Positions 1 through 64,000 of a DNA stretch of 64,000 nucleotides are shown piece after piece; position 1 is the first letter of the stretch; the number at the start of each line of letters is the position of its first letter. Position numbers and translations under genes: made by a program. The stretch is from Arsukibacterium perlucidum DSM 18276 (GTDB taxonomy: Bacteria > Pseudomonadota > Gammaproteobacteria > Enterobacterales > Alteromonadaceae), in contig NZ_KB907705.1 of NCBI RefSeq assembly GCF_000382165.1, forward strand, positions 62,001-126,000, in the 5' to 3' direction. A model generated the notes under the pieces. It ran no database searches. It saw nothing but the letters and a program-made list of their open reading frames with translations, and had not been told where the DNA came from.

Positions 1-134
1 ATAACTGTAGTAGCCAATGTTGGTAGCAGATTTACCGGAATATTATCAACACAGTAATACCCAAGATCCTCTAACACTCTTAAAGCAACTGACTTGCCGG
101 AACCCGAACGACCGCTGACAACCAAAAGTTTCAT
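1..134 (-). CDS. rapZ: RNase adapter protein RapZ, N-terminal part
   Basis: Only the first 44 or so codons are present; the gene runs off the left edge. The start is the ATG at 134. The translation opens with [15 protein letters not shown], a Walker A P-loop, followed by [17 protein letters not shown], the typical N-terminus of the RapZ/YvcJ family. RapZ is a nucleotide-binding adapter that, in enterobacteria, directs RNase E to the small RNA GlmZ and so tunes GlmS and amino-sugar synthesis. It overlaps ptsN by 4 bp (ATGA), the usual gene order after rpoN-hpf-ptsN. The identification is firm; the RNA-adapter role in this organism is inferred from the family. Confidence 0.93.
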
Positions 135-604
135 GATGCGCTCATTACCTCACTGGCGTCGATGATCAATTTGTATAAATGCTCGTCAGATTCAGCATGA
201 CGAATTTTACGGGTAAGTTCTTTCTGACTGAGCAAGCGGGCGATACCTGCCAGCGTTGTCAAATGAGCCTGACATTGCTGTTCAGGGATCAGGATGGCAC
301 AGAATATATCTACTGCCTGGTTATCAATCGCATCGAATGCGATAGCATCTTTGGAAACTACAAATACCAGAATGGGCTGGGTAACTGTTTTCAGCTTGCC
401 ATGAGGAATCGCAATCCCGCCACCGATGCCGGTAGAGCCGAGCTTTTCGCGGGTCATCAGCGCTTCAAGAATGGTGTACTCACTTATTTCCGGTAAGCGC
501 TGATGTGCCAGCTCGGCAATATATTCGAGTATTCGTTTTTTGCTGTTAAAAAGAACTGCACTCTTGGTGCAGTTCTCGGCTAGCATAGTGCTTAAGTTGA
601 TCAT
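131..604 (-). CDS. ptsN: Nitrogen-PTS phosphoacceptor EIIA(Ntr)
   Basis: This 157-residue protein is a single PTS EIIA type-2 domain of normal family length. The phosphorylated histidine is His68 in [10 protein letters not shown], and the preceding [10 protein letters not shown] stretch is also typical. EIIA(Ntr) receives phosphate from PtsP (EI-Ntr) via NPr and acts as a regulator, of potassium transport and nitrogen/carbon balance for example, rather than in sugar uptake. It lies between hpf and rapZ in the rpoN cluster, 7 bp downstream of hpf and overlapping rapZ by 4 bp, so it is probably co-transcribed and translationally coupled to rapZ. Confidence 0.96.
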
Positions 605-611
605 AATTAAT

Positions 612-899
612 TTAGTGTCGGGCTACTTTTTCTTTATGTTTAATAACTTGCCTGTCGAGCTTGTCTATCAACTGGTCGATGGCCGCGTACATATTTTCAT
701 CTTCTGATGCCGCAAAAACTTCACCACCGTTCAAATGCAGCTTAGCTTCAGCAATTTGTTTCAATTTTTCCACGTTTAGGATCACATGTACATTGTTAAT
801 ATGATCAAAATGTCTTTCCAGCTTGGCGAATTTATTGTCTACGTACTCTTTTAATGCAGTGGTAATTTCTACATGACGACCCGTTAAGTTGATTTGCAT
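612..899 (-). CDS. hpf: Ribosome hibernation promoting factor (short HPF)
   Basis: This is a 95-residue protein of the short HPF/YfiA family (MQINLTGRHVEITTALKEYV start, basic C-terminal tail KHKEKVARH). It binds the 30S decoding region and promotes inactive 100S ribosome dimers in stationary phase. The length matches the short gammaproteobacterial form, without the C-terminal dimerisation domain of long HPF. It lies 26 bp downstream of rpoN and directly before ptsN, the classical rpoN-hpf-ptsN order. Confidence 0.95.
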   Translation of the reverse strand: MQINLTGRHVEITTALKEYVDNKFAKLERHFDHINNVHVILNVEKLKQIAEAKLHLNGGEVFAASEDENMYAAIDQLIDKLDRQVIKHKEKVARH

Positions 900-925
900 A
901 GACGTTTTCCTTCTGTTTTGCTGAC

Positions 926-2422
926 CTAAACCAAGGTCTTGCGTTGATTCGATGGCGGAATAAACAAAGCTTCCCGATACTTGGCAATAGTTCGCCGCGC
1001 TACGTTGATGCCCTGGTCCGACAATATATCCGCCATCTTGCTGTCACTTAGTGGCTTGGCCGGATTTTCAGCTGCCACCAGTTTCTTAATAAAGGCGCGA
1101 ATCGCTGTGGAGGAACATTCACCACCACTCTCTGTACTGACATGACTGGAAAAAAAGAATTTAAGTTCAAATATTCCTCTTGGGGTGTGCATAAATTTCT
1201 GAGTCGTTACCCTGGAAATTGTTGACTCGTGCATACCAACCATTTCAGCTACGTCATTTAAAACCATAGGTTTCATGGCTTCTTCGCCATGCTCAAAAAA
1301 AGCTTGTTGTTGTTGCACAATGCAATTGGCAACTTTCAACAATGTTTCGTTGCGGCTTTCCAGGCTCTTCAGAAACCATTTAGCCTCCTGCAGGTGTGAC
1401 CTGATAAATTGAGTATCGGCAGTATTCTTAGCGGTTCGTGACATCGCCGCATATTGCTGATTTATTCTTACTTTGGGCATGGCATCAGGGTTAAGTTCAA
1501 CGTGCCAGCGACCTTTTACTTTACTTACCGAAACGTCTGGAATGACGTACTGTTGTTCCTGTCGGATAACGTCAGCACCCGGTCTGGGATTTAAACTGAG
1601 GATTAGCCGCATCACTTCTTTCAGCTCGTCTTCTTTTAGTTTAGTCACCCGCATTAAAGAACGAAAGTCCCGGTTGGCTAAAAAGTCGGTATGTTCCTTT
1701 ATTACGTGTTGAGCCTGCTGTAAAAACGGGGTTTGCGGGTCAAATTGACGCAACTGCACCAGCAGACACTCGGCGATAGTGCGGGCACCGACGCCAACAG
1801 GGTCAAATAACTGGATCCGTTTAATGACTGCTTCAACTTCATCTGCTTCGACGTCTGGCAGGCCAAGTGACTCCAGAATTTCGGCTACGTCTATGGTTAG
1901 CAAGCCGCTTTCGTCAATGGCTTCAATAATAATTTCGGCAATGGCTAAATCGGTTTCAGAAAAGGGGGTTAATTGCATTTGCCAACGTAGATAGTCTTGC
2001 AGTGTTTCACTGGTTTCCCCCTGAAAAACCATTTCTTCATCGGGGGGCGAGCCGGCACTGACGGGCGCAGCACTAATCAGGTCGTCCCAGTTGTTATCCA
2101 GTGGCAGGTCGTCCTGCAGGCCTTGCTCAGCAATAGACTCACTGCTGTCACGTTCGGCTATTTCAGTCAGGTTTTCCTGGGCAGTGTCATTATTTTCATC
2201 AGAAGCGGAGCGGACATCGTTGTCATTGACGTCGCTGCTGTCAGGATCGGCAGAGAAGCTTTCAAACTCATCTTCGCTTTCTAACAACGGATTAGCATCC
2301 AATGCTTCCTGTATTTCCTGCTGCAGCTCAATGGTTGACAATTGCAGTAAGCGAATGGCTTGCTGTAACTGGGGTGTCATTGTAAGTTGCTGGCCAAGCC
2401 GAAGTTGCAAAGAGGGTTTCAT
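926..2422 (-). CDS. rpoN: RNA polymerase sigma-54 factor RpoN
   Basis: The protein is 498 residues, normal for RpoN. Region I is the Gln/Leu-rich N-terminus ([20 protein letters not shown]) that contacts the AAA+ activators. An acidic, low-complexity region II lies at about residues 50-130. The core-binding and DNA-binding domains follow, and the C-terminal RpoN box reads [12 protein letters not shown]. Sigma-54 directs transcription from -24/-12 promoters and depends on enhancer-binding proteins. It sits 46 bp downstream of lptB. The ATG at 2422 is the natural start because the family N-terminus begins there. Confidence 0.97.
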
Positions 2423-2468
2423 TTACGTCTAATTCTCTCCTGAAGCAGGCGTTTGTTGTTTTTCTTAA

Positions 2469-3191
2469 CTATAGCCTGAATTGCTCGCCGAGGTATACAT
2501 CACGAACCTGCTGATTAACTAATACTTCCTGTGGTGGTCCGGCAGCTATAAGTTCACCATGACTGACTATGTAGGCAATCTCGCAGACATCAAGGGTTTC
2601 TCTGACATTATGATCGGTGATCAGCACGCCAATGCCGCGCTGCCCCAGATGCTGAATAATTTTTTTGATGTCGAGTACTGAAATAGGGTCGACACCGGCG
2701 AAGGGTTCATCCAGCAGAATAAAGGCCGGATTAGCGGCCAATGCCCTGGCAATTTCCACCCGGCGCCGCTCACCGCCCGACAAGCTCATGCCCAGGCTGT
2801 TTTTGATGTGGCCGATATGAAATTCTTCCAGTAAATCGTCTGCCAGCTCTTCCCGTTTGGCATTACTAAGCTCTTTGCGGGTTTGTAATATGGCCAGCAA
2901 GTTATCGTATACCGTTAATTTGCGGAAAATAGAGCTTTCCTGCGGCAGATAACCAATACCAGCGCGAGCGCGGGCATGAATGGGATCAAAGGTGATATCC
3001 TGGTCGTTTAGAGTGATTTTACCCTTGTCTGATGGCACCAGGCCGACAATCATATAAAAGGTCGTGGTTTTGCCTGCTCCGTTTGGCCCCAGCAAACCAA
3101 CAATCTGACCGGCGCTGACTTCCAGGCTGACATCCTTTACCACTTGCCGGCCTTTATAACTTTTAGCCAGATGTGCTGCCACTAACTTCAT
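2469..3191 (-). CDS. lptB: LPS export ABC transporter ATP-binding protein LptB
   Basis: This is a 240-residue cytoplasmic ATPase with Walker [10 protein letters not shown] (about residues 35-43), signature [16 protein letters not shown] and Walker B FILLDEP, followed by the H-loop TDHNV. LptB pairs with LptFG in the inner membrane and powers LPS extraction towards the LptC-LptA bridge. The start overlaps the end of lptA by 4 bp, so the genes are translationally coupled. It is essential in most gram-negative bacteria. Confidence 0.97.
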
Positions 3192-3682
3192 GGATTTTCC
3201 TTGTTCTCCGGAGTGAAAATAGTGGTAACCCGCTTTTTCTGTTCACCACTTTCAGCCACAATTTCCTGAGTCTCAATATTGTAACGGATCACCGCGGCCT
3301 GCACCTGACTGCCACTCTGACTCAGTTCTGCGTTACCGCTTAAGGTCAGCATGCGACTGGCCCGATCATAACGTATTTCTGCAGCCGTTGCAGTTACTGG
3401 TAGTTCACCGTCCAGCAGCTGGCTGTAGCGCACTGGCGAGCCTGTGGTCAGGAATACTTCATTGCCTTTGCCGCCACTGGCATTTATTTCCAGCCGATCA
3501 GCTTTAATATGTAAACTGCCCTGACGGATCTCAACATTACTGGTATAAACCGATACGTTTTCTCTGATGGATGTTGCATTATCGTCAGAGGTAATGGCGA
3601 TAGGTTGACTGTAATCTGCTTCAATTGCATAACTGCTTGTCGATAGCAGAACGCTGAGAAATAAAAACTTAATTCTGTTCAT
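3188..3682 (-). CDS. lptA: Periplasmic LPS transport protein LptA
   Basis: The 164-residue protein has an N-terminal signal peptide ([19 protein letters not shown], cleavage near residue 19) and one OstA/LptA beta-jellyroll domain, including the motif [15 protein letters not shown] typical of the family. LptA polymers form the periplasmic bridge that carries LPS from LptBFGC to LptDE. The first 14 bp overlap the end of lptC and the end overlaps lptB by 4 bp. Confidence 0.93.
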
Positions 3683-4226
3683 TGGTGTATACCGTCTCCA
3701 GATGCTTGATGATACGCAGATTTTGCTCAGTTAAATCTGCCTGCAAGCCTATACCATTAATGTGAAAACCTTTACCGATTATTTTAACTGCTGCTGCTGT
3801 TTGGATTTTTTTAGACGGTAACAACAGCTCCAGATTGGCGGTATCGATCCGGTCGAGCAACTCGCTGCCACTAACGTTACTGATCCTGACATCCTGCTCC
3901 AGAATAATTTTGTCGTCAGGTAACCAAATACCAAACTGGCTGGTCACTTCCCATGTGGCCTGATGCTCCTGATCGAACAGGGTATATTTAGGTTGTTCGA
4001 ACTGAGTAAACCCCAGCCGTTCAAAAAACTCCAGCCTGCCGGCCTGAATAAGGTCCGCGACATAGCCCTGTTCGTCATAAAGGGTGCGCGTAACCTGTTC
4101 GGCAATATAATCGGGCATCAGTTCACGGTCTGCGTAATTAGGATCGGTTTGCTCAGTTGGATTGAACCATAGATAGGTTGCGGTCAGCACCAGGGCAAAC
4201 ACTAACAGGAACAGGGTTTTTTTCAT
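3669..4226 (-). CDS. lptC: LPS export protein LptC
   Basis: The 185-residue protein has one N-terminal membrane anchor (about residues 4-22, LFLLVFALVLTATYLWF) and a periplasmic LptC/YrbK domain. It receives LPS from LptBFG and passes it to LptA. It overlaps kdsC by 4 bp upstream and lptA by 14 bp downstream. Sequence conservation in this family is low, so the call rests on length, topology and its place between kdsC and lptA. Confidence 0.92.
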   Translation of the reverse strand: MKKTLFLLVFALVLTATYLWFNPTEQTDPNYADRELMPDYIAEQVTRTLYDEQGYVADLIQAGRLEFFERLGFTQFEQPKYTLFDQEHQATWEVTSQFGIWLPDDKIILEQDVRISNVSGSELLDRIDTANLELLLPSKKIQTAAAVKIIGKGFHINGIGLQADLTEQNLRIIKHLETVYTNEQN

Positions 4227-4777
4227 GAGCTGCTGCCATCAAATTGCTGAAACTGCTGCTGACTAATCAGCAGTAAATCGGCCAGCTCGCGCAATGCGCC
4301 GAAGCCTCCTGGCAAAGACGTGGTGTAGTCTGCGTGCAGTCGCAAATAAGGATGGGCATCTTGCACTGCAACTGATAAGCCGCAATGCTGCATAACCTGC
4401 CAGTCTGCTAAATCATCGCCAATGTAGCCAATCTGGTCTGTGTTAAGTGCCAGTTGCTGCTGTAAGGTGGCGAAAGCAGCCAGTTTATTTTCCTGACCCT
4501 GATAAACATAGGGCACCGTCAATGAACGCATCCGTTGCTCGACAATAGCAGAGGTGCGACCGGTAATAACTGCAACTTCAATGCCGGCGTGGCGCAGAGC
4601 TTTGATACCGTAGCCGTCACGGGTGTGAAAAGCCTTCAATTCTTCGCCGTTGTTCCCCAGATAAATCCGGCCATCGGAAAATACGCCATCCACATCACAT
4701 ATCAGCAATTTAATGTTGCTGGCCCTGGCGATAATAGCGTTGCTGACGGGCTGATAAAGTTTGGCAAAGAGTGACAT
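4223..4777 (-). CDS. kdsC: 3-deoxy-D-manno-octulosonate 8-phosphate phosphatase KdsC
   Basis: This 184-residue HAD phosphatase carries the family motif DVDGVFSDGRIY, whose Asp residues are the nucleophile and acid/base, then a GYGIKALRHAGIEVAVITGR segment (motif II Thr) and the late YIGDDLADW acidic motif. It removes the phosphate from KDO-8-phosphate in lipid A-core biosynthesis. There is no cap domain, which is normal for the tetrameric C0 class. It follows kdsD by 1 bp and overlaps lptC by 4 bp. Confidence 0.96.
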   Translation of the reverse strand: MSLFAKLYQPVSNAIIARASNIKLLICDVDGVFSDGRIYLGNNGEELKAFHTRDGYGIKALRHAGIEVAVITGRTSAIVEQRMRSLTVPYVYQGQENKLAAFATLQQQLALNTDQIGYIGDDLADWQVMQHCGLSVAVQDAHPYLRLHADYTTSLPGGFGALRELADLLLISQQQFQQFDGSSS

Positions 4778-4778
4778 G

Positions 4779-5759
4779 CTACAGTACTCCTGCCCGCAAT
4801 AAGTCGTGCATATTCATTGCCCCAACCGGGATCTGATTCTGATCGACTATCAGTAAACCATTGATTTTCTTTTGCTGCATAATCTTAAGGGCTTCACCGG
4901 CCAGCATTTCAGCGTTGGCGGTGGTGCAAGGTGAGGTCATAACCTGTTCTATCGCGGTACTGTGGATATCCAGCTTAAGGTCAAGAATGCGACGCAAATC
5001 ACCATCGGTAAATATACCAGCCAGGCTGTGATCGGCATTAACCACTGCCGTCATACCAAGGCCTTTTTCTGAAATTTCCAACAGGGCTTCTTTGATGGTT
5101 GCCTGGCGCGGCACCACCGGCACCTGGGTGTCTTTATGCATCACATCGCTCAGGCGCAGTAATAATTTGCGGCCGAGGCTACCACCCGGGTGCGACAAGG
5201 CAAAGTCGTCAGCAGAAAACCCCCGGGCATCCAACAGGGCAACAGCCAGCGCATCACCCATAGCTAAGGTTGCGGTCGTGCTGGCGGTGGGTGCCAGCCC
5301 CAGCGGGCAGGCTTCCTGCTCTACTCTGACACATAAATGGACATCAGATAGCTTTGCCAGGGTAGAGGCCGGATTGCCTGACATGCTGATTAAGGTAATG
5401 CCAAGTCTTTTGATTACCGGCAAAATGGTTAATATTTCGGCGGTTTCGCCAGAGTTGGAAATGGCCAGCACAATATCGCCGGCGGTAAGCATTCCCAGAT
5501 CACCATGGCTTGCTTCAGCAGGATGGACAAAAAAAGCCGGGGTACCGGTAGAAGCCAGAGTGGCAGATATCTTGTTAGCGATGTGGCCTGATTTACCCAT
5601 CCCCATAACAATAACTTTGCCTTTGCTGTGAAATAGCAGCTGACAGGCCTGGTCAAAATCAGCATTGATATATTGCGCAAGCTGACGAACCGCTTCTGCT
5701 TCAATTTGCAGAACTTCCAGTGCCCGGTTACAAAAAGTGCTGGTCATATTACTTGCCAT
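4779..5759 (-). CDS. kdsD: D-arabinose 5-phosphate isomerase KdsD
   Basis: KdsD converts ribulose 5-phosphate to arabinose 5-phosphate, the first step of KDO synthesis. From the ATG at 5759 it is 326 residues, close to the enterobacterial 328. An N-terminal SIS sugar-isomerase domain (GMGKSGHIANKISATLASTG and HPAEASHGDLGM) is followed by two CBS domains. The open frame extends upstream to 5819, but that would run into the antiporter gene ending at 5774 and adds a non-family leader, so 5759 is preferred. A second ATG at 5747 is possible. Confidence 0.94.
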   Translation of the reverse strand: MASNMTSTFCNRALEVLQIEAEAVRQLAQYINADFDQACQLLFHSKGKVIVMGMGKSGHIANKISATLASTGTPAFFVHPAEASHGDLGMLTAGDIVLAISNSGETAEILTILPVIKRLGITLISMSGNPASTLAKLSDVHLCVRVEQEACPLGLAPTASTTATLAMGDALAVALLDARGFSADDFALSHPGGSLGRKLLLRLSDVMHKDTQVPVVPRQATIKEALLEISEKGLGMTAVVNADHSLAGIFTDGDLRRILDLKLDIHSTAIEQVMTSPCTTANAEMLAGEALKIMQQKKINGLLIVDQNQIPVGAMNMHDLLRAGVL

Positions 5760-5773
5760 AATAAGGATAAGAA

Positions 5774-6751
5774 TTATGCAATCTGAGAAAACAACAGATA
5801 TTGATAGCCGACAAAACATGCCAGCAGTATAGCACCCTCTGCCCGGTTAATCCGTTGCATGCGCGTCAGTCGTACTGACATTACTAACATTAAAACAGTA
5901 GCGCCAATCATGACATAGCTGTCACGTCCCCCTGCGTTGGGGTCAATGATGTCTGGACCTATAACGGCACCTAAACCCAAAACAGCCAGGATATTAAATA
6001 TGTTAGAACCGATAATGTTACCCAGTGCTAAGTCATCTTCGCCCTTTAAAATACCAATTATACTGGCAGCCAGCTCAGGCAAACTGGTACCAATTGCGAT
6101 GATAGTCAGACCGATTACCAAATCGCTCAGGCCAGCATAGCGGGCGATAGTAACGGCGCCATGCACCAGCAACTGCGAACTTGCCAGCAATAAAATTAAA
6201 CCAATTGCTGCCCATATAATGGCTTTCAGGGTTGAGATACTGACGGTGGGAACTTCAGCGTTAATTTCCGCTATCAATGGATCGTCCGGGGTAGCGTGTT
6301 TGCCCCAGTACACCAGCAGCGCCAGAAAGCTGACAAAGGCAATCAGCAGGATAATGCCTTCTATACGGGTCAACAGATCATCTGATAACAGGTAGTAGCC
6401 AAACAGGGTGCAGACCAATAATAGTGGGAATTCACGGCGTAACGTCAGTGACGATACTGCAATCGGCTTCAGCAATGCCGCTGCACCGATGACTAATAAA
6501 ATATTAGTGATGTTAGAGCCAATAGCATTGCCAACAGAGGTATCAAGCTTGCCCTGCCAGGCTGCTGTTGCCGATACCAGCATTTCAGGTGCAGACGACC
6601 CCATAGCGACAATGGTAAGGCCAATCACCATAGGTGAGATGCCACTGTTGCGGGCAATCGAGGATGCACCATAAACAAAGCGGTCGGCACTCCAAATCAG
6701 TAAAACCAGACCAACGACCACAAAAAAAATAGCGAGTATAAGAGGTGACAA
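5774..6751 (-). CDS. yrbG: Calcium/sodium antiporter, YrbG type
   Basis: The 325-residue inner-membrane protein of the CaCA family has about ten membrane segments. The two inverted alpha-repeats are clear: GSSAPEMLVSA with GNAIGSNITNILLV in the first half, GTSLPELAASI with GNIIGSNIFNILAV in the second. These repeats form the ion pathway. The start is a TTG at 6751, supported by an AGGA about 7 nt upstream. It is the first gene of the kds-lpt-rpoN cluster and lies 14 bp before kdsD. Physiological substrate is not established for YrbG. Confidence 0.93.
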   Translation of the reverse strand: MSPLILAIFFVVVGLVLLIWSADRFVYGASSIARNSGISPMVIGLTIVAMGSSAPEMLVSATAAWQGKLDTSVGNAIGSNITNILLVIGAAALLKPIAVSSLTLRREFPLLLVCTLFGYYLLSDDLLTRIEGIILLIAFVSFLALLVYWGKHATPDDPLIAEINAEVPTVSISTLKAIIWAAIGLILLLASSQLLVHGAVTIARYAGLSDLVIGLTIIAIGTSLPELAASIIGILKGEDDLALGNIIGSNIFNILAVLGLGAVIGPDIIDPNAGGRDSYVMIGATVLMLVMSVRLTRMQRINRAEGAILLACFVGYQYLLFSQIA

Positions 6752-7026
6752 ACTACAATCCTGTAATTCACTGGTAAAAGTAATAGTATTTTCCGCGTTA
6801 TTGCCGGTAAATGCAAAAAAACCTGTATGTTCAGCTCACTTCGATTTTTTCGCACACTTTGTTACGATTTTTTGTAACGACTTTATAGTGCAATACCTTT
6901 ACAATATTACAACGTTAAGGGATAGCGGTATTTGATTGCATACATACAGCCTTGTATGTATATTGTCAGGTGTTATGCCAGGTTCGGTAAAACCGCGGTA
7001 GCGGTTGTTTTCAGGTGGAGTCCAAT
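6752..7026. promoter_or_regulatory. Divergent promoter region yrbG / mlaF with inverted repeats
   Basis: This 275-bp spacer separates the minus-strand kds-lpt operon from the plus-strand mla operon, so it must hold promoters for both. Two inverted repeats are visible: GTTAC-N8-GTAAC at 6861-6878, and ATACATACA-GCCT-TGTATGTAT with perfect 9-bp arms at 6940-6961, about 65 bp upstream of the mlaF start. Neither matches an operator that I recognise. I could not assign -35/-10 boxes with confidence. Confidence 0.45.
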
Positions 7027-7830
7027 TTGTCCGATATTATGGTTGATATCCAGCACTTAAGCTTTTCTCGGGGCCAGAACCTGATCTATGACGACATGTG
7101 TATGCAGGTGCATCGTGGCAAAGTAACGGCCATAATGGGGCCAAGTGGTATTGGCAAAACGACGCTGCTTAAACTCATCGGTGGCCAGTTGAAACCTGAT
7201 AGTGGCCATATTTTATTTGATGGCCAGGATATTCCGGCCTTATCGCGGGCTGATTTGTATCAGGCACGCAAGAAAATGAGCATGTTGTTTCAAAGCGGTG
7301 CCTTGTTTACCGAAATGTCTGTATTTGACAACGTGGCCTTCCCAATCCGCGAACACACCCGGCTGCCCGAGTCATTAATCCGGCTTATCGTATTAATGAA
7401 GCTTGAGGCGGTTGGTTTGCGCGGTGCGCGTGATCTTATGCCGGCAGAGTTGTCTGGTGGTATGGCAAGACGGGCTGCGCTGGCCAGAGCGATAGCGCTG
7501 GACCCTGAACTTATTATGTACGATGAACCTTTTGCTGGCCAGGATCCCATATCAATGGGCGTAATTGTCCGGTTAATTAAAGAGCTGAACAATGCGCTCG
7601 GTTTAACCTCAATAGTAGTGTCGCATGACGTGACAGAAGTAATGAGTATTGCTGACTATGTGTATGTAGTGGCAGAGAAAAAGGTCATTGGGCATGGTAC
7701 CCCGGCTCAGTTGCGTCAGGATAAATCTGAGTTGGTGCAACAGTTTTTACAGGGTGAAGCTGATGGGGCAGTGCCATTTCATTATCGGGCTGAAGCTTAC
7801 GAAGACGAATTAATGGAGTTTGCCGGGTGA
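7027..7830 (+). CDS. mlaF: Phospholipid ABC transporter ATP-binding protein MlaF
   Basis: MlaF is the ATPase of the MlaFEDB complex that moves phospholipids between the inner membrane and periplasmic MlaC, keeping the outer membrane asymmetric. It has Walker [10 protein letters not shown], signature [15 protein letters not shown] and Walker B LIMYDEPF. The open frame begins with GTG at 7015, but a strong ribosome site (AGGTGGAG, 7013-7020) lies 6 nt before the TTG at 7027, so TTG is preferred, giving 267 residues like E. coli MlaF. It overlaps mlaE by 4 bp. Confidence 0.95.
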
Positions 7831-8609
7831 TTACAGACAAACTGCAAAACCTGGGACGAGACACCATAAACAACATTGCGGGCTTTGGCCGCTCAGGGAT
7901 AATGTTGTTCGGGGCGCTGGTAGGTAAACCTGATTTTCGCAAAGGCTTTCCATTATTTATTAAGCAACTTTACGTAATTGGCGTGTTATCACTGTTGATT
8001 ATTGTGGTGTCAGGCTTGTTTATCGGCATGGTGCTGGCGCTGCAAGGCTACACAGTGCTGGTTAAGTTTGGTGCGGAAGGGATGCTTGGGCCTTTGGTTG
8101 CATTGAGCTTGCTGCGAGAGCTTGGCCCTGTAGTAACCGCGTTATTGTTTGCCGGGCGGGCAGGCAGTGCATTAACTGCAGAAATTGGCCTGATGAAAGC
8201 GACTGAGCAATTGTCAGGTATGGAAATGATGGCGGTAGACCCACTGCGCCGGATTATCGCACCACGCTTCTGGGCCGGGGTGGTCAGCATGCCGTTATTG
8301 GCTCTGGTGTTTAACGCGGTAGGTATTCTTGGTGGCCATTTGATTGGTGTTGATTGGTTGGGTGTTGATGCCGGCAGTTACTGGTCGACCATGCAGGCCA
8401 ACGTCGATTTATATCAGGATGTGGTAAACGGGGTAATAAAAAGCATTGTTTTTGCTGTTATTGTGATTTGGATAGCATTACATAAAGGCTTTGATGCGAT
8501 ACCCACCTCTGAGGGAATTAGCCGGGCAACAACTCAGACAGTAGTAACGGCGTCACTTACTGTACTGGGCTTTGACTTTATATTAACTGCATTAATGTTT
8601 GGTGGATAA
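7827..8609 (+). CDS. mlaE: Phospholipid ABC transporter permease MlaE
   Basis: This 260-residue inner-membrane permease of the MlaE/YrbE family has about five membrane segments after an N-terminal interfacial helix. The conserved [20 protein letters not shown] and [11 protein letters not shown] stretches are present (near residues 93-125). It forms the transmembrane dimer of the Mla complex. The start overlaps the mlaF stop by 4 bp and mlaD begins 1 bp after its stop, so mlaFEDCB is one transcript. Confidence 0.96.
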
Positions 8610-8610
8610 A

Positions 8611-9075
8611 ATGACCACAAGGAAAATAGAAATTTTAGTAGGCACTTTTATTGTGCTGGCAGCAGCTGCATTTTTCATGCTGGCGTTGAAGGTAGCCAAC
8701 GCAGGTGTTAGTGGTTCAGGCGAGAGTTATGTGCTGTATGCTAAGTTCGACAATATTGGTGGGTTAAAGGTGCGCTCACCAATTAAAGTTGGTGGTGTCG
8801 TGGTGGGACGGGTAGCGTCTATTGATTTGGATCGGGTGTACTACACGCCGGTGGTTAAAATGGAAATTAACTCACAGTACAGCAACTTCCCTGAGACCAG
8901 CTCAGTTGCTATTTTAACATCAGGCTTGCTGGGTGAGCAGTATCTCGGTTTACAGCCGGGCTTTATCGATGAAACCGTCGAAATTCTGGCCGATGGTGAT
9001 TCTGTTCAGGACACGCGCTCAGCGATAGTGCTTGAAGAGCTTATAGGCCAGTTCTTATTTAACCGGGGGAATTAA
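8611..9075 (+). CDS. mlaD: Phospholipid transport substrate-binding protein MlaD (MCE domain)
   Basis: The 154-residue protein has one N-terminal membrane helix (about residues 7-27) and one MCE domain (YAKFDNIGGLKVRSPIKVGG onwards). MlaD forms a hexameric ring on MlaE and hands lipid to or from MlaC. I chose the ATG at 8611, preceded by GGTGGATAAA, over the in-frame TTG/GTG codons at 8599-8604 that lie inside the mlaE end. The hydrophobic LLGEQYLGLQPG stretch is typical of MCE proteins. Confidence 0.95.
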   Translation: MTTRKIEILVGTFIVLAAAAFFMLALKVANAGVSGSGESYVLYAKFDNIGGLKVRSPIKVGGVVVGRVASIDLDRVYYTPVVKMEINSQYSNFPETSSVAILTSGLLGEQYLGLQPGFIDETVEILADGDSVQDTRSAIVLEELIGQFLFNRGN

Positions 9076-9077
9076 CC

Positions 9078-9761
9078 TTGAAATATATATCAGGCAGTGC
9101 CTTACTGCTGGTTTCGTTAGCTTTGGTACCGGTTGCTGCGTTTGGTAATGAGCCAGCAGAAAAAGCAGCGGCGCAACAGGTCGAAAAGGTAGAGCAATAC
9201 ACCGATCCATTTAAAATGATGGAGGTTGTTGCTGACAAAACCTTCCAGCGGATTGCCAGAGACCAGGAGTTAATTGCTCAGGATAAAGAGTACTTACGGT
9301 TAATCGTCAATGAAGAGCTGGTGCCATATATCGACAGCCGTTATGCCGCGTTGACCGTGATCGGCCGCTCGGTAAATCTGCGTGAGTTGCCGCGGGAAGA
9401 GTTTGATAATTTTGTGGTGGCTTTTGAAGATTATATGGTGGCTTCTTACGCAGGCGCCTTAACCTATTACCGGGATCAGAAAGTGATTATTCAACCGGCA
9501 CGTCCGCCCGAAAATCAAAGCATCATGACCATTAAAACCCGGGTAATTGACCCAGGCAAGCCAGATATCACCATTGACTTTAAACTTCGTCGTAACCGGG
9601 GTTCAGAGTATTGGCTGGTTTACGATATGGTTGCAGAAGGTATTTCATTATTAGACAGTAAGCGGGCCGAACTTAGTAACCTGATCCGCCAGCAAGGCGT
9701 TGCCCGGGTCACTGAACTGTTGCTTGAGAAAGCCAAAGAACCGATTAAAGTGCCGGAGTAA
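9078..9761 (+). CDS. mlaC: Periplasmic phospholipid-binding protein MlaC
   Basis: The 227-residue protein has a signal peptide (cleavage near AFG-NE, residue 23) and the Tol-Tol-ttg2/MlaC fold. It shuttles phospholipid between MlaA-OmpC at the outer membrane and MlaFEDB. It starts with TTG at 9078, with GGGGGA about 6 nt upstream. The region about residues 110-150 (FEDYMVASYAGALTYY) is a typical MlaC helix. It sits 2 bp after mlaD and 4 bp before mlaB. Confidence 0.94.
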   Translation: MKYISGSALLLVSLALVPVAAFGNEPAEKAAAQQVEKVEQYTDPFKMMEVVADKTFQRIARDQELIAQDKEYLRLIVNEELVPYIDSRYAALTVIGRSVNLRELPREEFDNFVVAFEDYMVASYAGALTYYRDQKVIIQPARPPENQSIMTIKTRVIDPGKPDITIDFKLRRNRGSEYWLVYDMVAEGISLLDSKRAELSNLIRQQGVARVTELLLEKAKEPIKVPE

Positions 9762-9765
9762 CACC

Positions 9766-10059
9766 GTGGCACTTAATATTAGTAAAGAAGATAGTACTTT
9801 ACGGTTCAGTGGAGAACTGAACCGGGACACATTAATGCTATATTCACCTTTTAAACTGTTAAATACGCTCAATGGCAAGGTAATCTTTGATTTTTCTGCC
9901 CTAAGCAATGTAGACTCAGCTGGATTAGCCTGGTTAATTCAGCAACTCGGTCAGGCTCGTAAGCAGGAGCTGCAGGTGGAATTTATTAAGGTCCCCTCAC
10001 AATTGCTCGCTTTGGCTAAAGTGAGTGCAGTGACGAGCTTGTTACCGATAACAGATTAA
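9766..10059 (+). CDS. mlaB: STAS-domain phospholipid transport protein MlaB
   Basis: This 97-residue cytoplasmic protein is a single STAS domain. The conserved stretch VIFDFSALSNVDSAGLAWLI contains the DSAG loop with the Ser equivalent to a phosphorylatable STAS serine. MlaB binds MlaF and is needed for ATPase complex assembly. The start is a GTG at 9766 with GGAG 6 nt upstream (inside the mlaC stop region). The longer open frame from 9700 overlaps mlaC by 60 bp and has no family support. Confidence 0.92.
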   Translation: MALNISKEDSTLRFSGELNRDTLMLYSPFKLLNTLNGKVIFDFSALSNVDSAGLAWLIQQLGQARKQELQVEFIKVPSQLLALAKVSAVTSLLPITD

Positions 10060-10067
10060 GGTGTAGT

Positions 10068-12675
<2,608 letters not shown>

Positions 12676-12711
12676 AGCAGTCTGGTAGCAGATCAATAAG
12701 TGAAGCTAGCA

Positions 12712-12758
12712 TAGCACTTATTGTGCTTAAGCAGTAGCCACTTAGCTACTGCTTAAGC
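12712..12758. terminator. Long perfect hairpin between degQ and degS
   Basis: A perfect 14-bp stem (GCTTAAGCAGTAGC at 12725-12738, loop CACTTA, complement at 12745-12758) lies 10 bp after the degQ stop. A second small stem (AGCAC-TTATT-GTGCT, 12713-12727) overlaps its edge on the degS side, so the two could compete. No T-run follows on the minus strand, so it is not a standard intrinsic terminator. It may be a partial terminator, a transcript end protected from decay, or an RNase site that separates degQ and degS expression. Confidence 0.5.
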
Positions 12759-12767
12759 CAATGACAG

Positions 12768-14120
12768 CTAACGAAGCAGAATGTAGAGATCGTCGTTGCC
12801 CCGGCGAATATAAAGCGCTGCAACGCCTTGCCGAGCCTCCAGAATACGTCTTAGCTCTGCCAGGTTAGCTACCCGCTGCCGGTTTACACCGGTGATAATA
12901 TCACCTTGACGTAAGCCAATTTGCTCAGCAACCGAGCCATTAGCCAATTCAGTGATTTCTACCCCCTTATCGCTGTTATTCAGCGTTGCACCTTGCAACA
13001 TCGGGTGCAGTTCAGTAGCGGCAACCTGGCCACTTGCCAGCTCTTGCAGGGTTACTGTTACTTTGCGCTCTTTGCCATCTCGCAGAATACCCAACTCAGC
13101 TTTACGCCCCGAGCCCAGGGTGGCGATTTTCGCTCTTAACTCGTTGAAGCTTTGAATCCGATTGCCATTCATACTGATGATAACATCACCGGCTTTTAAT
13201 CCGGCTTTAGCGGCAGCGGTATCGGGAATAACTTCGTTGACAAAAGCACCGCGGCTGACGTTTAAGTTCAATGCTTCGGTCAGCTCTGAGTTAACATCAT
13301 TGCCGCGGACACCAAGGCTACCCCGACGAATTTCCCCAAATTCAATAATCTGGTCTACCAGGTTTTTCATCATATTCGATGGAATAGAAAAGCCTATGCC
13401 GACATTGCCACCGTTAGGTCCAAGGATGGCGGTATTAATGCCGATCAGTTCGCCACGCAGATTAACCAGTGCACCACCGGAGTTACCACTGTTGATGGCA
13501 GCGTCGGTTTGAATAAAGTCTTCAAAGCCGTCCATGTTTAAACCACTGCGGCCTAAGGAGCTGACAATGCCTGAAGTTACGGTTTGTTCCAGGCCAAAGG
13601 GGTTACCAATAGCAATAGCGAAATCGCCTACCCGCAATTTGTCGGAATCTGCCAGTGGAATTTGCACCAGGTTTTTTGCTTCAATTTGCAATAAGGCAAT
13701 ATCGCTTTGTGGATCCGCGCCAAGTTTTTTAGCGCTGAAGCTGCGGCCATCTTTGAGTTTTATCAGGATTTTATCGGCGTCTTGTACCACATGGTTATTG
13801 GTAACAATGTAGCCCTTATCGGCATCGATAATGACACCTGACCCCAAACCGCTGAACGGTCGTTCCTGGCGTAATTCACCCTGATCGCGCTGGCCGAAAA
13901 AGTGGCGGAATGCATCAGGAATTCGCTGGCGAACCTCACGGCTGCCCTCAACCGAGATATGAACTACCGCAGGCGTAGCTTTTTCCAGCATCGGCGCCAG
14001 CGTCGGCATTTCTTGTTTGTCAGAATTCAAAAAAGGCAGGGCGGCCTGCACAGAGCTGGCCGGAACAGCTAAAGTTGCTGCCAGCACGGCAGCGTGTAAC
14101 ACAGACAATTTCATCTTCAT
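12768..14120 (-). CDS. degQ: Periplasmic Do-type serine protease/chaperone DegQ (DegP-like)
   Basis: The 450-residue protein has a Sec signal peptide (cleavage about residue 26, VQA-AL), a protease domain with His110 (VTNNHVV), Asp140 (SDIALL) and Ser214 (GNSGGALV), and two PDZ domains (about residues 255-345 and 360-450). It degrades or refolds damaged envelope proteins as oligomeric cages. The short LA loop (FGQRDQGELRQERPFSG) and location next to degS favour DegQ rather than DegP, though function overlaps. A second ATG two codons in is an equally good start. Confidence 0.93.
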   Translation of the reverse strand: MKMKLSVLHAAVLAATLAVPASSVQAALPFLNSDKQEMPTLAPMLEKATPAVVHISVEGSREVRQRIPDAFRHFFGQRDQGELRQERPFSGLGSGVIIDADKGYIVTNNHVVQDADKILIKLKDGRSFSAKKLGADPQSDIALLQIEAKNLVQIPLADSDKLRVGDFAIAIGNPFGLEQTVTSGIVSSLGRSGLNMDGFEDFIQTDAAINSGNSGGALVNLRGELIGINTAILGPNGGNVGIGFSIPSNMMKNLVDQIIEFGEIRRGSLGVRGNDVNSELTEALNLNVSRGAFVNEVIPDTAAAKAGLKAGDVIISMNGNRIQSFNELRAKIATLGSGRKAELGILRDGKERKVTVTLQELASGQVAATELHPMLQGATLNNSDKGVEITELANGSVAEQIGLRQGDIITGVNRQRVANLAELRRILEARQGVAALYIRRGNDDLYILLR

Positions 14121-14211
14121 CGCGTAAAAGTCTCCTTTGCAAACATGCGACTAAGAACGTTATGGCGTAGAAAAAGTTCAGCGTTTAATTCAAGCGTTGT
14201 GTAACGAAGTA

Positions 14212-14658
14212 TTACTCGGTCTTGCTGACTTTTTTCTCTTTGATCAGACCGCTGGCTTCACCGGAGTAATCGCGGGGTTGTTCATCAACCGCAGAATAAA
14301 CCCGGCGCTTTTCGTCAATCTGATGCAACGACTGCTTTATATGGGCAGCAGCATCAGTAGACAAGTAATTTAAATCTGAATTTTTAGCTGTTGGTGGTTG
14401 CTCAACTAACTGCATTTTTGATTGCTGCACATGGCGGGCGATACGTGAGTAGTTGTCCTGCAGCTGGGTCATCAGTTGGTTGGTAACATCCAGATGCTGC
14501 GACACATCCTGCCGATACTGATTAAGCTGCTGGCGACTGGCGTCAAGCTCCTGTTGCAGTTTATGGCTGTTGAACTGCTTTAAACTGTATAATCTGGCCA
14601 GAATTGCACCCACTATTAAACCAACTGCCAGACCCGCCAGGGCGAATGTGAGATCCAT
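14212..14658 (-). CDS. zapG: ZapG/YhcB family cell-envelope protein (DUF1043)
   Basis: The 148-residue protein has one N-terminal membrane helix (about residues 5-24) followed by a cytoplasmic coiled coil (about 30-90, Gln-rich) and a polar tail. This is the architecture of DUF1043 proteins (YhcB/ZapG), which affect cell division, rod shape and envelope synthesis. It lies next to zapE in many gammaproteobacteria and diverges from it here. The polar C-terminus is poorly conserved. Confidence 0.88.
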   Translation of the reverse strand: MDLTFALAGLAVGLIVGAILARLYSLKQFNSHKLQQELDASRQQLNQYRQDVSQHLDVTNQLMTQLQDNYSRIARHVQQSKMQLVEQPPTAKNSDLNYLSTDAAAHIKQSLHQIDEKRRVYSAVDEQPRDYSGEASGLIKEKKVSKTE

Positions 14659-14781
14659 ATCAACTCCTAAATAGTAAATTCTGTCACCAGTGTACCTTAA
14701 CTTCTTAGCTTGAGTGGTAAGGCATGTTATTATTATTGCCTGTTTTGTCCGCTAAACCAACTAAGTTTCCAGCCAGAGCCC

Positions 14782-15873
14782 ATGACACCAGCAGAAAAAT
14801 ATCAGCAAGACTTAACCAGGCCCGATTTTCATCATGATACGGCGCAGGAGCATGCAGTTAAGCAGTTGCAGCGGCTGTACGATGATTTTATCAGGATGTT
14901 ACCGCAGCGCCAGTCGTGGTGGCAGAAATTGATTGCTGGCTCGCCGCAGGCTAAGCCTTTAACCGGTTTGTATTTCTGGGGCGGAGTAGGCCGTGGTAAA
15001 ACCTATCTGGTCGATACCTTTTATGAGTGTTTACCAACCAAACGAAAAATGCGGATTCATTTTCATCGCTTTATGCACCGGGTGCATGAAGACATGAAGC
15101 AACTGAAAGGGGTGAAAAACCCACTGCAACAGGTAGCTGATAATTTTAAACAGCAAACCGATATTATTTGTTTTGACGAGTTTTTTGTATCTGACATTAC
15201 CGATGCGATGATTTTAGGTACCCTGATGCAAGAACTTTTTGCCCGCGGTATTACGCTGGTGGCTACGTCAAACATTGAACCTGATGGCCTGTATCGCAAT
15301 GGCTTGCAACGGGCCCGGTTTTTACCGGCGATAAACCTGATTAAACAACACTGCCAAATCTTCAACGTTGACAGCGGTATTGATTACCGGCTGCGAACTT
15401 TGGAGCAAGCTGAAATTTACCATTATCCGCTGGATGAGCAGGCAGAACAAAACTTACAACAGTACTTTATGGCATTGTCAGTCGAGCCGCGCCAGCAAGC
15501 ATGTCAGATTGAAGTCGCTAATCGTAAATTAAAGGCCGTGGCGGAAGCAGACGGCATTGTCTGGTTTAGCTTCAATACCTTATGCGAAAGTGCCCGCAGT
15601 CAATACGATTATATGGAACTGAGTCGCTGCTATCATACCGTGCTGTTGGCAGGGGTAAAACCTATGGGCCGCCACAATGAGGATGTCAGCCGGCGCTTTA
15701 TTGCTCTGGTAGATGAGTTTTATGAGCGCCAGGTGAAGCTGATTATTTCGGCTGAAGTGCCGCTGGAGCAGCTGTATAGCGAAGGGTTGCTGCAGTTTGA
15801 ATTCAAACGTTGTATCAGCCGTTTGCAGGAAATGCAGTCGCGTGATTACCTGGCTTCACCGCATTTACCCTGA
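14782..15873 (+). CDS. zapE: Cell division protein ZapE (AFG1-like ATPase)
   Basis: ZapE is a P-loop ATPase that acts on FtsZ at the constricting ring, related to mitochondrial AFG1. The 363-residue protein shows Walker A WGGVGRGKTYLVD (about residue 68), HFHRFMHRVH, Walker B IICFDEFFVSD and sensor LVATSNIEPDGLY. The ATG at 14782 (MTPAEKYQQDL) is the family start; the open frame from 14710 adds a Cys/Tyr-rich leader lacking family support. It is transcribed away from zapG. Confidence 0.94.
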   Translation: MTPAEKYQQDLTRPDFHHDTAQEHAVKQLQRLYDDFIRMLPQRQSWWQKLIAGSPQAKPLTGLYFWGGVGRGKTYLVDTFYECLPTKRKMRIHFHRFMHRVHEDMKQLKGVKNPLQQVADNFKQQTDIICFDEFFVSDITDAMILGTLMQELFARGITLVATSNIEPDGLYRNGLQRARFLPAINLIKQHCQIFNVDSGIDYRLRTLEQAEIYHYPLDEQAEQNLQQYFMALSVEPRQQACQIEVANRKLKAVAEADGIVWFSFNTLCESARSQYDYMELSRCYHTVLLAGVKPMGRHNEDVSRRFIALVDEFYERQVKLIISAEVPLEQLYSEGLLQFEFKRCISRLQEMQSRDYLASPHLP

Positions 15874-15921
15874 CAGGATCGAAGTATCTGCAACATTTCT
15901 GATATTTTTTCAGTAACAGGG

Positions 15922-15960
15922 CTGATCTTTGTAATTGTTTAATATATAATCCGCGCCCGG
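15922..15960 (+). promoter_or_regulatory. Probable rplM-rpsI promoter with GC-rich discriminator
   Basis: A perfect -10 box TATAAT is at 15945-15950, and a weak -35 (CTGATC, 15922-15927) is 17 bp upstream. The -10 is followed at once by the GC-rich CCGCGCCCGG, the kind of discriminator seen at stringently controlled ribosomal promoters. Position: about 140 bp upstream of rplM, just after zapE. Confidence 0.6.
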
Positions 15961-16089
15961 CCTACGTTACAGCCTCATACTGCCGTTAGCCCGGTAGTTT
16001 TTGTACTCGAAGGGGTGCGATTACGACATTGTTAGCAACAGCCCTGCGCAATGTCAGGTGTAACTTAAGTTTATTTGGAATAGGTTTAG
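15961..16089 (+). ncRNA. rplM 5' leader, candidate L13 autoregulatory leader
   Basis: About 130 nt of untranslated leader lies between the predicted promoter and rplM. In gammaproteobacteria the rplM leader carries a structure to which L13 binds to repress its own operon. The stretch contains several short complementary segments (for example ACATTG and CAATGT near 16025 and 16051) that could form such a hairpin. The call rests on position and length more than on a proven fold. Confidence 0.4.
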
Positions 16090-16518
16090 ATGAAAACTTT
16101 TACTGCAAAGCCAGAAAGCGTAGAACGCGACTGGTACGTTGTTGATGCAAACGGTAAAACACTGGGTCGTATCGCAACTGAAATCGCTGCTCGCTTACGT
16201 GGCAAGCACAAGCCAGAGTATACACCTCATGTTGACACCGGTGATTACATCATCGTTATCAATGCTGAGAAAGTAACTGTTACTGGTAACAAAGCGAAAA
16301 ACAAAATGTATTACTCGCACACTGGTTTCCCAGGCGGTATTAAGGAAATCAGCTTCGAGAAGCTGATCGCGAAAAAACCTGAAATGGTTCTGGAAACTGC
16401 CATCAAAGGTATGTTGCCAAAAGGCCCATTAGGCCGCGCTATGTTCCGTAAGTTAAAAGTTTACGCTGGCGCAGAGCATCAACACACTGCTCAGCAACCG
16501 CAAATTTTAGATATTTAA
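16090..16518 (+). CDS. rplM: 50S ribosomal protein L13
   Basis: The 142-residue protein is exactly the normal length for bacterial L13, opening [20 protein letters not shown] and containing [20 protein letters not shown]13 is an early assembly protein of the 50S subunit and, in E. coli, a translational repressor of its own operon. It is followed 12 bp later by rpsI. Codon use is strongly biased towards common codons, as expected for a highly expressed gene. Confidence 0.98.
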
Positions 16519-16530
16519 TCGGAGCATAAC

Positions 16531-16923
16531 ATGGCACAGAATCAATACTACGGAACTGGTCGTCGTAAAAGCTCAACGGCCCGCGTCTTCTTAAAAGCTG
16601 GTTCAGGTAACATTGTTATCAATCAGCGCGCTCTGACCGAGTACTTCGGCCGCGAAACTGCCTGTATGGTAGTGAAGCAGCCATTAGAACTGGTTGATAT
16701 GGTTGAGAAGTTCGACCTGTACATCACTGTTAAAGGTGGTGGTATCAGCGGTCAGGCCGGTGCTATCCGTCACGGTATCACCCGTGCACTGATGGAGTTT
16801 GACGAATCACTGCGTCCGGCACTGCGTAAAGCAGGCTTTGTAACGCGTGATGCACGTAAAGTTGAACGGAAGAAAGTGGGTCTGCGTAAAGCACGTAAAC
16901 GTCCACAGTACTCAAAGCGTTAA
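16531..16923 (+). CDS. rpsI: 30S ribosomal protein S9
   Basis: The 130-residue protein opens with [18 protein letters not shown] and ends [11 protein letters not shown], the universal S9 tail that reaches the ribosomal P site and contacts the anticodon stem of tRNA. It is the second gene of rplM-rpsI, with a good ribosome site (GGAGCATAAC) before the ATG. A strong terminator follows. Confidence 0.98.
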
Positions 16924-16938
16924 TTCGCTTCTGGTACC

Positions 16939-16969
16939 AAAAACCCGGCTTTTATGCCGGGTTTTTTTA
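16939..16969 (+). terminator. Intrinsic terminator of rplM-rpsI
   Basis: The hairpin ACCCGGC-TTTTAT-GCCGGGT is followed by a run of T residues (16962-16968) and preceded by A residues. It starts about 16 bp after the rpsI stop and is a textbook rho-independent terminator. Confidence 0.9.
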
Positions 16970-17197
16970 TAATTATTGTTTTTCTGAATTCAGAAAGCCT
17001 GTAAGCCCTGAACTGTAACGCTTTGTTGCTGTTTAGACCAGTGGCAACCTGATATATTAGTTATTCATCTAACCTTAAACCTTGTGTAAAGCAGGGCTTT
17101 TCATTATGATCGGCGTTATTTTTTAAACTTATAATAATTGCTGGAATTCAGCCGCTTAAATTTATTTTAAGTTAAGCGTTAATGTGGAGATGAGTGG

Positions 17198-17788
17198 ATG
17201 AGCAATGCGCCTGTAGATCATGGTCGCCGCCGCTTCCTTACCATTGCTACCTCAGTAGTGGGAGGCGTGGGTGCTGTTGGAGTGGCTGTGCCCTTTATTG
17301 CGTCCTGGAATCCGAGTGAGCGGGCTAAACAAGCCGGTGCTGCAGTTACTGCAGACATAAGCAAACTCGAACCAGGGCAATTAATCCGGGTAGAGTGGCG
17401 GGGTAAGCCAGTGTGGATAGTAAAACGCACGTCGCAAACCCTCGAGCAGTTAGCGTTAACAGAAGAGAATCTGCGCGATCCGGGTTCAGACGTGGCACAA
17501 CAGCCAGTGTATGCCCAAAACCGTCATCGCTCAATTAAACCTGATATTTTTGTTGCGGTTGGCATTTGTACCCACCTTGGTTGTTCACCTACTTATCTGC
17601 CAAACGACTTCTCTGAGCAAGTTGAAGGCATCATTTCTGGCTTCTTTTGTCCGTGTCATGGTTCTAAATTCGATATGGCTGGCCGGGTATTCCAGGGTGT
17701 ACCGGCACCAACCAATTTAGTGGTGCCACCACATATGTTCATCGACGATAACACCATAGTGATAGGTGAAGATGAGGGGGCTGTCTGA
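17198..17788 (+). CDS. petA: Ubiquinol-cytochrome c reductase Rieske iron-sulfur subunit
   Basis: This 196-residue subunit of the bc1 complex has a twin-arginine N-terminus (GRRRFLTIATS) with a membrane anchor at about residues 14-34. Box I CTHLGC supplies Cys124 and His126, and box II CPCHGS supplies Cys151 and His154, to the [2Fe-2S] cluster; Cys129 and Cys153 make the disulfide. It passes electrons from ubiquinol to cytochrome c1. The stop shares one base with the petB start. Confidence 0.97.
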   Translation: MSNAPVDHGRRRFLTIATSVVGGVGAVGVAVPFIASWNPSERAKQAGAAVTADISKLEPGQLIRVEWRGKPVWIVKRTSQTLEQLALTEENLRDPGSDVAQQPVYAQNRHRSIKPDIFVAVGICTHLGCSPTYLPNDFSEQVEGIISGFFCPCHGSKFDMAGRVFQGVPAPTNLVVPPHMFIDDNTIVIGEDEGAV

Positions 17789-19062
17789 TGTTTAAAAATC
17801 TGATGAGCTGGATTGAGTACCGCTTACCCTTTATGGATAAGATGAATCTGCATGTTATGCAGTATCCGGCACCAAAAAACTTTAACTTCTGGTACTTTTT
17901 TGGCTCACTGGCCATGTTGGTACTGGTTAACCAGATTGTTACCGGTATCTGGTTAACTATGAATTACGAACCGTCAGCTGAAGGGGCGTTCGCCTCAGTT
18001 GAATACATCATGCGGGATGTTGAGTACGGTTGGTTGCTGCGTTATATGCACTCAACCGGTGCATCGGCCTTTTTCGTCGTGGTTTATCTGCATATGCTAC
18101 GCGGTATGATGTACGGCTCATATCAGAAGCCACGGGAACTGCTGTGGATTTTTGGCATGCTGATTTTCCTGGTATTAATGGCTGAAGCCTTTATGGGTTA
18201 CTTATTACCCTGGGGCCAGATGTCGTTCTGGGGGGCCCAGGTTATTATCGGCATCTTCGGTACCATTCCTTTTATCGGTGAAGACTTAACCCTGTGGATC
18301 CGCGGTGATTACGTTATCTCAGGCGCTACGCTTAACCGTTTCTTTGCGCTACATGTTATAGCGTTGCCGCTGGTACTGGTAATCCTGGTATTTCTGCACA
18401 TTATGGCACTGCATGAAGTGGGGTCTAACAACCCGGATGGTATCGATATTAAGAAAGACAACGATGGTTCGGTAGAGCAAACTGAAGCTGATAAGAAATT
18501 TACTTTCCACCAGTACTTTACCCGCGGTGGCAAGAAAGTGATTGTGGATGCTATCCCATTTCACCCTTACTACACGGTAAAAGACTTAGTGGGTGTTGCC
18601 GGCTTCCTGTTAATTTTTGCCTGGGTTATTTTCTTCCTGCCAGAAGGCGGTGGTTATTTCCTCGAGCCACCAAATTTCGAGCCAGCAAACCCACTTAAGA
18701 CCCCGGCTCACATTGCGCCTGTATGGTACTTCACGCCGTTCTACGCCATTTTGCGGGCTATTCCTCATCCGTTTATGGGCGCCGTTGCCATGTTCGCTGC
18801 GATAGTTGCGCTGGCCTTACTGCCATGGCTGGACAGAGGCAGAGTACGGTCAGTACGTTACCGTAGTGGCTTGCACAAAATTAACCTGATTAATTTCTGT
18901 GTCAGCTTTGTTGCGCTGGGTGTGTTAGGGGTATTACCTGCTGTAGGGATTTATACCTTATTGGCTCAGATTTTCTCGTTTACGTATTTTGCTTTCTTTG
19001 TGCTGCTGTTTTTCTACAGTAAGAACGAAAAAACCAAGCCATTACCAGTGAGGGTTACCTGA
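17788..19062 (+). CDS. petB: Ubiquinol-cytochrome c reductase cytochrome b subunit
   Basis: The 424-residue membrane protein is the cytochrome b core of complex III. It carries two b hemes on helices containing RYMHSTGASAFFVVVYLHML and the second His pair (FALHVIALPL and FLHIMALHEVG). The Qo-site PEWY motif is replaced by PVWY (HIAPVWYFTPFYAIL), a common variant. It has about eight membrane helices in the core plus C-terminal segments. It overlaps petA and petC by one base each. Confidence 0.97.
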   Translation: MFKNLMSWIEYRLPFMDKMNLHVMQYPAPKNFNFWYFFGSLAMLVLVNQIVTGIWLTMNYEPSAEGAFASVEYIMRDVEYGWLLRYMHSTGASAFFVVVYLHMLRGMMYGSYQKPRELLWIFGMLIFLVLMAEAFMGYLLPWGQMSFWGAQVIIGIFGTIPFIGEDLTLWIRGDYVISGATLNRFFALHVIALPLVLVILVFLHIMALHEVGSNNPDGIDIKKDNDGSVEQTEADKKFTFHQYFTRGGKKVIVDAIPFHPYYTVKDLVGVAGFLLIFAWVIFFLPEGGGYFLEPPNFEPANPLKTPAHIAPVWYFTPFYAILRAIPHPFMGAVAMFAAIVALALLPWLDRGRVRSVRYRSGLHKINLINFCVSFVALGVLGVLPAVGIYTLLAQIFSFTYFAFFVLLFFYSKNEKTKPLPVRVT

Positions 19063-19799
19063 TGATGAAAACGTTATTGTCTGCTGTTGCATTATTAGCC
19101 TCTTCGCTGGCAATGGCTGCCGGTCCGGCTGTGCAGCTGGATAAAGCACCTATTGATTTAACGGACAAGGCTTCTTTGCAAAATGGCGCCCGTCTGTTCC
19201 AGAACTATTGTCTGGGCTGTCATCAGATGCAATATCAGCGTTACTCCAGAACATTCTCTGATCTGGATATTCCTGAAGAGCTGGGTATGGAACATCTGAT
19301 GTTTACCGGCGAGAAAGTCGGTGACCATATCACTAATAATATGGCACCAAAAGACGGTGAGAATTGGTTTGGCGTAGCACCTCCGGACTTAACTAACGTG
19401 GCACGGGTGCGTGGTCCTGATTGGTTATATACTTATTTGCGTGCGTTTTACACCGATGATACCCGTCCGTTTGGCGTCAACAATGAGGTGTTTCCACTTG
19501 TTGCTATGCCACATGTACTACAGGAATTGCAGGGTGTGCCCAGCAAAACTTTTGAAACCCGCCTGGTCGATGGTCAGCCTAAAGAGGTTTATGTCGGCAT
19601 TAAAACTGATGGTAGTGGTGAGTTAAGCGAAGAAGAATATGATAGAGCCGTTGCGGATCTGGTAAACTACATGGAATATGTTGGTGAGCCAACCAAACTG
19701 GAAGCCCATGCCCTTGGCTACAAGGTAATGATATTCTTGTTAATCTTCTTTGTACTTGCTTACTTATTGAAGAAAGAATATTGGAAAGATGTTCACTAA
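19062..19799 (+). CDS. petC: Ubiquinol-cytochrome c reductase cytochrome c1
   Basis: The 245-residue protein has a cleaved signal peptide (to about residue 20), a c-type heme site CLGCH (Cys50, Cys53, His54) and a C-terminal membrane anchor (about 222-240) followed by a basic tail. The axial Met is probably in PLVAMPHVL. It takes electrons from the Rieske protein and gives them to soluble cytochrome c. It is the last gene of petABC. Confidence 0.97.
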   Translation: MMKTLLSAVALLASSLAMAAGPAVQLDKAPIDLTDKASLQNGARLFQNYCLGCHQMQYQRYSRTFSDLDIPEELGMEHLMFTGEKVGDHITNNMAPKDGENWFGVAPPDLTNVARVRGPDWLYTYLRAFYTDDTRPFGVNNEVFPLVAMPHVLQELQGVPSKTFETRLVDGQPKEVYVGIKTDGSGELSEEEYDRAVADLVNYMEYVGEPTKLEAHALGYKVMIFLLIFFVLAYLLKKEYWKDVH

Positions 19800-19828
19800 T
19801 TAGTTGATTTAACTAGTATTGAGATACC

Positions 19829-19860
19829 AGGGGCCTTAGCGCCCCTTTGCCGTTTTTTAT
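19829..19860 (+). terminator. Probable petABC terminator
   Basis: The hairpin AGGGGC-CTTAGC-GCCCCT (19829-19846, GGGGC/GCCCC stem) is followed by TTTGCCGTTTTTTATTTT. The T-run starts a few bases after the stem, so termination may be partial and allow some read-through into sspAB. Confidence 0.6.
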
Positions 19861-19876
19861 TTTACCGGAGGAATAA

Positions 19877-20515
19877 ATGGCGATCATTGCCAATAAACGC
19901 CCTGTGATGACATTATTCACAGCCATTGATGATATGTACAGCCACCAGGTGCGTATTGTACTGGCCGAAAAAGGCGTAACTGTTGATATCCTTCAGGTAG
20001 CTCAGGATAACCTGCCAGAAGATTTGTACGAAGTTAACCCGTACGGCAGCTTACCGACATTACTTGACCGTGAACTGGCCCTGTATCAGGCCGATATTAT
20101 TATGGAATATCTGGATGAGCGTTTTCCGCATCCACCATTAATGCCGGTGTATCCGGTAGCCCGTGGCCAGGCCCGGTTAATGATGTACCGGATTAAAAAC
20201 GACTGGTACAGCCTGGCTGAGAAAGTGCTGACTAATGCAGATGACGCTGTTAACGCCCGCCAGGAATTAAAAGAAGGTTTATTGTCGCTGGCGCCATTGT
20301 TTAATGAAACCCCATTTTTCATGAGTGATGAATTTGGTTTGGTTGATTGCTATATGGCAGCGCTGATGTGGCGGCTACCAACCCTGGGCATTGAATTTCA
20401 GGGACCTGGCAGCAAAGAGTTAAAAAACTACATGGCCCGTATTTTCGAACGCGATGCGTTTCAGGCGTCTCTTACTGAAGCTGAGCGGGAAATCCGGCGC
20501 GGGATGCGGCTGTAA
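19877..20515 (+). CDS. sspA: Stringent starvation protein A
   Basis: SspA is an RNA-polymerase-associated protein with a glutathione S-transferase fold, helping stationary-phase and acid-stress transcription. The 212-residue protein has the thioredoxin-like N-terminal half (VNPYGSLPTLLDRELALYQA) and a helical C-terminal half. The GST catalytic residue is not conserved in this family. It has a good ribosome site (ACCGGAGGAATAA) and shares one base with sspB. Confidence 0.95.
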   Translation: MAIIANKRPVMTLFTAIDDMYSHQVRIVLAEKGVTVDILQVAQDNLPEDLYEVNPYGSLPTLLDRELALYQADIIMEYLDERFPHPPLMPVYPVARGQARLMMYRIKNDWYSLAEKVLTNADDAVNARQELKEGLLSLAPLFNETPFFMSDEFGLVDCYMAALMWRLPTLGIEFQGPGSKELKNYMARIFERDAFQASLTEAEREIRRGMRL

Positions 20516-20934
20516 TGGCGGCAATGTCACCAAACCGCCCGTATCTTGTGCGGGCGTTTTACGAATGGATAGTTGATAACGACTGTACGCCGTATTTGGT
20601 GGTAGATGCCAGCTATCCGCAAGTAAAAGTACCACAACAGTTTGTCCAGAATGGCCAGATAGTATTGAATGTGCTGCCCTCAGCGGTGGGTAATATGCAA
20701 CTGGGTAATGATGCTATTACCTTTAATGCCCGTTTTGGTGGTCAGCCGTTTGCGTTATATGTTCCGGTAAAGGCGGTATTAGCCATTTACGCTAAGGAGA
20801 ATGGTGCAGGTACGGTGTTTACTCTGGAAGAAGAAGAAGACGACGCGGAGTTGTTCGCTGAGCCCTTTGATGATGAAGATACGCCAGAGCCACCGAAACC
20901 AAAAAAAGGCAGCCATCTGAAAGTTGTTAAGTAG
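20515..20934 (+). CDS. sspB: ClpXP protease specificity-enhancing factor SspB
   Basis: The 139-residue adaptor delivers ssrA-tagged proteins to ClpXP. The N-terminal Sm-like fold (about residues 1-110, including NVLPSAVGNMQLGNDAITF) binds the tag. An acidic flexible linker follows, and the end GSHLKVVK is the XB peptide that docks on ClpX. It is coupled to sspA by an overlapping TAATG. Confidence 0.95.
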   Translation: MAAMSPNRPYLVRAFYEWIVDNDCTPYLVVDASYPQVKVPQQFVQNGQIVLNVLPSAVGNMQLGNDAITFNARFGGQPFALYVPVKAVLAIYAKENGAGTVFTLEEEEDDAELFAEPFDDEDTPEPPKPKKGSHLKVVK

Positions 20935-20977
20935 ATTGTTATCTGCAGAGGTTAGTTAAGCCTTAAACTGACGCGAT

Positions 20978-21007
20978 AAATAAAGCTGCCACTGGCAGCT
21001 TTATTTT
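20978..21007. terminator. Bidirectional terminator between sspB and ilvY
   Basis: The hairpin AAATAAAGCTGCC-ACT-GGCAGCTTTATTT (13-bp arms, 20978-21006) ends in T on the plus strand and in T on the minus strand as well. It can therefore end both sspAB and the convergent ilvY; the last bases of ilvY overlap its right arm. Confidence 0.82.
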
Positions 21008-21885
21008 TTGGCCGCCGCCAATTGCCAGAATGCTTGTAGCAAAGGTTGCTCTAATTTTTTGCTAAGCATACAGACACCCAGCTCGAACGGCTGAAACTGG
21101 TAACTGATATCCAGAATACGTACCCGATCACGCACCGGGCTATGGTTGATCACCGGTTCGGGCACCACGGCGACACCACTACCTAGCGCCACCATCGATA
21201 CCATTGCCTCATGACCATCTACTTTGACGGCTACTTTAGGTTTGATATTGCAATCGCTCAGCCACTGGTCAGAGCGGGAGCGGGCCGGGCCATGGTCCGA
21301 CTGGACCAGCGGTATCTCATGCCAGTTAATAGGCGCCCCGGCCAGTAAATCATTAACTTTACAGGGGATAACCGGGGCAATCAGCCAAACCGGTAGCTGG
21401 GCAATGCGTTGAAAAATCATGGTGGCAGGTAAATGTGCCGGGTAGGCCGCCAGTGCTATATCCACTTCACCGGCTTTAATTTTTTCAAAGGCCATTGCCG
21501 CATCGCCGGTAGTCAGTTTAATCTCGGCCTTCGGGCATTGTAGCCGGAACTTGTCCATAATGGCCGGTAAGTGACTGTAACTGGCGGTAACGGTACAGAA
21601 TAAACGGATTTCACCGGTTAACTCCGCACTGGCCAGTTGTAAATCAAGTTGTAATTGGTGCCATTCATCCAGCCATAACCGAACAAACCGCTGTACCCTC
21701 ACTCCGGCAGTGGTTAACTGCACTGATCTTTTATCCCGGTTAAACAACAAGCTACCCAGCTCATCTTCGAGGCGCTGGATCACCCGGGTCAGGGTAGACG
21801 GGCTGACATACATTTGCTCGCTGGTTTTGGCGAAGTTAAGACTGGATGCCAAATGCAGGAATAATTGAGCACTGCGAATATCCAT
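21001..21885 (-). CDS. ilvY: LysR-family regulator IlvY
   Basis: The 294-residue protein has an N-terminal winged helix-turn-helix (FAKTSEQMYVSPSTLTRVIQ) and a LysR substrate domain with segments diagnostic of IlvY (VTASYSHLPAIMDKFR, EIKLTTGDAAMAFEKI, GHEAMVSMVALGSGVA, FELGVCMLSKK). IlvY activates the divergent ilvC when the substrates acetolactate or acetohydroxybutyrate are present and represses itself. The ATG at 21885 matches the family start. The open frame extends to a TTG at 21903, but that would sit in the operator. Confidence 0.93.
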   Translation of the reverse strand: MDIRSAQLFLHLASSLNFAKTSEQMYVSPSTLTRVIQRLEDELGSLLFNRDKRSVQLTTAGVRVQRFVRLWLDEWHQLQLDLQLASAELTGEIRLFCTVTASYSHLPAIMDKFRLQCPKAEIKLTTGDAAMAFEKIKAGEVDIALAAYPAHLPATMIFQRIAQLPVWLIAPVIPCKVNDLLAGAPINWHEIPLVQSDHGPARSRSDQWLSDCNIKPKVAVKVDGHEAMVSMVALGSGVAVVPEPVINHSPVRDRVRILDISYQFQPFELGVCMLSKKLEQPLLQAFWQLAAAKK

Positions 21886-21896
21886 TATCTGCCTTA

Positions 21897-21944
21897 ATTG
21901 CAAAAAGTGAAATACAGACTTGTAAATATATCACTTCACGCAAT
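21897..21944. promoter_or_regulatory. Paired IlvY operator in the ilvY-ilvC divergent region
   Basis: Two 18-bp blocks face each other: ATTGCNNNAAGTGANATA at 21897-21914 and its inverted copy TATNTCACTTNNNGCAAT at 21927-21944, separated by 12 bp. The TTGC/GCAA ends and position next to ilvY fit the tandem operators known for IlvY in E. coli. The left block starts 12 bp upstream of the ilvY ATG, as expected for autorepression. Confidence 0.72.
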
Positions 21945-22107
21945 GAAATGCAGCGGCTACTATTACTTCATTAACGCAATCTGCTGAGCCATCGACGTAA
22001 TCTGTTTGTCATGGCACCTCACTATGCTGAGTAAGCGAAAGATGGGTAAGCCAGAGTTGCGTAAGGTAAGCTTGGCTTATCCGCGAAACCGAATTTTGAG
22101 AAATAGT

Positions 22108-23589
22108 ATGAGCAATTATTTTAATACCTTAAGTTTACGCCAGCAGTTACAACAGCTGGGCCAGTGTCGCTTTATGGATAAGAGCGAGTTCAGTGACGGT
22201 TGTAATTTTATTAAAGACTGGAACATCGTTATTGTTGGTTGCGGTGCCCAGGGCCTGAACCAGGGCCTGAACATGCGCGACTCTGGTTTAAATATCAGCT
22301 ATGCCCTGCGGGCAGAAGCGATTAGCGAAAAACGTGCTTCATTTGAAAAAGCCAGCAGCAATGGTTTTACCGTAGGCACTTATCAGCAATTGATTCCGCA
22401 GGCTGATTTGGTATTAAACCTGACACCGGATAAACAGCATAGCAGTGTGGTTGATGCGGTAATGCCACTGATGAAGCAAGGTGCAACTTTAGCGTATTCG
22501 CATGGTTTTAATATTGTTGAAGAAGGCAAACAAATCCGGCCTGATATCACCGTAGTAATGGTGGCACCTAAATGCCCGGGTACCGAGGTGCGGGAAGAAT
22601 ATAAACGTGGCTTTGGTGTACCAACACTAATTGCAGTGCACCCTGAAAACGATCCTAAAGGGCAGGGTTTATCGGTAGCGAAAGCCTATGCTTCGGCTAC
22701 CGGCGGCGACCGTGCTGGCGTATTGCAGTCGTCATTTATTGCCGAAGTAAAATCCGATTTAATGGGTGAGCAAACCATCCTGTGTGGCATGTTGCAAACC
22801 GGCGCTATTCTGGCCTTCGATAAACTTGTTGCTGAAGGTACAGAAGCCGGTTATGCCGCTAAGCTTATTCAGTATGGCTGGGAAACGGTAACTGAAGCAC
22901 TGAAGCACGGTGGCATTACCAATATGATGGACCGGCTGAGCAACCCGGCCAAGATTAAAGCTTATGACCTGGCAGAAGAGTTAAAAGTTACTTTACGGCC
23001 ATTATTTGAAAAGCATATGGACGATATTATCAGTGGTGAGTTCTCCAGCACCATGATGGCTGACTGGGCTTATGATGATAAAAACCTGCTGACCTGGCGT
23101 GAACAAACCCGTGACAGCGGCTTTGAGCAAGCGCCGGTATCGGAAGAGAAAATTACTGAGCAGGAATATTTTGACCGCGGTATTTTGCTGGTAGCGATGG
23201 TGAAGGCGGGGGTAGAGCTGGCCTTTGAAACCATGGTAGATGCCGGCATTATCGCTGAGTCTGCTTACTATGAGTCATTACACGAAACACCACTTATTGC
23301 TAATACCATCGCCCGTAAGCGTTTGTATGAGATGAATGTGGTTATTTCTGACACCGCTGAATACGGCAACTACCTGTTTGCTCATGCTGCTGTGCCATTG
23401 CTGCGCGATAAGGTAAACAGCTTAAGCAGTGAGTATATCGGCAAAGGGTTGAGCCAAAGCCAGACCGGCGTAGATAACTTAAAGCTGATAGCGGTAAACG
23501 ATGCTATCCGGCAACACCCAGTTGAAGTAGTAGGTAAAAAATTACGTGGTTATATGACCGCGATGAAACGAATTGTCGAGGCAAGCTAG
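22108..23589 (+). CDS. ilvC: Ketol-acid reductoisomerase, class II
   Basis: IlvC carries out the NADPH-dependent isomeroreduction of acetolactate in valine, leucine and isoleucine synthesis. From the ATG at 22108 ([17 protein letters not shown]) it is 493 residues, the long class II form with a duplicated C-terminal knotted domain, as in E. coli. The Rossmann motif is [13 protein letters not shown]; metal ligands lie in [13 protein letters not shown]. The open frame upstream to 22006 is the untranslated leader. Transcription is under the IlvY operator. Confidence 0.97.
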
Positions 23590-23691
23590 ACTGCCTTTGA
23601 AGAATGATGTGGTTAATGGTGATTAGCATTGGGCAGTGCCCCGGCCAATACCAGACCAATAACGATGTTATACGTGGACCTTGGTTGTTTT

Positions 23692-23716
23692 GCCCCGCTT
23701 GTCGGGGCTTTTTTTT
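23692..23716 (+). terminator. ilvC terminator
   Basis: The hairpin GCCCCG-CTTGT-CGGGGC (23692-23708) is followed by eight T residues. It is a strong rho-independent terminator about 100 bp after the ilvC stop. Confidence 0.88.
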
Positions 23717-23755
23717 GGGTGTAAGGTCAATAGCAGACAAACTGCAGGATTAGCT

Positions 23756-24187
23756 ATGAAAAATATTGCGCTGGTGGCCCACGATGGCAAAAAAGCCACC
23801 TTGTTAGAGTGGATTGGTAAACACAAACAGTTTTTTGCCGACAAGAATTTATTTGCTACCGGCACTACCGGCAAGCTGATTAGTGATGCCTTGCAGCAGC
23901 CGGTGCAATGCATGGCCAGTGGTCCGCTGGGCGGCGATCAGCAAATAGGCGCCTTAATAGCAGAGCAGCAAATTGACTGGCTGATTTTCTTCTGGGACCC
24001 GCTATCATCCCAGCCGCATGACCCCGATGTAAAAGCGTTAATCCGCTTAGCCGTAGTATGGAATATTCCGGTGGCCTGTAACCGCGCTACTGCGGATTTT
24101 ATTATTCACTCCAGTTTATATCAGCAAGATTACCAGCGCGAAGTGCCGGACTTTTCTGCCCATAATCAACGTTTAAACAAACAATAA
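23756..24187 (+). CDS. mgsA: Methylglyoxal synthase
   Basis: MgsA converts dihydroxyacetone phosphate to methylglyoxal, a bypass of lower glycolysis under phosphate limitation. The 143-residue protein has the family blocks IALVAHDGKK, FATGTTGKLI, SGPLGGDQQIGALI and FFWDPLSSQPHDPDVKAL with the catalytic Asp and His residues. The ATG at 23756 follows an AGGA; the frame upstream runs through the ilvC terminator and is not used. Confidence 0.95.
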   Translation: MKNIALVAHDGKKATLLEWIGKHKQFFADKNLFATGTTGKLISDALQQPVQCMASGPLGGDQQIGALIAEQQIDWLIFFWDPLSSQPHDPDVKALIRLAVVWNIPVACNRATADFIIHSSLYQQDYQREVPDFSAHNQRLNKQ

Positions 24188-24198
24188 GTGATAACGAT

Positions 24199-25011
24199 AT
24201 GACCGCTGTAACCGTTGGCCCCCTGGCGTTACCCCTTTCACCTTTATTATTGTTAATAAGTGTTCTAATCGGCTTGCTGGTAGCAGCCCTGGTGGCGCGC
24301 AAATATAAGGTATCGGTTACCGATCCGCTGTTAACTATTTTACTGGGTAGCCTGCTGTTTGGCCGCTTAGTGTTTGTGGCCCGTTTCGCTGACAGTTACG
24401 ATTCCATCTGGCAGATGTTGGATATCCGCGACCGTGGTTTTGATAGTGGGGCTACGTTGCTGGCGGCAGTGCTGATCCTGATGTGGTTGTTATGGCGCCG
24501 TCGGCACCAGCGCCAGGCGTTGCTGGCCGGGGTATTAACGGTAACCATGCTGTTTGGTGCTTTTAGTTCAGTTATTTATGTCGGCCAGCAAAAGGCAGCA
24601 TTGCCTGCTATCAGTTTTCAGCAACTTAATGGTGACAGCGTCAACCTGGCCGAACTAGGCGCAGGCCGGTTAACAGTAGTGAATTTGTGGGCGACCTGGT
24701 GCCCGCCATGCCGGCGTGAGATGCCGGTTCTACAGCAGGCTGAGCAGCAATATTCTGATGTGCGGTTTGTGTTGCTGAATCAGCGTGAGCATCCGGAGAT
24801 TGTGCAGCAATACTTGCAACAAACCGGGCTGCAATTTAACCATTTACTGCTGGACAGACAAGGTGAGGTTGCAACCCAGCTAGGCGCTCATGGTTTGCCG
24901 GTAACCTTGTATTTTGACGCCGATGGCCGGCTGCTGAAAAGTCATATGGGAGAACTTTCTGCTGCCAGTCTGGCGCAAAGCCTGCAGCAAATGGGGATCA
25001 ATACCAAATAA
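24199..25011 (+). CDS. Membrane-anchored TlpA-like thiol:disulfide oxidoreductase
   Basis: The 270-residue protein has four predicted membrane segments (about residues 8-30, 45-60, 75-95, 105-122) and a C-terminal periplasmic thioredoxin domain with active site WATWCPPCRREMPVL and cis-Pro loop HGLPVTLYF. The membrane half (GRLVFVARFADSY, IRDRGFDSGA) resembles part of prolipoprotein diacylglyceryl transferase, so it may be an Lgt-derived anchor (inference). TlpA-like proteins reduce disulfides in the periplasm, for example in cytochrome c maturation. It starts 11 bp after mgsA. Confidence 0.85.
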   Translation: MTAVTVGPLALPLSPLLLLISVLIGLLVAALVARKYKVSVTDPLLTILLGSLLFGRLVFVARFADSYDSIWQMLDIRDRGFDSGATLLAAVLILMWLLWRRRHQRQALLAGVLTVTMLFGAFSSVIYVGQQKAALPAISFQQLNGDSVNLAELGAGRLTVVNLWATWCPPCRREMPVLQQAEQQYSDVRFVLLNQREHPEIVQQYLQQTGLQFNHLLLDRQGEVATQLGAHGLPVTLYFDADGRLLKSHMGELSAASLAQSLQQMGINTK

Positions 25012-25030
25012 TTGCAAAAATATAGATCGC

Positions 25031-25056
25031 AAACGCATTGAGAATAATTCGCGTTT
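25031..25056. promoter_or_regulatory. Putative Fur box upstream of fbpABC
   Basis: The sequence contains ATTGAGAATAATTCGCG, a good partial match to the Fur consensus, framed by perfect AAACGC (25031-25036) and GCGTTT (25051-25056) arms. It lies about 50 bp before the iron-binding protein gene, where Fur-iron repression would act. Confidence 0.7.
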
Positions 25057-25104
25057 GTGGTTATATAGCAGCCTTGGACATCCCTGAAGCTGGAGTAGGC
25101 CTTT

Positions 25105-26124
25105 ATGCGATTTAAACCATCCTTATTAGTCATTGCTGCGCTTGGTAGTGCATTATTCAGTACTGCCGAAGTTTTTGCTGATGAAGTTAATATTTACTCT
25201 GCCCGGCAGGAAGAGCTTATTAAACCCTTGCTGGATAATTTCAGCCGCGACACCGGCATTACCGTAAATTTAATTACCGGTAAGCCTGATGAATTGATTA
25301 GCCGTTTGGCTAGCGAGGGACGAAACAGCCCGGCCGATTTATTAATAAGCACGGATGTTGGCCGTTTATACCGCGCTAAAACCCAGGGCGTTTTACAAAG
25401 CATTTCATCTGCTGCACTTAGTAGCGCGATCCCAGAAGAATTGCGGGATCCGGCAGGACAGTGGTATGGCTTAACGATGCGTGCCCGGCCGATAATGTAT
25501 GTACCGGGTAAAGTTAAGCCAGAAGAACTTTCTACTTATGCCAACCTGGCTGACCCAAAATGGCGTGGCCGTATTTGTGTTCGTTCATCTGACAACATTT
25601 ATAATCAGTCGATGATTGCAGGATTGATTGCGCATAAAGGTGCTGCAGACGCAGAGCAGTGGGTTAAAGGCCTGGTGGCCAACTTTGCCAGGCCACCTAG
25701 CGGTGGTGACCGCGACCAGATAAGTGCAGCGGCTAATGGCGTATGTGATATCGCAATCGCCAATACCTATTATCTGGGTGGCATGTTGGCAGACCCAAAG
25801 CAACGCGCAACTGCAGAGAAAGTAAAAGTATTCTGGCCTGACCAGGATGGTAAGGGTACCCATATTAATATTTCAGGGGCAGGTGTTGCTGCTCATGCGC
25901 CAAATAAGGCAAACGCAGTGCGTTTACTGGAATATATGGTGAGTCAACAGGCGCAGCAGTGGTACGCCGAAACAAACCATGAATATCCGGTTGTTGCCGG
26001 TGTGCAAGCCAGTGATTTACTGCAACAGATGGGTGAGTTTAAAGCAGATAAGTTGAATATGGATAAACTGGGTGAGCTAAATGGTGAAGCTATCCGGGTA
26101 ATGGACCGGGCTGGCTGGCGTTAA
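25105..26124 (+). CDS. fbpA: Ferric iron ABC transporter, periplasmic binding protein
   Basis: The 339-residue protein has a signal peptide (cleavage about VFA-DE, residue 25) and the type 2 periplasmic-binding fold of the FbpA/FutA/IdiA group (VNIYSARQEELIKPLLDNF start). Tyrosines in the late NTYYLGGM stretch are the expected ferric-iron ligands. It delivers Fe(III) to the permease encoded just downstream. A Fur box precedes it, so iron repression is likely. Confidence 0.92.
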   Translation: MRFKPSLLVIAALGSALFSTAEVFADEVNIYSARQEELIKPLLDNFSRDTGITVNLITGKPDELISRLASEGRNSPADLLISTDVGRLYRAKTQGVLQSISSAALSSAIPEELRDPAGQWYGLTMRARPIMYVPGKVKPEELSTYANLADPKWRGRICVRSSDNIYNQSMIAGLIAHKGAADAEQWVKGLVANFARPPSGGDRDQISAAANGVCDIAIANTYYLGGMLADPKQRATAEKVKVFWPDQDGKGTHINISGAGVAAHAPNKANAVRLLEYMVSQQAQQWYAETNHEYPVVAGVQASDLLQQMGEFKADKLNMDKLGELNGEAIRVMDRAGWR

Positions 26125-26166
26125 TCAGCAGTCAGGTTCAGTACAGCGGTTCAGCAAAGAGGTAGT

Positions 26167-27801
26167 ATGCTGCCATTAAAAGCGGATATCTGGCGTTGGT
26201 CAATATTGATCCCGGCATTGCTGTTGGCAATGCCGGTTTTAGTTGTTTTTGGCAGTGTGTTCAGTCCGGACGTCGAGGTTTGGCGCCATTTACGCCAAAC
26301 TGTACTGGCCGACTATATTATCAATTCTTTGTTGCTGGCCTTTGGCACAGGCGCTGGTGCGCTGCTTATTGGTACTGGTACCGCCTGGCTGGTAAGCCAG
26401 TATCAGTTTGTTGGTCGTCGGCTGTTGCAATGGTTGTTGCTGCTACCGCTGGCGATGCCGGCCTATATTATCGCCTATACCTACACTGGCATGCTCGATT
26501 TTGCCGGGCCGGTGCAAAGCGGGTTGCGCGATTATTTTGGCTGGGCTTATGGCGATTACTGGTTTCCGGAGATCCGCTCATTAACCGGCGCCATCCTGAT
26601 GTTATCGCTGGTGCTATATCCCTATGTTTATATGCTGGCCCGCAGCGCCTTTCGCGAACAATCCAGCAGTATGCTGGAGGCCAGCCGCACCCTGGGTTTC
26701 AGCCCGCGCCAGCATTTCTGGAAAGTAGCATTACCTTTAGCCCGGCCGGCGCTGCTTACCGGAGCTGCACTGGCTATGATGGAAGCTTTTGCCGACTATG
26801 GCACAGTGCAGTATTTTGGTATCGCGACTTTTACCACCGGTATTTTCCGAACCTGGTTTGGCATGGGGAGCCAGGGCGGGGCTGCCCAGTTAGCCGCGTT
26901 GCTGAGTAGTTTTGTGCTGGTATTACTGGTGCTGGAGCAATGGTCGAGGCGTAAAATCCGCTATTTTTTTCAGGGCCAGCGCCAGCAAATCAGTCCGTTG
27001 CGGCCATTATCCATCTCCCGGCAGTTGCTGGTGGCACTTAGCTGTTTATTGCCGGTGTTATTGGGCTTTATTGTACCGGCCAGCCAGCTGGCCAGCTGGG
27101 CCTTACCAAACTGGCCAACTTTGTTTACCACAGATTTTGGTCGGCTGATCTGGAATAGCTTTAGTCTGGCGGCACTGGCAGCGGTGTTATCAGTTTTGCT
27201 GGCGCTGTTGTTTGGTTACGCCAGCCGGCTGCGCCGCGACCCGCTGGTGCGTCTGCCGGTGCGCCTGGCGGCGCTCGGTTATGCCATTCCGGGCACCGTT
27301 ATTGCTATTGGCGTGATGATCCCGCTGGCCTGGCTGGACCGGAATATCGATTTACTGGCCGAGCAATGGTTTGATATCCGCACAGGTTTGCTGTTATCGG
27401 GCACCTTATTTGCGTTGTTACTGGCTTACAGTGTGCGTTTTCTGGCGGTATCGTTACACAGCGTGGAGGCGGGGCTGGAGCGAATTAAACCCAGTATGGA
27501 TAATGCAGCCCGCTCGCTCGGTGCCAGCCCGTTGCAGGTGCTGCGCCGGGTGCATGTACCGTTGCTGCGTGGCAGCGTGCTGACCGCGTTAATGCTGGTG
27601 TTTGTTGATGTGTTAAAAGAGCTGCCGGCAACCCTTATTTTACGGCCATTTAATTTTAATACCCTGGCAGTGCGAACCTATGAACTGGCGTCAGACGAGC
27701 GGCTGGCCGACGCCGCCTTACCAGCGCTGGCTATTGTTTGTGTTAGTATTATTCCGGTTATTTTGTTGTCGCGGACGCTGGATGCCAGCAGAGGATCTTA
27801 A
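26167..27801 (+). CDS. fbpB: Ferric iron ABC transporter permease
   Basis: The 544-residue inner-membrane protein carries two fused permease halves, each with about six membrane segments and an EAA loop (EASRTLGFSPRQHFWKVALP in the first half, NAARSLGASPLQVLRRVHVP in the second). This fused arrangement is usual for FbpB-type ferric permeases. It lies 42 bp after the binding protein gene and 2 bp before the ATPase gene. Confidence 0.92.
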   Translation: MLPLKADIWRWSILIPALLLAMPVLVVFGSVFSPDVEVWRHLRQTVLADYIINSLLLAFGTGAGALLIGTGTAWLVSQYQFVGRRLLQWLLLLPLAMPAYIIAYTYTGMLDFAGPVQSGLRDYFGWAYGDYWFPEIRSLTGAILMLSLVLYPYVYMLARSAFREQSSSMLEASRTLGFSPRQHFWKVALPLARPALLTGAALAMMEAFADYGTVQYFGIATFTTGIFRTWFGMGSQGGAAQLAALLSSFVLVLLVLEQWSRRKIRYFFQGQRQQISPLRPLSISRQLLVALSCLLPVLLGFIVPASQLASWALPNWPTLFTTDFGRLIWNSFSLAALAAVLSVLLALLFGYASRLRRDPLVRLPVRLAALGYAIPGTVIAIGVMIPLAWLDRNIDLLAEQWFDIRTGLLLSGTLFALLLAYSVRFLAVSLHSVEAGLERIKPSMDNAARSLGASPLQVLRRVHVPLLRGSVLTALMLVFVDVLKELPATLILRPFNFNTLAVRTYELASDERLADAALPALAIVCVSIIPVILLSRTLDASRGS

Positions 27802-27803
27802 GC

Positions 27804-28841
27804 ATGTTAGTTCTGGATAAGCTGGCAGTCGCCTATGGCCCGCATGTCGTTGTCAAAGATGTCAGCCTGGCGCTCGCCGAAGGGCAGATTGGTTGTTTAG
27901 TCGGCCCCTCTGGCTGTGGTAAAACCACCTTACTGCGGGCAATAGCCGGCTTTGAGCCTGCGGCCAGCGGCAGTATAAGCCTGCAACAGCAAATTGTCAG
28001 CGATCAGCAAAGGCAGTTAGCCACTGAGCAGCGCCGGGTGGGCATGGTATTTCAGGACTTTGCGCTATTTCCGCACTTATCTGTAGCCGACAATATCAGC
28101 TTTGGCTTGCAGGGCCAGAGTAGCAACCAAAAACAGGCTAAAGTAAAACAACTGCTGCAACTGGTGGGTTTACCGGATTTAGCCAACCGCTATCCGCACC
28201 AATTGTCGGGCGGCCAGCAGCAGCGGGTAGCGTTAGCCCGGGCCCTGGCGCCAGAGCCTAAAGTATTATTATTAGATGAACCCTTTTCCAGCCTGGATGC
28301 AGAACTGCGCGAAGCGCTGGCCCGCGACATCCGGCAAATATTACAACAGCTGAAAATTACCGCGGTAATGGTAACCCACGACCAGTTCGAAGCCTTTACC
28401 ATGGCCGATATGGTGGGCGTAATGCAGCACGGTAAGTTACAACAGTGGGCCACTCCTTATGAGTTGTATCACAAGCCCGCCAGCCGTTTTGTCGCTGATT
28501 TTGTCGGCCGTGGGGTAATGTTACCCGGGGAAATGCTAGATAGCACAAGGGTACAAACCTGCCTCGGTATTTTTACCCAGCGATATTTGCAAAATGCCGC
28601 TAGCGGCGACAACGTTGATGTGTTGATTCGCCCAGATGATATTGTGCATGACGATGCCAGCGGCATTACCGCCAAAGTGCTGGAAAAGTCATTCCGCGGC
28701 TCCCATATCCTGTATACCCTGGCGCTCAGCGGCGGCGAGCAGGTCTACTGCCTCGCGCTAAGCCATCACAACCATGCCATTGGTGAGCAAATAGGTATCC
28801 GCCTCGATTTAGACCATTTAGTACTGTTTCCGCGTATTTAG
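27804..28841 (+). CDS. fbpC: Ferric iron ABC transporter ATP-binding protein
   Basis: The 345-residue ATPase has Walker A GPSGCGKTT, signature LSGGQQQRVALARALA, Walker B VLLLDEPFSSLD and a C-terminal TOBE-like regulatory domain (about 240-345, VDVLIRPDDIV). It energises Fe(III) uptake with fbpA and fbpB. It closes the operon; a GCCGCA-CTGA-TGCGGC stem at 28853-28868 follows but lacks a T-run. Confidence 0.92.
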   Translation: MLVLDKLAVAYGPHVVVKDVSLALAEGQIGCLVGPSGCGKTTLLRAIAGFEPAASGSISLQQQIVSDQQRQLATEQRRVGMVFQDFALFPHLSVADNISFGLQGQSSNQKQAKVKQLLQLVGLPDLANRYPHQLSGGQQQRVALARALAPEPKVLLLDEPFSSLDAELREALARDIRQILQQLKITAVMVTHDQFEAFTMADMVGVMQHGKLQQWATPYELYHKPASRFVADFVGRGVMLPGEMLDSTRVQTCLGIFTQRYLQNAASGDNVDVLIRPDDIVHDDASGITAKVLEKSFRGSHILYTLALSGGEQVYCLALSHHNHAIGEQIGIRLDLDHLVLFPRI

Positions 28842-28868
28842 TAAAGATCCCGGCCGCACTGATGCGGC

Positions 28869-29183
28869 AGCAGCAGGGGAGCGATAGTTTGCAATAGTTT
28901 TAGTCAATGCCACTAGCCTTTAGATTCGTTAACATATGGATCTGCCTCTAAAGGTTCCAGCTTATACTCTTTCTTTTTAAGCCCAACACTACTGGTTATT
29001 TGCTCTATCAATCCTTTTGTAGGTGCTTCAGAACATAAATATCATTTAGTAACATAAAATGCATTTAATGTTATTAAGTTGCTTCTTTATGTTGGCAAGT
29101 AAGTGTATGATGCTGCTTTTTTTTGCGTTGATGGTGTTTTATTAATCATCAGTTAACTAAATACGATGGGGTTCGCCAGGTTT
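28869..29183. other. AT-rich intergenic region before the SpvB/Rhs gene
   Basis: About 315 bp contain no supported gene. The stretch is AT-rich, with runs such as TTCTTTTTAA and a poly-T run near 29118. It must hold the promoter of the large SpvB/Rhs gene; I could not fix convincing -35/-10 boxes. Confidence 0.5.
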
Positions 29184-29303
29184 ATGTTGATTAAAAAGAG
29201 TTGGCTGCTAGTCATAGCAGTATCACTGTTTGCGCTAAATAATACCGTTTTTGCAGGGCTATCTAATGCTTACGCAGCGCCGGTAGTTGAGCGATTTGAG
29301 TAG
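29184..29303 (+). pseudogene. Detached signal-peptide fragment of the SpvB/Rhs gene, ended by in-frame TAG
   Basis: From the ATG at 29184 the frame encodes MLIKKSWLLVIAVSLFALNN and more, a clear Sec signal peptide with a probable cleavage at AYA-AP. It then reads PVVERFE before a TAG stop at 29301. The same frame continues without interruption into the 8-kb open frame from 29361. In the three later copies of the repeat the codon at this place is TGG (F-E/A-W), so TAG is a one-base nonsense change or a sequencing error. An upstream in-frame ATG at 29166 adds six residues. Confidence 0.8.
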
Positions 29304-29360
29304 TCACCAAGCCGGATTACTGTTGGGCAGTCAACCACTTTTTACTGGAATGTAAAAAAC

Positions 29361-32300
29361 GTGCAGGGTTGTTACCCTTGGACTGGCCATGAGCCTGGTA
29401 CGATGAGAGCTGCAAGTGGGGTGTCGGGCCCCTGGACATATAACACTGCAGGTACCCACACTACCCAATGGTACTGTATTGATATGGCCGGAGGGCGTTT
29501 TCCGGCAAATGCTTCACAGTTTCTAACAGCTACCCGTACAGTAGTGGAACCAAGCTATACGGTATCAGCGGGATCTGGTAGCGCCGGCAGCATTTCACCA
29601 ACTTCCCGTACTGTAAATCAAGGTAATACAACCACATTCACGATTTCACCGCAGCCTGGATATCAAATATCCAGTACCAGCGGTTGTAACGGTATTCTTT
29701 CTGGCAACACCTATACCACTGGCCCTATAACAGCGAACTGTTTCGTTGGCGCTGATTTCAGTCCAATTATTTATTCAATATCTGCTAAAAGTGGTAGTGG
29801 TGGCAGTATTTCACCTATGTCACGTAACCTGTTTTACGGTGCAAAAGCTACATTTTCTTTAACACCGCAAGCTGGATATAAAATTGCCAACGTCACAGGC
29901 TGTAATGGCAGTCTGTCAGGTAATAGCTATACCACAGGCCCGGTTACAGCGAATTGTGCGGTGAATGTTAGCTACGTAAAATTACCCAAAGTTGTTAAGT
30001 TTGCCTGGGAACCAAGCTCAGTATATGTTGGGCAGCCAACCTCATTTCACTGGGAAGTCGAAAACGTAGCGGGCTGTTATGCAGTTACGGCGGGAGTAGG
30101 TGCGGATCCAAATCGAGCGGCATCCGGTGTGTCAGGGCCCTGGATTTATGCTGAACCCAGAGAACATACTAGTAAGATGTATTGCACAGATTTAGCAGGT
30201 AATCGCTTTCCAGCAAATAGCAACGAGTTTTTAACTGCGCCGCACTCTGTAAAAGCTATTCCACAACCGGTGGTTCGCCAATTTGAATGGATCCCGGCAA
30301 CGGTATATGTCGGGGAATCCACGACATTTTACTGGAATATAGAGAACGTTACAGGCTGCTATGCCGTTACGGCTGGTGTGGGGGCGGACCCAAATCGAGC
30401 GGCCTCCGGTGAGTCGGGCCCCTGGACTTACGCTGAACCCAGAGAACATACTAGTAAGGTGTATTGCACTGATTTAGCAGGTAATCGTTTTCCTGCGAAC
30501 AGCAATGAATTTATAACAGCTAATCAATCAATAAAAGCGATACCCCAGCCTGTGGTAAACCGTTTTGAATGGGTACCGGCAACGGTTGAAATTGGCAAAC
30601 CAACCTCATTTTACTGGGATATAAGTAATGTGTCTGCCTGCACAGCAGTAACTGCGGGAGTGGACTCAGATCCAAACCGAGCAGCTTCCGGTAGTTCAGG
30701 GCCCTGGACTTATTTAGAACCTCGCGAGCACTTAACAAAGTGGCACTGCACAGATTTAGCTGGCAAGCGTTTTCCAGCTGATCCTAATTCCTTTTTGGAA
30801 GCGACTCGAATTGTTGAAGCTGCATCATCCCTCCCGCAAGCTTCAATCGATGATCCCGTGGCACCATCAACACAAGCTATTGTTGCCGATACCACCGTTA
30901 TTGGTGGTACCTCAGGTGCATTCAGGGTTGATGAGAGCGGTGCGGCAACCTACAGCCTGCCGGTGCAACTGCCGACAGGTATCGCAGGGAATACACCTGA
31001 ACTGTCTCTTAACTATCATTCCAGCGCTGGAAATGGGCCATTGGGGGCGGGTTGGAGTATTGGCGGCATGTCGAGTATCTCGCGCTGCCGGCAGACACCA
31101 ATACAGGATGGCGAATTTAAAGCGATAACCTTAGCTGACAACGATCGCTTTTGTCTCGATGGCCAGCGTTTAATAGTGGTAGAAGGTAACTATGGTGAAA
31201 CGGGCTCAGTTTATGCAACTGAGATTGATACCCAGGTTAAAGTTACTGCACTTGGCGACTTATACGGCGGTCCGGAATATTTTGAAGTGCGCCGGCCAGA
31301 TGGTTCAGTGAGCTTTTATGGCAATACAGAAAATAGCCGTTTTACTGCTGAAAGTGGCCCTGCCATCAGCTGGGCCATTAGCGAAGTAACTGATTTACTC
31401 AACGTTGCCAGTAACAAGATTAAATATCAGTATCAGTTTGCCGGCAACGAGCAGCTGTTAAGTACGGTAACCTACAGTGGCAATACCGTATCCTTTAGTT
31501 ACGACACTCTGGAACAACCCGACCGGCCGCAAATCTATATTTTCGACAGGGCTATCACGCCAACATCGCAACTTAATAGCGTAACAGTAAAAAATCACAA
31601 CAATCAGCAGGTGTACCAGGTTTCGTTGGCCTATGAAACCGCACCGTTATCGGGTATGCAGCGTATTTACCAGATAACCGAATGCGGCACTGATACATCG
31701 AACTGCTTAAAACCGCTGTTATTGGAGTGGTTTGATGCTGCTGAAAACAGCCCTGCTTTTAAAACAACAGCATCCGCCGGATCTTCGTTAACCAAAGAAG
31801 ATGGTATTGTGTTTAGCCAACCGGCAGATATGACAGGCAACGGCCTGGCAGACTGGGTCTATATCAATAAAAAGAATAGTTTATACACGGTATATTATAA
31901 AGAAAATCGGGGGCATAGCTTTGACACCGATAAATTATATAAAAGTATTTCCTTCAGCAGCAGCACTGAAGCACCGGTGTTCCGCATTGCGGATCTGAAT
32001 GCTGATGGCAAAGCCGACCTGTTGTATTACACCACCGAGTGGTATTTATGCACCGAAGCCATTAGTGACTGTACGGCGATCGGTGTCACCACTAAAGAAA
32101 TAGCGCTGCATGATTTTAACGGCAATGGGCTGTTGGATATCTTAACAGGCGATTTTACCCTGCTTACTAACACCAAAGGTGGCTTTAGTGCGCCTGAAAC
32201 GGTTGAATTTAATACCGGACTCAGCAGTGATTGCGGCTCAACGGCACTGGGTTCGTTCGTATGTATGCAGAATTCGAAAAATATTGAAAGCTCAATTTCA

Positions 32301-35300
32301 TACGATGTAAATGGTGATGGACTTAACGACTTGCTGGTAAGAATGCGTGATAGGCACATGGATGACAACAAAACTCAAGTATTTGATTATTGGGGTATTT
32401 TCATTGCCGAAAGAACAGCCGCTGGCAAATTACGTTTAACCCTGGCAGACCAAGATATTGGTGATAAACGTACCGGCCACAATACCGCCACTAATTTGCA
32501 AATTGGCGATTTGAATGGTGATGGTATCTCCGACTTTCTGTATTACGCTACCCATAGCGCACCTTACCACTGGCGCATAGAATACAACTCGCAAAGCAAA
32601 CTGAAACAACAGCATACAGTACTGCCAAGTAGTGTGCCGTTGCCTGAAGATGTACATTTTATGCAACTGGTTGATATTACTGGTAATGGCGTAAGCGATA
32701 TCGTTTATTACGACACCCGCTGGCGCATGTTAAGTTACCCTTATACCAGCGCACCGGTGGCTATTGACGGCCCGGCAATTACTGTTGCTTCAGAGAGTGT
32801 GCTGTTCGCCGATATGCGTGGCTGGGCGCAACCTGCGATGGTGGTAACTGACTTCGACAAAGGCCATATATATTGGCACGACTATGGTGTAACGATTGCA
32901 GGTGAGCCCTGTAAGCCAGATTGTCTGCCCCCTTGCAAACCAACTGATGACAGACCCTGCAACATCATTCAATCCGTCACGGCGGAGCAATATGCTGTTG
33001 AGACCAGTTTCGAGGTGTTAGACGGGCGGGAAGGTAAATTAAAACGCATAGTGTCAGGCCATGGTTTAGCGACAGAAATAGACTATGCCTATATGACCAA
33101 TGGCGCGGTATACAGCATTGGTTATGCGACCGAATCAACTGCCAGTGCGCCTATTTTTGAGCTTTCCGGCGGCATCCCGTTAGTGTCTCATGTGTCCTCA
33201 GATACCGGGCAGGGTAAGGTGAGTGTTGCCTACCAATATGAAGCCGGCCGCATTCAGGCCAGTGGCCGTGGCATGCTCGGTTTTGAAAAGCTGATTACCA
33301 CCGATTTACAAACCGGGGTAAAAACCACCACCAAATATTCGCAACGTTATCCGTACATAGGTATGCCGTTATACACCAAACAACAATACGGTGATAAAAC
33401 GCTTAGCCTGGCGAAGAACATGTACGAAAACCTGCTGTTAAATGACGGCAAAACAGTGTTTCCTTACCTTAAGCGCTCAGCTGAATCTCGCTACGTGGTT
33501 AGCTACGATGAATATGGTTATGGCAACGCCGAGTATGTTTCAACGGTGGCCACGGACAATAGCTATGTAGCCAAGAGTGATGGCCGTTACGCTGTGCTGG
33601 AGCAAAGCTTAGTGGCAACCTCTGATAGCGGCACAGGGCTGGTCAGAACGGTAACCACCAGCAATCAGTTCCGGCATGAAAATATAGATAAGTGGTTGTT
33701 AAACCGGGTCTCTGAAACCACGGTTAGGCATGAACAAGGCACAGGCAACCTGTACACTTCTGATATTTGTGTTACCTGTACTGAGCCGGGTGGCCCTTTT
33801 AATGTATCAGTAAATATGACGCCAGATCCCGCTGCCAGCGTTAGCAGGGTGGCAGAGTTTTCTTATTTCAGTAATGGCTTACTGGAGTACGAAATTACTG
33901 AGCCGGAGGGCACAGAGCAGGAGTACAGCAAAACCAGCTATAGCTATGATGCGTTTGGCAATATACAAACGACCACCATTAGCAGTAAAGTTGGTGCTGA
34001 AAAAGCATTCGAATTTTCGCGTAGCAGCACTAATGTGTACGATGCCGCCGGCCGTTATCTAGAGGCTAAACAGATTAATGGTGTAGAGGTTGCCAGTTAC
34101 AGTAACTTTAATGCCTTAGGCCAACCGCAAACGGTAACCGAAAACGGTATTCGCACCGTGCTGCGCTATAACGCCTTTGGCCAGCCGGTATTTAGCCGTG
34201 AGCAAACAGACAGTAATCAGGTTAGTGGCCGTTACAGCATAATTACCCGTGGTTATACTGCTGCTGCGGTTGGTTTACCCTCTGTAGGCGTAACGGGCTA
34301 CAGCTACCAGCGCGTAAAACAAGGCGGCGCACCGACCCAGTGGAAAATTGCGGATGCCGCCGGCCGTGAATTAGCCAGTGTAGTCGAAGCCTTTGCCAGC
34401 GGTAGTTACGTAGTAAAACGCACTGAGTATGACGCCATGGGCCGGCCGTACCGGGTATCGCAGCCAGCGTTTAGTTCAGCCACTAGCCAGTGGCACACTA
34501 CCACCTATGATGACTTTGGTCGCCCGGTGCAACTGCTGGCCGCAGATAACACCCGAACCGACATCGCTTATCATAAGTTGGCTGTAACCTCTACTATAAG
34601 TAACTTCTGGAGCGGTGAACAGGCGCAAACCAAAACTGAAACCAAAGACGCATTCGGCCAGCTGGTCAGGGCAACAGATGCAGCAGGTAGCTTAGGTTAC
34701 TACTACGACGCTACCGGTAATTTACTTCGAGTTAGCGGCGTCGATGGTCAAGCTGTAATAATGACTTACAACAGCCGTGGTCATAAACAAACCATGCAAG
34801 ATCCCGACAGTGGTAACTGGCAATATACGTATAACGCACTGGGCGAGCTGAAAACCCAAACTAACCCGAGAAATCACCTTACTACCACCTGGTATGATAA
34901 TTTTGGCCGTAAGATGCAGGAAACCATTACCCATGGCACCAATACCCTGCGTGATACCCAGTGGGCCTACAGTGATCAAACCGGGCATACTGTGCGCAAC
35001 CTGGTGGTGGCTGAAACAGTTGCCAACGGCCCAACCCGGCTAATGGATTACGACAATCTAGGCCGGCTGGAGCGCAGTGAATTATATATAGATGGTGAAA
35101 TACTGGTCGAGCGCACCACTTATGATGAGTTCAGCCGGGTATTTCAGGTATTTGACGCCAGCGGTAACGACTTCGGGGTGCAGTATGAATATCAGAACGG
35201 TTATTTAAAAGCGAAATGGGAAGCGCGCTACGGCACCAGTGGCGAGCACAGTGTACGCTTTCAGAATATTGTGGCGATGGATGCACTGGGCAATGTTACT

Positions 35301-37367
35301 GAAACTGTGGCAGGGAATAACCGCACCACCTGGCGCACGCACAATGATGCATCGGGCATGCTGGAAACTATCACTACTGAAGGTGGGTTACAAGCCTGGG
35401 AATACGAGTTTGATGGTATGGGTAATTTACGTTCGCGTCGCGACGAAAACCATAAGCTACTGCCACTGGATGGCGGCGCGCCGGTAAGCTTTGCTGAGAG
35501 CTTTAGCTATGACAGCCTGAACCGGCTGGAACAGGTTGAAAACAATAACGTTGTCACCTTAAGCCTGAGCTATTTTGCCAATGGCAATATTAAAACCAAG
35601 TCGGATGTGCAAGGCGGCGCAGCCTACCAATACGGCACCAAAGCCGGCCAGTGTGGCCGGAACAGTGGCCCGCGGGCGGTAAGCCAAATAGGTACTCAGG
35701 GCTATTGTTACGACGCCATGGGCAACCAGACACACCAGTACAATAATGGTGCACTGGTGCGGCAAATAGAGTACGACGCCACCGGCAAGGCATCACGTAT
35801 TCGCAGCTTCAACACCAATGCAGCCAATGGCAGCTCACCGGGTGATAGCTTTTATAGTTACGACGGTAGCCGCAGCCTGGTAAAGCGCCATGTAACAGAG
35901 CAAGGCAGTACCAAAATCTTTTACCAGCATGGCGGGGTAGAGCTGATAGTGGAAGACGGCGCCAGACGTTACCGGCGCACCCTGGGTAATGCCATTGTTG
36001 AGCGCAGCGGCAATACCTTGCATACCAGCTATGTATACACCGACCATTTAGGCAGTGTTGATGTAATAACTAATACGGCGGGGCTGCAGCTGGAAAAGCT
36101 AAGCTTTGATGCCTTTGGTAAACGGCGCCAGGTTTACACCGCAGCGCACCAACCGGTAGCGCTGTCGCTAGCTAATATTTTAAACCGCACCAGCCGTGGC
36201 TTTACCGGGCATTTGCAGGTAGACCACGCCAGTATTGTCCATATGGGCGGCAGAATATACGACAGCCATATCGGCCGCTTCCTGCAAGCCGACCCCTTTG
36301 TGCAGGCACCCAGCAATAGCCAAAGCCATAACCGCTATAGTTATGTGCTAAATAATCCGCTAAGTTATACCGACCCTAGTGGGTATTTTTGGAAGAAACT
36401 CTGGAACGATATTAAGCCTTTTATCGGCGCTATAGTTGCAGTCGTAGGCTCTATAGCTTGTCCAGCCTGTTCGCCAATGTTGATAGGTGCGATAGCGGGG
36501 GCGGCAGGCGCTGCGGCCAATGGTGGTAACATTCTGCAAGGTGCGGTTATTGGGGCATTTAGCGCTGCAGCTTTTAGCGGAGTTGGAGAGGCCTGGCCTG
36601 CAGGCTCTTTTGGTAATGTAATGGGCAACGCAGTGGTAGGCGGCATGATGAATAGCCTGCAAGGAGGTAAGTTTGGTCATGGCTTCTTTGCAGCAGGGTT
36701 TAGCGCGGCGTTTAAACGAGGCATCAATAAAATAGGTGGCGGTGAGGCATCGCATACAGCACATCGCATTGTTGCCGCTGCAGCTATAGGTGGTACAGCG
36801 TCAAAGATCAGTGGCGGAAAGTTTGCTAATGGTGCAGTAACTGGCGCATTCTCGCAGGCGTTTAATGGTGAGCGAAGAAATAAGCTCGACAACGCAATTA
36901 AAAGTGCTGATGAACAATTAGCGGCACAAGCTGCTGAATGGAAACATGAAGACGATGCAGCGAAAGCTTTTGGCTTGGCAGTAGCGGATTTATCAGCTAA
37001 ATACGATATTGAATTGGGTGCTACAATCTTTAATCGCGATGGTGTGATTGGTATCAGTAAAATATATACTGATTATCAACGAGGTGGGGTGGCATCACGT
37101 TATCTGAACGACAAAGATGCAACGGCCTTGGCTCATACCCATGGTACTCCAGCTCTTAGCGATTTAACGTTTAGTAATGACGACTATAACTACTATTTAA
37201 ACAAGAGTGAATTGCTTCAACGGCCAATCGGAGGGTATCTCGCTCTTCCTGGCAAATATGGTGTTCTTAAGTTTAATACGGCGGGCTATTTAAGAACACC
37301 ACCTGAATGGAGAGGTACATCGCTACACTGTTCAAACATCACATATCCAGGTCAAGGGTGCCATTAA
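29361..37367 (+). CDS. Giant SpvB/Rhs YD-repeat protein with DUF4329-like C-terminus
   Basis: This open frame of 2,668 codons is a polymorphic-toxin-like protein. In order: Cys-rich repeats of about 93 residues with GPWTY and CTDLAGxRFPA (first copy about 29283-29560, then 29991, 30270, 30552); two GSGSAGSISP-type bacterial repeats (29560-29970); an SpvB domain (about 30900-31600); six FG-GAP-like motifs such as DLNADGKADLLYY (31830-32700); YD repeats (about 33850-36000); and the Rhs core end GRFLQADPFVQAPS with NPLSYTDPSG (36270-36390). The last 325 residues are a Gly/Ala-rich hydrophobic linker, then a domain with AHTHGTPALSDLTFSNDD, like DUF4329. Export needs the signal peptide cut off by the TAG at 29301, so the gene may be inactive unless read through. 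Confidence 0.88.
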   Translation: MQGCYPWTGHEPGTMRAASGVSGPWTYNTAGTHTTQWYCIDMAGGRFPANASQFLTATRTVVEPSYTVSAGSGSAGSISPTSRTVNQGNTTTFTISPQPGYQISSTSGCNGILSGNTYTTGPITANCFVGADFSPIIYSISAKSGSGGSISPMSRNLFYGAKATFSLTPQAGYKIANVTGCNGSLSGNSYTTGPVTANCAVNVSYVKLPKVVKFAWEPSSVYVGQPTSFHWEVENVAGCYAVTAGVGADPNRAASGVSGPWIYAEPREHTSKMYCTDLAGNRFPANSNEFLTAPHSVKAIPQPVVRQFEWIPATVYVGESTTFYWNIENVTGCYAVTAGVGADPNRAASGESGPWTYAEPREHTSKVYCTDLAGNRFPANSNEFITANQSIKAIPQPVVNRFEWVPATVEIGKPTSFYWDISNVSACTAVTAGVDSDPNRAASGSSGPWTYLEPREHLTKWHCTDLAGKRFPADPNSFLEATRIVEAASSLPQASIDDPVAPSTQAIVADTTVIGGTSGAFRVDESGAATYSLPVQLPTGIAGNTPELSLNYHSSAGNGPLGAGWSIGGMSSISRCRQTPIQDGEFKAITLADNDRFCLDGQRLIVVEGNYGETGSVYATEIDTQVKVTALGDLYGGPEYFEVRRPDGSVSFYGNTENSRFTAESGPAISWAISEVTDLLNVASNKIKYQYQFAGNEQLLSTVTYSGNTVSFSYDTLEQPDRPQIYIFDRAITPTSQLNSVTVKNHNNQQVYQVSLAYETAPLSGMQRIYQITECGTDTSNCLKPLLLEWFDAAENSPAFKTTASAGSSLTKEDGIVFSQPADMTGNGLADWVYINKKNSLYTVYYKENRGHSFDTDKLYKSISFSSSTEAPVFRIADLNADGKADLLYYTTEWYLCTEAISDCTAIGVTTKEIALHDFNGNGLLDILTGDFTLLTNTKGGFSAPETVEFNTGLSSDCGSTALGSFVCMQNSKNIESSISYDVNGDGLNDLLVRMRDRHMDDNKTQVFDYWGIFIAERTAAGKLRLTLADQDIGDKRTGHNTATNLQIGDLNGDGISDFLYYATHSAPYHWRIEYNSQSKLKQQHTVLPSSVPLPEDVHFMQLVDITGNGVSDIVYYDTRWRMLSYPYTSAPVAIDGPAITVASESVLFADMRGWAQPAMVVTDFDKGHIYWHDYGVTIAGEPCKPDCLPPCKPTDDRPCNIIQSVTAEQYAVETSFEVLDGREGKLKRIVSGHGLATEIDYAYMTNGAVYSIGYATESTASAPIFELSGGIPLVSHVSSDTGQGKVSVAYQYEAGRIQASGRGMLGFEKLITTDLQTGVKTTTKYSQRYPYIGMPLYTKQQYGDKTLSLAKNMYENLLLNDGKTVFPYLKRSAESRYVVSYDEYGYGNAEYVSTVATDNSYVAKSDGRYAVLEQSLVATSDSGTGLVRTVTTSNQFRHENIDKWLLNRVSETTVRHEQGTGNLYTSDICVTCTEPGGPFNVSVNMTPDPAASVSRVAEFSYFSNGLLEYEITEPEGTEQEYSKTSYSYDAFGNIQTTTISSKVGAEKAFEFSRSSTNVYDAAGRYLEAKQINGVEVASYSNFNALGQPQTVTENGIRTVLRYNAFGQPVFSREQTDSNQVSGRYSIITRGYTAAAVGLPSVGVTGYSYQRVKQGGAPTQWKIADAAGRELASVVEAFASGSYVVKRTEYDAMGRPYRVSQPAFSSATSQWHTTTYDDFGRPVQLLAADNTRTDIAYHKLAVTSTISNFWSGEQAQTKTETKDAFGQLVRATDAAGSLGYYYDATGNLLRVSGVDGQAVIMTYNSRGHKQTMQDPDSGNWQYTYNALGELKTQTNPRNHLTTTWYDNFGRKMQETITHGTNTLRDTQWAYSDQTGHTVRNLVVAETVANGPTRLMDYDNLGRLERSELYIDGEILVERTTYDEFSRVFQVFDASGNDFGVQYEYQNGYLKAKWEARYGTSGEHSVRFQNIVAMDALGNVTETVAGNNRTTWRTHNDASGMLETITTEGGLQAWEYEFDGMGNLRSRRDENHKLLPLDGGAPVSFAESFSYDSLNRLEQVENNNVVTLSLSYFANGNIKTKSDVQGGAAYQYGTKAGQCGRNSGPRAVSQIGTQGYCYDAMGNQTHQYNNGALVRQIEYDATGKASRIRSFNTNAANGSSPGDSFYSYDGSRSLVKRHVTEQGSTKIFYQHGGVELIVEDGARRYRRTLGNAIVERSGNTLHTSYVYTDHLGSVDVITNTAGLQLEKLSFDAFGKRRQVYTAAHQPVALSLANILNRTSRGFTGHLQVDHASIVHMGGRIYDSHIGRFLQADPFVQAPSNSQSHNRYSYVLNNPLSYTDPSGYFWKKLWNDIKPFIGAIVAVVGSIACPACSPMLIGAIAGAAGAAANGGNILQGAVIGAFSAAAFSGVGEAWPAGSFGNVMGNAVVGGMMNSLQGGKFGHGFFAAGFSAAFKRGINKIGGGEASHTAHRIVAAAAIGGTASKISGGKFANGAVTGAFSQAFNGERRNKLDNAIKSADEQLAAQAAEWKHEDDAAKAFGLAVADLSAKYDIELGATIFNRDGVIGISKIYTDYQRGGVASRYLNDKDATALAHTHGTPALSDLTFSNDDYNYYLNKSELLQRPIGGYLALPGKYGVLKFNTAGYLRTPPEWRGTSLHCSNITYPGQGCH

Positions 37368-37369
37368 TT

Positions 37370-37792
37370 ATGAGAATATTACTATCGTTTCTATTAGTTA
37401 CTTCATTTTACACGTTAGGGGATGGATGTGGCGGCCTTGATGAGCAGAGATGTATGGTATCTGTGATAAATCTGGTTGCGACGCCTGAGCGCTATCATGA
37501 AAAAGTAGTAATAGTGACAGGATATTTGGATACCAAAAGTAGAGGGTATTATGGACAATATTGGTTGTCCCTTTCAAATGATTACTTTGAACCAGCTAAT
37601 ATGGTGAAAGTAGATATTCCCGAAAAGTTTGCTGAGCAACTGAATATTACACATCATAGGGTATACAGTATTGTGGGTGTATTTGAGTCTTGTAACAGTA
37701 AGCCACCTAGTGATCGAGACTGTTTTAATTCGATTACGCCGATAATTGGCAATAATGGTTATCCGAGTATTCGATTAGTGTTGAGTGATTAA
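37370..37792 (+). CDS. Small exported protein, candidate immunity partner of the Rhs C-terminus
   Basis: The 140-residue protein starts with ATG at 37370, 2 nt after the Rhs stop. It has a hydrophobic N-terminus (MRILLSFLLVTSFYTLGDGC) that fits a signal peptide, or a lipoprotein if the Cys near residue 20 is modified. The rest (VVIVTGYLDTK, YWLSLSNDY, VYSIVGVFESC) suggests a small beta barrel, OB-fold-like; I do not recognise a named family. Position after an Rhs C-terminus is where immunity genes lie, so a protective role is inferred from context only. The region is AT-richer than the Rhs core. The upstream frame to 37307 overlaps the Rhs gene and is ignored. Confidence 0.7.
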   Translation: MRILLSFLLVTSFYTLGDGCGGLDEQRCMVSVINLVATPERYHEKVVIVTGYLDTKSRGYYGQYWLSLSNDYFEPANMVKVDIPEKFAEQLNITHHRVYSIVGVFESCNSKPPSDRDCFNSITPIIGNNGYPSIRLVLSD

Positions 37793-38113
37793 GATGTTTG
37801 GGCCGAAGTATTGGTCAAGTCTAAGGTGATAATTCGCCTCCAATCCTGATTTAGGGAGGCATGGGGTCGCGTCTTGCGTTTTGCCTTTTCTTAAGGAATC
37901 TCGTGATTACTTGGCTTGCAGTATTCTCGGGTAAGCAGAATAGCAAAAAGCATTAGAGTTGCCCCCGGTGTACTACGCCCTAACGGGACATGCTGATATT
38001 TAGACAACGCAAATCTATTCCCATGTCTCGCATTCAAAAACTGGCTGAGGTCTATGGTAAGTTTTATCCTTCAGCATTAAGTGACCAGAGTATTTTCAAG
38101 CTCACCACCAAAA
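37793..38113. other. Intergenic region between the Rhs locus and prlF
   Basis: Contains the first copy of a 33-bp repeat (37857-37890) and a 42-codon open frame (37990-38118) whose product (MSRIQKLAEVYGKFYPSALS in part) I cannot match to a family and which overlaps the prlF operator. No other gene is supported here. Confidence 0.5.
37857..37890 (+). repeat. Repeat copy 1, RAYT-associated-like
   Basis: GGCATGGGGTC-N2-GTCTTGC-N-TTTTGCCTTTT, about 30 of 33 positions shared with the copy at 39002-39035. The two copies are direct repeats about 1.14 kb apart and bracket prlF-yhaV. Similar elements accompany REP-associated transposases in related genomes (from memory, not checked). Confidence 0.7.
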
Positions 38114-38133
38114 GGTAATGCATTTGCATTACC
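38114..38133. promoter_or_regulatory. Perfect palindrome upstream of prlF, candidate autoregulatory operator
   Basis: GGTAATGCA-TT-TGCATTACC, with perfect 9-bp arms, lies 48 bp before the prlF start. AbrB/SpoVT-type antitoxins such as PrlF bind their own promoter with the toxin, and this is the only strong dyad in the region. Confidence 0.7.
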
Positions 38134-38180
38134 CTCGTTTTCCGACTAAGATAACTCTATTAACCAACGTGGAGAGCATT

Positions 38181-38513
38181 ATGCATGCACAAATGGCTTT
38201 GGAAGCAGAATCAACACTGACTGACCGTTTTCAGACAACAGTACCGGGTCCTGTTCGTCAGGCGTTGCATCTGAGTAAAAAAGACAAGATTAAATATGTC
38301 ATCCAATCTGATGGCAGTGTGCTTATGCAGCGTGCCGAAACGGTTGAAGCTGATCCGGTTCTTGACCAATTTTTATCATTTCTGGCTGTTGATATGCAGA
38401 GACATCCTGAGAAGTTACAACCGCTGACCACCAGTATGCGCCAAAGGGTGGCGTCGCTGGTTGCAGATGTTGATATTGATTTGGATGCACCGCTAGCCGA
38501 TAAAGATGAATAA
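38181..38513 (+). CDS. prlF: Antitoxin PrlF
   Basis: The 110-residue protein has an N-terminal AbrB/SpoVT-like swapped-hairpin domain (TLTDRFQTTVPGPVRQALHL, about residues 10-50) and a C-terminal part that wraps the toxin (FLSFLAVDMQRHPEKLQPL). It matches E. coli PrlF (SohA) in layout, including the acidic end. It neutralises YhaV and represses the operon. The ATG at 38181 has GGAGAG just upstream; the frame upstream to 38118 crosses the operator and is not used. Confidence 0.92.
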   Translation: MHAQMALEAESTLTDRFQTTVPGPVRQALHLSKKDKIKYVIQSDGSVLMQRAETVEADPVLDQFLSFLAVDMQRHPEKLQPLTTSMRQRVASLVADVDIDLDAPLADKDE

Positions 38514-38533
38514 ACTTGTCTGATAAGGTCCCG

Positions 38534-38989
38534 ATGGTAGTTAACGGCTGGACGCTCTTTACCCACCCTCTTTTTGCAGAGCAGTACCAGACACTGACAG
38601 ATAAAGTAGAGGCATTAAAAGCAAAAGATCCGCAAGGCTACACCAAGAAAAATGACGCTAAGCGGTTAGCGGCTATTTATAAGCTGGCCTTTGAGATTAT
38701 ACCTCAAGACCCAACGCTAGCCGATTATCGCCAGGGGAAGACCTTAGGCGGTAATAATAAGCATTGGTTTCGGGCCAAGTTTTTTCAGCAGTATCGGCTA
38801 TTTTTTCGATATCATCTTGAATCCAAAATTATCGTCTATGCGTGGGTCAATGATGAAGAAAATAAGCGAGCCTACGACAGTAAAACGGATGCTTACAAAG
38901 TGTTCGCAAAAATGCTAAGGTCAGGTAATCCCCCGGATGATTGGGGTGCTCTTTTAAAAGCTGCCAAGGACGCGCAACTCTCGCCTTAG
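38534..38989 (+). CDS. yhaV: Toxin YhaV, RelE-type ribonuclease
   Basis: The 151-residue protein matches E. coli YhaV along its length: VNGWTLFTHPLFAEQ, a KKNDAKRLAAIYKLAFEIIP helix, RAKFFQQYRLFFRYH, AWVNDEENKRAYDSKTDAYK and FAKMLRSGNPPDDW. YhaV is a ribosome-dependent mRNA endonuclease. The ATG at 38534 with AAGG 6 nt upstream gives the family length; a TTG at 38516 is also in frame. It follows prlF directly. Confidence 0.92.
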   Translation: MVVNGWTLFTHPLFAEQYQTLTDKVEALKAKDPQGYTKKNDAKRLAAIYKLAFEIIPQDPTLADYRQGKTLGGNNKHWFRAKFFQQYRLFFRYHLESKIIVYAWVNDEENKRAYDSKTDAYKVFAKMLRSGNPPDDWGALLKAAKDAQLSP

Positions 38990-39001
38990 AAACCTAAACA
39001 G

Positions 39002-39035
39002 GGCATGGGGTCAAGTCTTGCCTTTTGCCTTTTTC
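39002..39035 (+). repeat. Repeat copy 2, RAYT-associated-like
   Basis: GGCATGGGGTCAAGTCTTGC then CTTTTGCCTTTTTC, the second copy of the element at 37857-37890. It begins 13 bp after the yhaV stop and lies 117 bp before the transposase stub. Confidence 0.7.
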
Positions 39036-39151
39036 AACAGCTGAACTAAAGTTTAATTCGTAGCTAATTAATCGCGATCAATGGGCCAGTGACATTGATT
39101 TTGGGCTCTTAGCAGGCGAGCTTTTATCAGGTATTTCAAGGAGGAAACCTG

Positions 39152-39202
39152 ATGGCCCGCTTGCCCCGTCTTTATCTGCCTGGTCGCGCAGCATGTTATT
39201 AG
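39152..39202 (+). pseudogene. REP-associated (IS200-like) transposase, N-terminal stub
   Basis: A strong ribosome site (AAGGAGGAAACCTG) precedes an ATG encoding MARLPRLYLPGRAACY and then TAG. The first 11 residues are the standard start of RAYT/Y1 transposases (MARLPRLYxPG, normally followed by a His-containing QRGN motif). The rest is missing and the sequence breaks off into unrelated DNA, so this is a deletion remnant. The 39036-39236 stretch holds nothing else that I can identify. Confidence 0.7.
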
Positions 39203-39236
39203 CTCCGCCCCGATATTTCCTTTAATGTCGCTGACG

Positions 39237-40139
39237 CTATTTAGTCTCTAACTCTGTTATCCCAAAGTCGGCGGGCGTTATCCAGTAATCCGGATTATTG
39301 ATATCGTGAAACTTCATGGTTGGGTTGGGTATGCTCAGATAGAGTTTCGGTTTACCGTTTTGCAGCGGAAAAATTGATTTTGTTAGTGGATGCTGGCGCA
39401 TTAAGCCGCTGATTTGCCCCTGTTGTGCTGCCATTACCATACCTTGTTGCAGTTTTGCTGCTAACTCCGGGGCTGATTTCGACACATAAAAGAACACAGC
39501 GAAAGGGTAGTGCAACATAATATCGTCAAAACGCATCAACTGCGGGTAGGCCGCGCTTCTTTGCTCAAGCTCCAGTAACACATCGTGGTAGCCGCGCGGA
39601 AAATAATCACACCTACCCAGCGCAACCATTTTAAACAGCGCTTCATAATTTACAGAGGTGGTAACCTGCAGACCTGCCTGGCTCAAAATAGCCGTATCTT
39701 CCCAGTGCTGGCCCTGACATGCCACTTTATTGCTAAGGGTTCTCAGTGAGTTAATTCTGCTAAAATCGGCCAGCTGATCTTTGGATATAATGAATTTTCG
39801 AAAGCCAATCAGGCCGCGGGTAGTTGGTACTTCAATAGGTATTAAATCTTCGGCTAATGATTGTTCAGCTCCTAACCAATAGACATTTATTAAGGTGCCT
39901 TTTTTTAATTCGATTTTAGCTCTGCCCTCGGACAGGGCCGGGATCTGCTGAATCACGACTTTGCTAAGATCGACATCTGCATTGGTAAGTGCAATGTCTA
40001 ATAGCCGCATGTGATAATCGTGGGAAATGTCGAACTCTGAGCGTGGTCCGGGTACGGTAATTGCCAGCTCGGTTGCCGCGGCTAATTGCAGATGACAGCA
40101 AAGGGTTAGCCAGCACAAAATCCGGACTGTTCGATTCAT
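39237..40139 (-). CDS. Periplasmic solute-binding-like protein, orphan (type 2 PBP fold)
   Basis: The 300-residue protein has a signal peptide (cleavage about AAA-TE, residue 22) and a fold like ABC-transporter binding proteins of family 3 (LAITVPGPRSEFDISHDYHM, then a lobe 2 with VALGRCDYFPRGYHDV). No permease or ATPase is next to it. Similar orphan proteins occur in several copies in Rheinheimera- and Shewanella-like genomes; ligand unknown. A good AGGA ribosome site precedes the ATG. Confidence 0.75.
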   Translation of the reverse strand: MNRTVRILCWLTLCCHLQLAAATELAITVPGPRSEFDISHDYHMRLLDIALTNADVDLSKVVIQQIPALSEGRAKIELKKGTLINVYWLGAEQSLAEDLIPIEVPTTRGLIGFRKFIISKDQLADFSRINSLRTLSNKVACQGQHWEDTAILSQAGLQVTTSVNYEALFKMVALGRCDYFPRGYHDVLLELEQRSAAYPQLMRFDDIMLHYPFAVFFYVSKSAPELAAKLQQGMVMAAQQGQISGLMRQHPLTKSIFPLQNGKPKLYLSIPNPTMKFHDINNPDYWITPADFGITELETK

Positions 40140-40240
40140 AAAAAATTTCCTGCTGGCGCCGTCAATTACTCTTATAGTTGAAAAGGTTGCTGCAGAGCAA
40201 GCAAAGTCTGCCGAATTTTAGGGGCTGGGAGCCACCACGC

Positions 40241-40993
40241 TTAATATTGCGGCAGCAAGGAGTCGAGAATTTGCTGATACTGGCCAGACGCTCTTAATTG
40301 CTGCAACCCCAGATTAAAGCGCTCTATCCGCTGCTGATTGGCCGGGTCTTTTTTGGATAACACCAAATACATCGGCCGTTGTTCCAGTGCCGGGGTTAAC
40401 CAGTCTAGTTGTTGGCGATGTTGTGGCAGCTTATTTTCCAGTAAATATAAAGCATTAAGCAAGTCAGCCGGCACTAAATCTACCCGTTGCAACGCCAGCA
40501 TGGCAAGCGCCTGCTGGTCGGTGGCGACCTGGATAGTTTTGATACCGCTTTCCATTAATCCGGCCGGTTGCGCATAACCCTGAACCACACCCAGCCGCCG
40601 CTGTTGTCTGGCAAGATCAAGAAAATTCTGATAACTGATTTTGTCATTTTTACGCTTAAAAAAAACAATCTGGTTAGCGTATAACTGCTGGGAAAAATAG
40701 AAATGCTCGGCTCGCTTATCGCTGTACCAGGCAGCGACCAAACCGCTGTAATTGCCTTGCTGGCTTTCATATAAAGCCCGGGCGAAAGGTAAGAACTCTA
40801 TTTCCAGCTGCACGCCTTGCAATGCAAAGGCCTGGCGGATAATTTCGATAGTGGCTCCTTGCTGGGCCAGTTGCTCGCCATAATGCGGATAATAATTACT
40901 ACTGGCCAGCCGGATAACTTCGGCTCTGGCACCGGCGGCAACCATCAGGGGTACCAGCAAAAAAACCAGCAAAAGCCTGCAAAACATCACCAT
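40241..40993 (-). CDS. Periplasmic solute-binding-like protein, family 3, orphan
   Basis: The 250-residue protein has a signal peptide (cleavage about ARA-EV, residue 24) and an SBP_bac_3-like fold: IRLASSNYYPHYGEQ, FLPFARALYESQQG, GVVQGYAQPAG, LQRVDLVPADLLNALYLLEN. This subgroup resembles amino-acid-binding proteins, but lacks adjacent transporter genes. It lies 101 bp upstream of the previous gene on the same strand and may share a transcript with it. Ligand and partner are unknown. Confidence 0.78.
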   Translation of the reverse strand: MVMFCRLLLVFLLVPLMVAAGARAEVIRLASSNYYPHYGEQLAQQGATIEIIRQAFALQGVQLEIEFLPFARALYESQQGNYSGLVAAWYSDKRAEHFYFSQQLYANQIVFFKRKNDKISYQNFLDLARQQRRLGVVQGYAQPAGLMESGIKTIQVATDQQALAMLALQRVDLVPADLLNALYLLENKLPQHRQQLDWLTPALEQRPMYLVLSKKDPANQQRIERFNLGLQQLRASGQYQQILDSLLPQY

Positions 40994-41156
40994 TAAACAC
41001 TCTTAATTACTGAATATAATTAGAGTGTTACATAGATATTTGCCAAAATAAGCGGCTGTTTTAATAAATCAATACAATATCAATTATTTATCAGATTAAA
41101 AAAGGGACACCCTGTCGAAGCGGCATCCCATCCAGGAACGGTAATGGGTTGTGGGG

Positions 41157-42326
41157 TTATTCTTGCTCGAGGAATGAACGGATGTTGTCGGCTACCGCAG
41201 TAATGCCGACTACGCCATCCAGGTGACCCCAGATACCCGGTATTTCAGCATATTCCACTTGTTTGCCGGCGGCGCGCATAGCTTCGACGCTGGCCTGAGC
41301 CATCTCAGGCAGTAATAATTGATCGCCGGTGGCTGGCAGAAACAGGGTTTTGGCCTGCACCCGGCTAAGGGCCTGCTGCCAGTTATCGCCCATACCGGCC
41401 CGGTATAATTGGGAGGCACGCACCAGGTATAAAATATGGTTAGCATCCTGCATCTGAGCACGCAGTTTAGCGTGAGCCATTAACTGGTCCCAGGCAGAAA
41501 AACTGGCCAGAATATCCTGATGTGGTGCTTTATCGGTTGCCGGCGCCGGATAGCGCATATTAAAGCCGGTGGGGTAGACCGCGTCCTGAATAATATAAGC
41601 CAATGCCGTGGTTAACCCCTGCTCTGGCTGGCCATGCTGATAATAATCACCGCCATGCCAGGCCGGGTCTTGTTTAATCGGGTAGGCCCAGCGTTCTAAA
41701 CGCACTGCTGCCCAGGCATCAATATAAGCAGTGCCTATGACTGGTATTAACCGCTTAACCCGCTGTGGGTAGCGGCTGGCCCATTCAATTGCCTGAAACG
41801 AACCCATTGAACCGCCGATTACCGCATGCAGCTTGTCAATACCCAGGCTGTCGAGCAGCGCTTTTTGTACCTCAACAAAATCGCCGATGGTTACCACCGG
41901 AAAAGTTAAACCATAAGGCTTGCCGGTTGCCGGGTTTATGGTAGCCGGGCCGGTAGTAATGACATTGGGATCAAACACATTGGCATTAACCAGAGTGTCG
42001 ACACTCAGCACATAATATTTGTTGGTATCAATGGCTTTACCGGGGCCGATAATAGCATCCCAGTAACCGGGTGCAGCGTCAGCTGCCTGATATTTACCGG
42101 CTGCATGCGAGCTGCCTGAGAAAAAGTGGGTAACCAGAATGACATTCGATTTATCATCATTAAGTTTGCCATAGGCTTCCCAGCCGACTTTGACCGGGCT
42201 GATTATTGCACCATTTTCTGTTTTAAAATGCTCAATTTCAAAAGCCTGCTTATTTACCAGCATGGCCTGGCTGTCACAGCCAGCGAGCAACAACGTCAGT
42301 AATAAAAATGTACTGAATAGTTTCAT
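41157..42326 (-). CDS. Alpha/beta-hydrolase lipoprotein, homoserine acetyltransferase-like
   Basis: The 389-residue protein has a lipoprotein signal (LLAGC, lipidated Cys17) and an alpha/beta-hydrolase fold of the MetX/E22 group. The nucleophile is Ser173 in GGSMGS, the Asp is in PATGDQLLLPE and the His in GIWGHLDG. A true MetX is cytoplasmic, so an envelope-anchored esterase or acyltransferase is more likely. It lies 10 bp downstream of the GntP permease gene and is probably in its operon, suggesting that it processes the permease substrate outside the inner membrane. Confidence 0.82.
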   Translation of the reverse strand: MKLFSTFLLLTLLLAGCDSQAMLVNKQAFEIEHFKTENGAIISPVKVGWEAYGKLNDDKSNVILVTHFFSGSSHAAGKYQAADAAPGYWDAIIGPGKAIDTNKYYVLSVDTLVNANVFDPNVITTGPATINPATGKPYGLTFPVVTIGDFVEVQKALLDSLGIDKLHAVIGGSMGSFQAIEWASRYPQRVKRLIPVIGTAYIDAWAAVRLERWAYPIKQDPAWHGGDYYQHGQPEQGLTTALAYIIQDAVYPTGFNMRYPAPATDKAPHQDILASFSAWDQLMAHAKLRAQMQDANHILYLVRASQLYRAGMGDNWQQALSRVQAKTLFLPATGDQLLLPEMAQASVEAMRAAGKQVEYAEIPGIWGHLDGVVGITAVADNIRSFLEQE

Positions 42327-42336
42327 TCTTTAATCC

Positions 42337-43638
42337 TTAAAACCATTGAAACAACACGATGGCCAGCACTACACCCAGCACTGGCATCAGCACACTTACC
42401 ACCGCCATCGGCCAGTAAGCGTTCTGATGGGTTTCACCACAGATAGCACGAATAGTGGTTACCACGTAGCCATTATGCGGCAGAGAGTCGAGTGCACCTG
42501 ATGAAATAGCAACTACCCGGTGCAGCTGTTCGGCATCGACGCCGCGATCCAGATAGGTAGGGGCAATTTCCGGCAGGGCAATCGCCTGACCACCCGAAGC
42601 AGAGCCCGTTAAACCGGCAATAGCACTGACGGCTACTGCTGCGCCGACTAATTCAGGGCCGGGTAGATGAGTCATATAATCAACTACGCTGCTAAAGGCC
42701 GGGGTTAATTTGGCCACGCTGCCAAAGCCAACCACCGCCGCGGTATTACCAATAGCCAGTAAAGCGCCCAGCACACCTTCATTGGTGGCGGCGGCCGGAT
42801 TAACCAGAAAGCGGAAATTCAGCAGATATAAGCTGACCACGCCCCCCGCCAGCGCAATGATTAATGCTGCTTGTTGCAAAGCATCGTGCAGTAAAAATGA
42901 GGTAACCAGCACCACCAGCAATGGAATTAACCCGGTTATCCAATGGGGTAGTGGCTTATCGGTCAGAGTCGGGTCACTGGCGCGCTGAATAAACTGCTCG
43001 CCATTTTTCACCGCATTTTTAATCATCCACATCAGGCTGAAGTAACCGCCGACCGCCATAAACAACGCCACCACTATACTGACCTGCCAGCCAGCATAAG
43101 GAGTGGTGCCAAGGTAAGCAATTGGGATCCAGTTCTGGATTTCCGGCGAGCCGGCTGATGTCATGGTAAAAGTTACCGAACCCAGCGCTAACGCGGCCGG
43201 AATAAAACGCCGGGGTAAATTGGCGCCTTTAAACAAGCTGACCGCCATCGGGTAGGCGGAAAAAGCCACCACAAACAAACTTACTCCACCATAGGTTAAT
43301 ACTGCACAGGCCAGCACGATGGCAAGTACCGCCCGGGTATGGCCCAGCCGCTTAACAATCGCCAGCGCCACCGCGTCGGCTGCACCGGTGTGTTCCATCA
43401 GTTTTCCAAAGATAGAACCCAGCAGAAACATCAGAAACCAGGCGGCAACAAACCCGGCGAAACCATTCATATAGCCATGAACAAAATCAATTTTATCAGC
43501 AACTTGCCAAAATGGTATACCATTGGTGACCGCAACGAGCAGGGCGCACAACGGTGCTGTGATAAATAAATTAAAACCGCGCATGGTGAACACGATCAGC
43601 AGACCTAAACCCAGTAGCAAGCCAAAGATACTTAACAT
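42337..43638 (-). CDS. GntP-family permease
   Basis: The 433-residue inner-membrane protein has about 12 membrane segments and the GntP motifs (FGKLMEHTGAADAVA, GLTGSASGGQAIALPEI). GntP members import gluconate or other hydroxy acids with protons; some import 3-hydroxybutyrate, which would fit the bdhA gene sharing the upstream motif (inference). The ATG at 43638 with AAGGA 7 nt upstream is preferred over a TTG at 43644. It is divergent from the TonB receptor gene. Confidence 0.85.
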   Translation of the reverse strand: MLSIFGLLLGLGLLIVFTMRGFNLFITAPLCALLVAVTNGIPFWQVADKIDFVHGYMNGFAGFVAAWFLMFLLGSIFGKLMEHTGAADAVALAIVKRLGHTRAVLAIVLACAVLTYGGVSLFVVAFSAYPMAVSLFKGANLPRRFIPAALALGSVTFTMTSAGSPEIQNWIPIAYLGTTPYAGWQVSIVVALFMAVGGYFSLMWMIKNAVKNGEQFIQRASDPTLTDKPLPHWITGLIPLLVVLVTSFLLHDALQQAALIIALAGGVVSLYLLNFRFLVNPAAATNEGVLGALLAIGNTAAVVGFGSVAKLTPAFSSVVDYMTHLPGPELVGAAVAVSAIAGLTGSASGGQAIALPEIAPTYLDRGVDAEQLHRVVAISSGALDSLPHNGYVVTTIRAICGETHQNAYWPMAVVSVLMPVLGVVLAIVLFQWF

Positions 43639-43695
43639 CGGCAAATCCTTGTTATCATTTTCAGCTAGTCTGATACAGCTTGGCGATTGTCACCA

Positions 43696-43710
43696 TAGTA
43701 CTAAGGTACA
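43696..43710 (+). promoter_or_regulatory. Shared 15-bp motif, site 1 (gntP / TonB receptor)
   Basis: TAGTACTAAGGTACA, 58 bp before the gntP start and 83 bp before the TonB receptor start. It matches site 3 (upstream of bdhA) at 12 of 15 positions, and resembles site 2 upstream of the ATP-grasp operon. Confidence 0.5.
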
Positions 43711-43792
43711 GGTTAAAAATTCTGCGTTTAGGCCTACAGTAACACCACTGGTTAGTACCACATTTTGCAATCAATCAGCAGGAGAGCCAAAG

Positions 43793-46105
43793 ATGGCCAA
43801 TAACTATAACAATGATGCACAGCACAAGTTTACCCGTTCGGCCCTTAAACCCAGCCTGTTAGCATTGGCTATCAGCAGCTATCTGGCGGTGCCGGCGATG
43901 GCACAGCAACAGGACGGAGCTGAAGCTGAATTAAAACTGGAACGTATTGAAGTTACTGCCCGTCGCACAGTGGAAAGCCTGCAAGAAGTGCCGGTGGCGG
44001 TTACTTCGATAGGTGCTACTGATATTGCAGAGCGCGGTTTGGCCTCAGTAGTTGAAATACAGCAGTTTTCGCCAAATACCACCTTGCAGGCCAGTCGGGG
44101 TACCAACTCTACTCTGACTGCATTTATCCGTGGTGTCGGCCAGGAAGACCCATTGTGGGGTTATGAGCCGGGCGTCGGTATCTATATTGATGATGTCTAT
44201 GTGGCCCGGCCACAAGGTGCAGTGCTGGATATCCTGAACGTTGAACGGATTGAAGTGCTACGCGGCCCCCAGGGTACCCTGTATGGTAAAAATACCATTG
44301 GCGGTGCCTTGAAGTATGTTACCCGCGAGATGACCGGTGATACTGAGTTTTCGGTAAGCGGCACCGTCGGTAGTTATAATCAGCGGGATGTAAAAGTTAC
44401 GGGGCAGATCCCACTGATTGCCAATACCCTTTACCTGGGCGTGGGTTATGCTAATTTACAACGTGACGGCTACGGTAATTTTCTGACCTCGGCCTTGCCC
44501 GGCCAGGACGGTGAGAATTACAACAAAGACTTACAGGCACTGCGTCTGACCCTGGAATACCGGCCGCAGGATAATTTATTTTTCCGGCTTAACTACGATA
44601 AAACAGAAGACGATTCCAACGCCAAAGGCGGCTACCGGTTACTGCCCAGTTTGTTAACCGATGCGCCGGTGCCAGACAGCGTCTACGATTCATACACCAG
44701 TATGCCTACCGGGAATAAAGTTGAGACGGATGGCATCAGTTTAACTGCTTCATGGGATATCAACGATAACTATACTCTGAAGTCGATAACTTCGAAGCGG
44801 ACCAGTTATTCGCCAACCAACATCGATTTTGACAATACCTCGCTGAAAATTTTTGATGTACCGGCAATTTATGATGATGAAAGTTTTACCCAGGAACTGC
44901 AGTTAAATTATCAGACTGACGGTTTTAAAATGGTCTCAGGTTTGTACTACTACACTTCTGATTCTTGCGGCGTATTCGATGCTGTTTTGGAAGTTTTAGG
45001 CCAATCGTTGGGTTTGCCGGGTTTGACCCGCGAGGTGGGTGGTTGCAGTAACGGCGACAGCACCGCGGCCTATGCTCAGGGCAGTTATGACTTAAATGAC
45101 AAATGGTCAGTTACCGCTGGTTTACGCTACACCAAAGATGAAAAAGAGGCCACAGTGCGCAATGGTTTGATTTTCGCTACGGTGTATCCTGAGTCAGGTT
45201 GGATCCCAGGCTATGTGCGGCCAGATGGCTTAACCACGCCAGTGGTGCTGGATGACAACGAAAGCTGGACCAAGCTGACACCAAAAATTGGGGTCGAATA
45301 TCAGCACAGCAGCGATATGATGCTGTTCGCCAGCTTTAGCCAGGGCTTTAAATCCGGTACCTTTAACCCGCGGGCAACCGTTGCCGAGCCGGCAGCAGAT
45401 CCTGAAACGGTTAATTCATATGAAATTGGTATTAAGAGTGACTGGAACGATAATCTGCGGGTAAACGCTACCTTATTTATGCTGGACCATAAAGATCGCC
45501 AGTACATCTCAGTTATTCCGGACCCTGACGATGCTTCGGCGCTGAACCAGCGCCTGGGTAATATAGGCCGCTCAGAAGCGACTGGTGCAGAACTGGAAGT
45601 GGTGTGGTTAGCCAGCCGCAATCTGAATATCTATGCCAACGTTGGTTTGATCGACGCTAAGTTTAAAGAAGCGCTCACTTTTGACCCGGTTGCAGGTGCA
45701 GTCGATATTTCTGATCGTTTTACCATCACCAATACGCTGGAAACCACCGCTACAGTGGGCTTTAGTTACGATATGATTACCGATATTGGTGATATCGTCT
45801 TTAATGGTAACTATGCTTATCGCAGTGACTATGATCTGGTGGAGCTGGACAACCTGTTATCGCAGGATGCTTATGGCTTGCTGAATCTGGGTGTGACCTG
45901 GCTGAGCAAGGATGGCCAGTGGCGGGTGGGCTTACATGGTAAGAACCTGACCGATGAGCAGTACTTAATCGGTAACTATGCCTTTATCGCACCAGATCCA
46001 GCTAATCCGGGTGGTTTTATTCCGGGCTTAGGTGGTGATAATACCCTGATTGGTTATTATGGTGCGCCACGTGAAATCAGCTTAACGGTAGCCTACCGCT
46101 TCTGA
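43793..46105 (+). CDS. TonB-dependent outer-membrane receptor
   Basis: The 770-residue protein has a signal peptide (to about AMA-QQ, residue 35), a plug domain (ERIEVTARRTVESLQEVPVAV, VERIEVLRGPQGTLYGKNTI) and a beta-barrel ending in a terminal aromatic (VAYRF). It takes up a large or scarce substrate across the outer membrane with TonB-ExbBD energy. The ATG at 43793 has GGAGAG 6 nt upstream; the open frame from 43523 runs through the promoter region. Divergence from gntP and the hydrolase lipoprotein suggests the same substrate class. Confidence 0.93.
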   Translation: MANNYNNDAQHKFTRSALKPSLLALAISSYLAVPAMAQQQDGAEAELKLERIEVTARRTVESLQEVPVAVTSIGATDIAERGLASVVEIQQFSPNTTLQASRGTNSTLTAFIRGVGQEDPLWGYEPGVGIYIDDVYVARPQGAVLDILNVERIEVLRGPQGTLYGKNTIGGALKYVTREMTGDTEFSVSGTVGSYNQRDVKVTGQIPLIANTLYLGVGYANLQRDGYGNFLTSALPGQDGENYNKDLQALRLTLEYRPQDNLFFRLNYDKTEDDSNAKGGYRLLPSLLTDAPVPDSVYDSYTSMPTGNKVETDGISLTASWDINDNYTLKSITSKRTSYSPTNIDFDNTSLKIFDVPAIYDDESFTQELQLNYQTDGFKMVSGLYYYTSDSCGVFDAVLEVLGQSLGLPGLTREVGGCSNGDSTAAYAQGSYDLNDKWSVTAGLRYTKDEKEATVRNGLIFATVYPESGWIPGYVRPDGLTTPVVLDDNESWTKLTPKIGVEYQHSSDMMLFASFSQGFKSGTFNPRATVAEPAADPETVNSYEIGIKSDWNDNLRVNATLFMLDHKDRQYISVIPDPDDASALNQRLGNIGRSEATGAELEVVWLASRNLNIYANVGLIDAKFKEALTFDPVAGAVDISDRFTITNTLETTATVGFSYDMITDIGDIVFNGNYAYRSDYDLVELDNLLSQDAYGLLNLGVTWLSKDGQWRVGLHGKNLTDEQYLIGNYAFIAPDPANPGGFIPGLGGDNTLIGYYGAPREISLTVAYRF

Positions 46106-46120
46106 TAAGCTAAAAACCTT

Positions 46121-46141
46121 GCCGGGGCGTAAGCCCCGGTT
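46121..46141 (+). terminator. Possible terminator after the TonB receptor
   Basis: A CCGGGGC-GTAA-GCCCCGG stem with a stable tetraloop lies 16 bp after the stop. The following TTCATT is a poor T-run, so termination is uncertain. Confidence 0.5.
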
Positions 46142-46177
46142 CATTATAGTGGGCCCGAGTGCTCAGAAGTAAACGTT

Positions 46178-46819
46178 ATGATAGCTATCATCGCCGATGA
46201 TCATCCTTTATTCCGGGTTGCCTTAGCCCAGGCCTCTTCAGCCATACTAGGCAGCGAAGCTTTGTTACTGCAGGCTCAGACTATGGAACAAATCTGGCCA
46301 TTACTGCGCCAGCACCCTGATACCCACTTTATATTTCTTGATTTAAAAATGCCGGGCTCTGACGGTTTTACCGGCCTGAGTGCGCTTCGCACTGAATACC
46401 CTGACGTACCGGTGATTATGGTGTCAGCTGAAGAAGACCCGGTCATTATTAAGCAGGCGTTGACGTTAGGTGCTGCCGCCTATATTCCTAAGTCAGTGCC
46501 ATTAGAACTGTTATCTGATGCTATCAGCACCGTATTAAATGGTGACACCTGGCTACCGCCTGGCCTTGCAGACGATGTTAAAAATGCTAAGCCACTTATC
46601 GACAACGATTTTGCCCAGCGGTTAGAGCAGCTGACCCCCCAGCAGTTTCGTGTATTAAAAATGATTGCCGATGGTTTGCTGAATAAACAAATTGCCTACG
46701 AAATGAACGTGCAGGAAACCACCATTAAGCAGCATGTATCGGCTATTTTGCGCAAGCTTAACGTCAATAATCGTACATTAGCCGGTATTATGTTCGAAAA
46801 GTTGCGCTTGCCTGCTTAA
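46178..46819 (+). CDS. LuxR-family response regulator, CrbR/ErdR type
   Basis: The 213-residue protein has a receiver domain (phospho-acceptor Asp55 in FLDLKMPG, acidic pair ADD near residue 7, Lys in YIPKSVP) and a C-terminal LuxR helix-turn-helix (LTPQQFRVLKMIADGLLNKQ, ETTIKQHVSAILRKLNV). It is the likely partner of the hybrid kinase at 51753-55241; such kinase/regulator pairs (CrbSR, MxtR-ErdR) control acetate and small-molecule carbon use. It converges with the GCS2-type ligase gene, overlapping by 4 bp. Confidence 0.86.
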   Translation: MIAIIADDHPLFRVALAQASSAILGSEALLLQAQTMEQIWPLLRQHPDTHFIFLDLKMPGSDGFTGLSALRTEYPDVPVIMVSAEEDPVIIKQALTLGAAAYIPKSVPLELLSDAISTVLNGDTWLPPGLADDVKNAKPLIDNDFAQRLEQLTPQQFRVLKMIADGLLNKQIAYEMNVQETTIKQHVSAILRKLNVNNRTLAGIMFEKLRLPA

Positions 46820-47871
46820 GTAACCAGTGCCATCTGGGGTTGCTGGTTAGTTTTCATATTTTGACGCTGGATCGCCGCGCCCCCACCATGCTGCAGCATG
46901 CTTTTAATGGTATCTGCCACCAGTGCTACCTGATGTTGCTGCAACAATGGCATTAGCTTATCCAGCATCCGATGCCAAAACACTGTGACGGCCTCGGCGG
47001 CGTCTTTATGCTGAAGAGTTGCAGCTAATCCTCGCCTTGCTGCCTGCCAACGATCTTCACGTAGCAACCAGTCATCGCCATGATCAGGCTGCTGGCCGTT
47101 TGCAAGCTGTTGTGCCAGCCAGATGGCAATAGCGGCAGTGAGAACCGCCAGGGCGGCGGCGTCTTCCGGCGCAGTTTGCATATCACATATACGAACCTCA
47201 ATAGTATTGTATAGCGGATGCAGCCTGGCGTCGGTCCAGATACTGGCCGCTTTATGAATACAGCCGCGTTGCAGTAATTCTTGGATCCGGGCCTGCTCGG
47301 CCTGTACCGAACGGATGAGTGGTGGTGTGCCGGTGCGTGGCATCAGCAGAAATTGCATGGCACGGTAAGAGCATAAGCCGGTATCGCGGCCACGATAAAA
47401 CGGTGAGTTAGCACTTAACGCCAGCAGCGGTGCCAGGTAAGGCCGCAATCCATTAAACACCTGCACCAGCAAGCTGTTATCGCTGATACCGATATGGGTG
47501 TGCATGCCAAATAAGGTTAGCGCCTTTACCGTATCCTGATATTCATCAACTACTGCCTGATAGTCCGGGGTCATTTGCAGCGCGGGCCAGTCCAGGCTGG
47601 GGTGGGTACCGCCACAGTAAAGCTCCAGCTGCATGCTTTGGCTAACCCGCGCCAGAAACGCGCGCGATTGCAGAATATGCTGATGCAAACTTTGCAGACT
47701 AAAACAAACCGGCGTGGCATGCTCCAGCATGCCCTGATGAGCCTCGTGCGACCATTGTCCGGCCGGGCAGTCTGGCTCTGCCCGCAATTGGTTAAGCGGC
47801 ATAACAAAGGGCTGCTTATTCGCCAGCAGTAAAAACTCTTCCTCATTACCAAAAGTGAATTGTACGCTCAT
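46816..47871 (-). CDS. Carboxylate-amine ligase, YbdK/GCS2 family
   Basis: The 351-residue protein belongs to the glutamate-cysteine ligase type 2 family: FGNEEEFLLL opening, GMHTHIGISD, CSYRAMQFLLMPRTG, and NTIEVRICDMQ. These enzymes form an amide from a carboxylate (often gamma-glutamyl) and an amine with ATP. YbdK itself is a weak gamma-glutamyl-cysteine ligase; the true substrate here is unknown. It is the last gene of a four-gene operon, overlapping the exporter gene by 4 bp. Confidence 0.88.
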   Translation of the reverse strand: MSVQFTFGNEEEFLLLANKQPFVMPLNQLRAEPDCPAGQWSHEAHQGMLEHATPVCFSLQSLHQHILQSRAFLARVSQSMQLELYCGGTHPSLDWPALQMTPDYQAVVDEYQDTVKALTLFGMHTHIGISDNSLLVQVFNGLRPYLAPLLALSANSPFYRGRDTGLCSYRAMQFLLMPRTGTPPLIRSVQAEQARIQELLQRGCIHKAASIWTDARLHPLYNTIEVRICDMQTAPEDAAALAVLTAAIAIWLAQQLANGQQPDHGDDWLLREDRWQAARRGLAATLQHKDAAEAVTVFWHRMLDKLMPLLQQHQVALVADTIKSMLQHGGGAAIQRQNMKTNQQPQMALVT

Positions 47872-49409
47872 GTGCTGCCGGTCCTTGCCTGAGGCGGAGA
47901 GAGTTGTGGGGAAAGTGAGAGTGAGTTGTGTTTGCGGCCAAACAGATATAGCGCCAGAAACAACGTTGCCATTAATAGCAGGCTGATACTGAGCAGGGCA
48001 AAGGCGCCATTAAAAGCCCAGATACTGCTGTGCTGACTAAGCTGCTCTGTCAGCTGAGATGCTGTTGGATCCTTTTGCTGGTGGTTACTCAGTGCCATTG
48101 TATGCTGATTAAACAACAGCAGACTTTGTTGAAAAAATACCACTTTATAATGTTCGACATAGGTAACCAGCCCTGCCACGCCAACCGCGCCGCCCAGATT
48201 CCGGGCAACGTTAAACAAAATAGCAGCAGAAGGCGCGTCCTGATCAGACACCACCTGCATTGATAGCAGAGTAAGTGGCATAATAAGTAATGGTACGGCA
48301 ACAACACGAATTAGCTGGGGCCAGAGAAATTGCTCACCGGCAAAGTCTGTGGTCATCTGACTGCATAATGCAGTGCTGACTGCACACAGCAAAGCACCTG
48401 CTACGATAGCCAGCCAGGGGTTTAGCCGCGGTGCATACTTAATCATCAGTGGTAACATCAGTAGTTGTGGCACTGCTGCCATTAAAATAACCTGCGCTAC
48501 CTGCGCCGGGCTGTAACTGTGCACTGAGATCAGGTAATAAGGGATCAGGTAAACAAAGCCGTAAATAACGATACCGGCCATAAAGCTGGCCAGGCAGATT
48601 AATGCAAAGCGGAACGAGGCCAGCAAGCGCACATTTAATACAGGCTGGCGCAGCTGAGTTTGCAGATAGCAAATGTAAATCAGGCCGACAAAACCACATA
48701 CCAGGCTGAAGCGAATCGTTTGGTCGCTAAGCCATTCACGTTCAACACCGTGCTCCAGCGCAAACACCAGGCTACCCAGCGACAGTGAGAGTAAGCCTAT
48801 GCCAAAGGCATCCAGAAAGTTGTTACGGTGCTCTGTCACCTGGCCATGGTTGTTTGGTCCGGGCAGTGCGAAGAGCAGGCCGGTTAACGCTGCCATCCCA
48901 AGTGGAATGTTAATATAAAATAACCAGGGATAGTCGGCGGCGCTAAGTAAGCCGGCAAAGGAGGGGCCGGCGACCGGTGCCAGTGAGGCAAACACAGAAA
49001 ATACCCCGAAGGCAGCAGCATGTTGCTGCTGCGGCAGGAGCAACTTAATAGAGGTATGAACCAGCGGCAGCAAAATGCCGCCAAAGGCACCCTGCACAAT
49101 ACGACTGGCAATTAAGGTATTAAGGCTGTTGGCATGAGCACAGGCAATGGATGCCAGCATAAAACCACACAACACCAGCACGACCAGCCGTTTCAGGCCA
49201 AGGCGGCGCATCAGCAATGGCATCAGCGGCATAGCGGCAATTTCGGCAATAATGTAGCTGGAGGTGATTAAGGTCATTTCACGCAGCGTCGCCCCTATCC
49301 GGGCTTGCAACAGTTCAGTAGCTGTATTGGTAATATTAATACCGGCCAGCGCCATAAAGGCACCCAGCATAATGGCAACAGCAGCAATACTCTGACGGGA
49401 TAGTTGCAT
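47868..49409 (-). CDS. DHA2-family MFS exporter, EmrB-like
   Basis: The 513-residue protein has about 14 membrane segments, typical of the DHA2 drug:H+ antiporter group (LGAFMALAGINITNTA, SYIIAEIAAMPLMPLLMRRL, VQGAFGGILLPL). With the HlyD-type adaptor 6 bp upstream it should form a tripartite pump with an outer-membrane factor encoded elsewhere. The neighbours (ATP-grasp-like and GCS2-type enzymes) suggest export of an amide product made by the operon (inference), although drug efflux is possible. Confidence 0.9.
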   Translation of the reverse strand: MQLSRQSIAAVAIMLGAFMALAGINITNTATELLQARIGATLREMTLITSSYIIAEIAAMPLMPLLMRRLGLKRLVVLVLCGFMLASIACAHANSLNTLIASRIVQGAFGGILLPLVHTSIKLLLPQQQHAAAFGVFSVFASLAPVAGPSFAGLLSAADYPWLFYINIPLGMAALTGLLFALPGPNNHGQVTEHRNNFLDAFGIGLLSLSLGSLVFALEHGVEREWLSDQTIRFSLVCGFVGLIYICYLQTQLRQPVLNVRLLASFRFALICLASFMAGIVIYGFVYLIPYYLISVHSYSPAQVAQVILMAAVPQLLMLPLMIKYAPRLNPWLAIVAGALLCAVSTALCSQMTTDFAGEQFLWPQLIRVVAVPLLIMPLTLLSMQVVSDQDAPSAAILFNVARNLGGAVGVAGLVTYVEHYKVVFFQQSLLLFNQHTMALSNHQQKDPTASQLTEQLSQHSSIWAFNGAFALLSISLLLMATLFLALYLFGRKHNSLSLSPQLSPPQARTGST

Positions 49410-49415
49410 CGGCAG

Positions 49416-50429
49416 TTAATCAGCTCTGGTCAGAGTAACCCGGGCTGATAAGCCCGGGCGCAGCACGGGCAATTCGCTGTCGCTAAGCCGGATCCGCACC
49501 GGTACCCGTTGTTCAATCCGAATAAAATTTCCCGATGTATAGTTAGGGCTGATTAAACTGAGTTTAGCGCCGGCCAGTGGTGAGGCCGCAATCACTTCGC
49601 CGGCAAAGCGTTGCTCAGGAAAAGCGTCGATCCGCACTTCGGCGCGTTGGCCCGGCGTGATGCCGGCGATAACACTTTCTTTGAAATAGGCTTCAATCCA
49701 GATCGCCTCTGTGGGCACCAGTGTGGCAATATTATCGCCGGCGTTAACCAGTTCGCCGGCCTGAACGCTAATGCTGGATAAAGTACCGCTGGCTGGCGCT
49801 AACAGTCGGAACTGGCTGATCCGTCTGCTGCTGTCTTGTTGGGCCAGGCTGTTTTTTGCCAGGTCCTGCTGCAGAATGGCAGCCTGCAGTTGCCATTGCT
49901 GTTGTTGCAATGTCAGGCCCTGTCGCTGCCCCTGCAGCTTTTGTTGCACTATATTGGCCCGTTGCACGCGATGCGAGGCTTGCTGCAAGTCGCGCTGCTG
50001 CACCAGACCTTGTTGCTGCAGTTGCTGCTGGCGATATAAATCGGCTTCCGCCAGCTCGAGTTCTGATTGGGCCAGGGCAATATCAAACTTTAACTGCTGC
50101 AGCTGATGGCGGATTATCGCCTGTTGGTTGGCATTGGCATCCAGTTGCTGTTGCCATTGCAACTGCTCAGCCTGCAGCTTGGCTAACTGGTGTTGCTCGG
50201 TGGCATCGTCCAGTTGCAGCAAGGGCTGGCCGGCTGCGATCTGGCTCAGTTCCAGCGCGTAACGTGCCAACACTATGCCGCTTTGCTGAGCTTTAATATA
50301 CAACAGATCGGCTTCAACATAAGCCATGTCAGTGCGAAGCGTGCGGCGCCATTGTTGCTCCCACAGGGCATAACCACTTAACATCAGGCTTGCCAGCAGC
50401 GTTGGCAGTAGCCACCATTTTATGCGCAT
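49416..50429 (-). CDS. HlyD/EmrA-type membrane fusion protein
   Basis: The 337-residue periplasmic adaptor has an N-terminal membrane anchor (residues 4-22, WWLLPTLLASLMLSGYALW), lipoyl/barrel-sandwich halves (VEADLLYIKAQQSGIV, LLAPASGTLSSISVQAGEL) around a long Gln-rich coiled-coil hairpin (about residues 85-205), and a beta-barrel. The ATG at 50429 has GGGGAG upstream and gives MRIKWWLL; the frame upstream to 50600 overlaps the ATP-grasp-like gene. It overlaps that gene by 10 bp. Confidence 0.9.
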   Translation of the reverse strand: MRIKWWLLPTLLASLMLSGYALWEQQWRRTLRTDMAYVEADLLYIKAQQSGIVLARYALELSQIAAGQPLLQLDDATEQHQLAKLQAEQLQWQQQLDANANQQAIIRHQLQQLKFDIALAQSELELAEADLYRQQQLQQQGLVQQRDLQQASHRVQRANIVQQKLQGQRQGLTLQQQQWQLQAAILQQDLAKNSLAQQDSSRRISQFRLLAPASGTLSSISVQAGELVNAGDNIATLVPTEAIWIEAYFKESVIAGITPGQRAEVRIDAFPEQRFAGEVIAASPLAGAKLSLISPNYTSGNFIRIEQRVPVRIRLSDSELPVLRPGLSARVTLTRAD

Positions 50430-51631
50430 ACTTTCTCCCCAGCTTCCCCAGCTTCCCCAGCTTCCTGAGCACACAGTGCTACAGTGGCACCGCCTGCTGT
50501 GTGCTGCTCGGTTTGCTGGTGGTTCATGCCGATGTAACCCCCGGCAGTTAAACGCGCCATCATTGCTACTGCCACCGGTTCTGCTGCGTTGTCTGGCCAC
50601 AAGCTCATTACCCGGATCTCGGTTTTCAGCTGGTGCTGCTGCGGTGTGGTAACACAGGGCGCATAGTTTACTTTTTGTTGCAGCATATAAGCTGCAGATG
50701 GCAGGGACGCCAGATAGGCCACAGTGGGAGACAGCTCTACGCCGCGACCGGCAAAATCGAATAAGGGTTTACAAACATGGTCTGCCAGCAAGGTGTCAGG
50801 CGCCGGACTGTTAACAAGACTGACCGGCGGTAACCAGGGGCCTTGCATAAACAGCATGCTGGCTTTGGAGACAAAATAATACCAGTCCGGGTGGCCGAGC
50901 CAGCTAACGTCGGCATCGGTCAGCAATCGTCTGGCTTGCTGCGCAACGGCCTGAGGCAGGGCCGCCAAAATGAGCCGGTTGTATATTCGATTTACTTTGC
51001 GCTCACGGCCATCCAGCCGATAAAACAGCTGACGGCCTTTGCGGTACAAAGCACTAACACAGAGCGGCTGCACGCCAAGCTGAGCGGTTAAAATAAAGCT
51101 CATGGCGGTGCGCTGCACCAATGGCTGGTAGTCCAGCATAATTATTTCACCTGTTCCACCGGTATTGCCCGGGTTGCTGCTCTGTTCAGGGTGCAGCATT
51201 TGTTGCCAAAGCTGCTGGCGTTGGGCTAAGGTCAGCCCTGCCAATACAGTGGCGCCATACTGTTGTTCCAGAAAAAAGCTCATTGCCAGCATAGACGGAA
51301 AAGCCTGTAACTCAATCAGCTGCGGTACCAGTTGCTGTTGCTGGTTGCAGCAAAGCGCGAAGTCGACAGCAAAAAAGTGCGGCTTTGCCGGCGCGTTGCC
51401 CAGCAGGACATCTGATGGTAGCAAGGCTCTGACGCCAGCCAGGGTAGATTGCTGCATAGCCTGATTTATTACCGCAGCATTAGCGCTGAGCAAGCGGGTG
51501 CTAAGTTGTGGCGCCAATAGCAGCGGATAATCGGTCACCACATTGGTGCTGCTATGCTGCACCTGACGTTGCAATGCTGCCCGCGCGTCAGGCAGGTGGG
51601 GGGCGCTAACCAGGTTTAAATCCATTGCCAT
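50420..51631 (-). CDS. Uncharacterised ATP-grasp-like protein
   Basis: The 403-residue protein belongs to no family that I can name with certainty. Segments that suggest an ATP-grasp fold are CKPLFDFAGRGVELSPT (Lys then Gly-rich loop), KTEIRVMSLWPD and MMARLTAGGYIGMNH, with HPDWYYFVSKAS before them. This resembles circularly permuted ATP-grasp proteins that make peptide or amide bonds. It opens an operon with a pump and a GCS2-type ligase, so a two-ligase biosynthesis with export is inferred. A 9-bp tandem repeat near its end encodes GEAGEAGEAGE. Confidence 0.65.
   Translation of the reverse strand: MAMDLNLVSAPHLPDARAALQRQVQHSSTNVVTDYPLLLAPQLSTRLLSANAAVINQAMQQSTLAGVRALLPSDVLLGNAPAKPHFFAVDFALCCNQQQQLVPQLIELQAFPSMLAMSFFLEQQYGATVLAGLTLAQRQQLWQQMLHPEQSSNPGNTGGTGEIIMLDYQPLVQRTAMSFILTAQLGVQPLCVSALYRKGRQLFYRLDGRERKVNRIYNRLILAALPQAVAQQARRLLTDADVSWLGHPDWYYFVSKASMLFMQGPWLPPVSLVNSPAPDTLLADHVCKPLFDFAGRGVELSPTVAYLASLPSAAYMLQQKVNYAPCVTTPQQHQLKTEIRVMSLWPDNAAEPVAVAMMARLTAGGYIGMNHQQTEQHTAGGATVALCAQEAGEAGEAGEKVCA
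50434..50469. repeat. 9-bp tandem repeat at the ATP-grasp gene 3' end / HlyD start
   Basis: CTTCCCCAG units at 50443-50451 and 50452-50460, flanked by imperfect copies on both sides (TTCTCCCCAG, CTTCCTGAG). On the coding strand each unit is CTGGGGAAG, so every copy also carries a Shine-Dalgarno-like GGGGAAG close before the HlyD start codon at 50429. Confidence 0.75.
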
Positions 51632-51669
51632 AACATTGATGGTAAAAATGTTGCAAATGTTATCTTATT

Positions 51670-51684
51670 TGGGACTAAAGTAAA
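51670..51684. promoter_or_regulatory. Shared motif, site 2 (ATP-grasp operon)
   Basis: TGGGACTAAAGTAAA, 39 bp upstream of the ATP-grasp-like gene start. Its core ACTAAAGTA is the same as in site 3 and one base off site 1. Confidence 0.4.
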
Positions 51685-51752
51685 TTAGAGTTTCAGTTTA
51701 TTTTTTATGTGCTTTATATGAATTTATGTTGTGTTCACATGATCAGCTGATG

Positions 51753-54700
51753 TCAGCGCAGTAGCCGGCTGAATAGCTTTTTCAAGGCGGCGGGTTTCAG
51801 GGGCTTTAACAAAAAGTAAAAACCGCTATTCAGGGCTTGTTCGCGGATATTCTGGTCATGATCAGCCGAATGAATAATAACCGGCACATTTATCGCAAAG
51901 TGGCTGGCCAGTTGCTCAGCCACTGCGACACCGGTAGCGGCGTTATCCAGATGGTAGTCAAACAAACATAAATCTGGTTTCAGCCCCTGGCGAATGGCTG
52001 TCAGGGCTTCAGCCGGCTGACTAACCGCCGTAACCTGACATTGCCAGCTGCTTAACAGCGCGCTAACGGCACTGAGCAGATGGGCTTCGTTGTCCAGCAA
52101 CAAGACTTTCTTGCCGGCAAAGCTGGCACTGATTTCATTGCTGCTGGGCATACTCACCACAGCTGAAAGTGCCGGTGTTGTCGCTAACGGCAGCAACAGA
52201 TTAAAACAACTGCCTTTACCCGGTACCGATTGCACGCTGAGTGTATGGCCCAGAATGTCACTTATCCGCAGCGCAATGGCCAGACCGAGGCCAAGGCCTT
52301 TTTGATCCGGTTGGCTGCCTTGCTGAAACTCTTCAAAAATGCGCTGTTGGTCCGCTTTGGCAATGCCTACTCCGGTATCCATAACCCTTATTTGTAAATG
52401 CTTTCCAGCTCTTTTTACCCCCAATACCACCCTGCCGGCATTGGTGTAACGCACGGCGTTGGCCAGCAGGTTCTGGATAACCCGTTTCACCAGCTTGCGG
52501 TCGGTGCTGACACTAAGCTTACTGCTGTAGATCCGAAACTGCAGGCCTTTCTCAGCAGCCAGTGCTGCCGCATCGCGGCCAATATCATCCAGCAGCTGGC
52601 TGACCGCAACTGTCTGCGGGTAGGCTTTAATGACGCCGGAATCAAGCTTGGTTAAATCCAGAATAGCGGTAAGCAGCTCCTCGGCAGAATTAAGCGAGTT
52701 CGTCAGGTTGACACTCAGCTGACGTAGTTCAGGCGTGGTGCTTTGCTGGCGTAGTAAGCCTGCAAATAATGCCGCAGCATTGAAAGGCTGCATCAGGTCA
52801 TGACTGGCGGCCGCAAAAAACCGGGTTTTGGCGGCGGTGCTGGCTTCCAGCTGCTGCTGGGTTAGCTGCAATTGCTGATTGAGCTGCTGTAATTCATAAG
52901 TACGCTCGCTGACCCGTTGTTCCAGCAGGGTATTGCTTTGCTCCAGCTCAGTTTGCACGGCAATAAAAGAGCTGACATCGGTATACGTGGTGACAAAACC
53001 GCCGCCGGGTAACGGGTTACCCTGCATCTCCAGCACCCGGCCATCTTGCTGCTGGCGCTGGAACTTATAACTGCTGCCCTGGCGCAGAAAGCTTAGCCGT
53101 TTGCTGACTTCAGCCTCAATGTTTTCACTGTCAATCAGGCCACGCTGCAGGTTAAAGCGAATGACGTCGGCGACCGGTTTACCTACTTCAACCATGCCCG
53201 GCGGATAGCTGAACATGTCTATATAGCGCTGATTCCAGGCAATCAGCCGTAAATCGGCATCGACTACGCTTATGCCCTGGCTGATATTATCAATAGTCGA
53301 GAGCAGCAGTGCCTGGTTAAACTGAAATACCTGACTGGCTTCGTCCACAAAACGTTCAATGGTTTCCATTGGTAACTGGGCATGCCGGCCGGCGGCATCC
53401 ATAATTAACCGCATAGAGGCGCCACCAACCACGGCAGCCAGACTGCGCTCAGCGGCTTGTACCAGATTAAGCGGCGCCAGTTGGTTCTGGGCAGGAGCGG
53501 GGTCTTTTAGATTACGCAGCAGCAGGCGTCGTGCTTCTTTTTCACCGGCAAAGCGCTTTACCAGCAGATAGCAATCCTGCACGCTTAGCTGCGAGCTGCG
53601 ACGACTATGGTCGCTACTCAGCTGAGCTCTTAAGAAACGGCCACTTTCCAGCCATTCACTTATCCGGGTATTACTAAACTGACTTACCAGCAACACCATC
53701 AGGCAGTTTACCGATAAACTCAGCAATACCCCTAAACTTAACGGGTCTGCCTGCCAGCCAAACAACTGCTGTGGGGCCAGCCATGACATGCCAAAGGGCC
53801 CCTGGCTCAGCCAGTTTGAGCCCATTAAACCCGCCCGGCTGATTTCCGGCAGTAACAAAATATAAGCCCAGACTATCGCACCGCTGAGCACCCCGGCGAT
53901 AGCGCCCTGGCGGTTGACCTTGCGTGACAATAAACCAAGGATTAACGCCGGCGCCAGTTGCGCCACCAACGCAAACGCCATTAAACCCAGCTGGGCCAGG
54001 CCGGTTTCGGTACCAATAAAACGGTAGTACACAAAGCCCAGCGCCATAACGGTAAGCATGGCTGAGCGGCGCAATGTGGCCACTTTTACTTTATGCTGCA
54101 ATGCTGGTTGCAGCTGGCTGCTGCGGTAAATAAAGGGCGCAAGTAGTTCGTTGGTGATCATAATGCCCAGCACCACCGTCGCGACCACTACCATACTGGT
54201 GGCGGCAGAAAAGCCGCCCAGATAGGCCAGCAGGGCAATGTCGGTGCGGTTGGCTGCCAGCGGTAACTGTAATACCACGACATCAATATTGACATCATTG
54301 CCCAGCAACATGACGCCGGCCAGCGCCAGCGGCAGGGTAAAAATACTCATTAACAGTAAATACAGCGGGAAAATCCAGCGGGCACTGCGCAGATGGCTTA
54401 GTTTTTGGTTTTCAACAAAACTGACATGAAACTGCCGCGGCAAGCAGAGTGTTGCAAAAAAACCGAGCAAGGCGTGCAGCCAGTACGCATGCATTGGCAG
54501 CGCTTGCTCGCGCAACTTACTGATTGCCGGGTCAACAGCGGCACTGTCAAAGATACTGGCAAAACCGTCGAACATGCCAAACACCACAAAACAGCCAATT
54601 GCCAGTAAAGCCAGTAATTTAATCAACGATTCAAAGGCAATAGCCGTCATCAGGCCGGGGTTTGGCTGATGCGCCCTGGCACTTTTGCTGACGAATAGCA

Positions 54701-55241
54701 GGGCAAATACCGCCATCCACAAGCTGACATAAAAACCGGTATCGGTGTACCAGTGCACACCTACCTCAGCTTGCACCAGGGTATTAATACTGGTAGACAC
54801 AGCATGCAATTGCAGGGCGATGTAGGGAATCACCGCCATAATCAGGATCAGGGTAATTAATACTGCCAGCGAGCGGGAATGGCCAAAGCGGGTGGCAATA
54901 AAATCGGCAACTGAGGTAATGCGGTAGCGCCGGCAGGCGATGGCTATGCGGGCAATCAGTTTAAAACCAAACCAGAACAGAATAAAAGAGCCGATATAGG
55001 TGGGGGGGATCCACCAGCCGTTTACCGCAGCCTGAGCTGTTACCCCATAAAAGGCCCATGAGGTGCAGTAGATTGACAGGGCAAAGCTGAATACCCAGGG
55101 TGCCAGCGGATGCCGGGCCGTGATACGTCGGCCAAAGCGGCCAACACTGAATAAAATCAGCAGGTATACCAGTGAGATGGCGGCAATGGTGGCTAAACCA
55201 ATGCCGCTGCCATTTTCAATCATCTGTTGCGGTGAGGTCAT
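51753..55241 (-). CDS. Hybrid histidine kinase with sodium/solute symporter domain, CrbS type
   Basis: The 1,162-residue protein has an N-terminal SSF/SLC5-like transporter domain of about 13 membrane segments (residues 1-525), a PAS-like sensor (about 640-755), a coiled coil (765-800), a HisKA domain with the phosphorylated His814 (FFAAASHDLMQPF), an HATPase domain (N924, G-boxes DTGVGI and GLGLGLAIA) and a C-terminal receiver with Asp1095 (LCLFDYHLDN). This layout matches CrbS/MxtR kinases, which sense small carbon sources and phosphorylate a LuxR-type regulator. The likely partner is encoded at 46178. Confidence 0.9.
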   Translation of the reverse strand: MTSPQQMIENGSGIGLATIAAISLVYLLILFSVGRFGRRITARHPLAPWVFSFALSIYCTSWAFYGVTAQAAVNGWWIPPTYIGSFILFWFGFKLIARIAIACRRYRITSVADFIATRFGHSRSLAVLITLILIMAVIPYIALQLHAVSTSINTLVQAEVGVHWYTDTGFYVSLWMAVFALLFVSKSARAHQPNPGLMTAIAFESLIKLLALLAIGCFVVFGMFDGFASIFDSAAVDPAISKLREQALPMHAYWLHALLGFFATLCLPRQFHVSFVENQKLSHLRSARWIFPLYLLLMSIFTLPLALAGVMLLGNDVNIDVVVLQLPLAANRTDIALLAYLGGFSAATSMVVVATVVLGIMITNELLAPFIYRSSQLQPALQHKVKVATLRRSAMLTVMALGFVYYRFIGTETGLAQLGLMAFALVAQLAPALILGLLSRKVNRQGAIAGVLSGAIVWAYILLLPEISRAGLMGSNWLSQGPFGMSWLAPQQLFGWQADPLSLGVLLSLSVNCLMVLLVSQFSNTRISEWLESGRFLRAQLSSDHSRRSSQLSVQDCYLLVKRFAGEKEARRLLLRNLKDPAPAQNQLAPLNLVQAAERSLAAVVGGASMRLIMDAAGRHAQLPMETIERFVDEASQVFQFNQALLLSTIDNISQGISVVDADLRLIAWNQRYIDMFSYPPGMVEVGKPVADVIRFNLQRGLIDSENIEAEVSKRLSFLRQGSSYKFQRQQQDGRVLEMQGNPLPGGGFVTTYTDVSSFIAVQTELEQSNTLLEQRVSERTYELQQLNQQLQLTQQQLEASTAAKTRFFAAASHDLMQPFNAAALFAGLLRQQSTTPELRQLSVNLTNSLNSAEELLTAILDLTKLDSGVIKAYPQTVAVSQLLDDIGRDAAALAAEKGLQFRIYSSKLSVSTDRKLVKRVIQNLLANAVRYTNAGRVVLGVKRAGKHLQIRVMDTGVGIAKADQQRIFEEFQQGSQPDQKGLGLGLAIALRISDILGHTLSVQSVPGKGSCFNLLLPLATTPALSAVVSMPSSNEISASFAGKKVLLLDNEAHLLSAVSALLSSWQCQVTAVSQPAEALTAIRQGLKPDLCLFDYHLDNAATGVAVAEQLASHFAINVPVIIHSADHDQNIREQALNSGFYFLLKPLKPAALKKLFSRLLR

Positions 55242-55284
55242 CTAATACTCGTTAGCCGATTGTGCCTCAGATAAAGGCGTAGTG

Positions 55285-56034
55285 CTAGCGGGCTGTCCAG
55301 CCACCGTCAAGGATCAGGGTTTGCGCTGTCATATGCCTGGCAGCATCCTGGCAAAGAAAGGCCGCCATTGCGGCAATTTCACTGACATCGATAAAGGCCT
55401 TTTGTGGCATTGGCGCCAGCATTATCTGTTCGATAACCTGTTGCTCTGTCAGGTTGTGCTCTTTGGCCTGAGCGGCAATTTGCTGCTCTACCAACGGCGT
55501 TTTAACGTATGCGGGGCAGATAGTATTAATAGTAAAGTTTTTATCGGCGTTTTCCAGCGCTACTACCTTACTAAAACCCAGCAAACCATGCTTAGCTGCA
55601 ACATAGGCTGATTTAAATGGTGAGGCTATTACCGCATGAATAGAGCCGATGTTAATCACCCGGCCAAAGTTATTGCTGCGCATGGAGGGCAGCATGGCGC
55701 GGGTTAGCATGGCCGGCCCGGTTAGCATAACATTAAGCAGTAATGCCCATTTTTCCGGCGGAAAATCTTCCAGCCGTGCCACATGCTGAATACCCGCATT
55801 GTTAACCAGAATGTCTGCCGGAAAGCGTCTGGCGCAAGCGTCAATAGCTTGCTGATCAGTTACATCCAGCACACAATAATCAGCGGTAAACCCCTGACTG
55901 CTAAGCTCTGCAGTTTTTTGCTGTAACAGCTGCTGATTTAAATCAGCTAATACCACCTGGTAGCCGGCCTTGCCAAAATGGCTGGCGATAGCAAAACCAA
56001 TACCGCCGGTACCTCCGGTAATAACAGCGCGCAT
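55285..56034 (-). CDS. bdhA: 3-hydroxybutyrate dehydrogenase
   Basis: The 249-residue short-chain dehydrogenase has the NAD-binding motif TGGTGGIG (residues 6-13), NNAG (78-81) and catalytic Ser131, Tyr144 and Lys148 (YVAAKHG). The substrate-loop NTICPAYVKTPLVEQQI and LAPMPQKAFIDVSEIA are typical of D-3-hydroxybutyrate dehydrogenase, which makes acetoacetate. The ribosome site AGGAGA is 6 nt before the ATG. It lies upstream of the CrbS-type kinase gene, on the same strand. Confidence 0.9.
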   Translation of the reverse strand: MRAVITGGTGGIGFAIASHFGKAGYQVVLADLNQQLLQQKTAELSSQGFTADYCVLDVTDQQAIDACARRFPADILVNNAGIQHVARLEDFPPEKWALLLNVMLTGPAMLTRAMLPSMRSNNFGRVINIGSIHAVIASPFKSAYVAAKHGLLGFSKVVALENADKNFTINTICPAYVKTPLVEQQIAAQAKEHNLTEQQVIEQIMLAPMPQKAFIDVSEIAAMAAFLCQDAARHMTAQTLILDGGWTAR

Positions 56035-56427
56035 AGGGTTTCTCCTAAAAATGTTAATAGCCTATGCTAGGCAGCGGGCAGGCCAATGGCAACGGTACTT
56101 TAGTGCTATGTGGCAGTGAAAGTGGGGGTTATTGAACGCTATACGTGAGTTAAATGGCTGCTATTTTGTTGTTTTCAGCTGCAGTTTGACGCAATAGCCA
56201 GTTCAGCGGCAGCCTCAGGCTTTGCGGCAAGCCTTTCCTGTGATAGATTTGGCCGATAAATACTATAAAAAGTCAGCTTCAGGCGCTGTTCTGGCCTGGT
56301 TAAGCTGCGATATATCAGGCTCTTGCGCTATTTTTCTGCTGTGAGCCTTAAAATAACCAGAAAAGCTGTTAACTATTTCCAGATAATTATCGACATTATC
56401 TGCGCTTTGACCAAGAAGGATTCATTT
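56035..56427. other. Divergent region bdhA / AbgT transporter
   Basis: About 390 bp without a supported gene. It holds the shared motif site 3 (56094-56108) near bdhA and must contain the promoter of the AbgT gene. The open frame continues upstream from the AbgT start to 56323 but with no ribosome site or family match. Confidence 0.6.
56094..56108 (-). promoter_or_regulatory. Shared motif, site 3 (bdhA)
   Basis: On the minus strand TAGCACTAAAGTACC, 59 bp before the bdhA start. It aligns with site 1 at 12 of 15 positions with the same orientation relative to the minus-strand gene. Confidence 0.5.
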
Positions 56428-58029
56428 ATGACAAACGCTGGTAGAGCACCTGCCCCGGCAGGACCAAAGCGTGGCTGGTTTACCCGTTTTCTTGATACTG
56501 TAGAGTTTCTGGGTAATTTATTACCACATCCGGTGACATTATTTGCCTTATTTGCCCTGTTAGTAGTGGTAGGTAGCGGCGTAGCAGCCTATTTTGATTT
56601 CAGTGCAGTTGACCCGCGGCCGGAAGGCGCTGCCGGACGTTCTGCTGATGGCATTATCCGGGTGGTCAGCCTGTTTAGTGTTGATGGCCTGCAGCGCATA
56701 ATTGCTAATCTGGTAACCAACTTTACTAATTTTCCTCCGCTTGGCGTGGTGCTGGTAGCCTTACTTGGCGTTAGTATTGCTGAGCATTCCGGTTTAATTT
56801 CAGCAGCAATGCGCGGCCTGGTAATGGGCGCATCGAAACGGATGGTAACTGTTACTATCGTGTTTGCCGGTATTATCTCTAACACAGCTTCAGAGCTGGG
56901 CTATGTGGTGTTAATTCCGATGGCTGCAGTGATATTTCACTCGCTTGGCCGCCATCCGCTGGCTGGTTTAGCGGCCGCTTTTGCCGGAGTGTCAGGCGGT
57001 TACAGTGCTAATTTGTTTATTGGTACCGTTGATCCGCTGTTGGCTGGTTTTACGACCTCTGCCGCCAACCTGATAGACCCAAACTATACGGTTGGCCCCG
57101 AGGCAAACTGGTTTTTTATGATTGCCAGCACCTTTGTTATTGCCGCTTTGGGGGCCATAGTCACTGAAAAAATTGTTGAGCCTAAGCTGGGTAAATACGA
57201 TAAGAGCGAAGCGGCAATCGATTTAGACGAACAAAAACTGGAAATGCTGACACAGCAGGAAAGGCGCGGATTGGCCGGAGCCGGCCTGGCATTTTTCGCG
57301 CTGGCGGTGTTGCTGGCGCTGAGTATAGTGCCGGAATGGGGTATTTTACGTAACCCGGAAACCGGTGGTGTGCCAGGTTCACCATTCTTAAAAGGTATTG
57401 TGGTATTTATTTTCATTACCTTCGCTATACCGGGTTTTGTCTACGGCAAGATTGTCGGTACCATGAAAAACGATAAAGACGTAATCAATGCTATGTCTAA
57501 AAGCATTGGTGCCATGGGACTTTATATTGTGCTGGTATTTTTTGCGGCGCAATTTGTGGCGTTTTTTGGCTGGTCAAATTTAGGCTCTATTTTCGCAGTC
57601 AAAGGGGCCACCTTTCTGCAGGAGCTTGGCTTAACCGGGCCATTGCTGTTCCTGTTTTTTATTGCGATGTGTGGCTTTGTTAACCTGATGCTGGGGTCGG
57701 CTTCAGCTCAATGGGCGATAACCGCGCCTATTTTTGTACCCATGCTGATGATTATTGGTTATTCACCTGAAGTGATCCAGGCGGCTTACCGGATAGGTGA
57801 TTCAGTCACTAACGTTATTACCCCGATGATGAGTTATTTCGGCCTGATATTAGCGGTGGCTGCCCGCTATAAGAAAGATTTAGGCCTGGGTACCCTTATC
57901 GCCACCATGTTGCCGTATTCGATAGTGTTCTTTATTGGTTGGACACTGTTATTTTTCCTGTGGGTTTTTGTTTTCAACTTACCGGTTGGTCCAGGTTCAC
58001 CTACTTTCTATCAGTTCGAGGCAGGTTAA
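56428..58029 (+). CDS. AbgT-family transporter
   Basis: The 533-residue inner-membrane protein belongs to the AbgT family (p-aminobenzoyl-glutamate import, or sulfonamide/metabolite efflux). Family features are FLDTVEFLGNLLPHPVTLF at the start, GVSGGYSANLFIGTVDPLLA, and the late GSASAQWAITAPIFVPML with DSVTNVITPMMSYF. The ATG at 56428 has AAGAAGGA upstream. Substrate is not predictable from sequence; it diverges from bdhA. Confidence 0.92.
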   Translation: MTNAGRAPAPAGPKRGWFTRFLDTVEFLGNLLPHPVTLFALFALLVVVGSGVAAYFDFSAVDPRPEGAAGRSADGIIRVVSLFSVDGLQRIIANLVTNFTNFPPLGVVLVALLGVSIAEHSGLISAAMRGLVMGASKRMVTVTIVFAGIISNTASELGYVVLIPMAAVIFHSLGRHPLAGLAAAFAGVSGGYSANLFIGTVDPLLAGFTTSAANLIDPNYTVGPEANWFFMIASTFVIAALGAIVTEKIVEPKLGKYDKSEAAIDLDEQKLEMLTQQERRGLAGAGLAFFALAVLLALSIVPEWGILRNPETGGVPGSPFLKGIVVFIFITFAIPGFVYGKIVGTMKNDKDVINAMSKSIGAMGLYIVLVFFAAQFVAFFGWSNLGSIFAVKGATFLQELGLTGPLLFLFFIAMCGFVNLMLGSASAQWAITAPIFVPMLMIIGYSPEVIQAAYRIGDSVTNVITPMMSYFGLILAVAARYKKDLGLGTLIATMLPYSIVFFIGWTLLFFLWVFVFNLPVGPGSPTFYQFEAG

Positions 58030-58040
58030 ACCAAGCTGAT

Positions 58041-58073
58041 ATAAAAAAACCGCTGAATTCAGCGGTTTTTTTG
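58041..58073. terminator. Bidirectional terminator between AbgT gene and lacI-type gene
   Basis: AAAAAACCGCTGAA-TTCAGCGGTTTTTT, an almost perfect dyad with A-run on the left and T-run on the right, ends both the AbgT gene and the convergent LacI gene (stop at 58085). Confidence 0.88.
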
Positions 58074-58084
58074 CAAGCTAAAAT

Positions 58085-59110
58085 TCAATTACCTGCTGTG
58101 GTGGACTCGCGAACCACCAGCTCCGGAATAAATACCGTCTGTTGCTTAACATCAGCTTTGTTATTGGTTTTCTTGCTGCACTTAAACAAAAGCTCAGCTG
58201 CATATTGAGCAATGGTTGCGTTAGGTTGGTGAGCAGTGGTGAGTGGTGGCCAGGTTTGGCGCGAAAACGGGCTGTCCTCAAAACCGGCAATAGCCAGCTG
58301 ATCAGGAATAGAGATATTCATTAAACGGGCGCTGAATAAGGCACCAGCGGCAATTTCGTCGTTACACGCAAATATCGCGCTGGGCCTGTGTTTGCTGCTA
58401 AGCAGGGTTTTAGCCCGGGCGACCCCGGATTCAAACGAGTAACTGCCTGCTACTACCCACTCTGGTTTTGGCTTCAGTCCACGCTTAACCAGTGCAGCTT
58501 CAAAACCAGCCAGACGTTCGCCGCTGGAGCTATGTTCTTCATCACCACCCAAGAATGCAATGTCGGTATGGCCCAGTTCCAGTAAATGATTAGTAATTTT
58601 AAATGCGGCAGTAAAATCGTCTACCAGCACACAGTTGCTGAGCTTGGGTGATGGGGTAGAGCCGGAAATAATCCTGACAAAGGCGATATCTTTAGCGGCT
58701 AATGCTTCAGCCAGATGTGGCATTTCTGAAAAGGGTGGCGTTAACACCAGGCCTGCCAGTCTTGAACGCTCGACCAACTCGATCACCTCCTGCACGATAT
58801 CCGGCGATTTAGCATTGGTGGGGTGGATAATCAGCTCGTAACTGTGTTTACGACAGGCATCCAGCATACCGCGCTGCATTTCAATTACATAATAGGCGTT
58901 GGGGTTGTCATAAACATAACCAATGCTGTACGAACGGCTACTGGCCAGATTGCGGGCCGCTGCGTTGGGTTGATATTGCAGTTGTTTGATTGCCGCGGTG
59001 ACTTTATCAAAGGTGTCTTTACGAACTGAGGGTTCGTTATTCATTACCCGGGATACGGTTTTAATGGATACGCCTGCCAGTTTTGCCACATCATTTATAG
59101 TTGATTTCAT
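58085..59110 (-). CDS. LacI-family transcriptional regulator
   Basis: The 341-residue protein has an N-terminal LacI helix-turn-helix (INDVAKLAGVSIKTVSRVMN) with hinge helix (PNAAARNLASSRSYSIG) and a sugar-binding regulatory domain (PSAIFACNDEIAAGAL, IAGFEDSPFSRQTWPPLTT). It probably represses the divergent TonB receptor, SapC and halogenase genes, and two LacI-type operators lie between. The inducer is unknown but is probably a sugar or oligosaccharide. Confidence 0.92.
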   Translation of the reverse strand: MKSTINDVAKLAGVSIKTVSRVMNNEPSVRKDTFDKVTAAIKQLQYQPNAAARNLASSRSYSIGYVYDNPNAYYVIEMQRGMLDACRKHSYELIIHPTNAKSPDIVQEVIELVERSRLAGLVLTPPFSEMPHLAEALAAKDIAFVRIISGSTPSPKLSNCVLVDDFTAAFKITNHLLELGHTDIAFLGGDEEHSSSGERLAGFEAALVKRGLKPKPEWVVAGSYSFESGVARAKTLLSSKHRPSAIFACNDEIAAGALFSARLMNISIPDQLAIAGFEDSPFSRQTWPPLTTAHQPNATIAQYAAELLFKCSKKTNNKADVKQQTVFIPELVVRESTTAGN

Positions 59111-59193
59111 CAGTCTTTCTCAAATTGTCACTCCCGGTTAAGCTGCTTATATTAGCATAACCTTCTGAAGTGGTGATGTCGCCTGCAGCAAAT

Positions 59194-59210
59194 ATGACAA
59201 CGCTCGTCAT
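59194..59210. promoter_or_regulatory. LacI-type operator 1
   Basis: ATGACAACGCTCGTCAT: ATGAC and GTCAT arms around a central CG-containing core. It lies 84 bp upstream of the lacI-type gene start and shares ATGACA(A/G)CG with operator 2. Confidence 0.55.
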
Positions 59211-59484
59211 TCGTATAGACCAATTTTATCTAATGAATATTTGTTTATACCGCAAACAACAGTTAGATATTTATCTCATTGTTTAACTTTTAACACAAAC
59301 TGTTAATTTTAATTTTATTAAATCTTTTATAAAACAGTGGTTTAAAATTAAGGTGTGGCAGTTAAGTCAGCAGTCTGCTGCAGACAACGCTGAGCACGTT
59401 TCTAACTTTGCAACAACAAAAACTGTTGAAAATATCAACTAAAACTCTTTGCAATGCAAAAATAATTTGTGTATGTTTAAAACT

Positions 59485-59502
59485 AATGACAGCGTTGTCA
59501 TT
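59485..59502. promoter_or_regulatory. LacI-type operator 2
   Basis: AATGACAGCGTTGTCATT, an 18-bp dyad around a central CG with 8 of 9 pairs matching, the classic LacI-family form. It lies 53 bp before the TonB receptor start, where repressor would block its promoter. Confidence 0.72.
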
Positions 59503-59554
59503 GCAGGACAAGACTAAGCGCGATACATAATAAGTACAGGAACGGGAGAAGCAC

Positions 59555-62140
59555 ATGCGGAAAAATAATATAAAACGCTGCGCACTGGCGGTCAGAATGG
59601 CGTTATTGGCCACTGTTGCAACGGCTGCAATACCAGTGTTGGCAACTGACGACGAGGGCGCCAAGGCCGGTGAGGTTGAAGTGATTCAAATCAGGGGCAT
59701 CCGTGCCTCGCAGGAAGCTAACTTAAATGCCAAACGTTATAACGACGGAACTGTCGATATGATAACGGCCGAAGATATTGGTAAGTTTCCGGATAAAAAC
59801 GTAGCAGAGTCTTTGCAGCGCATTCCAGGGGTAACCATTCAACGACAATTTGGTGAAGGTGCCGCGGTGTCTATTCGTGGTGCGGGTGAAGACCTGACGT
59901 TGACGACTCTCAACGGCCAGAATGTAGCGTCGACGGGTTGGTTTGTATTAGAACCCGCCAGGCGCAGTTTTAACTATGAGTTACTCCCTTCTGAACTTGT
60001 TGGTGATTTAGAGGTTTACAAAAGCTCGCAAGCGGATTTAACCGAAGGTGGAGTTGGCGGTACTGTTATCGTTAATACCCGCAAGCCGTTAGATTTAGAT
60101 TCTAATACCTATTTTGCCTCGGTAGAGGGTTCTTATCAGTCTGACTCTGGTAGCACGGATCCGCAATTTTCTGGTTTAGGCAGTTGGAAGAACGACGATG
60201 AAACTGTAGGCTTTTTGTTAGCAGCAGTGGCGCAGCAACGCAGTTTGCAACGGCAAGGCAATGAAGCATTCTGGCAGTGGGGTGCCGGTCCGGTGGCCTT
60301 TGAACAGGATCGTAAACGTACTGCTTTTGCCGCTACCTTACAGTATCGGCCAACTGACACCCTGAATGTGGTGCTGAATGTGCTGGACATGGCAATGGCA
60401 GCCGATAATACCAACTATGCATTATGGTTAACTCAGGCTGATACAACCTGGGGTGATACCTCTGCTACAGAAGCCTGGATTGGTGATCCGGCGCTGGGAC
60501 AGGGCACCCCGGTAAAAGGGCCTCTGAATGTCGCCTATTACCAGGCCCGGCCACGGGAAGCGACCATGAAATCTCAGGTTTTGGATCTGAAGCTGGAGTA
60601 CCAGGGTGATAACTATCTGGCCAGTATTCATCTGGGTGATACCAGCTCTACCGGCGGTACAGATTTTGAAATGGTAGTGGACGATGGCACGGGTGGTACC
60701 CCGGTTAATGGTACTTATGATTTTACCGGCGGAGGCCAAAGCTGGAACACGCCAGGTTTTGATCTGGCAACTTATGATCCGGGTTCATTGGTTATGGGCA
60801 CAGGCCCGAATTTTAACCGCACACCGAAAAGCGATGATGAAAGCTACATTCAGGGCGATATTGCCTTTGAAGTCGAATACGGCATTATCAACGAGCTGAA
60901 ATTTGGCGCCCGCTATGCCCAGCATAATACCCGCAGCCGCCGCTTTGAATATATTCAGGCTGATGGTTTTAATCCGCAAATTCCGACTGCTGGTTTAGCG
61001 AACGGCTTAATTGATGTCGGCGCTGGTAATTATCAGATTATTCGTTTCGACAGTGAGGCGTTAAAAGACTGGGCTAAAGCCAGTATTATTGGTGAAACAG
61101 AAGATTTAGGCGCATACAGCGAAATTGATGAAGACAACGCGGCGTTGTATGCGATGGCCAAATTTGGCACCGATGGTGTGCGCGGTAACTTTGGTTTACG
61201 TTATGTCAGCACTGATGCCAGGTCGACCTATTATCTGGATGGCAACCAAACCAGCACTGATGCAAGCTATGCCGAGTTTTTGCCCAGCTTCAATATAGTG
61301 TTTGATTTAGCTGATGATCTGCTGTTGCGGACCTCTGCCGCCCGGGTTATGGCACGGCCACAATATGTGGATATGTATGTTAACCCTAATGTTATGGGTA
61401 CCAACGACGATTTGCCCAATAACCAACGCTGGATTGTCGGTAATGTTGGCTTGCAGCCGTTCGTTGGTAATCAGTTTGATATCGGTGTTGAATGGTATTT
61501 TGATGCCAGCTCGATGGTCTCAGCAGCGCTGTTTGCCAAAGATGTCAAAAACTTTGTCACCGTTACCCGCAGCAATGCCAGTGCGGCAGAGATCCCGTTC
61601 CCGCTGACCAATCCGGATGAACAGGCGTTTGGCTGGATTGTTGAGCAAAAAGGTAATGGTAAAGATGCCACTATTCAGGGGCTGGAGCTGCAATACCAGC
61701 AGGATTTTGGTAATGGTTTTGGTACTATTGTGAACTATACCTATACCGATGCTAAAACTGACCGTGACACCTTTGGCGACCGCAACCGGGTGCTCAGTGA
61801 TAGCTCTCGTCATTCATACAACCTGACCGGCTACTATGAAAACGACGCGGTGCAGCTGCGGCTGGCTTATAACTGGCGCAGTGAGTATATGATCCGGGAA
61901 GCCGGCTCCTACGGCAACCGGTTGCACGATGACTTTGGCAGCCTGGATTTAAGTGCTGTCTGGTCAGTGACAGATAATATCGATGTGAAACTGGATGTGA
62001 ACAACCTGCTGGAAGCCAGCTCCAAACAGTTTGGCAATAATCAGGAGCCGGTGTTCTACAGCGGTTTTGCTCAGGGCTTTCCACTCTATGAATATGAGAT
62101 GGCCCGCCGGATCACTGTGGGTGCCAGCTTCCGGTTCTAA
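59555..62140 (+). CDS. TonB-dependent receptor, carbohydrate-locus type
   Basis: The 861-residue protein has a signal peptide (to about VLA-TD, residue 31), a plug domain with IQIRGIRASQEANLNAKR and FPDKNVAESLQRIPGVTIQR, and a C-terminal barrel ending VGASFRF. The RASQE...NVAESLQRIPG type is the TIGR01782-like subfamily often linked to sugar uptake in Alteromonadales, Xanthomonas and Caulobacter. It is followed by sapC and a halogenase-like gene and preceded by a LacI regulator, the usual arrangement. A GGGAG ribosome site precedes the ATG. Confidence 0.93.
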   Translation: MRKNNIKRCALAVRMALLATVATAAIPVLATDDEGAKAGEVEVIQIRGIRASQEANLNAKRYNDGTVDMITAEDIGKFPDKNVAESLQRIPGVTIQRQFGEGAAVSIRGAGEDLTLTTLNGQNVASTGWFVLEPARRSFNYELLPSELVGDLEVYKSSQADLTEGGVGGTVIVNTRKPLDLDSNTYFASVEGSYQSDSGSTDPQFSGLGSWKNDDETVGFLLAAVAQQRSLQRQGNEAFWQWGAGPVAFEQDRKRTAFAATLQYRPTDTLNVVLNVLDMAMAADNTNYALWLTQADTTWGDTSATEAWIGDPALGQGTPVKGPLNVAYYQARPREATMKSQVLDLKLEYQGDNYLASIHLGDTSSTGGTDFEMVVDDGTGGTPVNGTYDFTGGGQSWNTPGFDLATYDPGSLVMGTGPNFNRTPKSDDESYIQGDIAFEVEYGIINELKFGARYAQHNTRSRRFEYIQADGFNPQIPTAGLANGLIDVGAGNYQIIRFDSEALKDWAKASIIGETEDLGAYSEIDEDNAALYAMAKFGTDGVRGNFGLRYVSTDARSTYYLDGNQTSTDASYAEFLPSFNIVFDLADDLLLRTSAARVMARPQYVDMYVNPNVMGTNDDLPNNQRWIVGNVGLQPFVGNQFDIGVEWYFDASSMVSAALFAKDVKNFVTVTRSNASAAEIPFPLTNPDEQAFGWIVEQKGNGKDATIQGLELQYQQDFGNGFGTIVNYTYTDAKTDRDTFGDRNRVLSDSSRHSYNLTGYYENDAVQLRLAYNWRSEYMIREAGSYGNRLHDDFGSLDLSAVWSVTDNIDVKLDVNNLLEASSKQFGNNQEPVFYSGFAQGFPLYEYEMARRITVGASFRF

Positions 62141-62169
62141 CAACAAATGCCTTGATATATAACTAAACA

Positions 62170-62197
62170 AAGGGAAGGGCAACCTTCCCTTTTGCGG
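62170..62197 (+). terminator. Hairpin between TonB receptor and sapC
   Basis: AAGGGAAGG-GCAA-CCTTCCCTT (9-bp arms, 62170-62191) then TTGCGGTTTG. The weak T-run suggests a partial terminator that lowers downstream expression relative to the receptor. Confidence 0.55.
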
Positions 62198-62276
62198 TTT
62201 GTTCTGAGCATACTTTATATTCGACTTGAGCAAAATTATAACGACAACTGCGACAGCAGGACGAAATGAGGTTGAA

Positions 62277-63002
62277 ATGACAGCGATCAGACCCCTAACC
62301 AAAGAAGCGCATGGCCATCTGCGGCTGAGCAATGAACAGGATGTATCGCATGTTGCTGGCCAGCAACTGTTGCCGCTGCTGGCAACCGAGTTTGTCAGAG
62401 CCGCCAGCGAGTACCCGATAGTTTTTGTTAAAAATAGCGAGAGCGGCCAGTTTCAGGCTGTGTTACTGGCTGCGTTGGCGGAAGGTCGCAATGAGTTTGT
62501 GTTGGGTAAGCAGTGGCAGGGACAGTATATGCCAGAGGTGCTGCGCTACTATCCGCTTTGTCTGGCTCTTGATCCACAGGACGAAGGCCAGCTGGTGGTA
62601 GCGTTAAATGAAAGCTCGCCGCGGTTAAATAGTCAGCAGGGACAGCCGCTGTTTAATCAGGACGGGACAGAGAGCCGATTTTTAGAAGATAATAAGCGGG
62701 GGCTGGCGGGGTATTTTGACGCGCAGCAGCTCACCGGAGTATTTATTGCCAGACTGGCAGAGTTGTCGCTGTTAAGCCCGCAGCAACTTAGTGTCAGCAT
62801 CCATGGCCAGCCCCAGCAGTTAAATGGCCTGTATGTAATTGATGAAGTAAAGTTAAATACACTGGCCAGTGCAGATTTTTCCGAGCTGCGGCAGCGCGGT
62901 TTTTTGCCGGCAATTTATGCGCACTTGTTATCTTTGCACAGGCTGCGCCATTTGGTGGACCGGGCTGCCAGCCAGCAGGTTCAATCCCGGCTGCCACACT
63001 AA
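62277..63002 (+). CDS. SapC-family protein
   Basis: The 241-residue protein matches the SapC family (HLRLSNEQDVSHVAGQQLLP, PIVFVKNSESGQFQAVLLAA, MPEVLRYYPLCLAL, and the late FLPAIYAHLLSLHRLRHLVD). Members were named after a Campylobacter S-layer export gene, but in this context they sit with TonB receptors and tryptophan-halogenase-like genes and their job is unknown. The ATG at 62277 has GAGG 5 nt upstream; the frame continues up to 62226. Confidence 0.9.
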   Translation: MTAIRPLTKEAHGHLRLSNEQDVSHVAGQQLLPLLATEFVRAASEYPIVFVKNSESGQFQAVLLAALAEGRNEFVLGKQWQGQYMPEVLRYYPLCLALDPQDEGQLVVALNESSPRLNSQQGQPLFNQDGTESRFLEDNKRGLAGYFDAQQLTGVFIARLAELSLLSPQQLSVSIHGQPQQLNGLYVIDEVKLNTLASADFSELRQRGFLPAIYAHLLSLHRLRHLVDRAASQQVQSRLPH

Positions 63003-63029
63003 AACACAGGGCCCTGAACGGAGTAGCAA

Positions 63030-64000
63030 ATGGCAGCAGCGACCAGGATCAAGCACATTTTGGTAGTCGGCGGTGGCACTGCTGGCTGGCTTAGCGCCTG
63101 CCATCTGGCGCGCCACCTGCAGTGTCAGCAACCGGGCAGTGTGCAGGTGACCTTACTGGAATCTGCTGATATTCCCACTATCGGAGTCGGTGAGGGCACA
63201 GTGCCGGCCATCCGCCAAAGTTTGCAGCATCTGGGGATCAGCGAAACTGATTTTATCAGAGAGTGTGACGCCACCTTTAAACAAGGGATTAAATTTGTTG
63301 GCTGGCGCAAGGCAAACGGGGGCCAGCGCCATCACTATTATCATCCGTTCGATTACCCCGAGCAGCAGCCGATAGCACTGACTCCCTATTATTTACTTAA
63401 ACCTGGCCCGGATAATTACGTAAATCGCTTAACCATTCAGGGCCAGGTTTGCGATGCCGGTCTGGCGCCGAAAACCATCAGTCCCCCCGAGTATGATGGC
63501 TTGTGCAATTATGCCTATCATCTGGATGCTGCCAGATTTGCGGCGTTTTTAACCCGTCATGCTACTGAAAAGCTGGGGGTTAATCATATAAAAGCCAATG
63601 TTAGCGCAGTGCGTCAGAATGCTGATGGCAGTATTGCCAGTGTTATGACCGACAGCGTTGGCGAAGTATCCGCTGATTTTTTTGTTGATTGCACCGGTTT
63701 TCGAAGCTTATTGCTGGGTGACACCCTGCAGGTACCCTTTATCAGCAAAAATGATATTTTGCTGGCAGACAACGCGGTGGCGCTGCAAATGCCTTATGCC
63801 ACAGCCGATAGCCCGATTGCCAGCTATACCATCGCCAGTGCGCAGAATGCTGGCTGGATCTGGGATATTGGTCTGAGTAAGCGCCGCGGCACCGGTTATG
63901 TTTACAGTAGCCAGTTTGCTGATGCTGAAACGGCAGAGCAAACCTTACGCCAGTATCTGGGCCCTGCTGCAGCAGAGTTGCCATGCCGGCATATCCCAAT
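63030..64000 (+). CDS. Tryptophan-halogenase-like flavoprotein, 5' part
   Basis: The gene starts with ATG at 63030 and runs off the right edge (323 codons seen). It has the FAD motif VVGGGTAGW (about residues 12-20), GVGEGT (52-57), a Lys84 in ECDATFKQGIKFVGW equivalent to the catalytic Lys79 of PrnA, and the NAGWIWDIGL variant of WxWxIP. These motifs mark flavin-dependent halogenases, yet genes in SapC/TonB loci seldom have a proven halogenase role. It follows sapC by 27 bp. Confidence 0.9.
   Translation, partial: MAAATRIKHILVVGGGTAGWLSACHLARHLQCQQPGSVQVTLLESADIPTIGVGEGTVPAIRQSLQHLGISETDFIRECDATFKQGIKFVGWRKANGGQRHHYYHPFDYPEQQPIALTPYYLLKPGPDNYVNRLTIQGQVCDAGLAPKTISPPEYDGLCNYAYHLDAARFAAFLTRHATEKLGVNHIKANVSAVRQNADGSIASVMTDSVGEVSADFFVDCTGFRSLLLGDTLQVPFISKNDILLADNAVALQMPYATADSPIASYTIASAQNAGWIWDIGLSKRRGTGYVYSSQFADAETAEQTLRQYLGPAAAELPCRHIP

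Follow-up and report, generated by a model that had tools for sequence, protein, structure and literature searches.

Analysis of a 64,000-nt stretch of Arsukibacterium perlucidum DSM 18276 contig NZ_KB907705.1 (the window; all coordinates are positions in it) revealed a four-gene operon. We consider it probable that this operon is a self-contained, horizontally exchanged cassette that makes and exports a small amide (pseudopeptide) conjugate.

Organization and genomic localization of the operon

The operon is encoded on the minus strand. It comprises genes for a 403-aa protein, assigned by profile searches and a 10-sequence alignment to a putative, as yet unnamed ATP-grasp ligase family of the circularly permuted type (50420..51631), a HlyD/EmrA-type periplasmic adaptor of 337 aa with an ATG start (49416..50429), a DHA2 EmrB-type MFS exporter of 513 aa (47868..49409), and a GCS2/YbdK-type carboxylate-amine ligase of 351 aa (46816..47871). 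The junctions, from the 403-aa gene to the GCS2 gene, are a 10-bp overlap, a 6-bp gap, and a 4-bp overlap. The operon is positioned between a CrbS-like hybrid kinase gene (51753..55241, minus strand; Pfam PAS_7, HisKA, HATPase, and REC) and a gene for a CrbR-like NarL-type response regulator identified by domain search (46178..46819, plus strand), which overlaps the GCS2 gene tail to tail by 4 bp. An SLC5-like region at the N terminus of the kinase is our own reading and has no Pfam basis. Recomputed coordinates agree with the gene junctions and the location within the kinase/regulator pair given in an earlier sequence-only reading of this DNA. That reading had asked whether the four genes ever occur together elsewhere, and they stand in unbroken order in 2 further Arsukibacterium assemblies. 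Together with dN/dS values of 0.09 to 0.30 across the four genes, this conserved order indicates that the operon is not a chance arrangement.

The two flanking genes enclose a gap that the operon occupies as a cassette. The regulator gene was present in 30 of 31 genomes of the genus, and the regulator-kinase gap was empty in 14 of these 30 and held other cargo in 13. The kinase gene is a conserved neighbor whether the operon is present or absent. Since the gap is empty or otherwise filled in 27 of 30 genomes, the position inside the pair alone is no proof of regulation by it. The cassette has undergone recent exchange with the A. indicum lineage. The best-fitting exchange block (46661..51844) showed a DNA mismatch of 6.0% inside and 17.1% outside, and it nearly coincides with the operon, which thus moved almost exactly as one unit. 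In some relatives, the same slot holds C39-type peptide exporters; the product may therefore be a secreted competition or signaling molecule.

Analysis of the leader region

The 121-bp leader between the kinase gene and the operon (51632..51752, minus strand) lies within a stretch of 88% mean column identity across three species. It likely serves as a putative promoter region; a sigma-70 scan listed no site in it. Control of the operon by CrbR was considered and rejected. A CrbR weight matrix was trained on six ACTU sites from the literature, part of which the source paper had only predicted (training scores of 14.9 to 21.6). The ACTU-like site at the acs promoter of this genome scored 16.7 with this matrix. 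The best ACTU inverted repeat upstream of the operon scored 6.6, which is noise, as a random 64-kb sequence gives approximately 50 matches of at least 7.5, and this weak site differs in both relatives.

The claim of the sequence-only reading that the operon carries a shared motif, which was not specified, did not hold: no significant second copy of the two conserved leader blocks was found in the window. Block AACATTTGCAACATTT had one other copy there, with 3 mismatches and at chance level, and the second block had none. Comparison of the leader with other upstream regions revealed only 9- to 13-bp matches. The candidate ACTAAAGT, with 3 occurrences versus 1.6 expected, was likewise rejected as evidence of a shared motif. 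A search for a small peptide precursor among ORFs of at least 20 aa in positions 51600 to 51760 revealed, besides the two genes, only two plus-strand ORFs, both inside the 403-aa gene.

The 403-aa protein as a predicted circularly permuted ATP-grasp ligase

The 403-aa protein on its own matched no library model in Pfam or NCBIfam (best Pfam E value, 0.051). Sequence comparison places it, together with its relatives from Armatimonadota, in an unnamed ATP-grasp ligase family with circular permutation, and the GspS/YgiC group is nearest to this family. The initial description as ATP-grasp-like is thus retained on sequence grounds and narrowed. None of the curated model cut-offs was reached by the family. 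The 29.3-bit cut-off of PF03738 (GSP_synth) was not attained: the 403-aa protein gave no match, and 2 of the 10 aligned members matched with a best E value of 0.033. At an E value of ≤1, the 10 members matched 10 Pfam families, of which 7 are ATP-grasp related (best E value, 0.0049, subthreshold). Searching the PDB with the 10-member profile revealed YgiC as the top match (E value, 0.0087). In hhalign, the family aligned with seven PF03738 relatives at an E value of 0.0011 with a probability of only 20%, and a control against GCS2 gave an E value of 0.049 and a probability of 1.1.

The permuted order, with the acid motif in the N-terminal part and KP..G..GV in the C-terminal part, is supported, and all sequences align collinearly. 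The segment matches come from two proteins, those of L029 and G711, and not from the 403-aa protein itself. With N-terminal segments of these two proteins, the profiles ATPgrasp_ST, R2K_2, and R2K_3 were hit at their C-terminal ends; with C-terminal segments, ATP-grasp_3 and ATPgrasp_ST were hit nearer the start (all subthreshold; E values, 0.009 to 0.1). Such crossed matches are as expected of a circular permutation.

The family alignment revealed ten invariant residues, D90, E107, Q109, K288, G295, G297, Q318, E338, R340, and R360. D90 and E107 are candidate acid metal ligands, and Q109 replaces the asparagine of the E-x-N motif of ATP-grasp relatives in 10 of 10 members, giving E-x-Q. This replacement, together with the weak similarity to known ATP-grasp proteins, would fit a degenerate, noncatalytic relative that assists the GCS2 enzyme, so that one amide bond is formed. 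We regard this explanation as unlikely, because the remaining signature residues are invariant even though 7 of the 10 aligned members are only 28 to 33% identical to the 403-aa protein, and because the ATP-grasp asparagine is sometimes exchanged for other polar residues, according to PMC4431377. The absence of an ATP site on structure prediction, named in the earlier reading as an outcome that would refute it, is not what the sequences suggest, as the signature residues are conserved; AlphaFold models, built from inputs of only 3 and 4 sequences, had pLDDT values of 31 and 38, too low for a reliable structure. An ATP-grasp fold and ligase activity are therefore predicted for the 403-aa protein from its sequence.

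In 398 genomes of Pseudomonadota, the family profile matched 8 sequences besides the gene itself: five PF03738 proteins, two proteins with the same permuted order, and one low-complexity frame. The host genome additionally encodes a true PF03738 protein of its own (L131). No relatives were found in plasmids searched with the 403-aa protein and its L042 relative or in viral contigs searched with the 10-member profile. Matches at an E value of ≤1 were obtained in 36 of 369 genomes besides the operon's own, the longest spanning 168 of 403 residues, and the two of these 36 that were inspected (L004 and L008) contained no related ORF.

The GCS2 ligase, the pump, and their co-occurrence

The assignments of the other three proteins in the earlier reading were borne out by Pfam and TIGR models. 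The GCS2 protein exceeded the cut-offs of both PF04107 (155.6 bits versus 21; E value, 2.3e-45) and TIGR02050 (220 bits versus 176.4) and matched the YbdK structure 1r8g (1.9e-28). Its residues E10, E12, E50, H124, H126, E225, R227, and D230 are shared with Escherichia coli YbdK and three other relatives, and carboxylate-amine ligase activity is predicted for it. To our knowledge, the role of YbdK-type GCS2 enzymes is poorly understood. The adaptor (PF13437, 7.2e-19; TIGR00998, 3.9e-47, below the cut-off) and the permease (TIGR00711, 248.8 bits versus a cut-off of 230.2) are EmrA/EmrB-like and adjacent in one operon, as expected of an EmrAB-type tripartite pump; both are far below the EmrA and EmrB equivalog cut-offs.

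The 403-aa family and the GCS2 ligase occurred in the same 3 of 31 genomes of the genus. In Armatimonadota, full-length GCS2 proteins were present in 6 of 7 genomes with the 403-aa family versus 12 of 244 without it, a contrast for which the Fisher p value ignores relatedness. Both ligase genes were in one operon in 2 genomes and on different contigs in 4 of the 7; one genome with the family (G426, a MAG) had no GCS2 match. The two ligases thus co-occur in two phyla. Joint travel of both between phyla was not supported by a GCS2 tree of 45 sequences, which included 5 of the 12 Armatimonadota genomes that have GCS2 but lack the 403-aa family and placed the operon's GCS2 protein on a long branch. 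The Armatimonadota stretches examined contained no HlyD or DHA2 relatives at an E value of ≤1e-5 and carry instead a GATase, another ATP-grasp-like protein, or an M29-like protein. Only in Arsukibacterium is the pump linked to both ligases.

Proposed function

The earlier proposal that the operon makes and exports an amide or peptide conjugate fits the operon structure, the ligase signatures, and the co-occurrence, all of which are sequence based. We infer the order of the ligases, their substrates, the TolC partner, and product export by the pump as follows. The GCS2 ligase would activate a carboxylate by phosphorylation, with the gamma-carboxyl of glutamate as the candidate suggested by analogy, and couple it with an amine or amino acid. 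The permuted ATP-grasp ligase would phosphorylate another carboxylate, probably the one on the first product, and join a second amine, a step modeled on the characterized relatives YgiC and YjfC acting with spermidine. The EmrAB-type pump and a putative TolC-type channel encoded elsewhere would then carry the product out.

EmrAB-type pumps usually expel foreign compounds, and gamma-glutamylation of polyamines offers a parallel for conjugating detoxification. The cassette might therefore confer tolerance instead of making a product of its own: a toxic amine or acid entering the cell would be conjugated by the ligases, and the conjugate would be expelled by the pump. The patchy distribution in the genus and the description of YgiC and YjfC as peptide-spermidine ligases would agree with this explanation. 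Two ligases exceed a simple need of this kind, however, and the Armatimonadota stretches examined showed no HlyD or DHA2 relative at the E value cut-off given above, so that we consider detoxification rather unlikely. ATP-grasp and GS-fold ligases were reportedly predicted by Iyer et al. in 2009 to act in protein tagging or surface polymer synthesis, and the operon could by that token build a peptide-like tag or polymer whose precursor is exported. This seems highly improbable, as domain searches of the four gene products revealed neither a protease nor a carrier or glycosyltransferase and DHA2 pumps carry small molecules.

Within the favored explanation, synthesis and export of a small amide, a broader proposal is offered tentatively, as a possibility short of an expectation. 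The 403-aa protein may found a new permuted ATP-grasp family that is partnered with GCS2 ligases in at least two phyla, the pair jointly making a new class of doubly amidated (e.g., gamma-glutamyl) pseudopeptides, and the Arsukibacterium pair may have its own exporter in a hot-spot cassette. The analysis provides a first functional context for a ligase family below the threshold of every Pfam and NCBIfam model and links it to YbdK-type GCS2 enzymes in two phyla. As the system is minimal, its product could be sought directly by comparison of supernatants, and new free-standing amide-bond enzymes are of interest as biocatalysts.

Comparison with known systems

The 403-aa protein is comparable in size to YgiC (about 390 aa), and its family has a W..P.W...SK..LP...KPLFS..G..V stretch in common with the GspS/YgiC/YjfC group (PF03738). 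In both, an acid hairpin lies close to the N terminus and KP..G close to the C terminus, which gives the same permuted order. The family differs in its C-terminal end, in E-x-Q instead of E-x-N, and in remaining below the PF03738 cut-off. The operon's GCS2 protein passes both YbdK family models but has a long tree branch, and its gene is in an operon with an ATP-grasp gene and a pump, whereas ybdK of E. coli K-12 is not. The flanking pair has the same architecture as the CrbS/CrbR acetate two-component system, and the acs promoter of this genome has an ACTU-like site; the operon leader, in contrast, has no ACTU site, and the operon is inserted between the two genes only in some genomes.

Systems in which a small product is made by two stand-alone amide ligases are known in general; what appears to be new is the ligase family described here, its partnership with GCS2, and the insertion slot. 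According to PMC12568646 and PMC6586884, a small natural product arises through the successive action of two free-standing amide-forming enzymes in the dapdiamide (DdaF/DdaG), E-64 (Cp1B/Cp1D), cystargolide (CysC/CysD), and pseudouridimycin (PumK/PumM) pathways. As described there, these pathways combine an ATP-grasp enzyme with an ABS enzyme or use two ligases called ATP-grasp type, whereas the operon combines a predicted permuted ATP-grasp enzyme with a GCS2 enzyme; the operon also has an EmrAB-type pump and lacks tailoring enzymes. The accounts of the E-64 pathway, as far as consulted, do not state export, and the corresponding table of the pseudouridimycin cluster includes a transporter. 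In EmrAB efflux, an adaptor and a DHA2 permease are likewise adjacent; here, they are in an operon with two ligases.

Organization of the four-gene operon

The closest named relatives identified for the genome carrying the window are Arsukibacterium (Gammaproteobacteria). Analysis of the minus strand revealed an operon of four genes, encoding a 403-residue protein (51631-50420), an EmrA-type adaptor (50429-49416), an EmrB-type DHA2 permease (49409-47868; product above the TIGR00711 cut-off) and a GCS2/YbdK-type ligase (47871-46816; product above the PF04107 and TIGR02050 cut-offs). The genes are joined, in this order, by a 10-bp overlap, a 6-bp gap and a 4-bp overlap. The end of the GCS2 gene shares 4 bp with a convergent response-regulator gene, and 121 bp of leader sequence lie between the operon and the upstream gene for the hybrid kinase. 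The G+C content of the operon is 53.8%, compared to 48.8% for the window. The best library matches of the 403-residue protein were Pfam FAST_2 (E 0.051) and a PDB chain (E 1.5), and a search of NCBIfam gave no match at E≤1. At the 3' end of its gene, a 9-bp tandem repeat (3.3 copies, 50436-50465) encodes an EAG repeat; this tail is different in A. indicum SM2107 (L027) and missing in Arsukibacterium sp. M30B15 (L028). A 2668-aa open reading frame was found elsewhere in the window (29361-37367).

The operon occupies an insertion hot spot and was recently exchanged

Across the genus, insertions cluster in the gap at 46819-51753, a hot spot between the convergent genes for a CrbR-like NarL-type regulator (46178-46819, plus strand) and a CrbS-like hybrid kinase (51753-55241, minus strand). 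The CrbR-like regulator was detected in 30 of the 31 genus genomes (E≤1e-60), and gap contents were judged on 1.5 kb per genome, comparison of ten longer stretches, and Pfam. The gap is empty in 14 of these 30 genomes, with the kinase gene ending 11-119 bp behind the regulator, and filled in 16. The cargo is the four-gene operon in three genomes, a relative of a PD40 protein in six, a relative of a C39-peptidase ABC exporter in five, an acetyl-CoA-hydrolase-like gene followed by a C39-type ABC exporter in one (L095/L140), and an HlyD-like stretch in one (L108). Beside the regulator, a TonB receptor (43793-46105) is 88-96% identical in six of 12 loci; the receptor in the same place in the other six is ~48-53% identical.

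The 403-residue protein and the GCS2 protein were each found in the same three of the 31 genus genomes, and the complete operon lies at the same position in A. indicum SM2107 and Arsukibacterium sp. M30B15. Comparison with A. indicum revealed dS values of 0.12-0.23 for the operon genes versus 0.83 and 1.70 for the kinase and regulator; against sp. M30B15, all six genes gave 0.88-1.21. The best-fitting exchange block, 46661-51844, contained 312 mismatches in 5175 positions inside versus 1622 in 9501 outside. The dS contrast and the block fit together indicate that the exchange was recent and that its limits nearly coincide with those of the operon.

The two flanking genes resemble those of the CrbS/CrbR system (PMC5715377); the putative SLC5 part of the kinase is our own reading and had no Pfam match. 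The acs promoter of the same genome carries a strong ACTU-like (CrbR) site (L143, near 3512-3528), which fits a functional CrbS/R system, and no ACTU-like site was found in the operon leader. We conclude that the operon occupies the gap of this pair without evidence of control by it.

Distribution of the 403-residue family

Among 369 class-wide genomes, the longest match to the 403-residue protein, its own gene aside, covered at most 168 of 403 residues. Two peptide patterns, scanned against genome contigs, yielded a single further relative, in a Chthonomonadaceae MAG of the Armatimonadota (L029; 31% identity, E 1e-44). Profile A2, built with this sequence, detected the family in seven of 251 Armatimonadota genomes. 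Profile A3 (10 sequences) revealed no additional full-length member in 398 Pseudomonadota genomes. Its nine matching genomes there (E≤0.001) comprised the one with the own gene, five with 386-aa proteins, all PF03738 (GspS/YgiC group) at 540-555 bits, two with one matching protein each (G711 and G736), and a last one (G989) with a low-complexity frame, which was taken as chance.

The 403-residue family resembles a circularly permuted ATP-grasp

The family alignment comprised 10 members (that from L038 without its N terminus); the three Arsukibacterium sisters are 78-90% identical, and the others are 28-33% identical to the 403-residue protein. Residues D90, E107, Q109, S113, K288, P289, G295, G297, Q318, E338, R340, and R360 are invariant. 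Single members matched ten Pfam families at E≤1, seven of them ATP-grasp-related, and in NCBIfam one member weakly matched the ATP-grasp ligase MptN (E 0.048) beside five unrelated weak matches. The best PDB match of the family profile was E. coli YgiC (E 0.0087, across 78 positions). Comparison by hhalign with seven PF03738 relatives gave E 0.0011 and probability 20, versus E 0.049 and probability 1.1 for the GCS2 control, and aligned the motifs W..P.W...SK..LP and KPLFS..G..V.

The G711 protein has the linear motif order of the family (YDF...LIEVN, IYNR, FKP..GFGGRGV, LVQ, KTDIR) and matches ATPgrasp_ST and ATP-grasp_3 near E 0.01; searched alone against the PDB, it gave no match at E≤10. 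N-terminal stretches of the G711 and L029 proteins matched the C-terminal ends of canonical ATP-grasp profiles (ATPgrasp_ST 234-258 of 278, R2K_3 118-158 of 169, R2K_2 107-129 of 147). Their C-terminal stretches matched profile positions further forward (ATP-grasp_3 26-112 of 160, ATPgrasp_ST 110-161). None of these matches reached its threshold. Such swapped matches are the expected mark of circular permutation. The same segment scan of the L042 protein gave no ATP-grasp match. The family carries E-x-Q, versus E-x-N in the G711 protein and the PF03738 relatives. Individually weak, these observations all run in one direction and point to an ATP-grasp assignment. Since AlphaFold models of the 403-residue protein reached pLDDT values of only 31 and 38, the ATP-grasp fold is a prediction from sequence.

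A second circularly permuted ATP-grasp-like family without a name (~379 aa, E-x-N intact) occurs in two Pseudomonadota genomes (L148, L149; L186:7802-10195), and the 16-kb stretch around one member contained no relative of the GCS2 queries.

Association with GCS2 ligases in Armatimonadota

A GCS2 match (E≤0.001) was present in 34 of 251 Armatimonadota genomes, below 1e-50 in 18; the 16 with only short, weaker stretches were set aside. Strong matches occurred in six of seven genomes with the 403-residue family versus 12 of 244 without it (Fisher 3.8e-7, too optimistic given genome relatedness). The seventh genome, the MAG G426, had no GCS2 match; there, an M29-like gene adjoins the family gene, with esterase-like and ATP-grasp-like genes behind.

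Two genomes (G574 and G656) share the order ATP-grasp-like protein, GCS2, class-I GATase, 403-residue family, the first gene being putatively ATP-grasp-like by resemblance (Pfam R2K_2 at 0.0082 in one genome, nothing at 0.01 in the other). Among the four remaining genomes that have both ligases, the family and GCS2 genes lie on separate contigs, and an M29-peptidase-like gene adjoins the GCS2 gene in three and is one ORF distant in one (L075). In three of the seven genomes, the family is accompanied by another conserved ATP-grasp-like protein, whose Pfam match is weak at best (L042:5706-6719, L043:6007-7008, L029:3022-4065).

In a GCS2 tree that included five of the 12 GCS2 proteins from Armatimonadota genomes without the family, the proteins of the six carriers formed one clade (support 0.995). 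The Arsukibacterium GCS2 ligase, itself long-branched, fell outside this clade; the tree accordingly does not support joint transfer of both ligases between the phyla.

Proposed pathway and comparison with known systems

The two amide-forming enzymes, of different folds, would probably act in succession, and the pump would then probably carry the product out; the substrates, the sequence of the two steps and the role of the pump are inferred. Among the papers that searches of an open-licence library brought up, no title or abstract beginning described this set of ATP-grasp, GCS2 and EmrAB-type proteins. Iyer et al. (2009) reportedly predicted that ATP-grasp and GS-fold ligases work together in making peptides, so the general kind of system is already known.

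PMC12568646, in one sentence and in the title of its reference 48, describes YgiC and YjfC as peptide-spermidine ligases, and glutathionylspermidine is not made by YgiC according to PMC12506659. Dapdiamides, E-64, and cystargolides are each built by two free-standing amide ligases in succession (PMC12568646). The same holds for pseudouridimycin, where both ligases are termed ATP-grasp-type and the cluster list includes a transporter (PMC6586884). Listed for the Pantoea HiVir cluster are an ATP-grasp protein and an MFS transporter, together with pavM, termed a carboxylate-amine ligase in the text of PMC8417944 and an ATP-grasp protein in its table.
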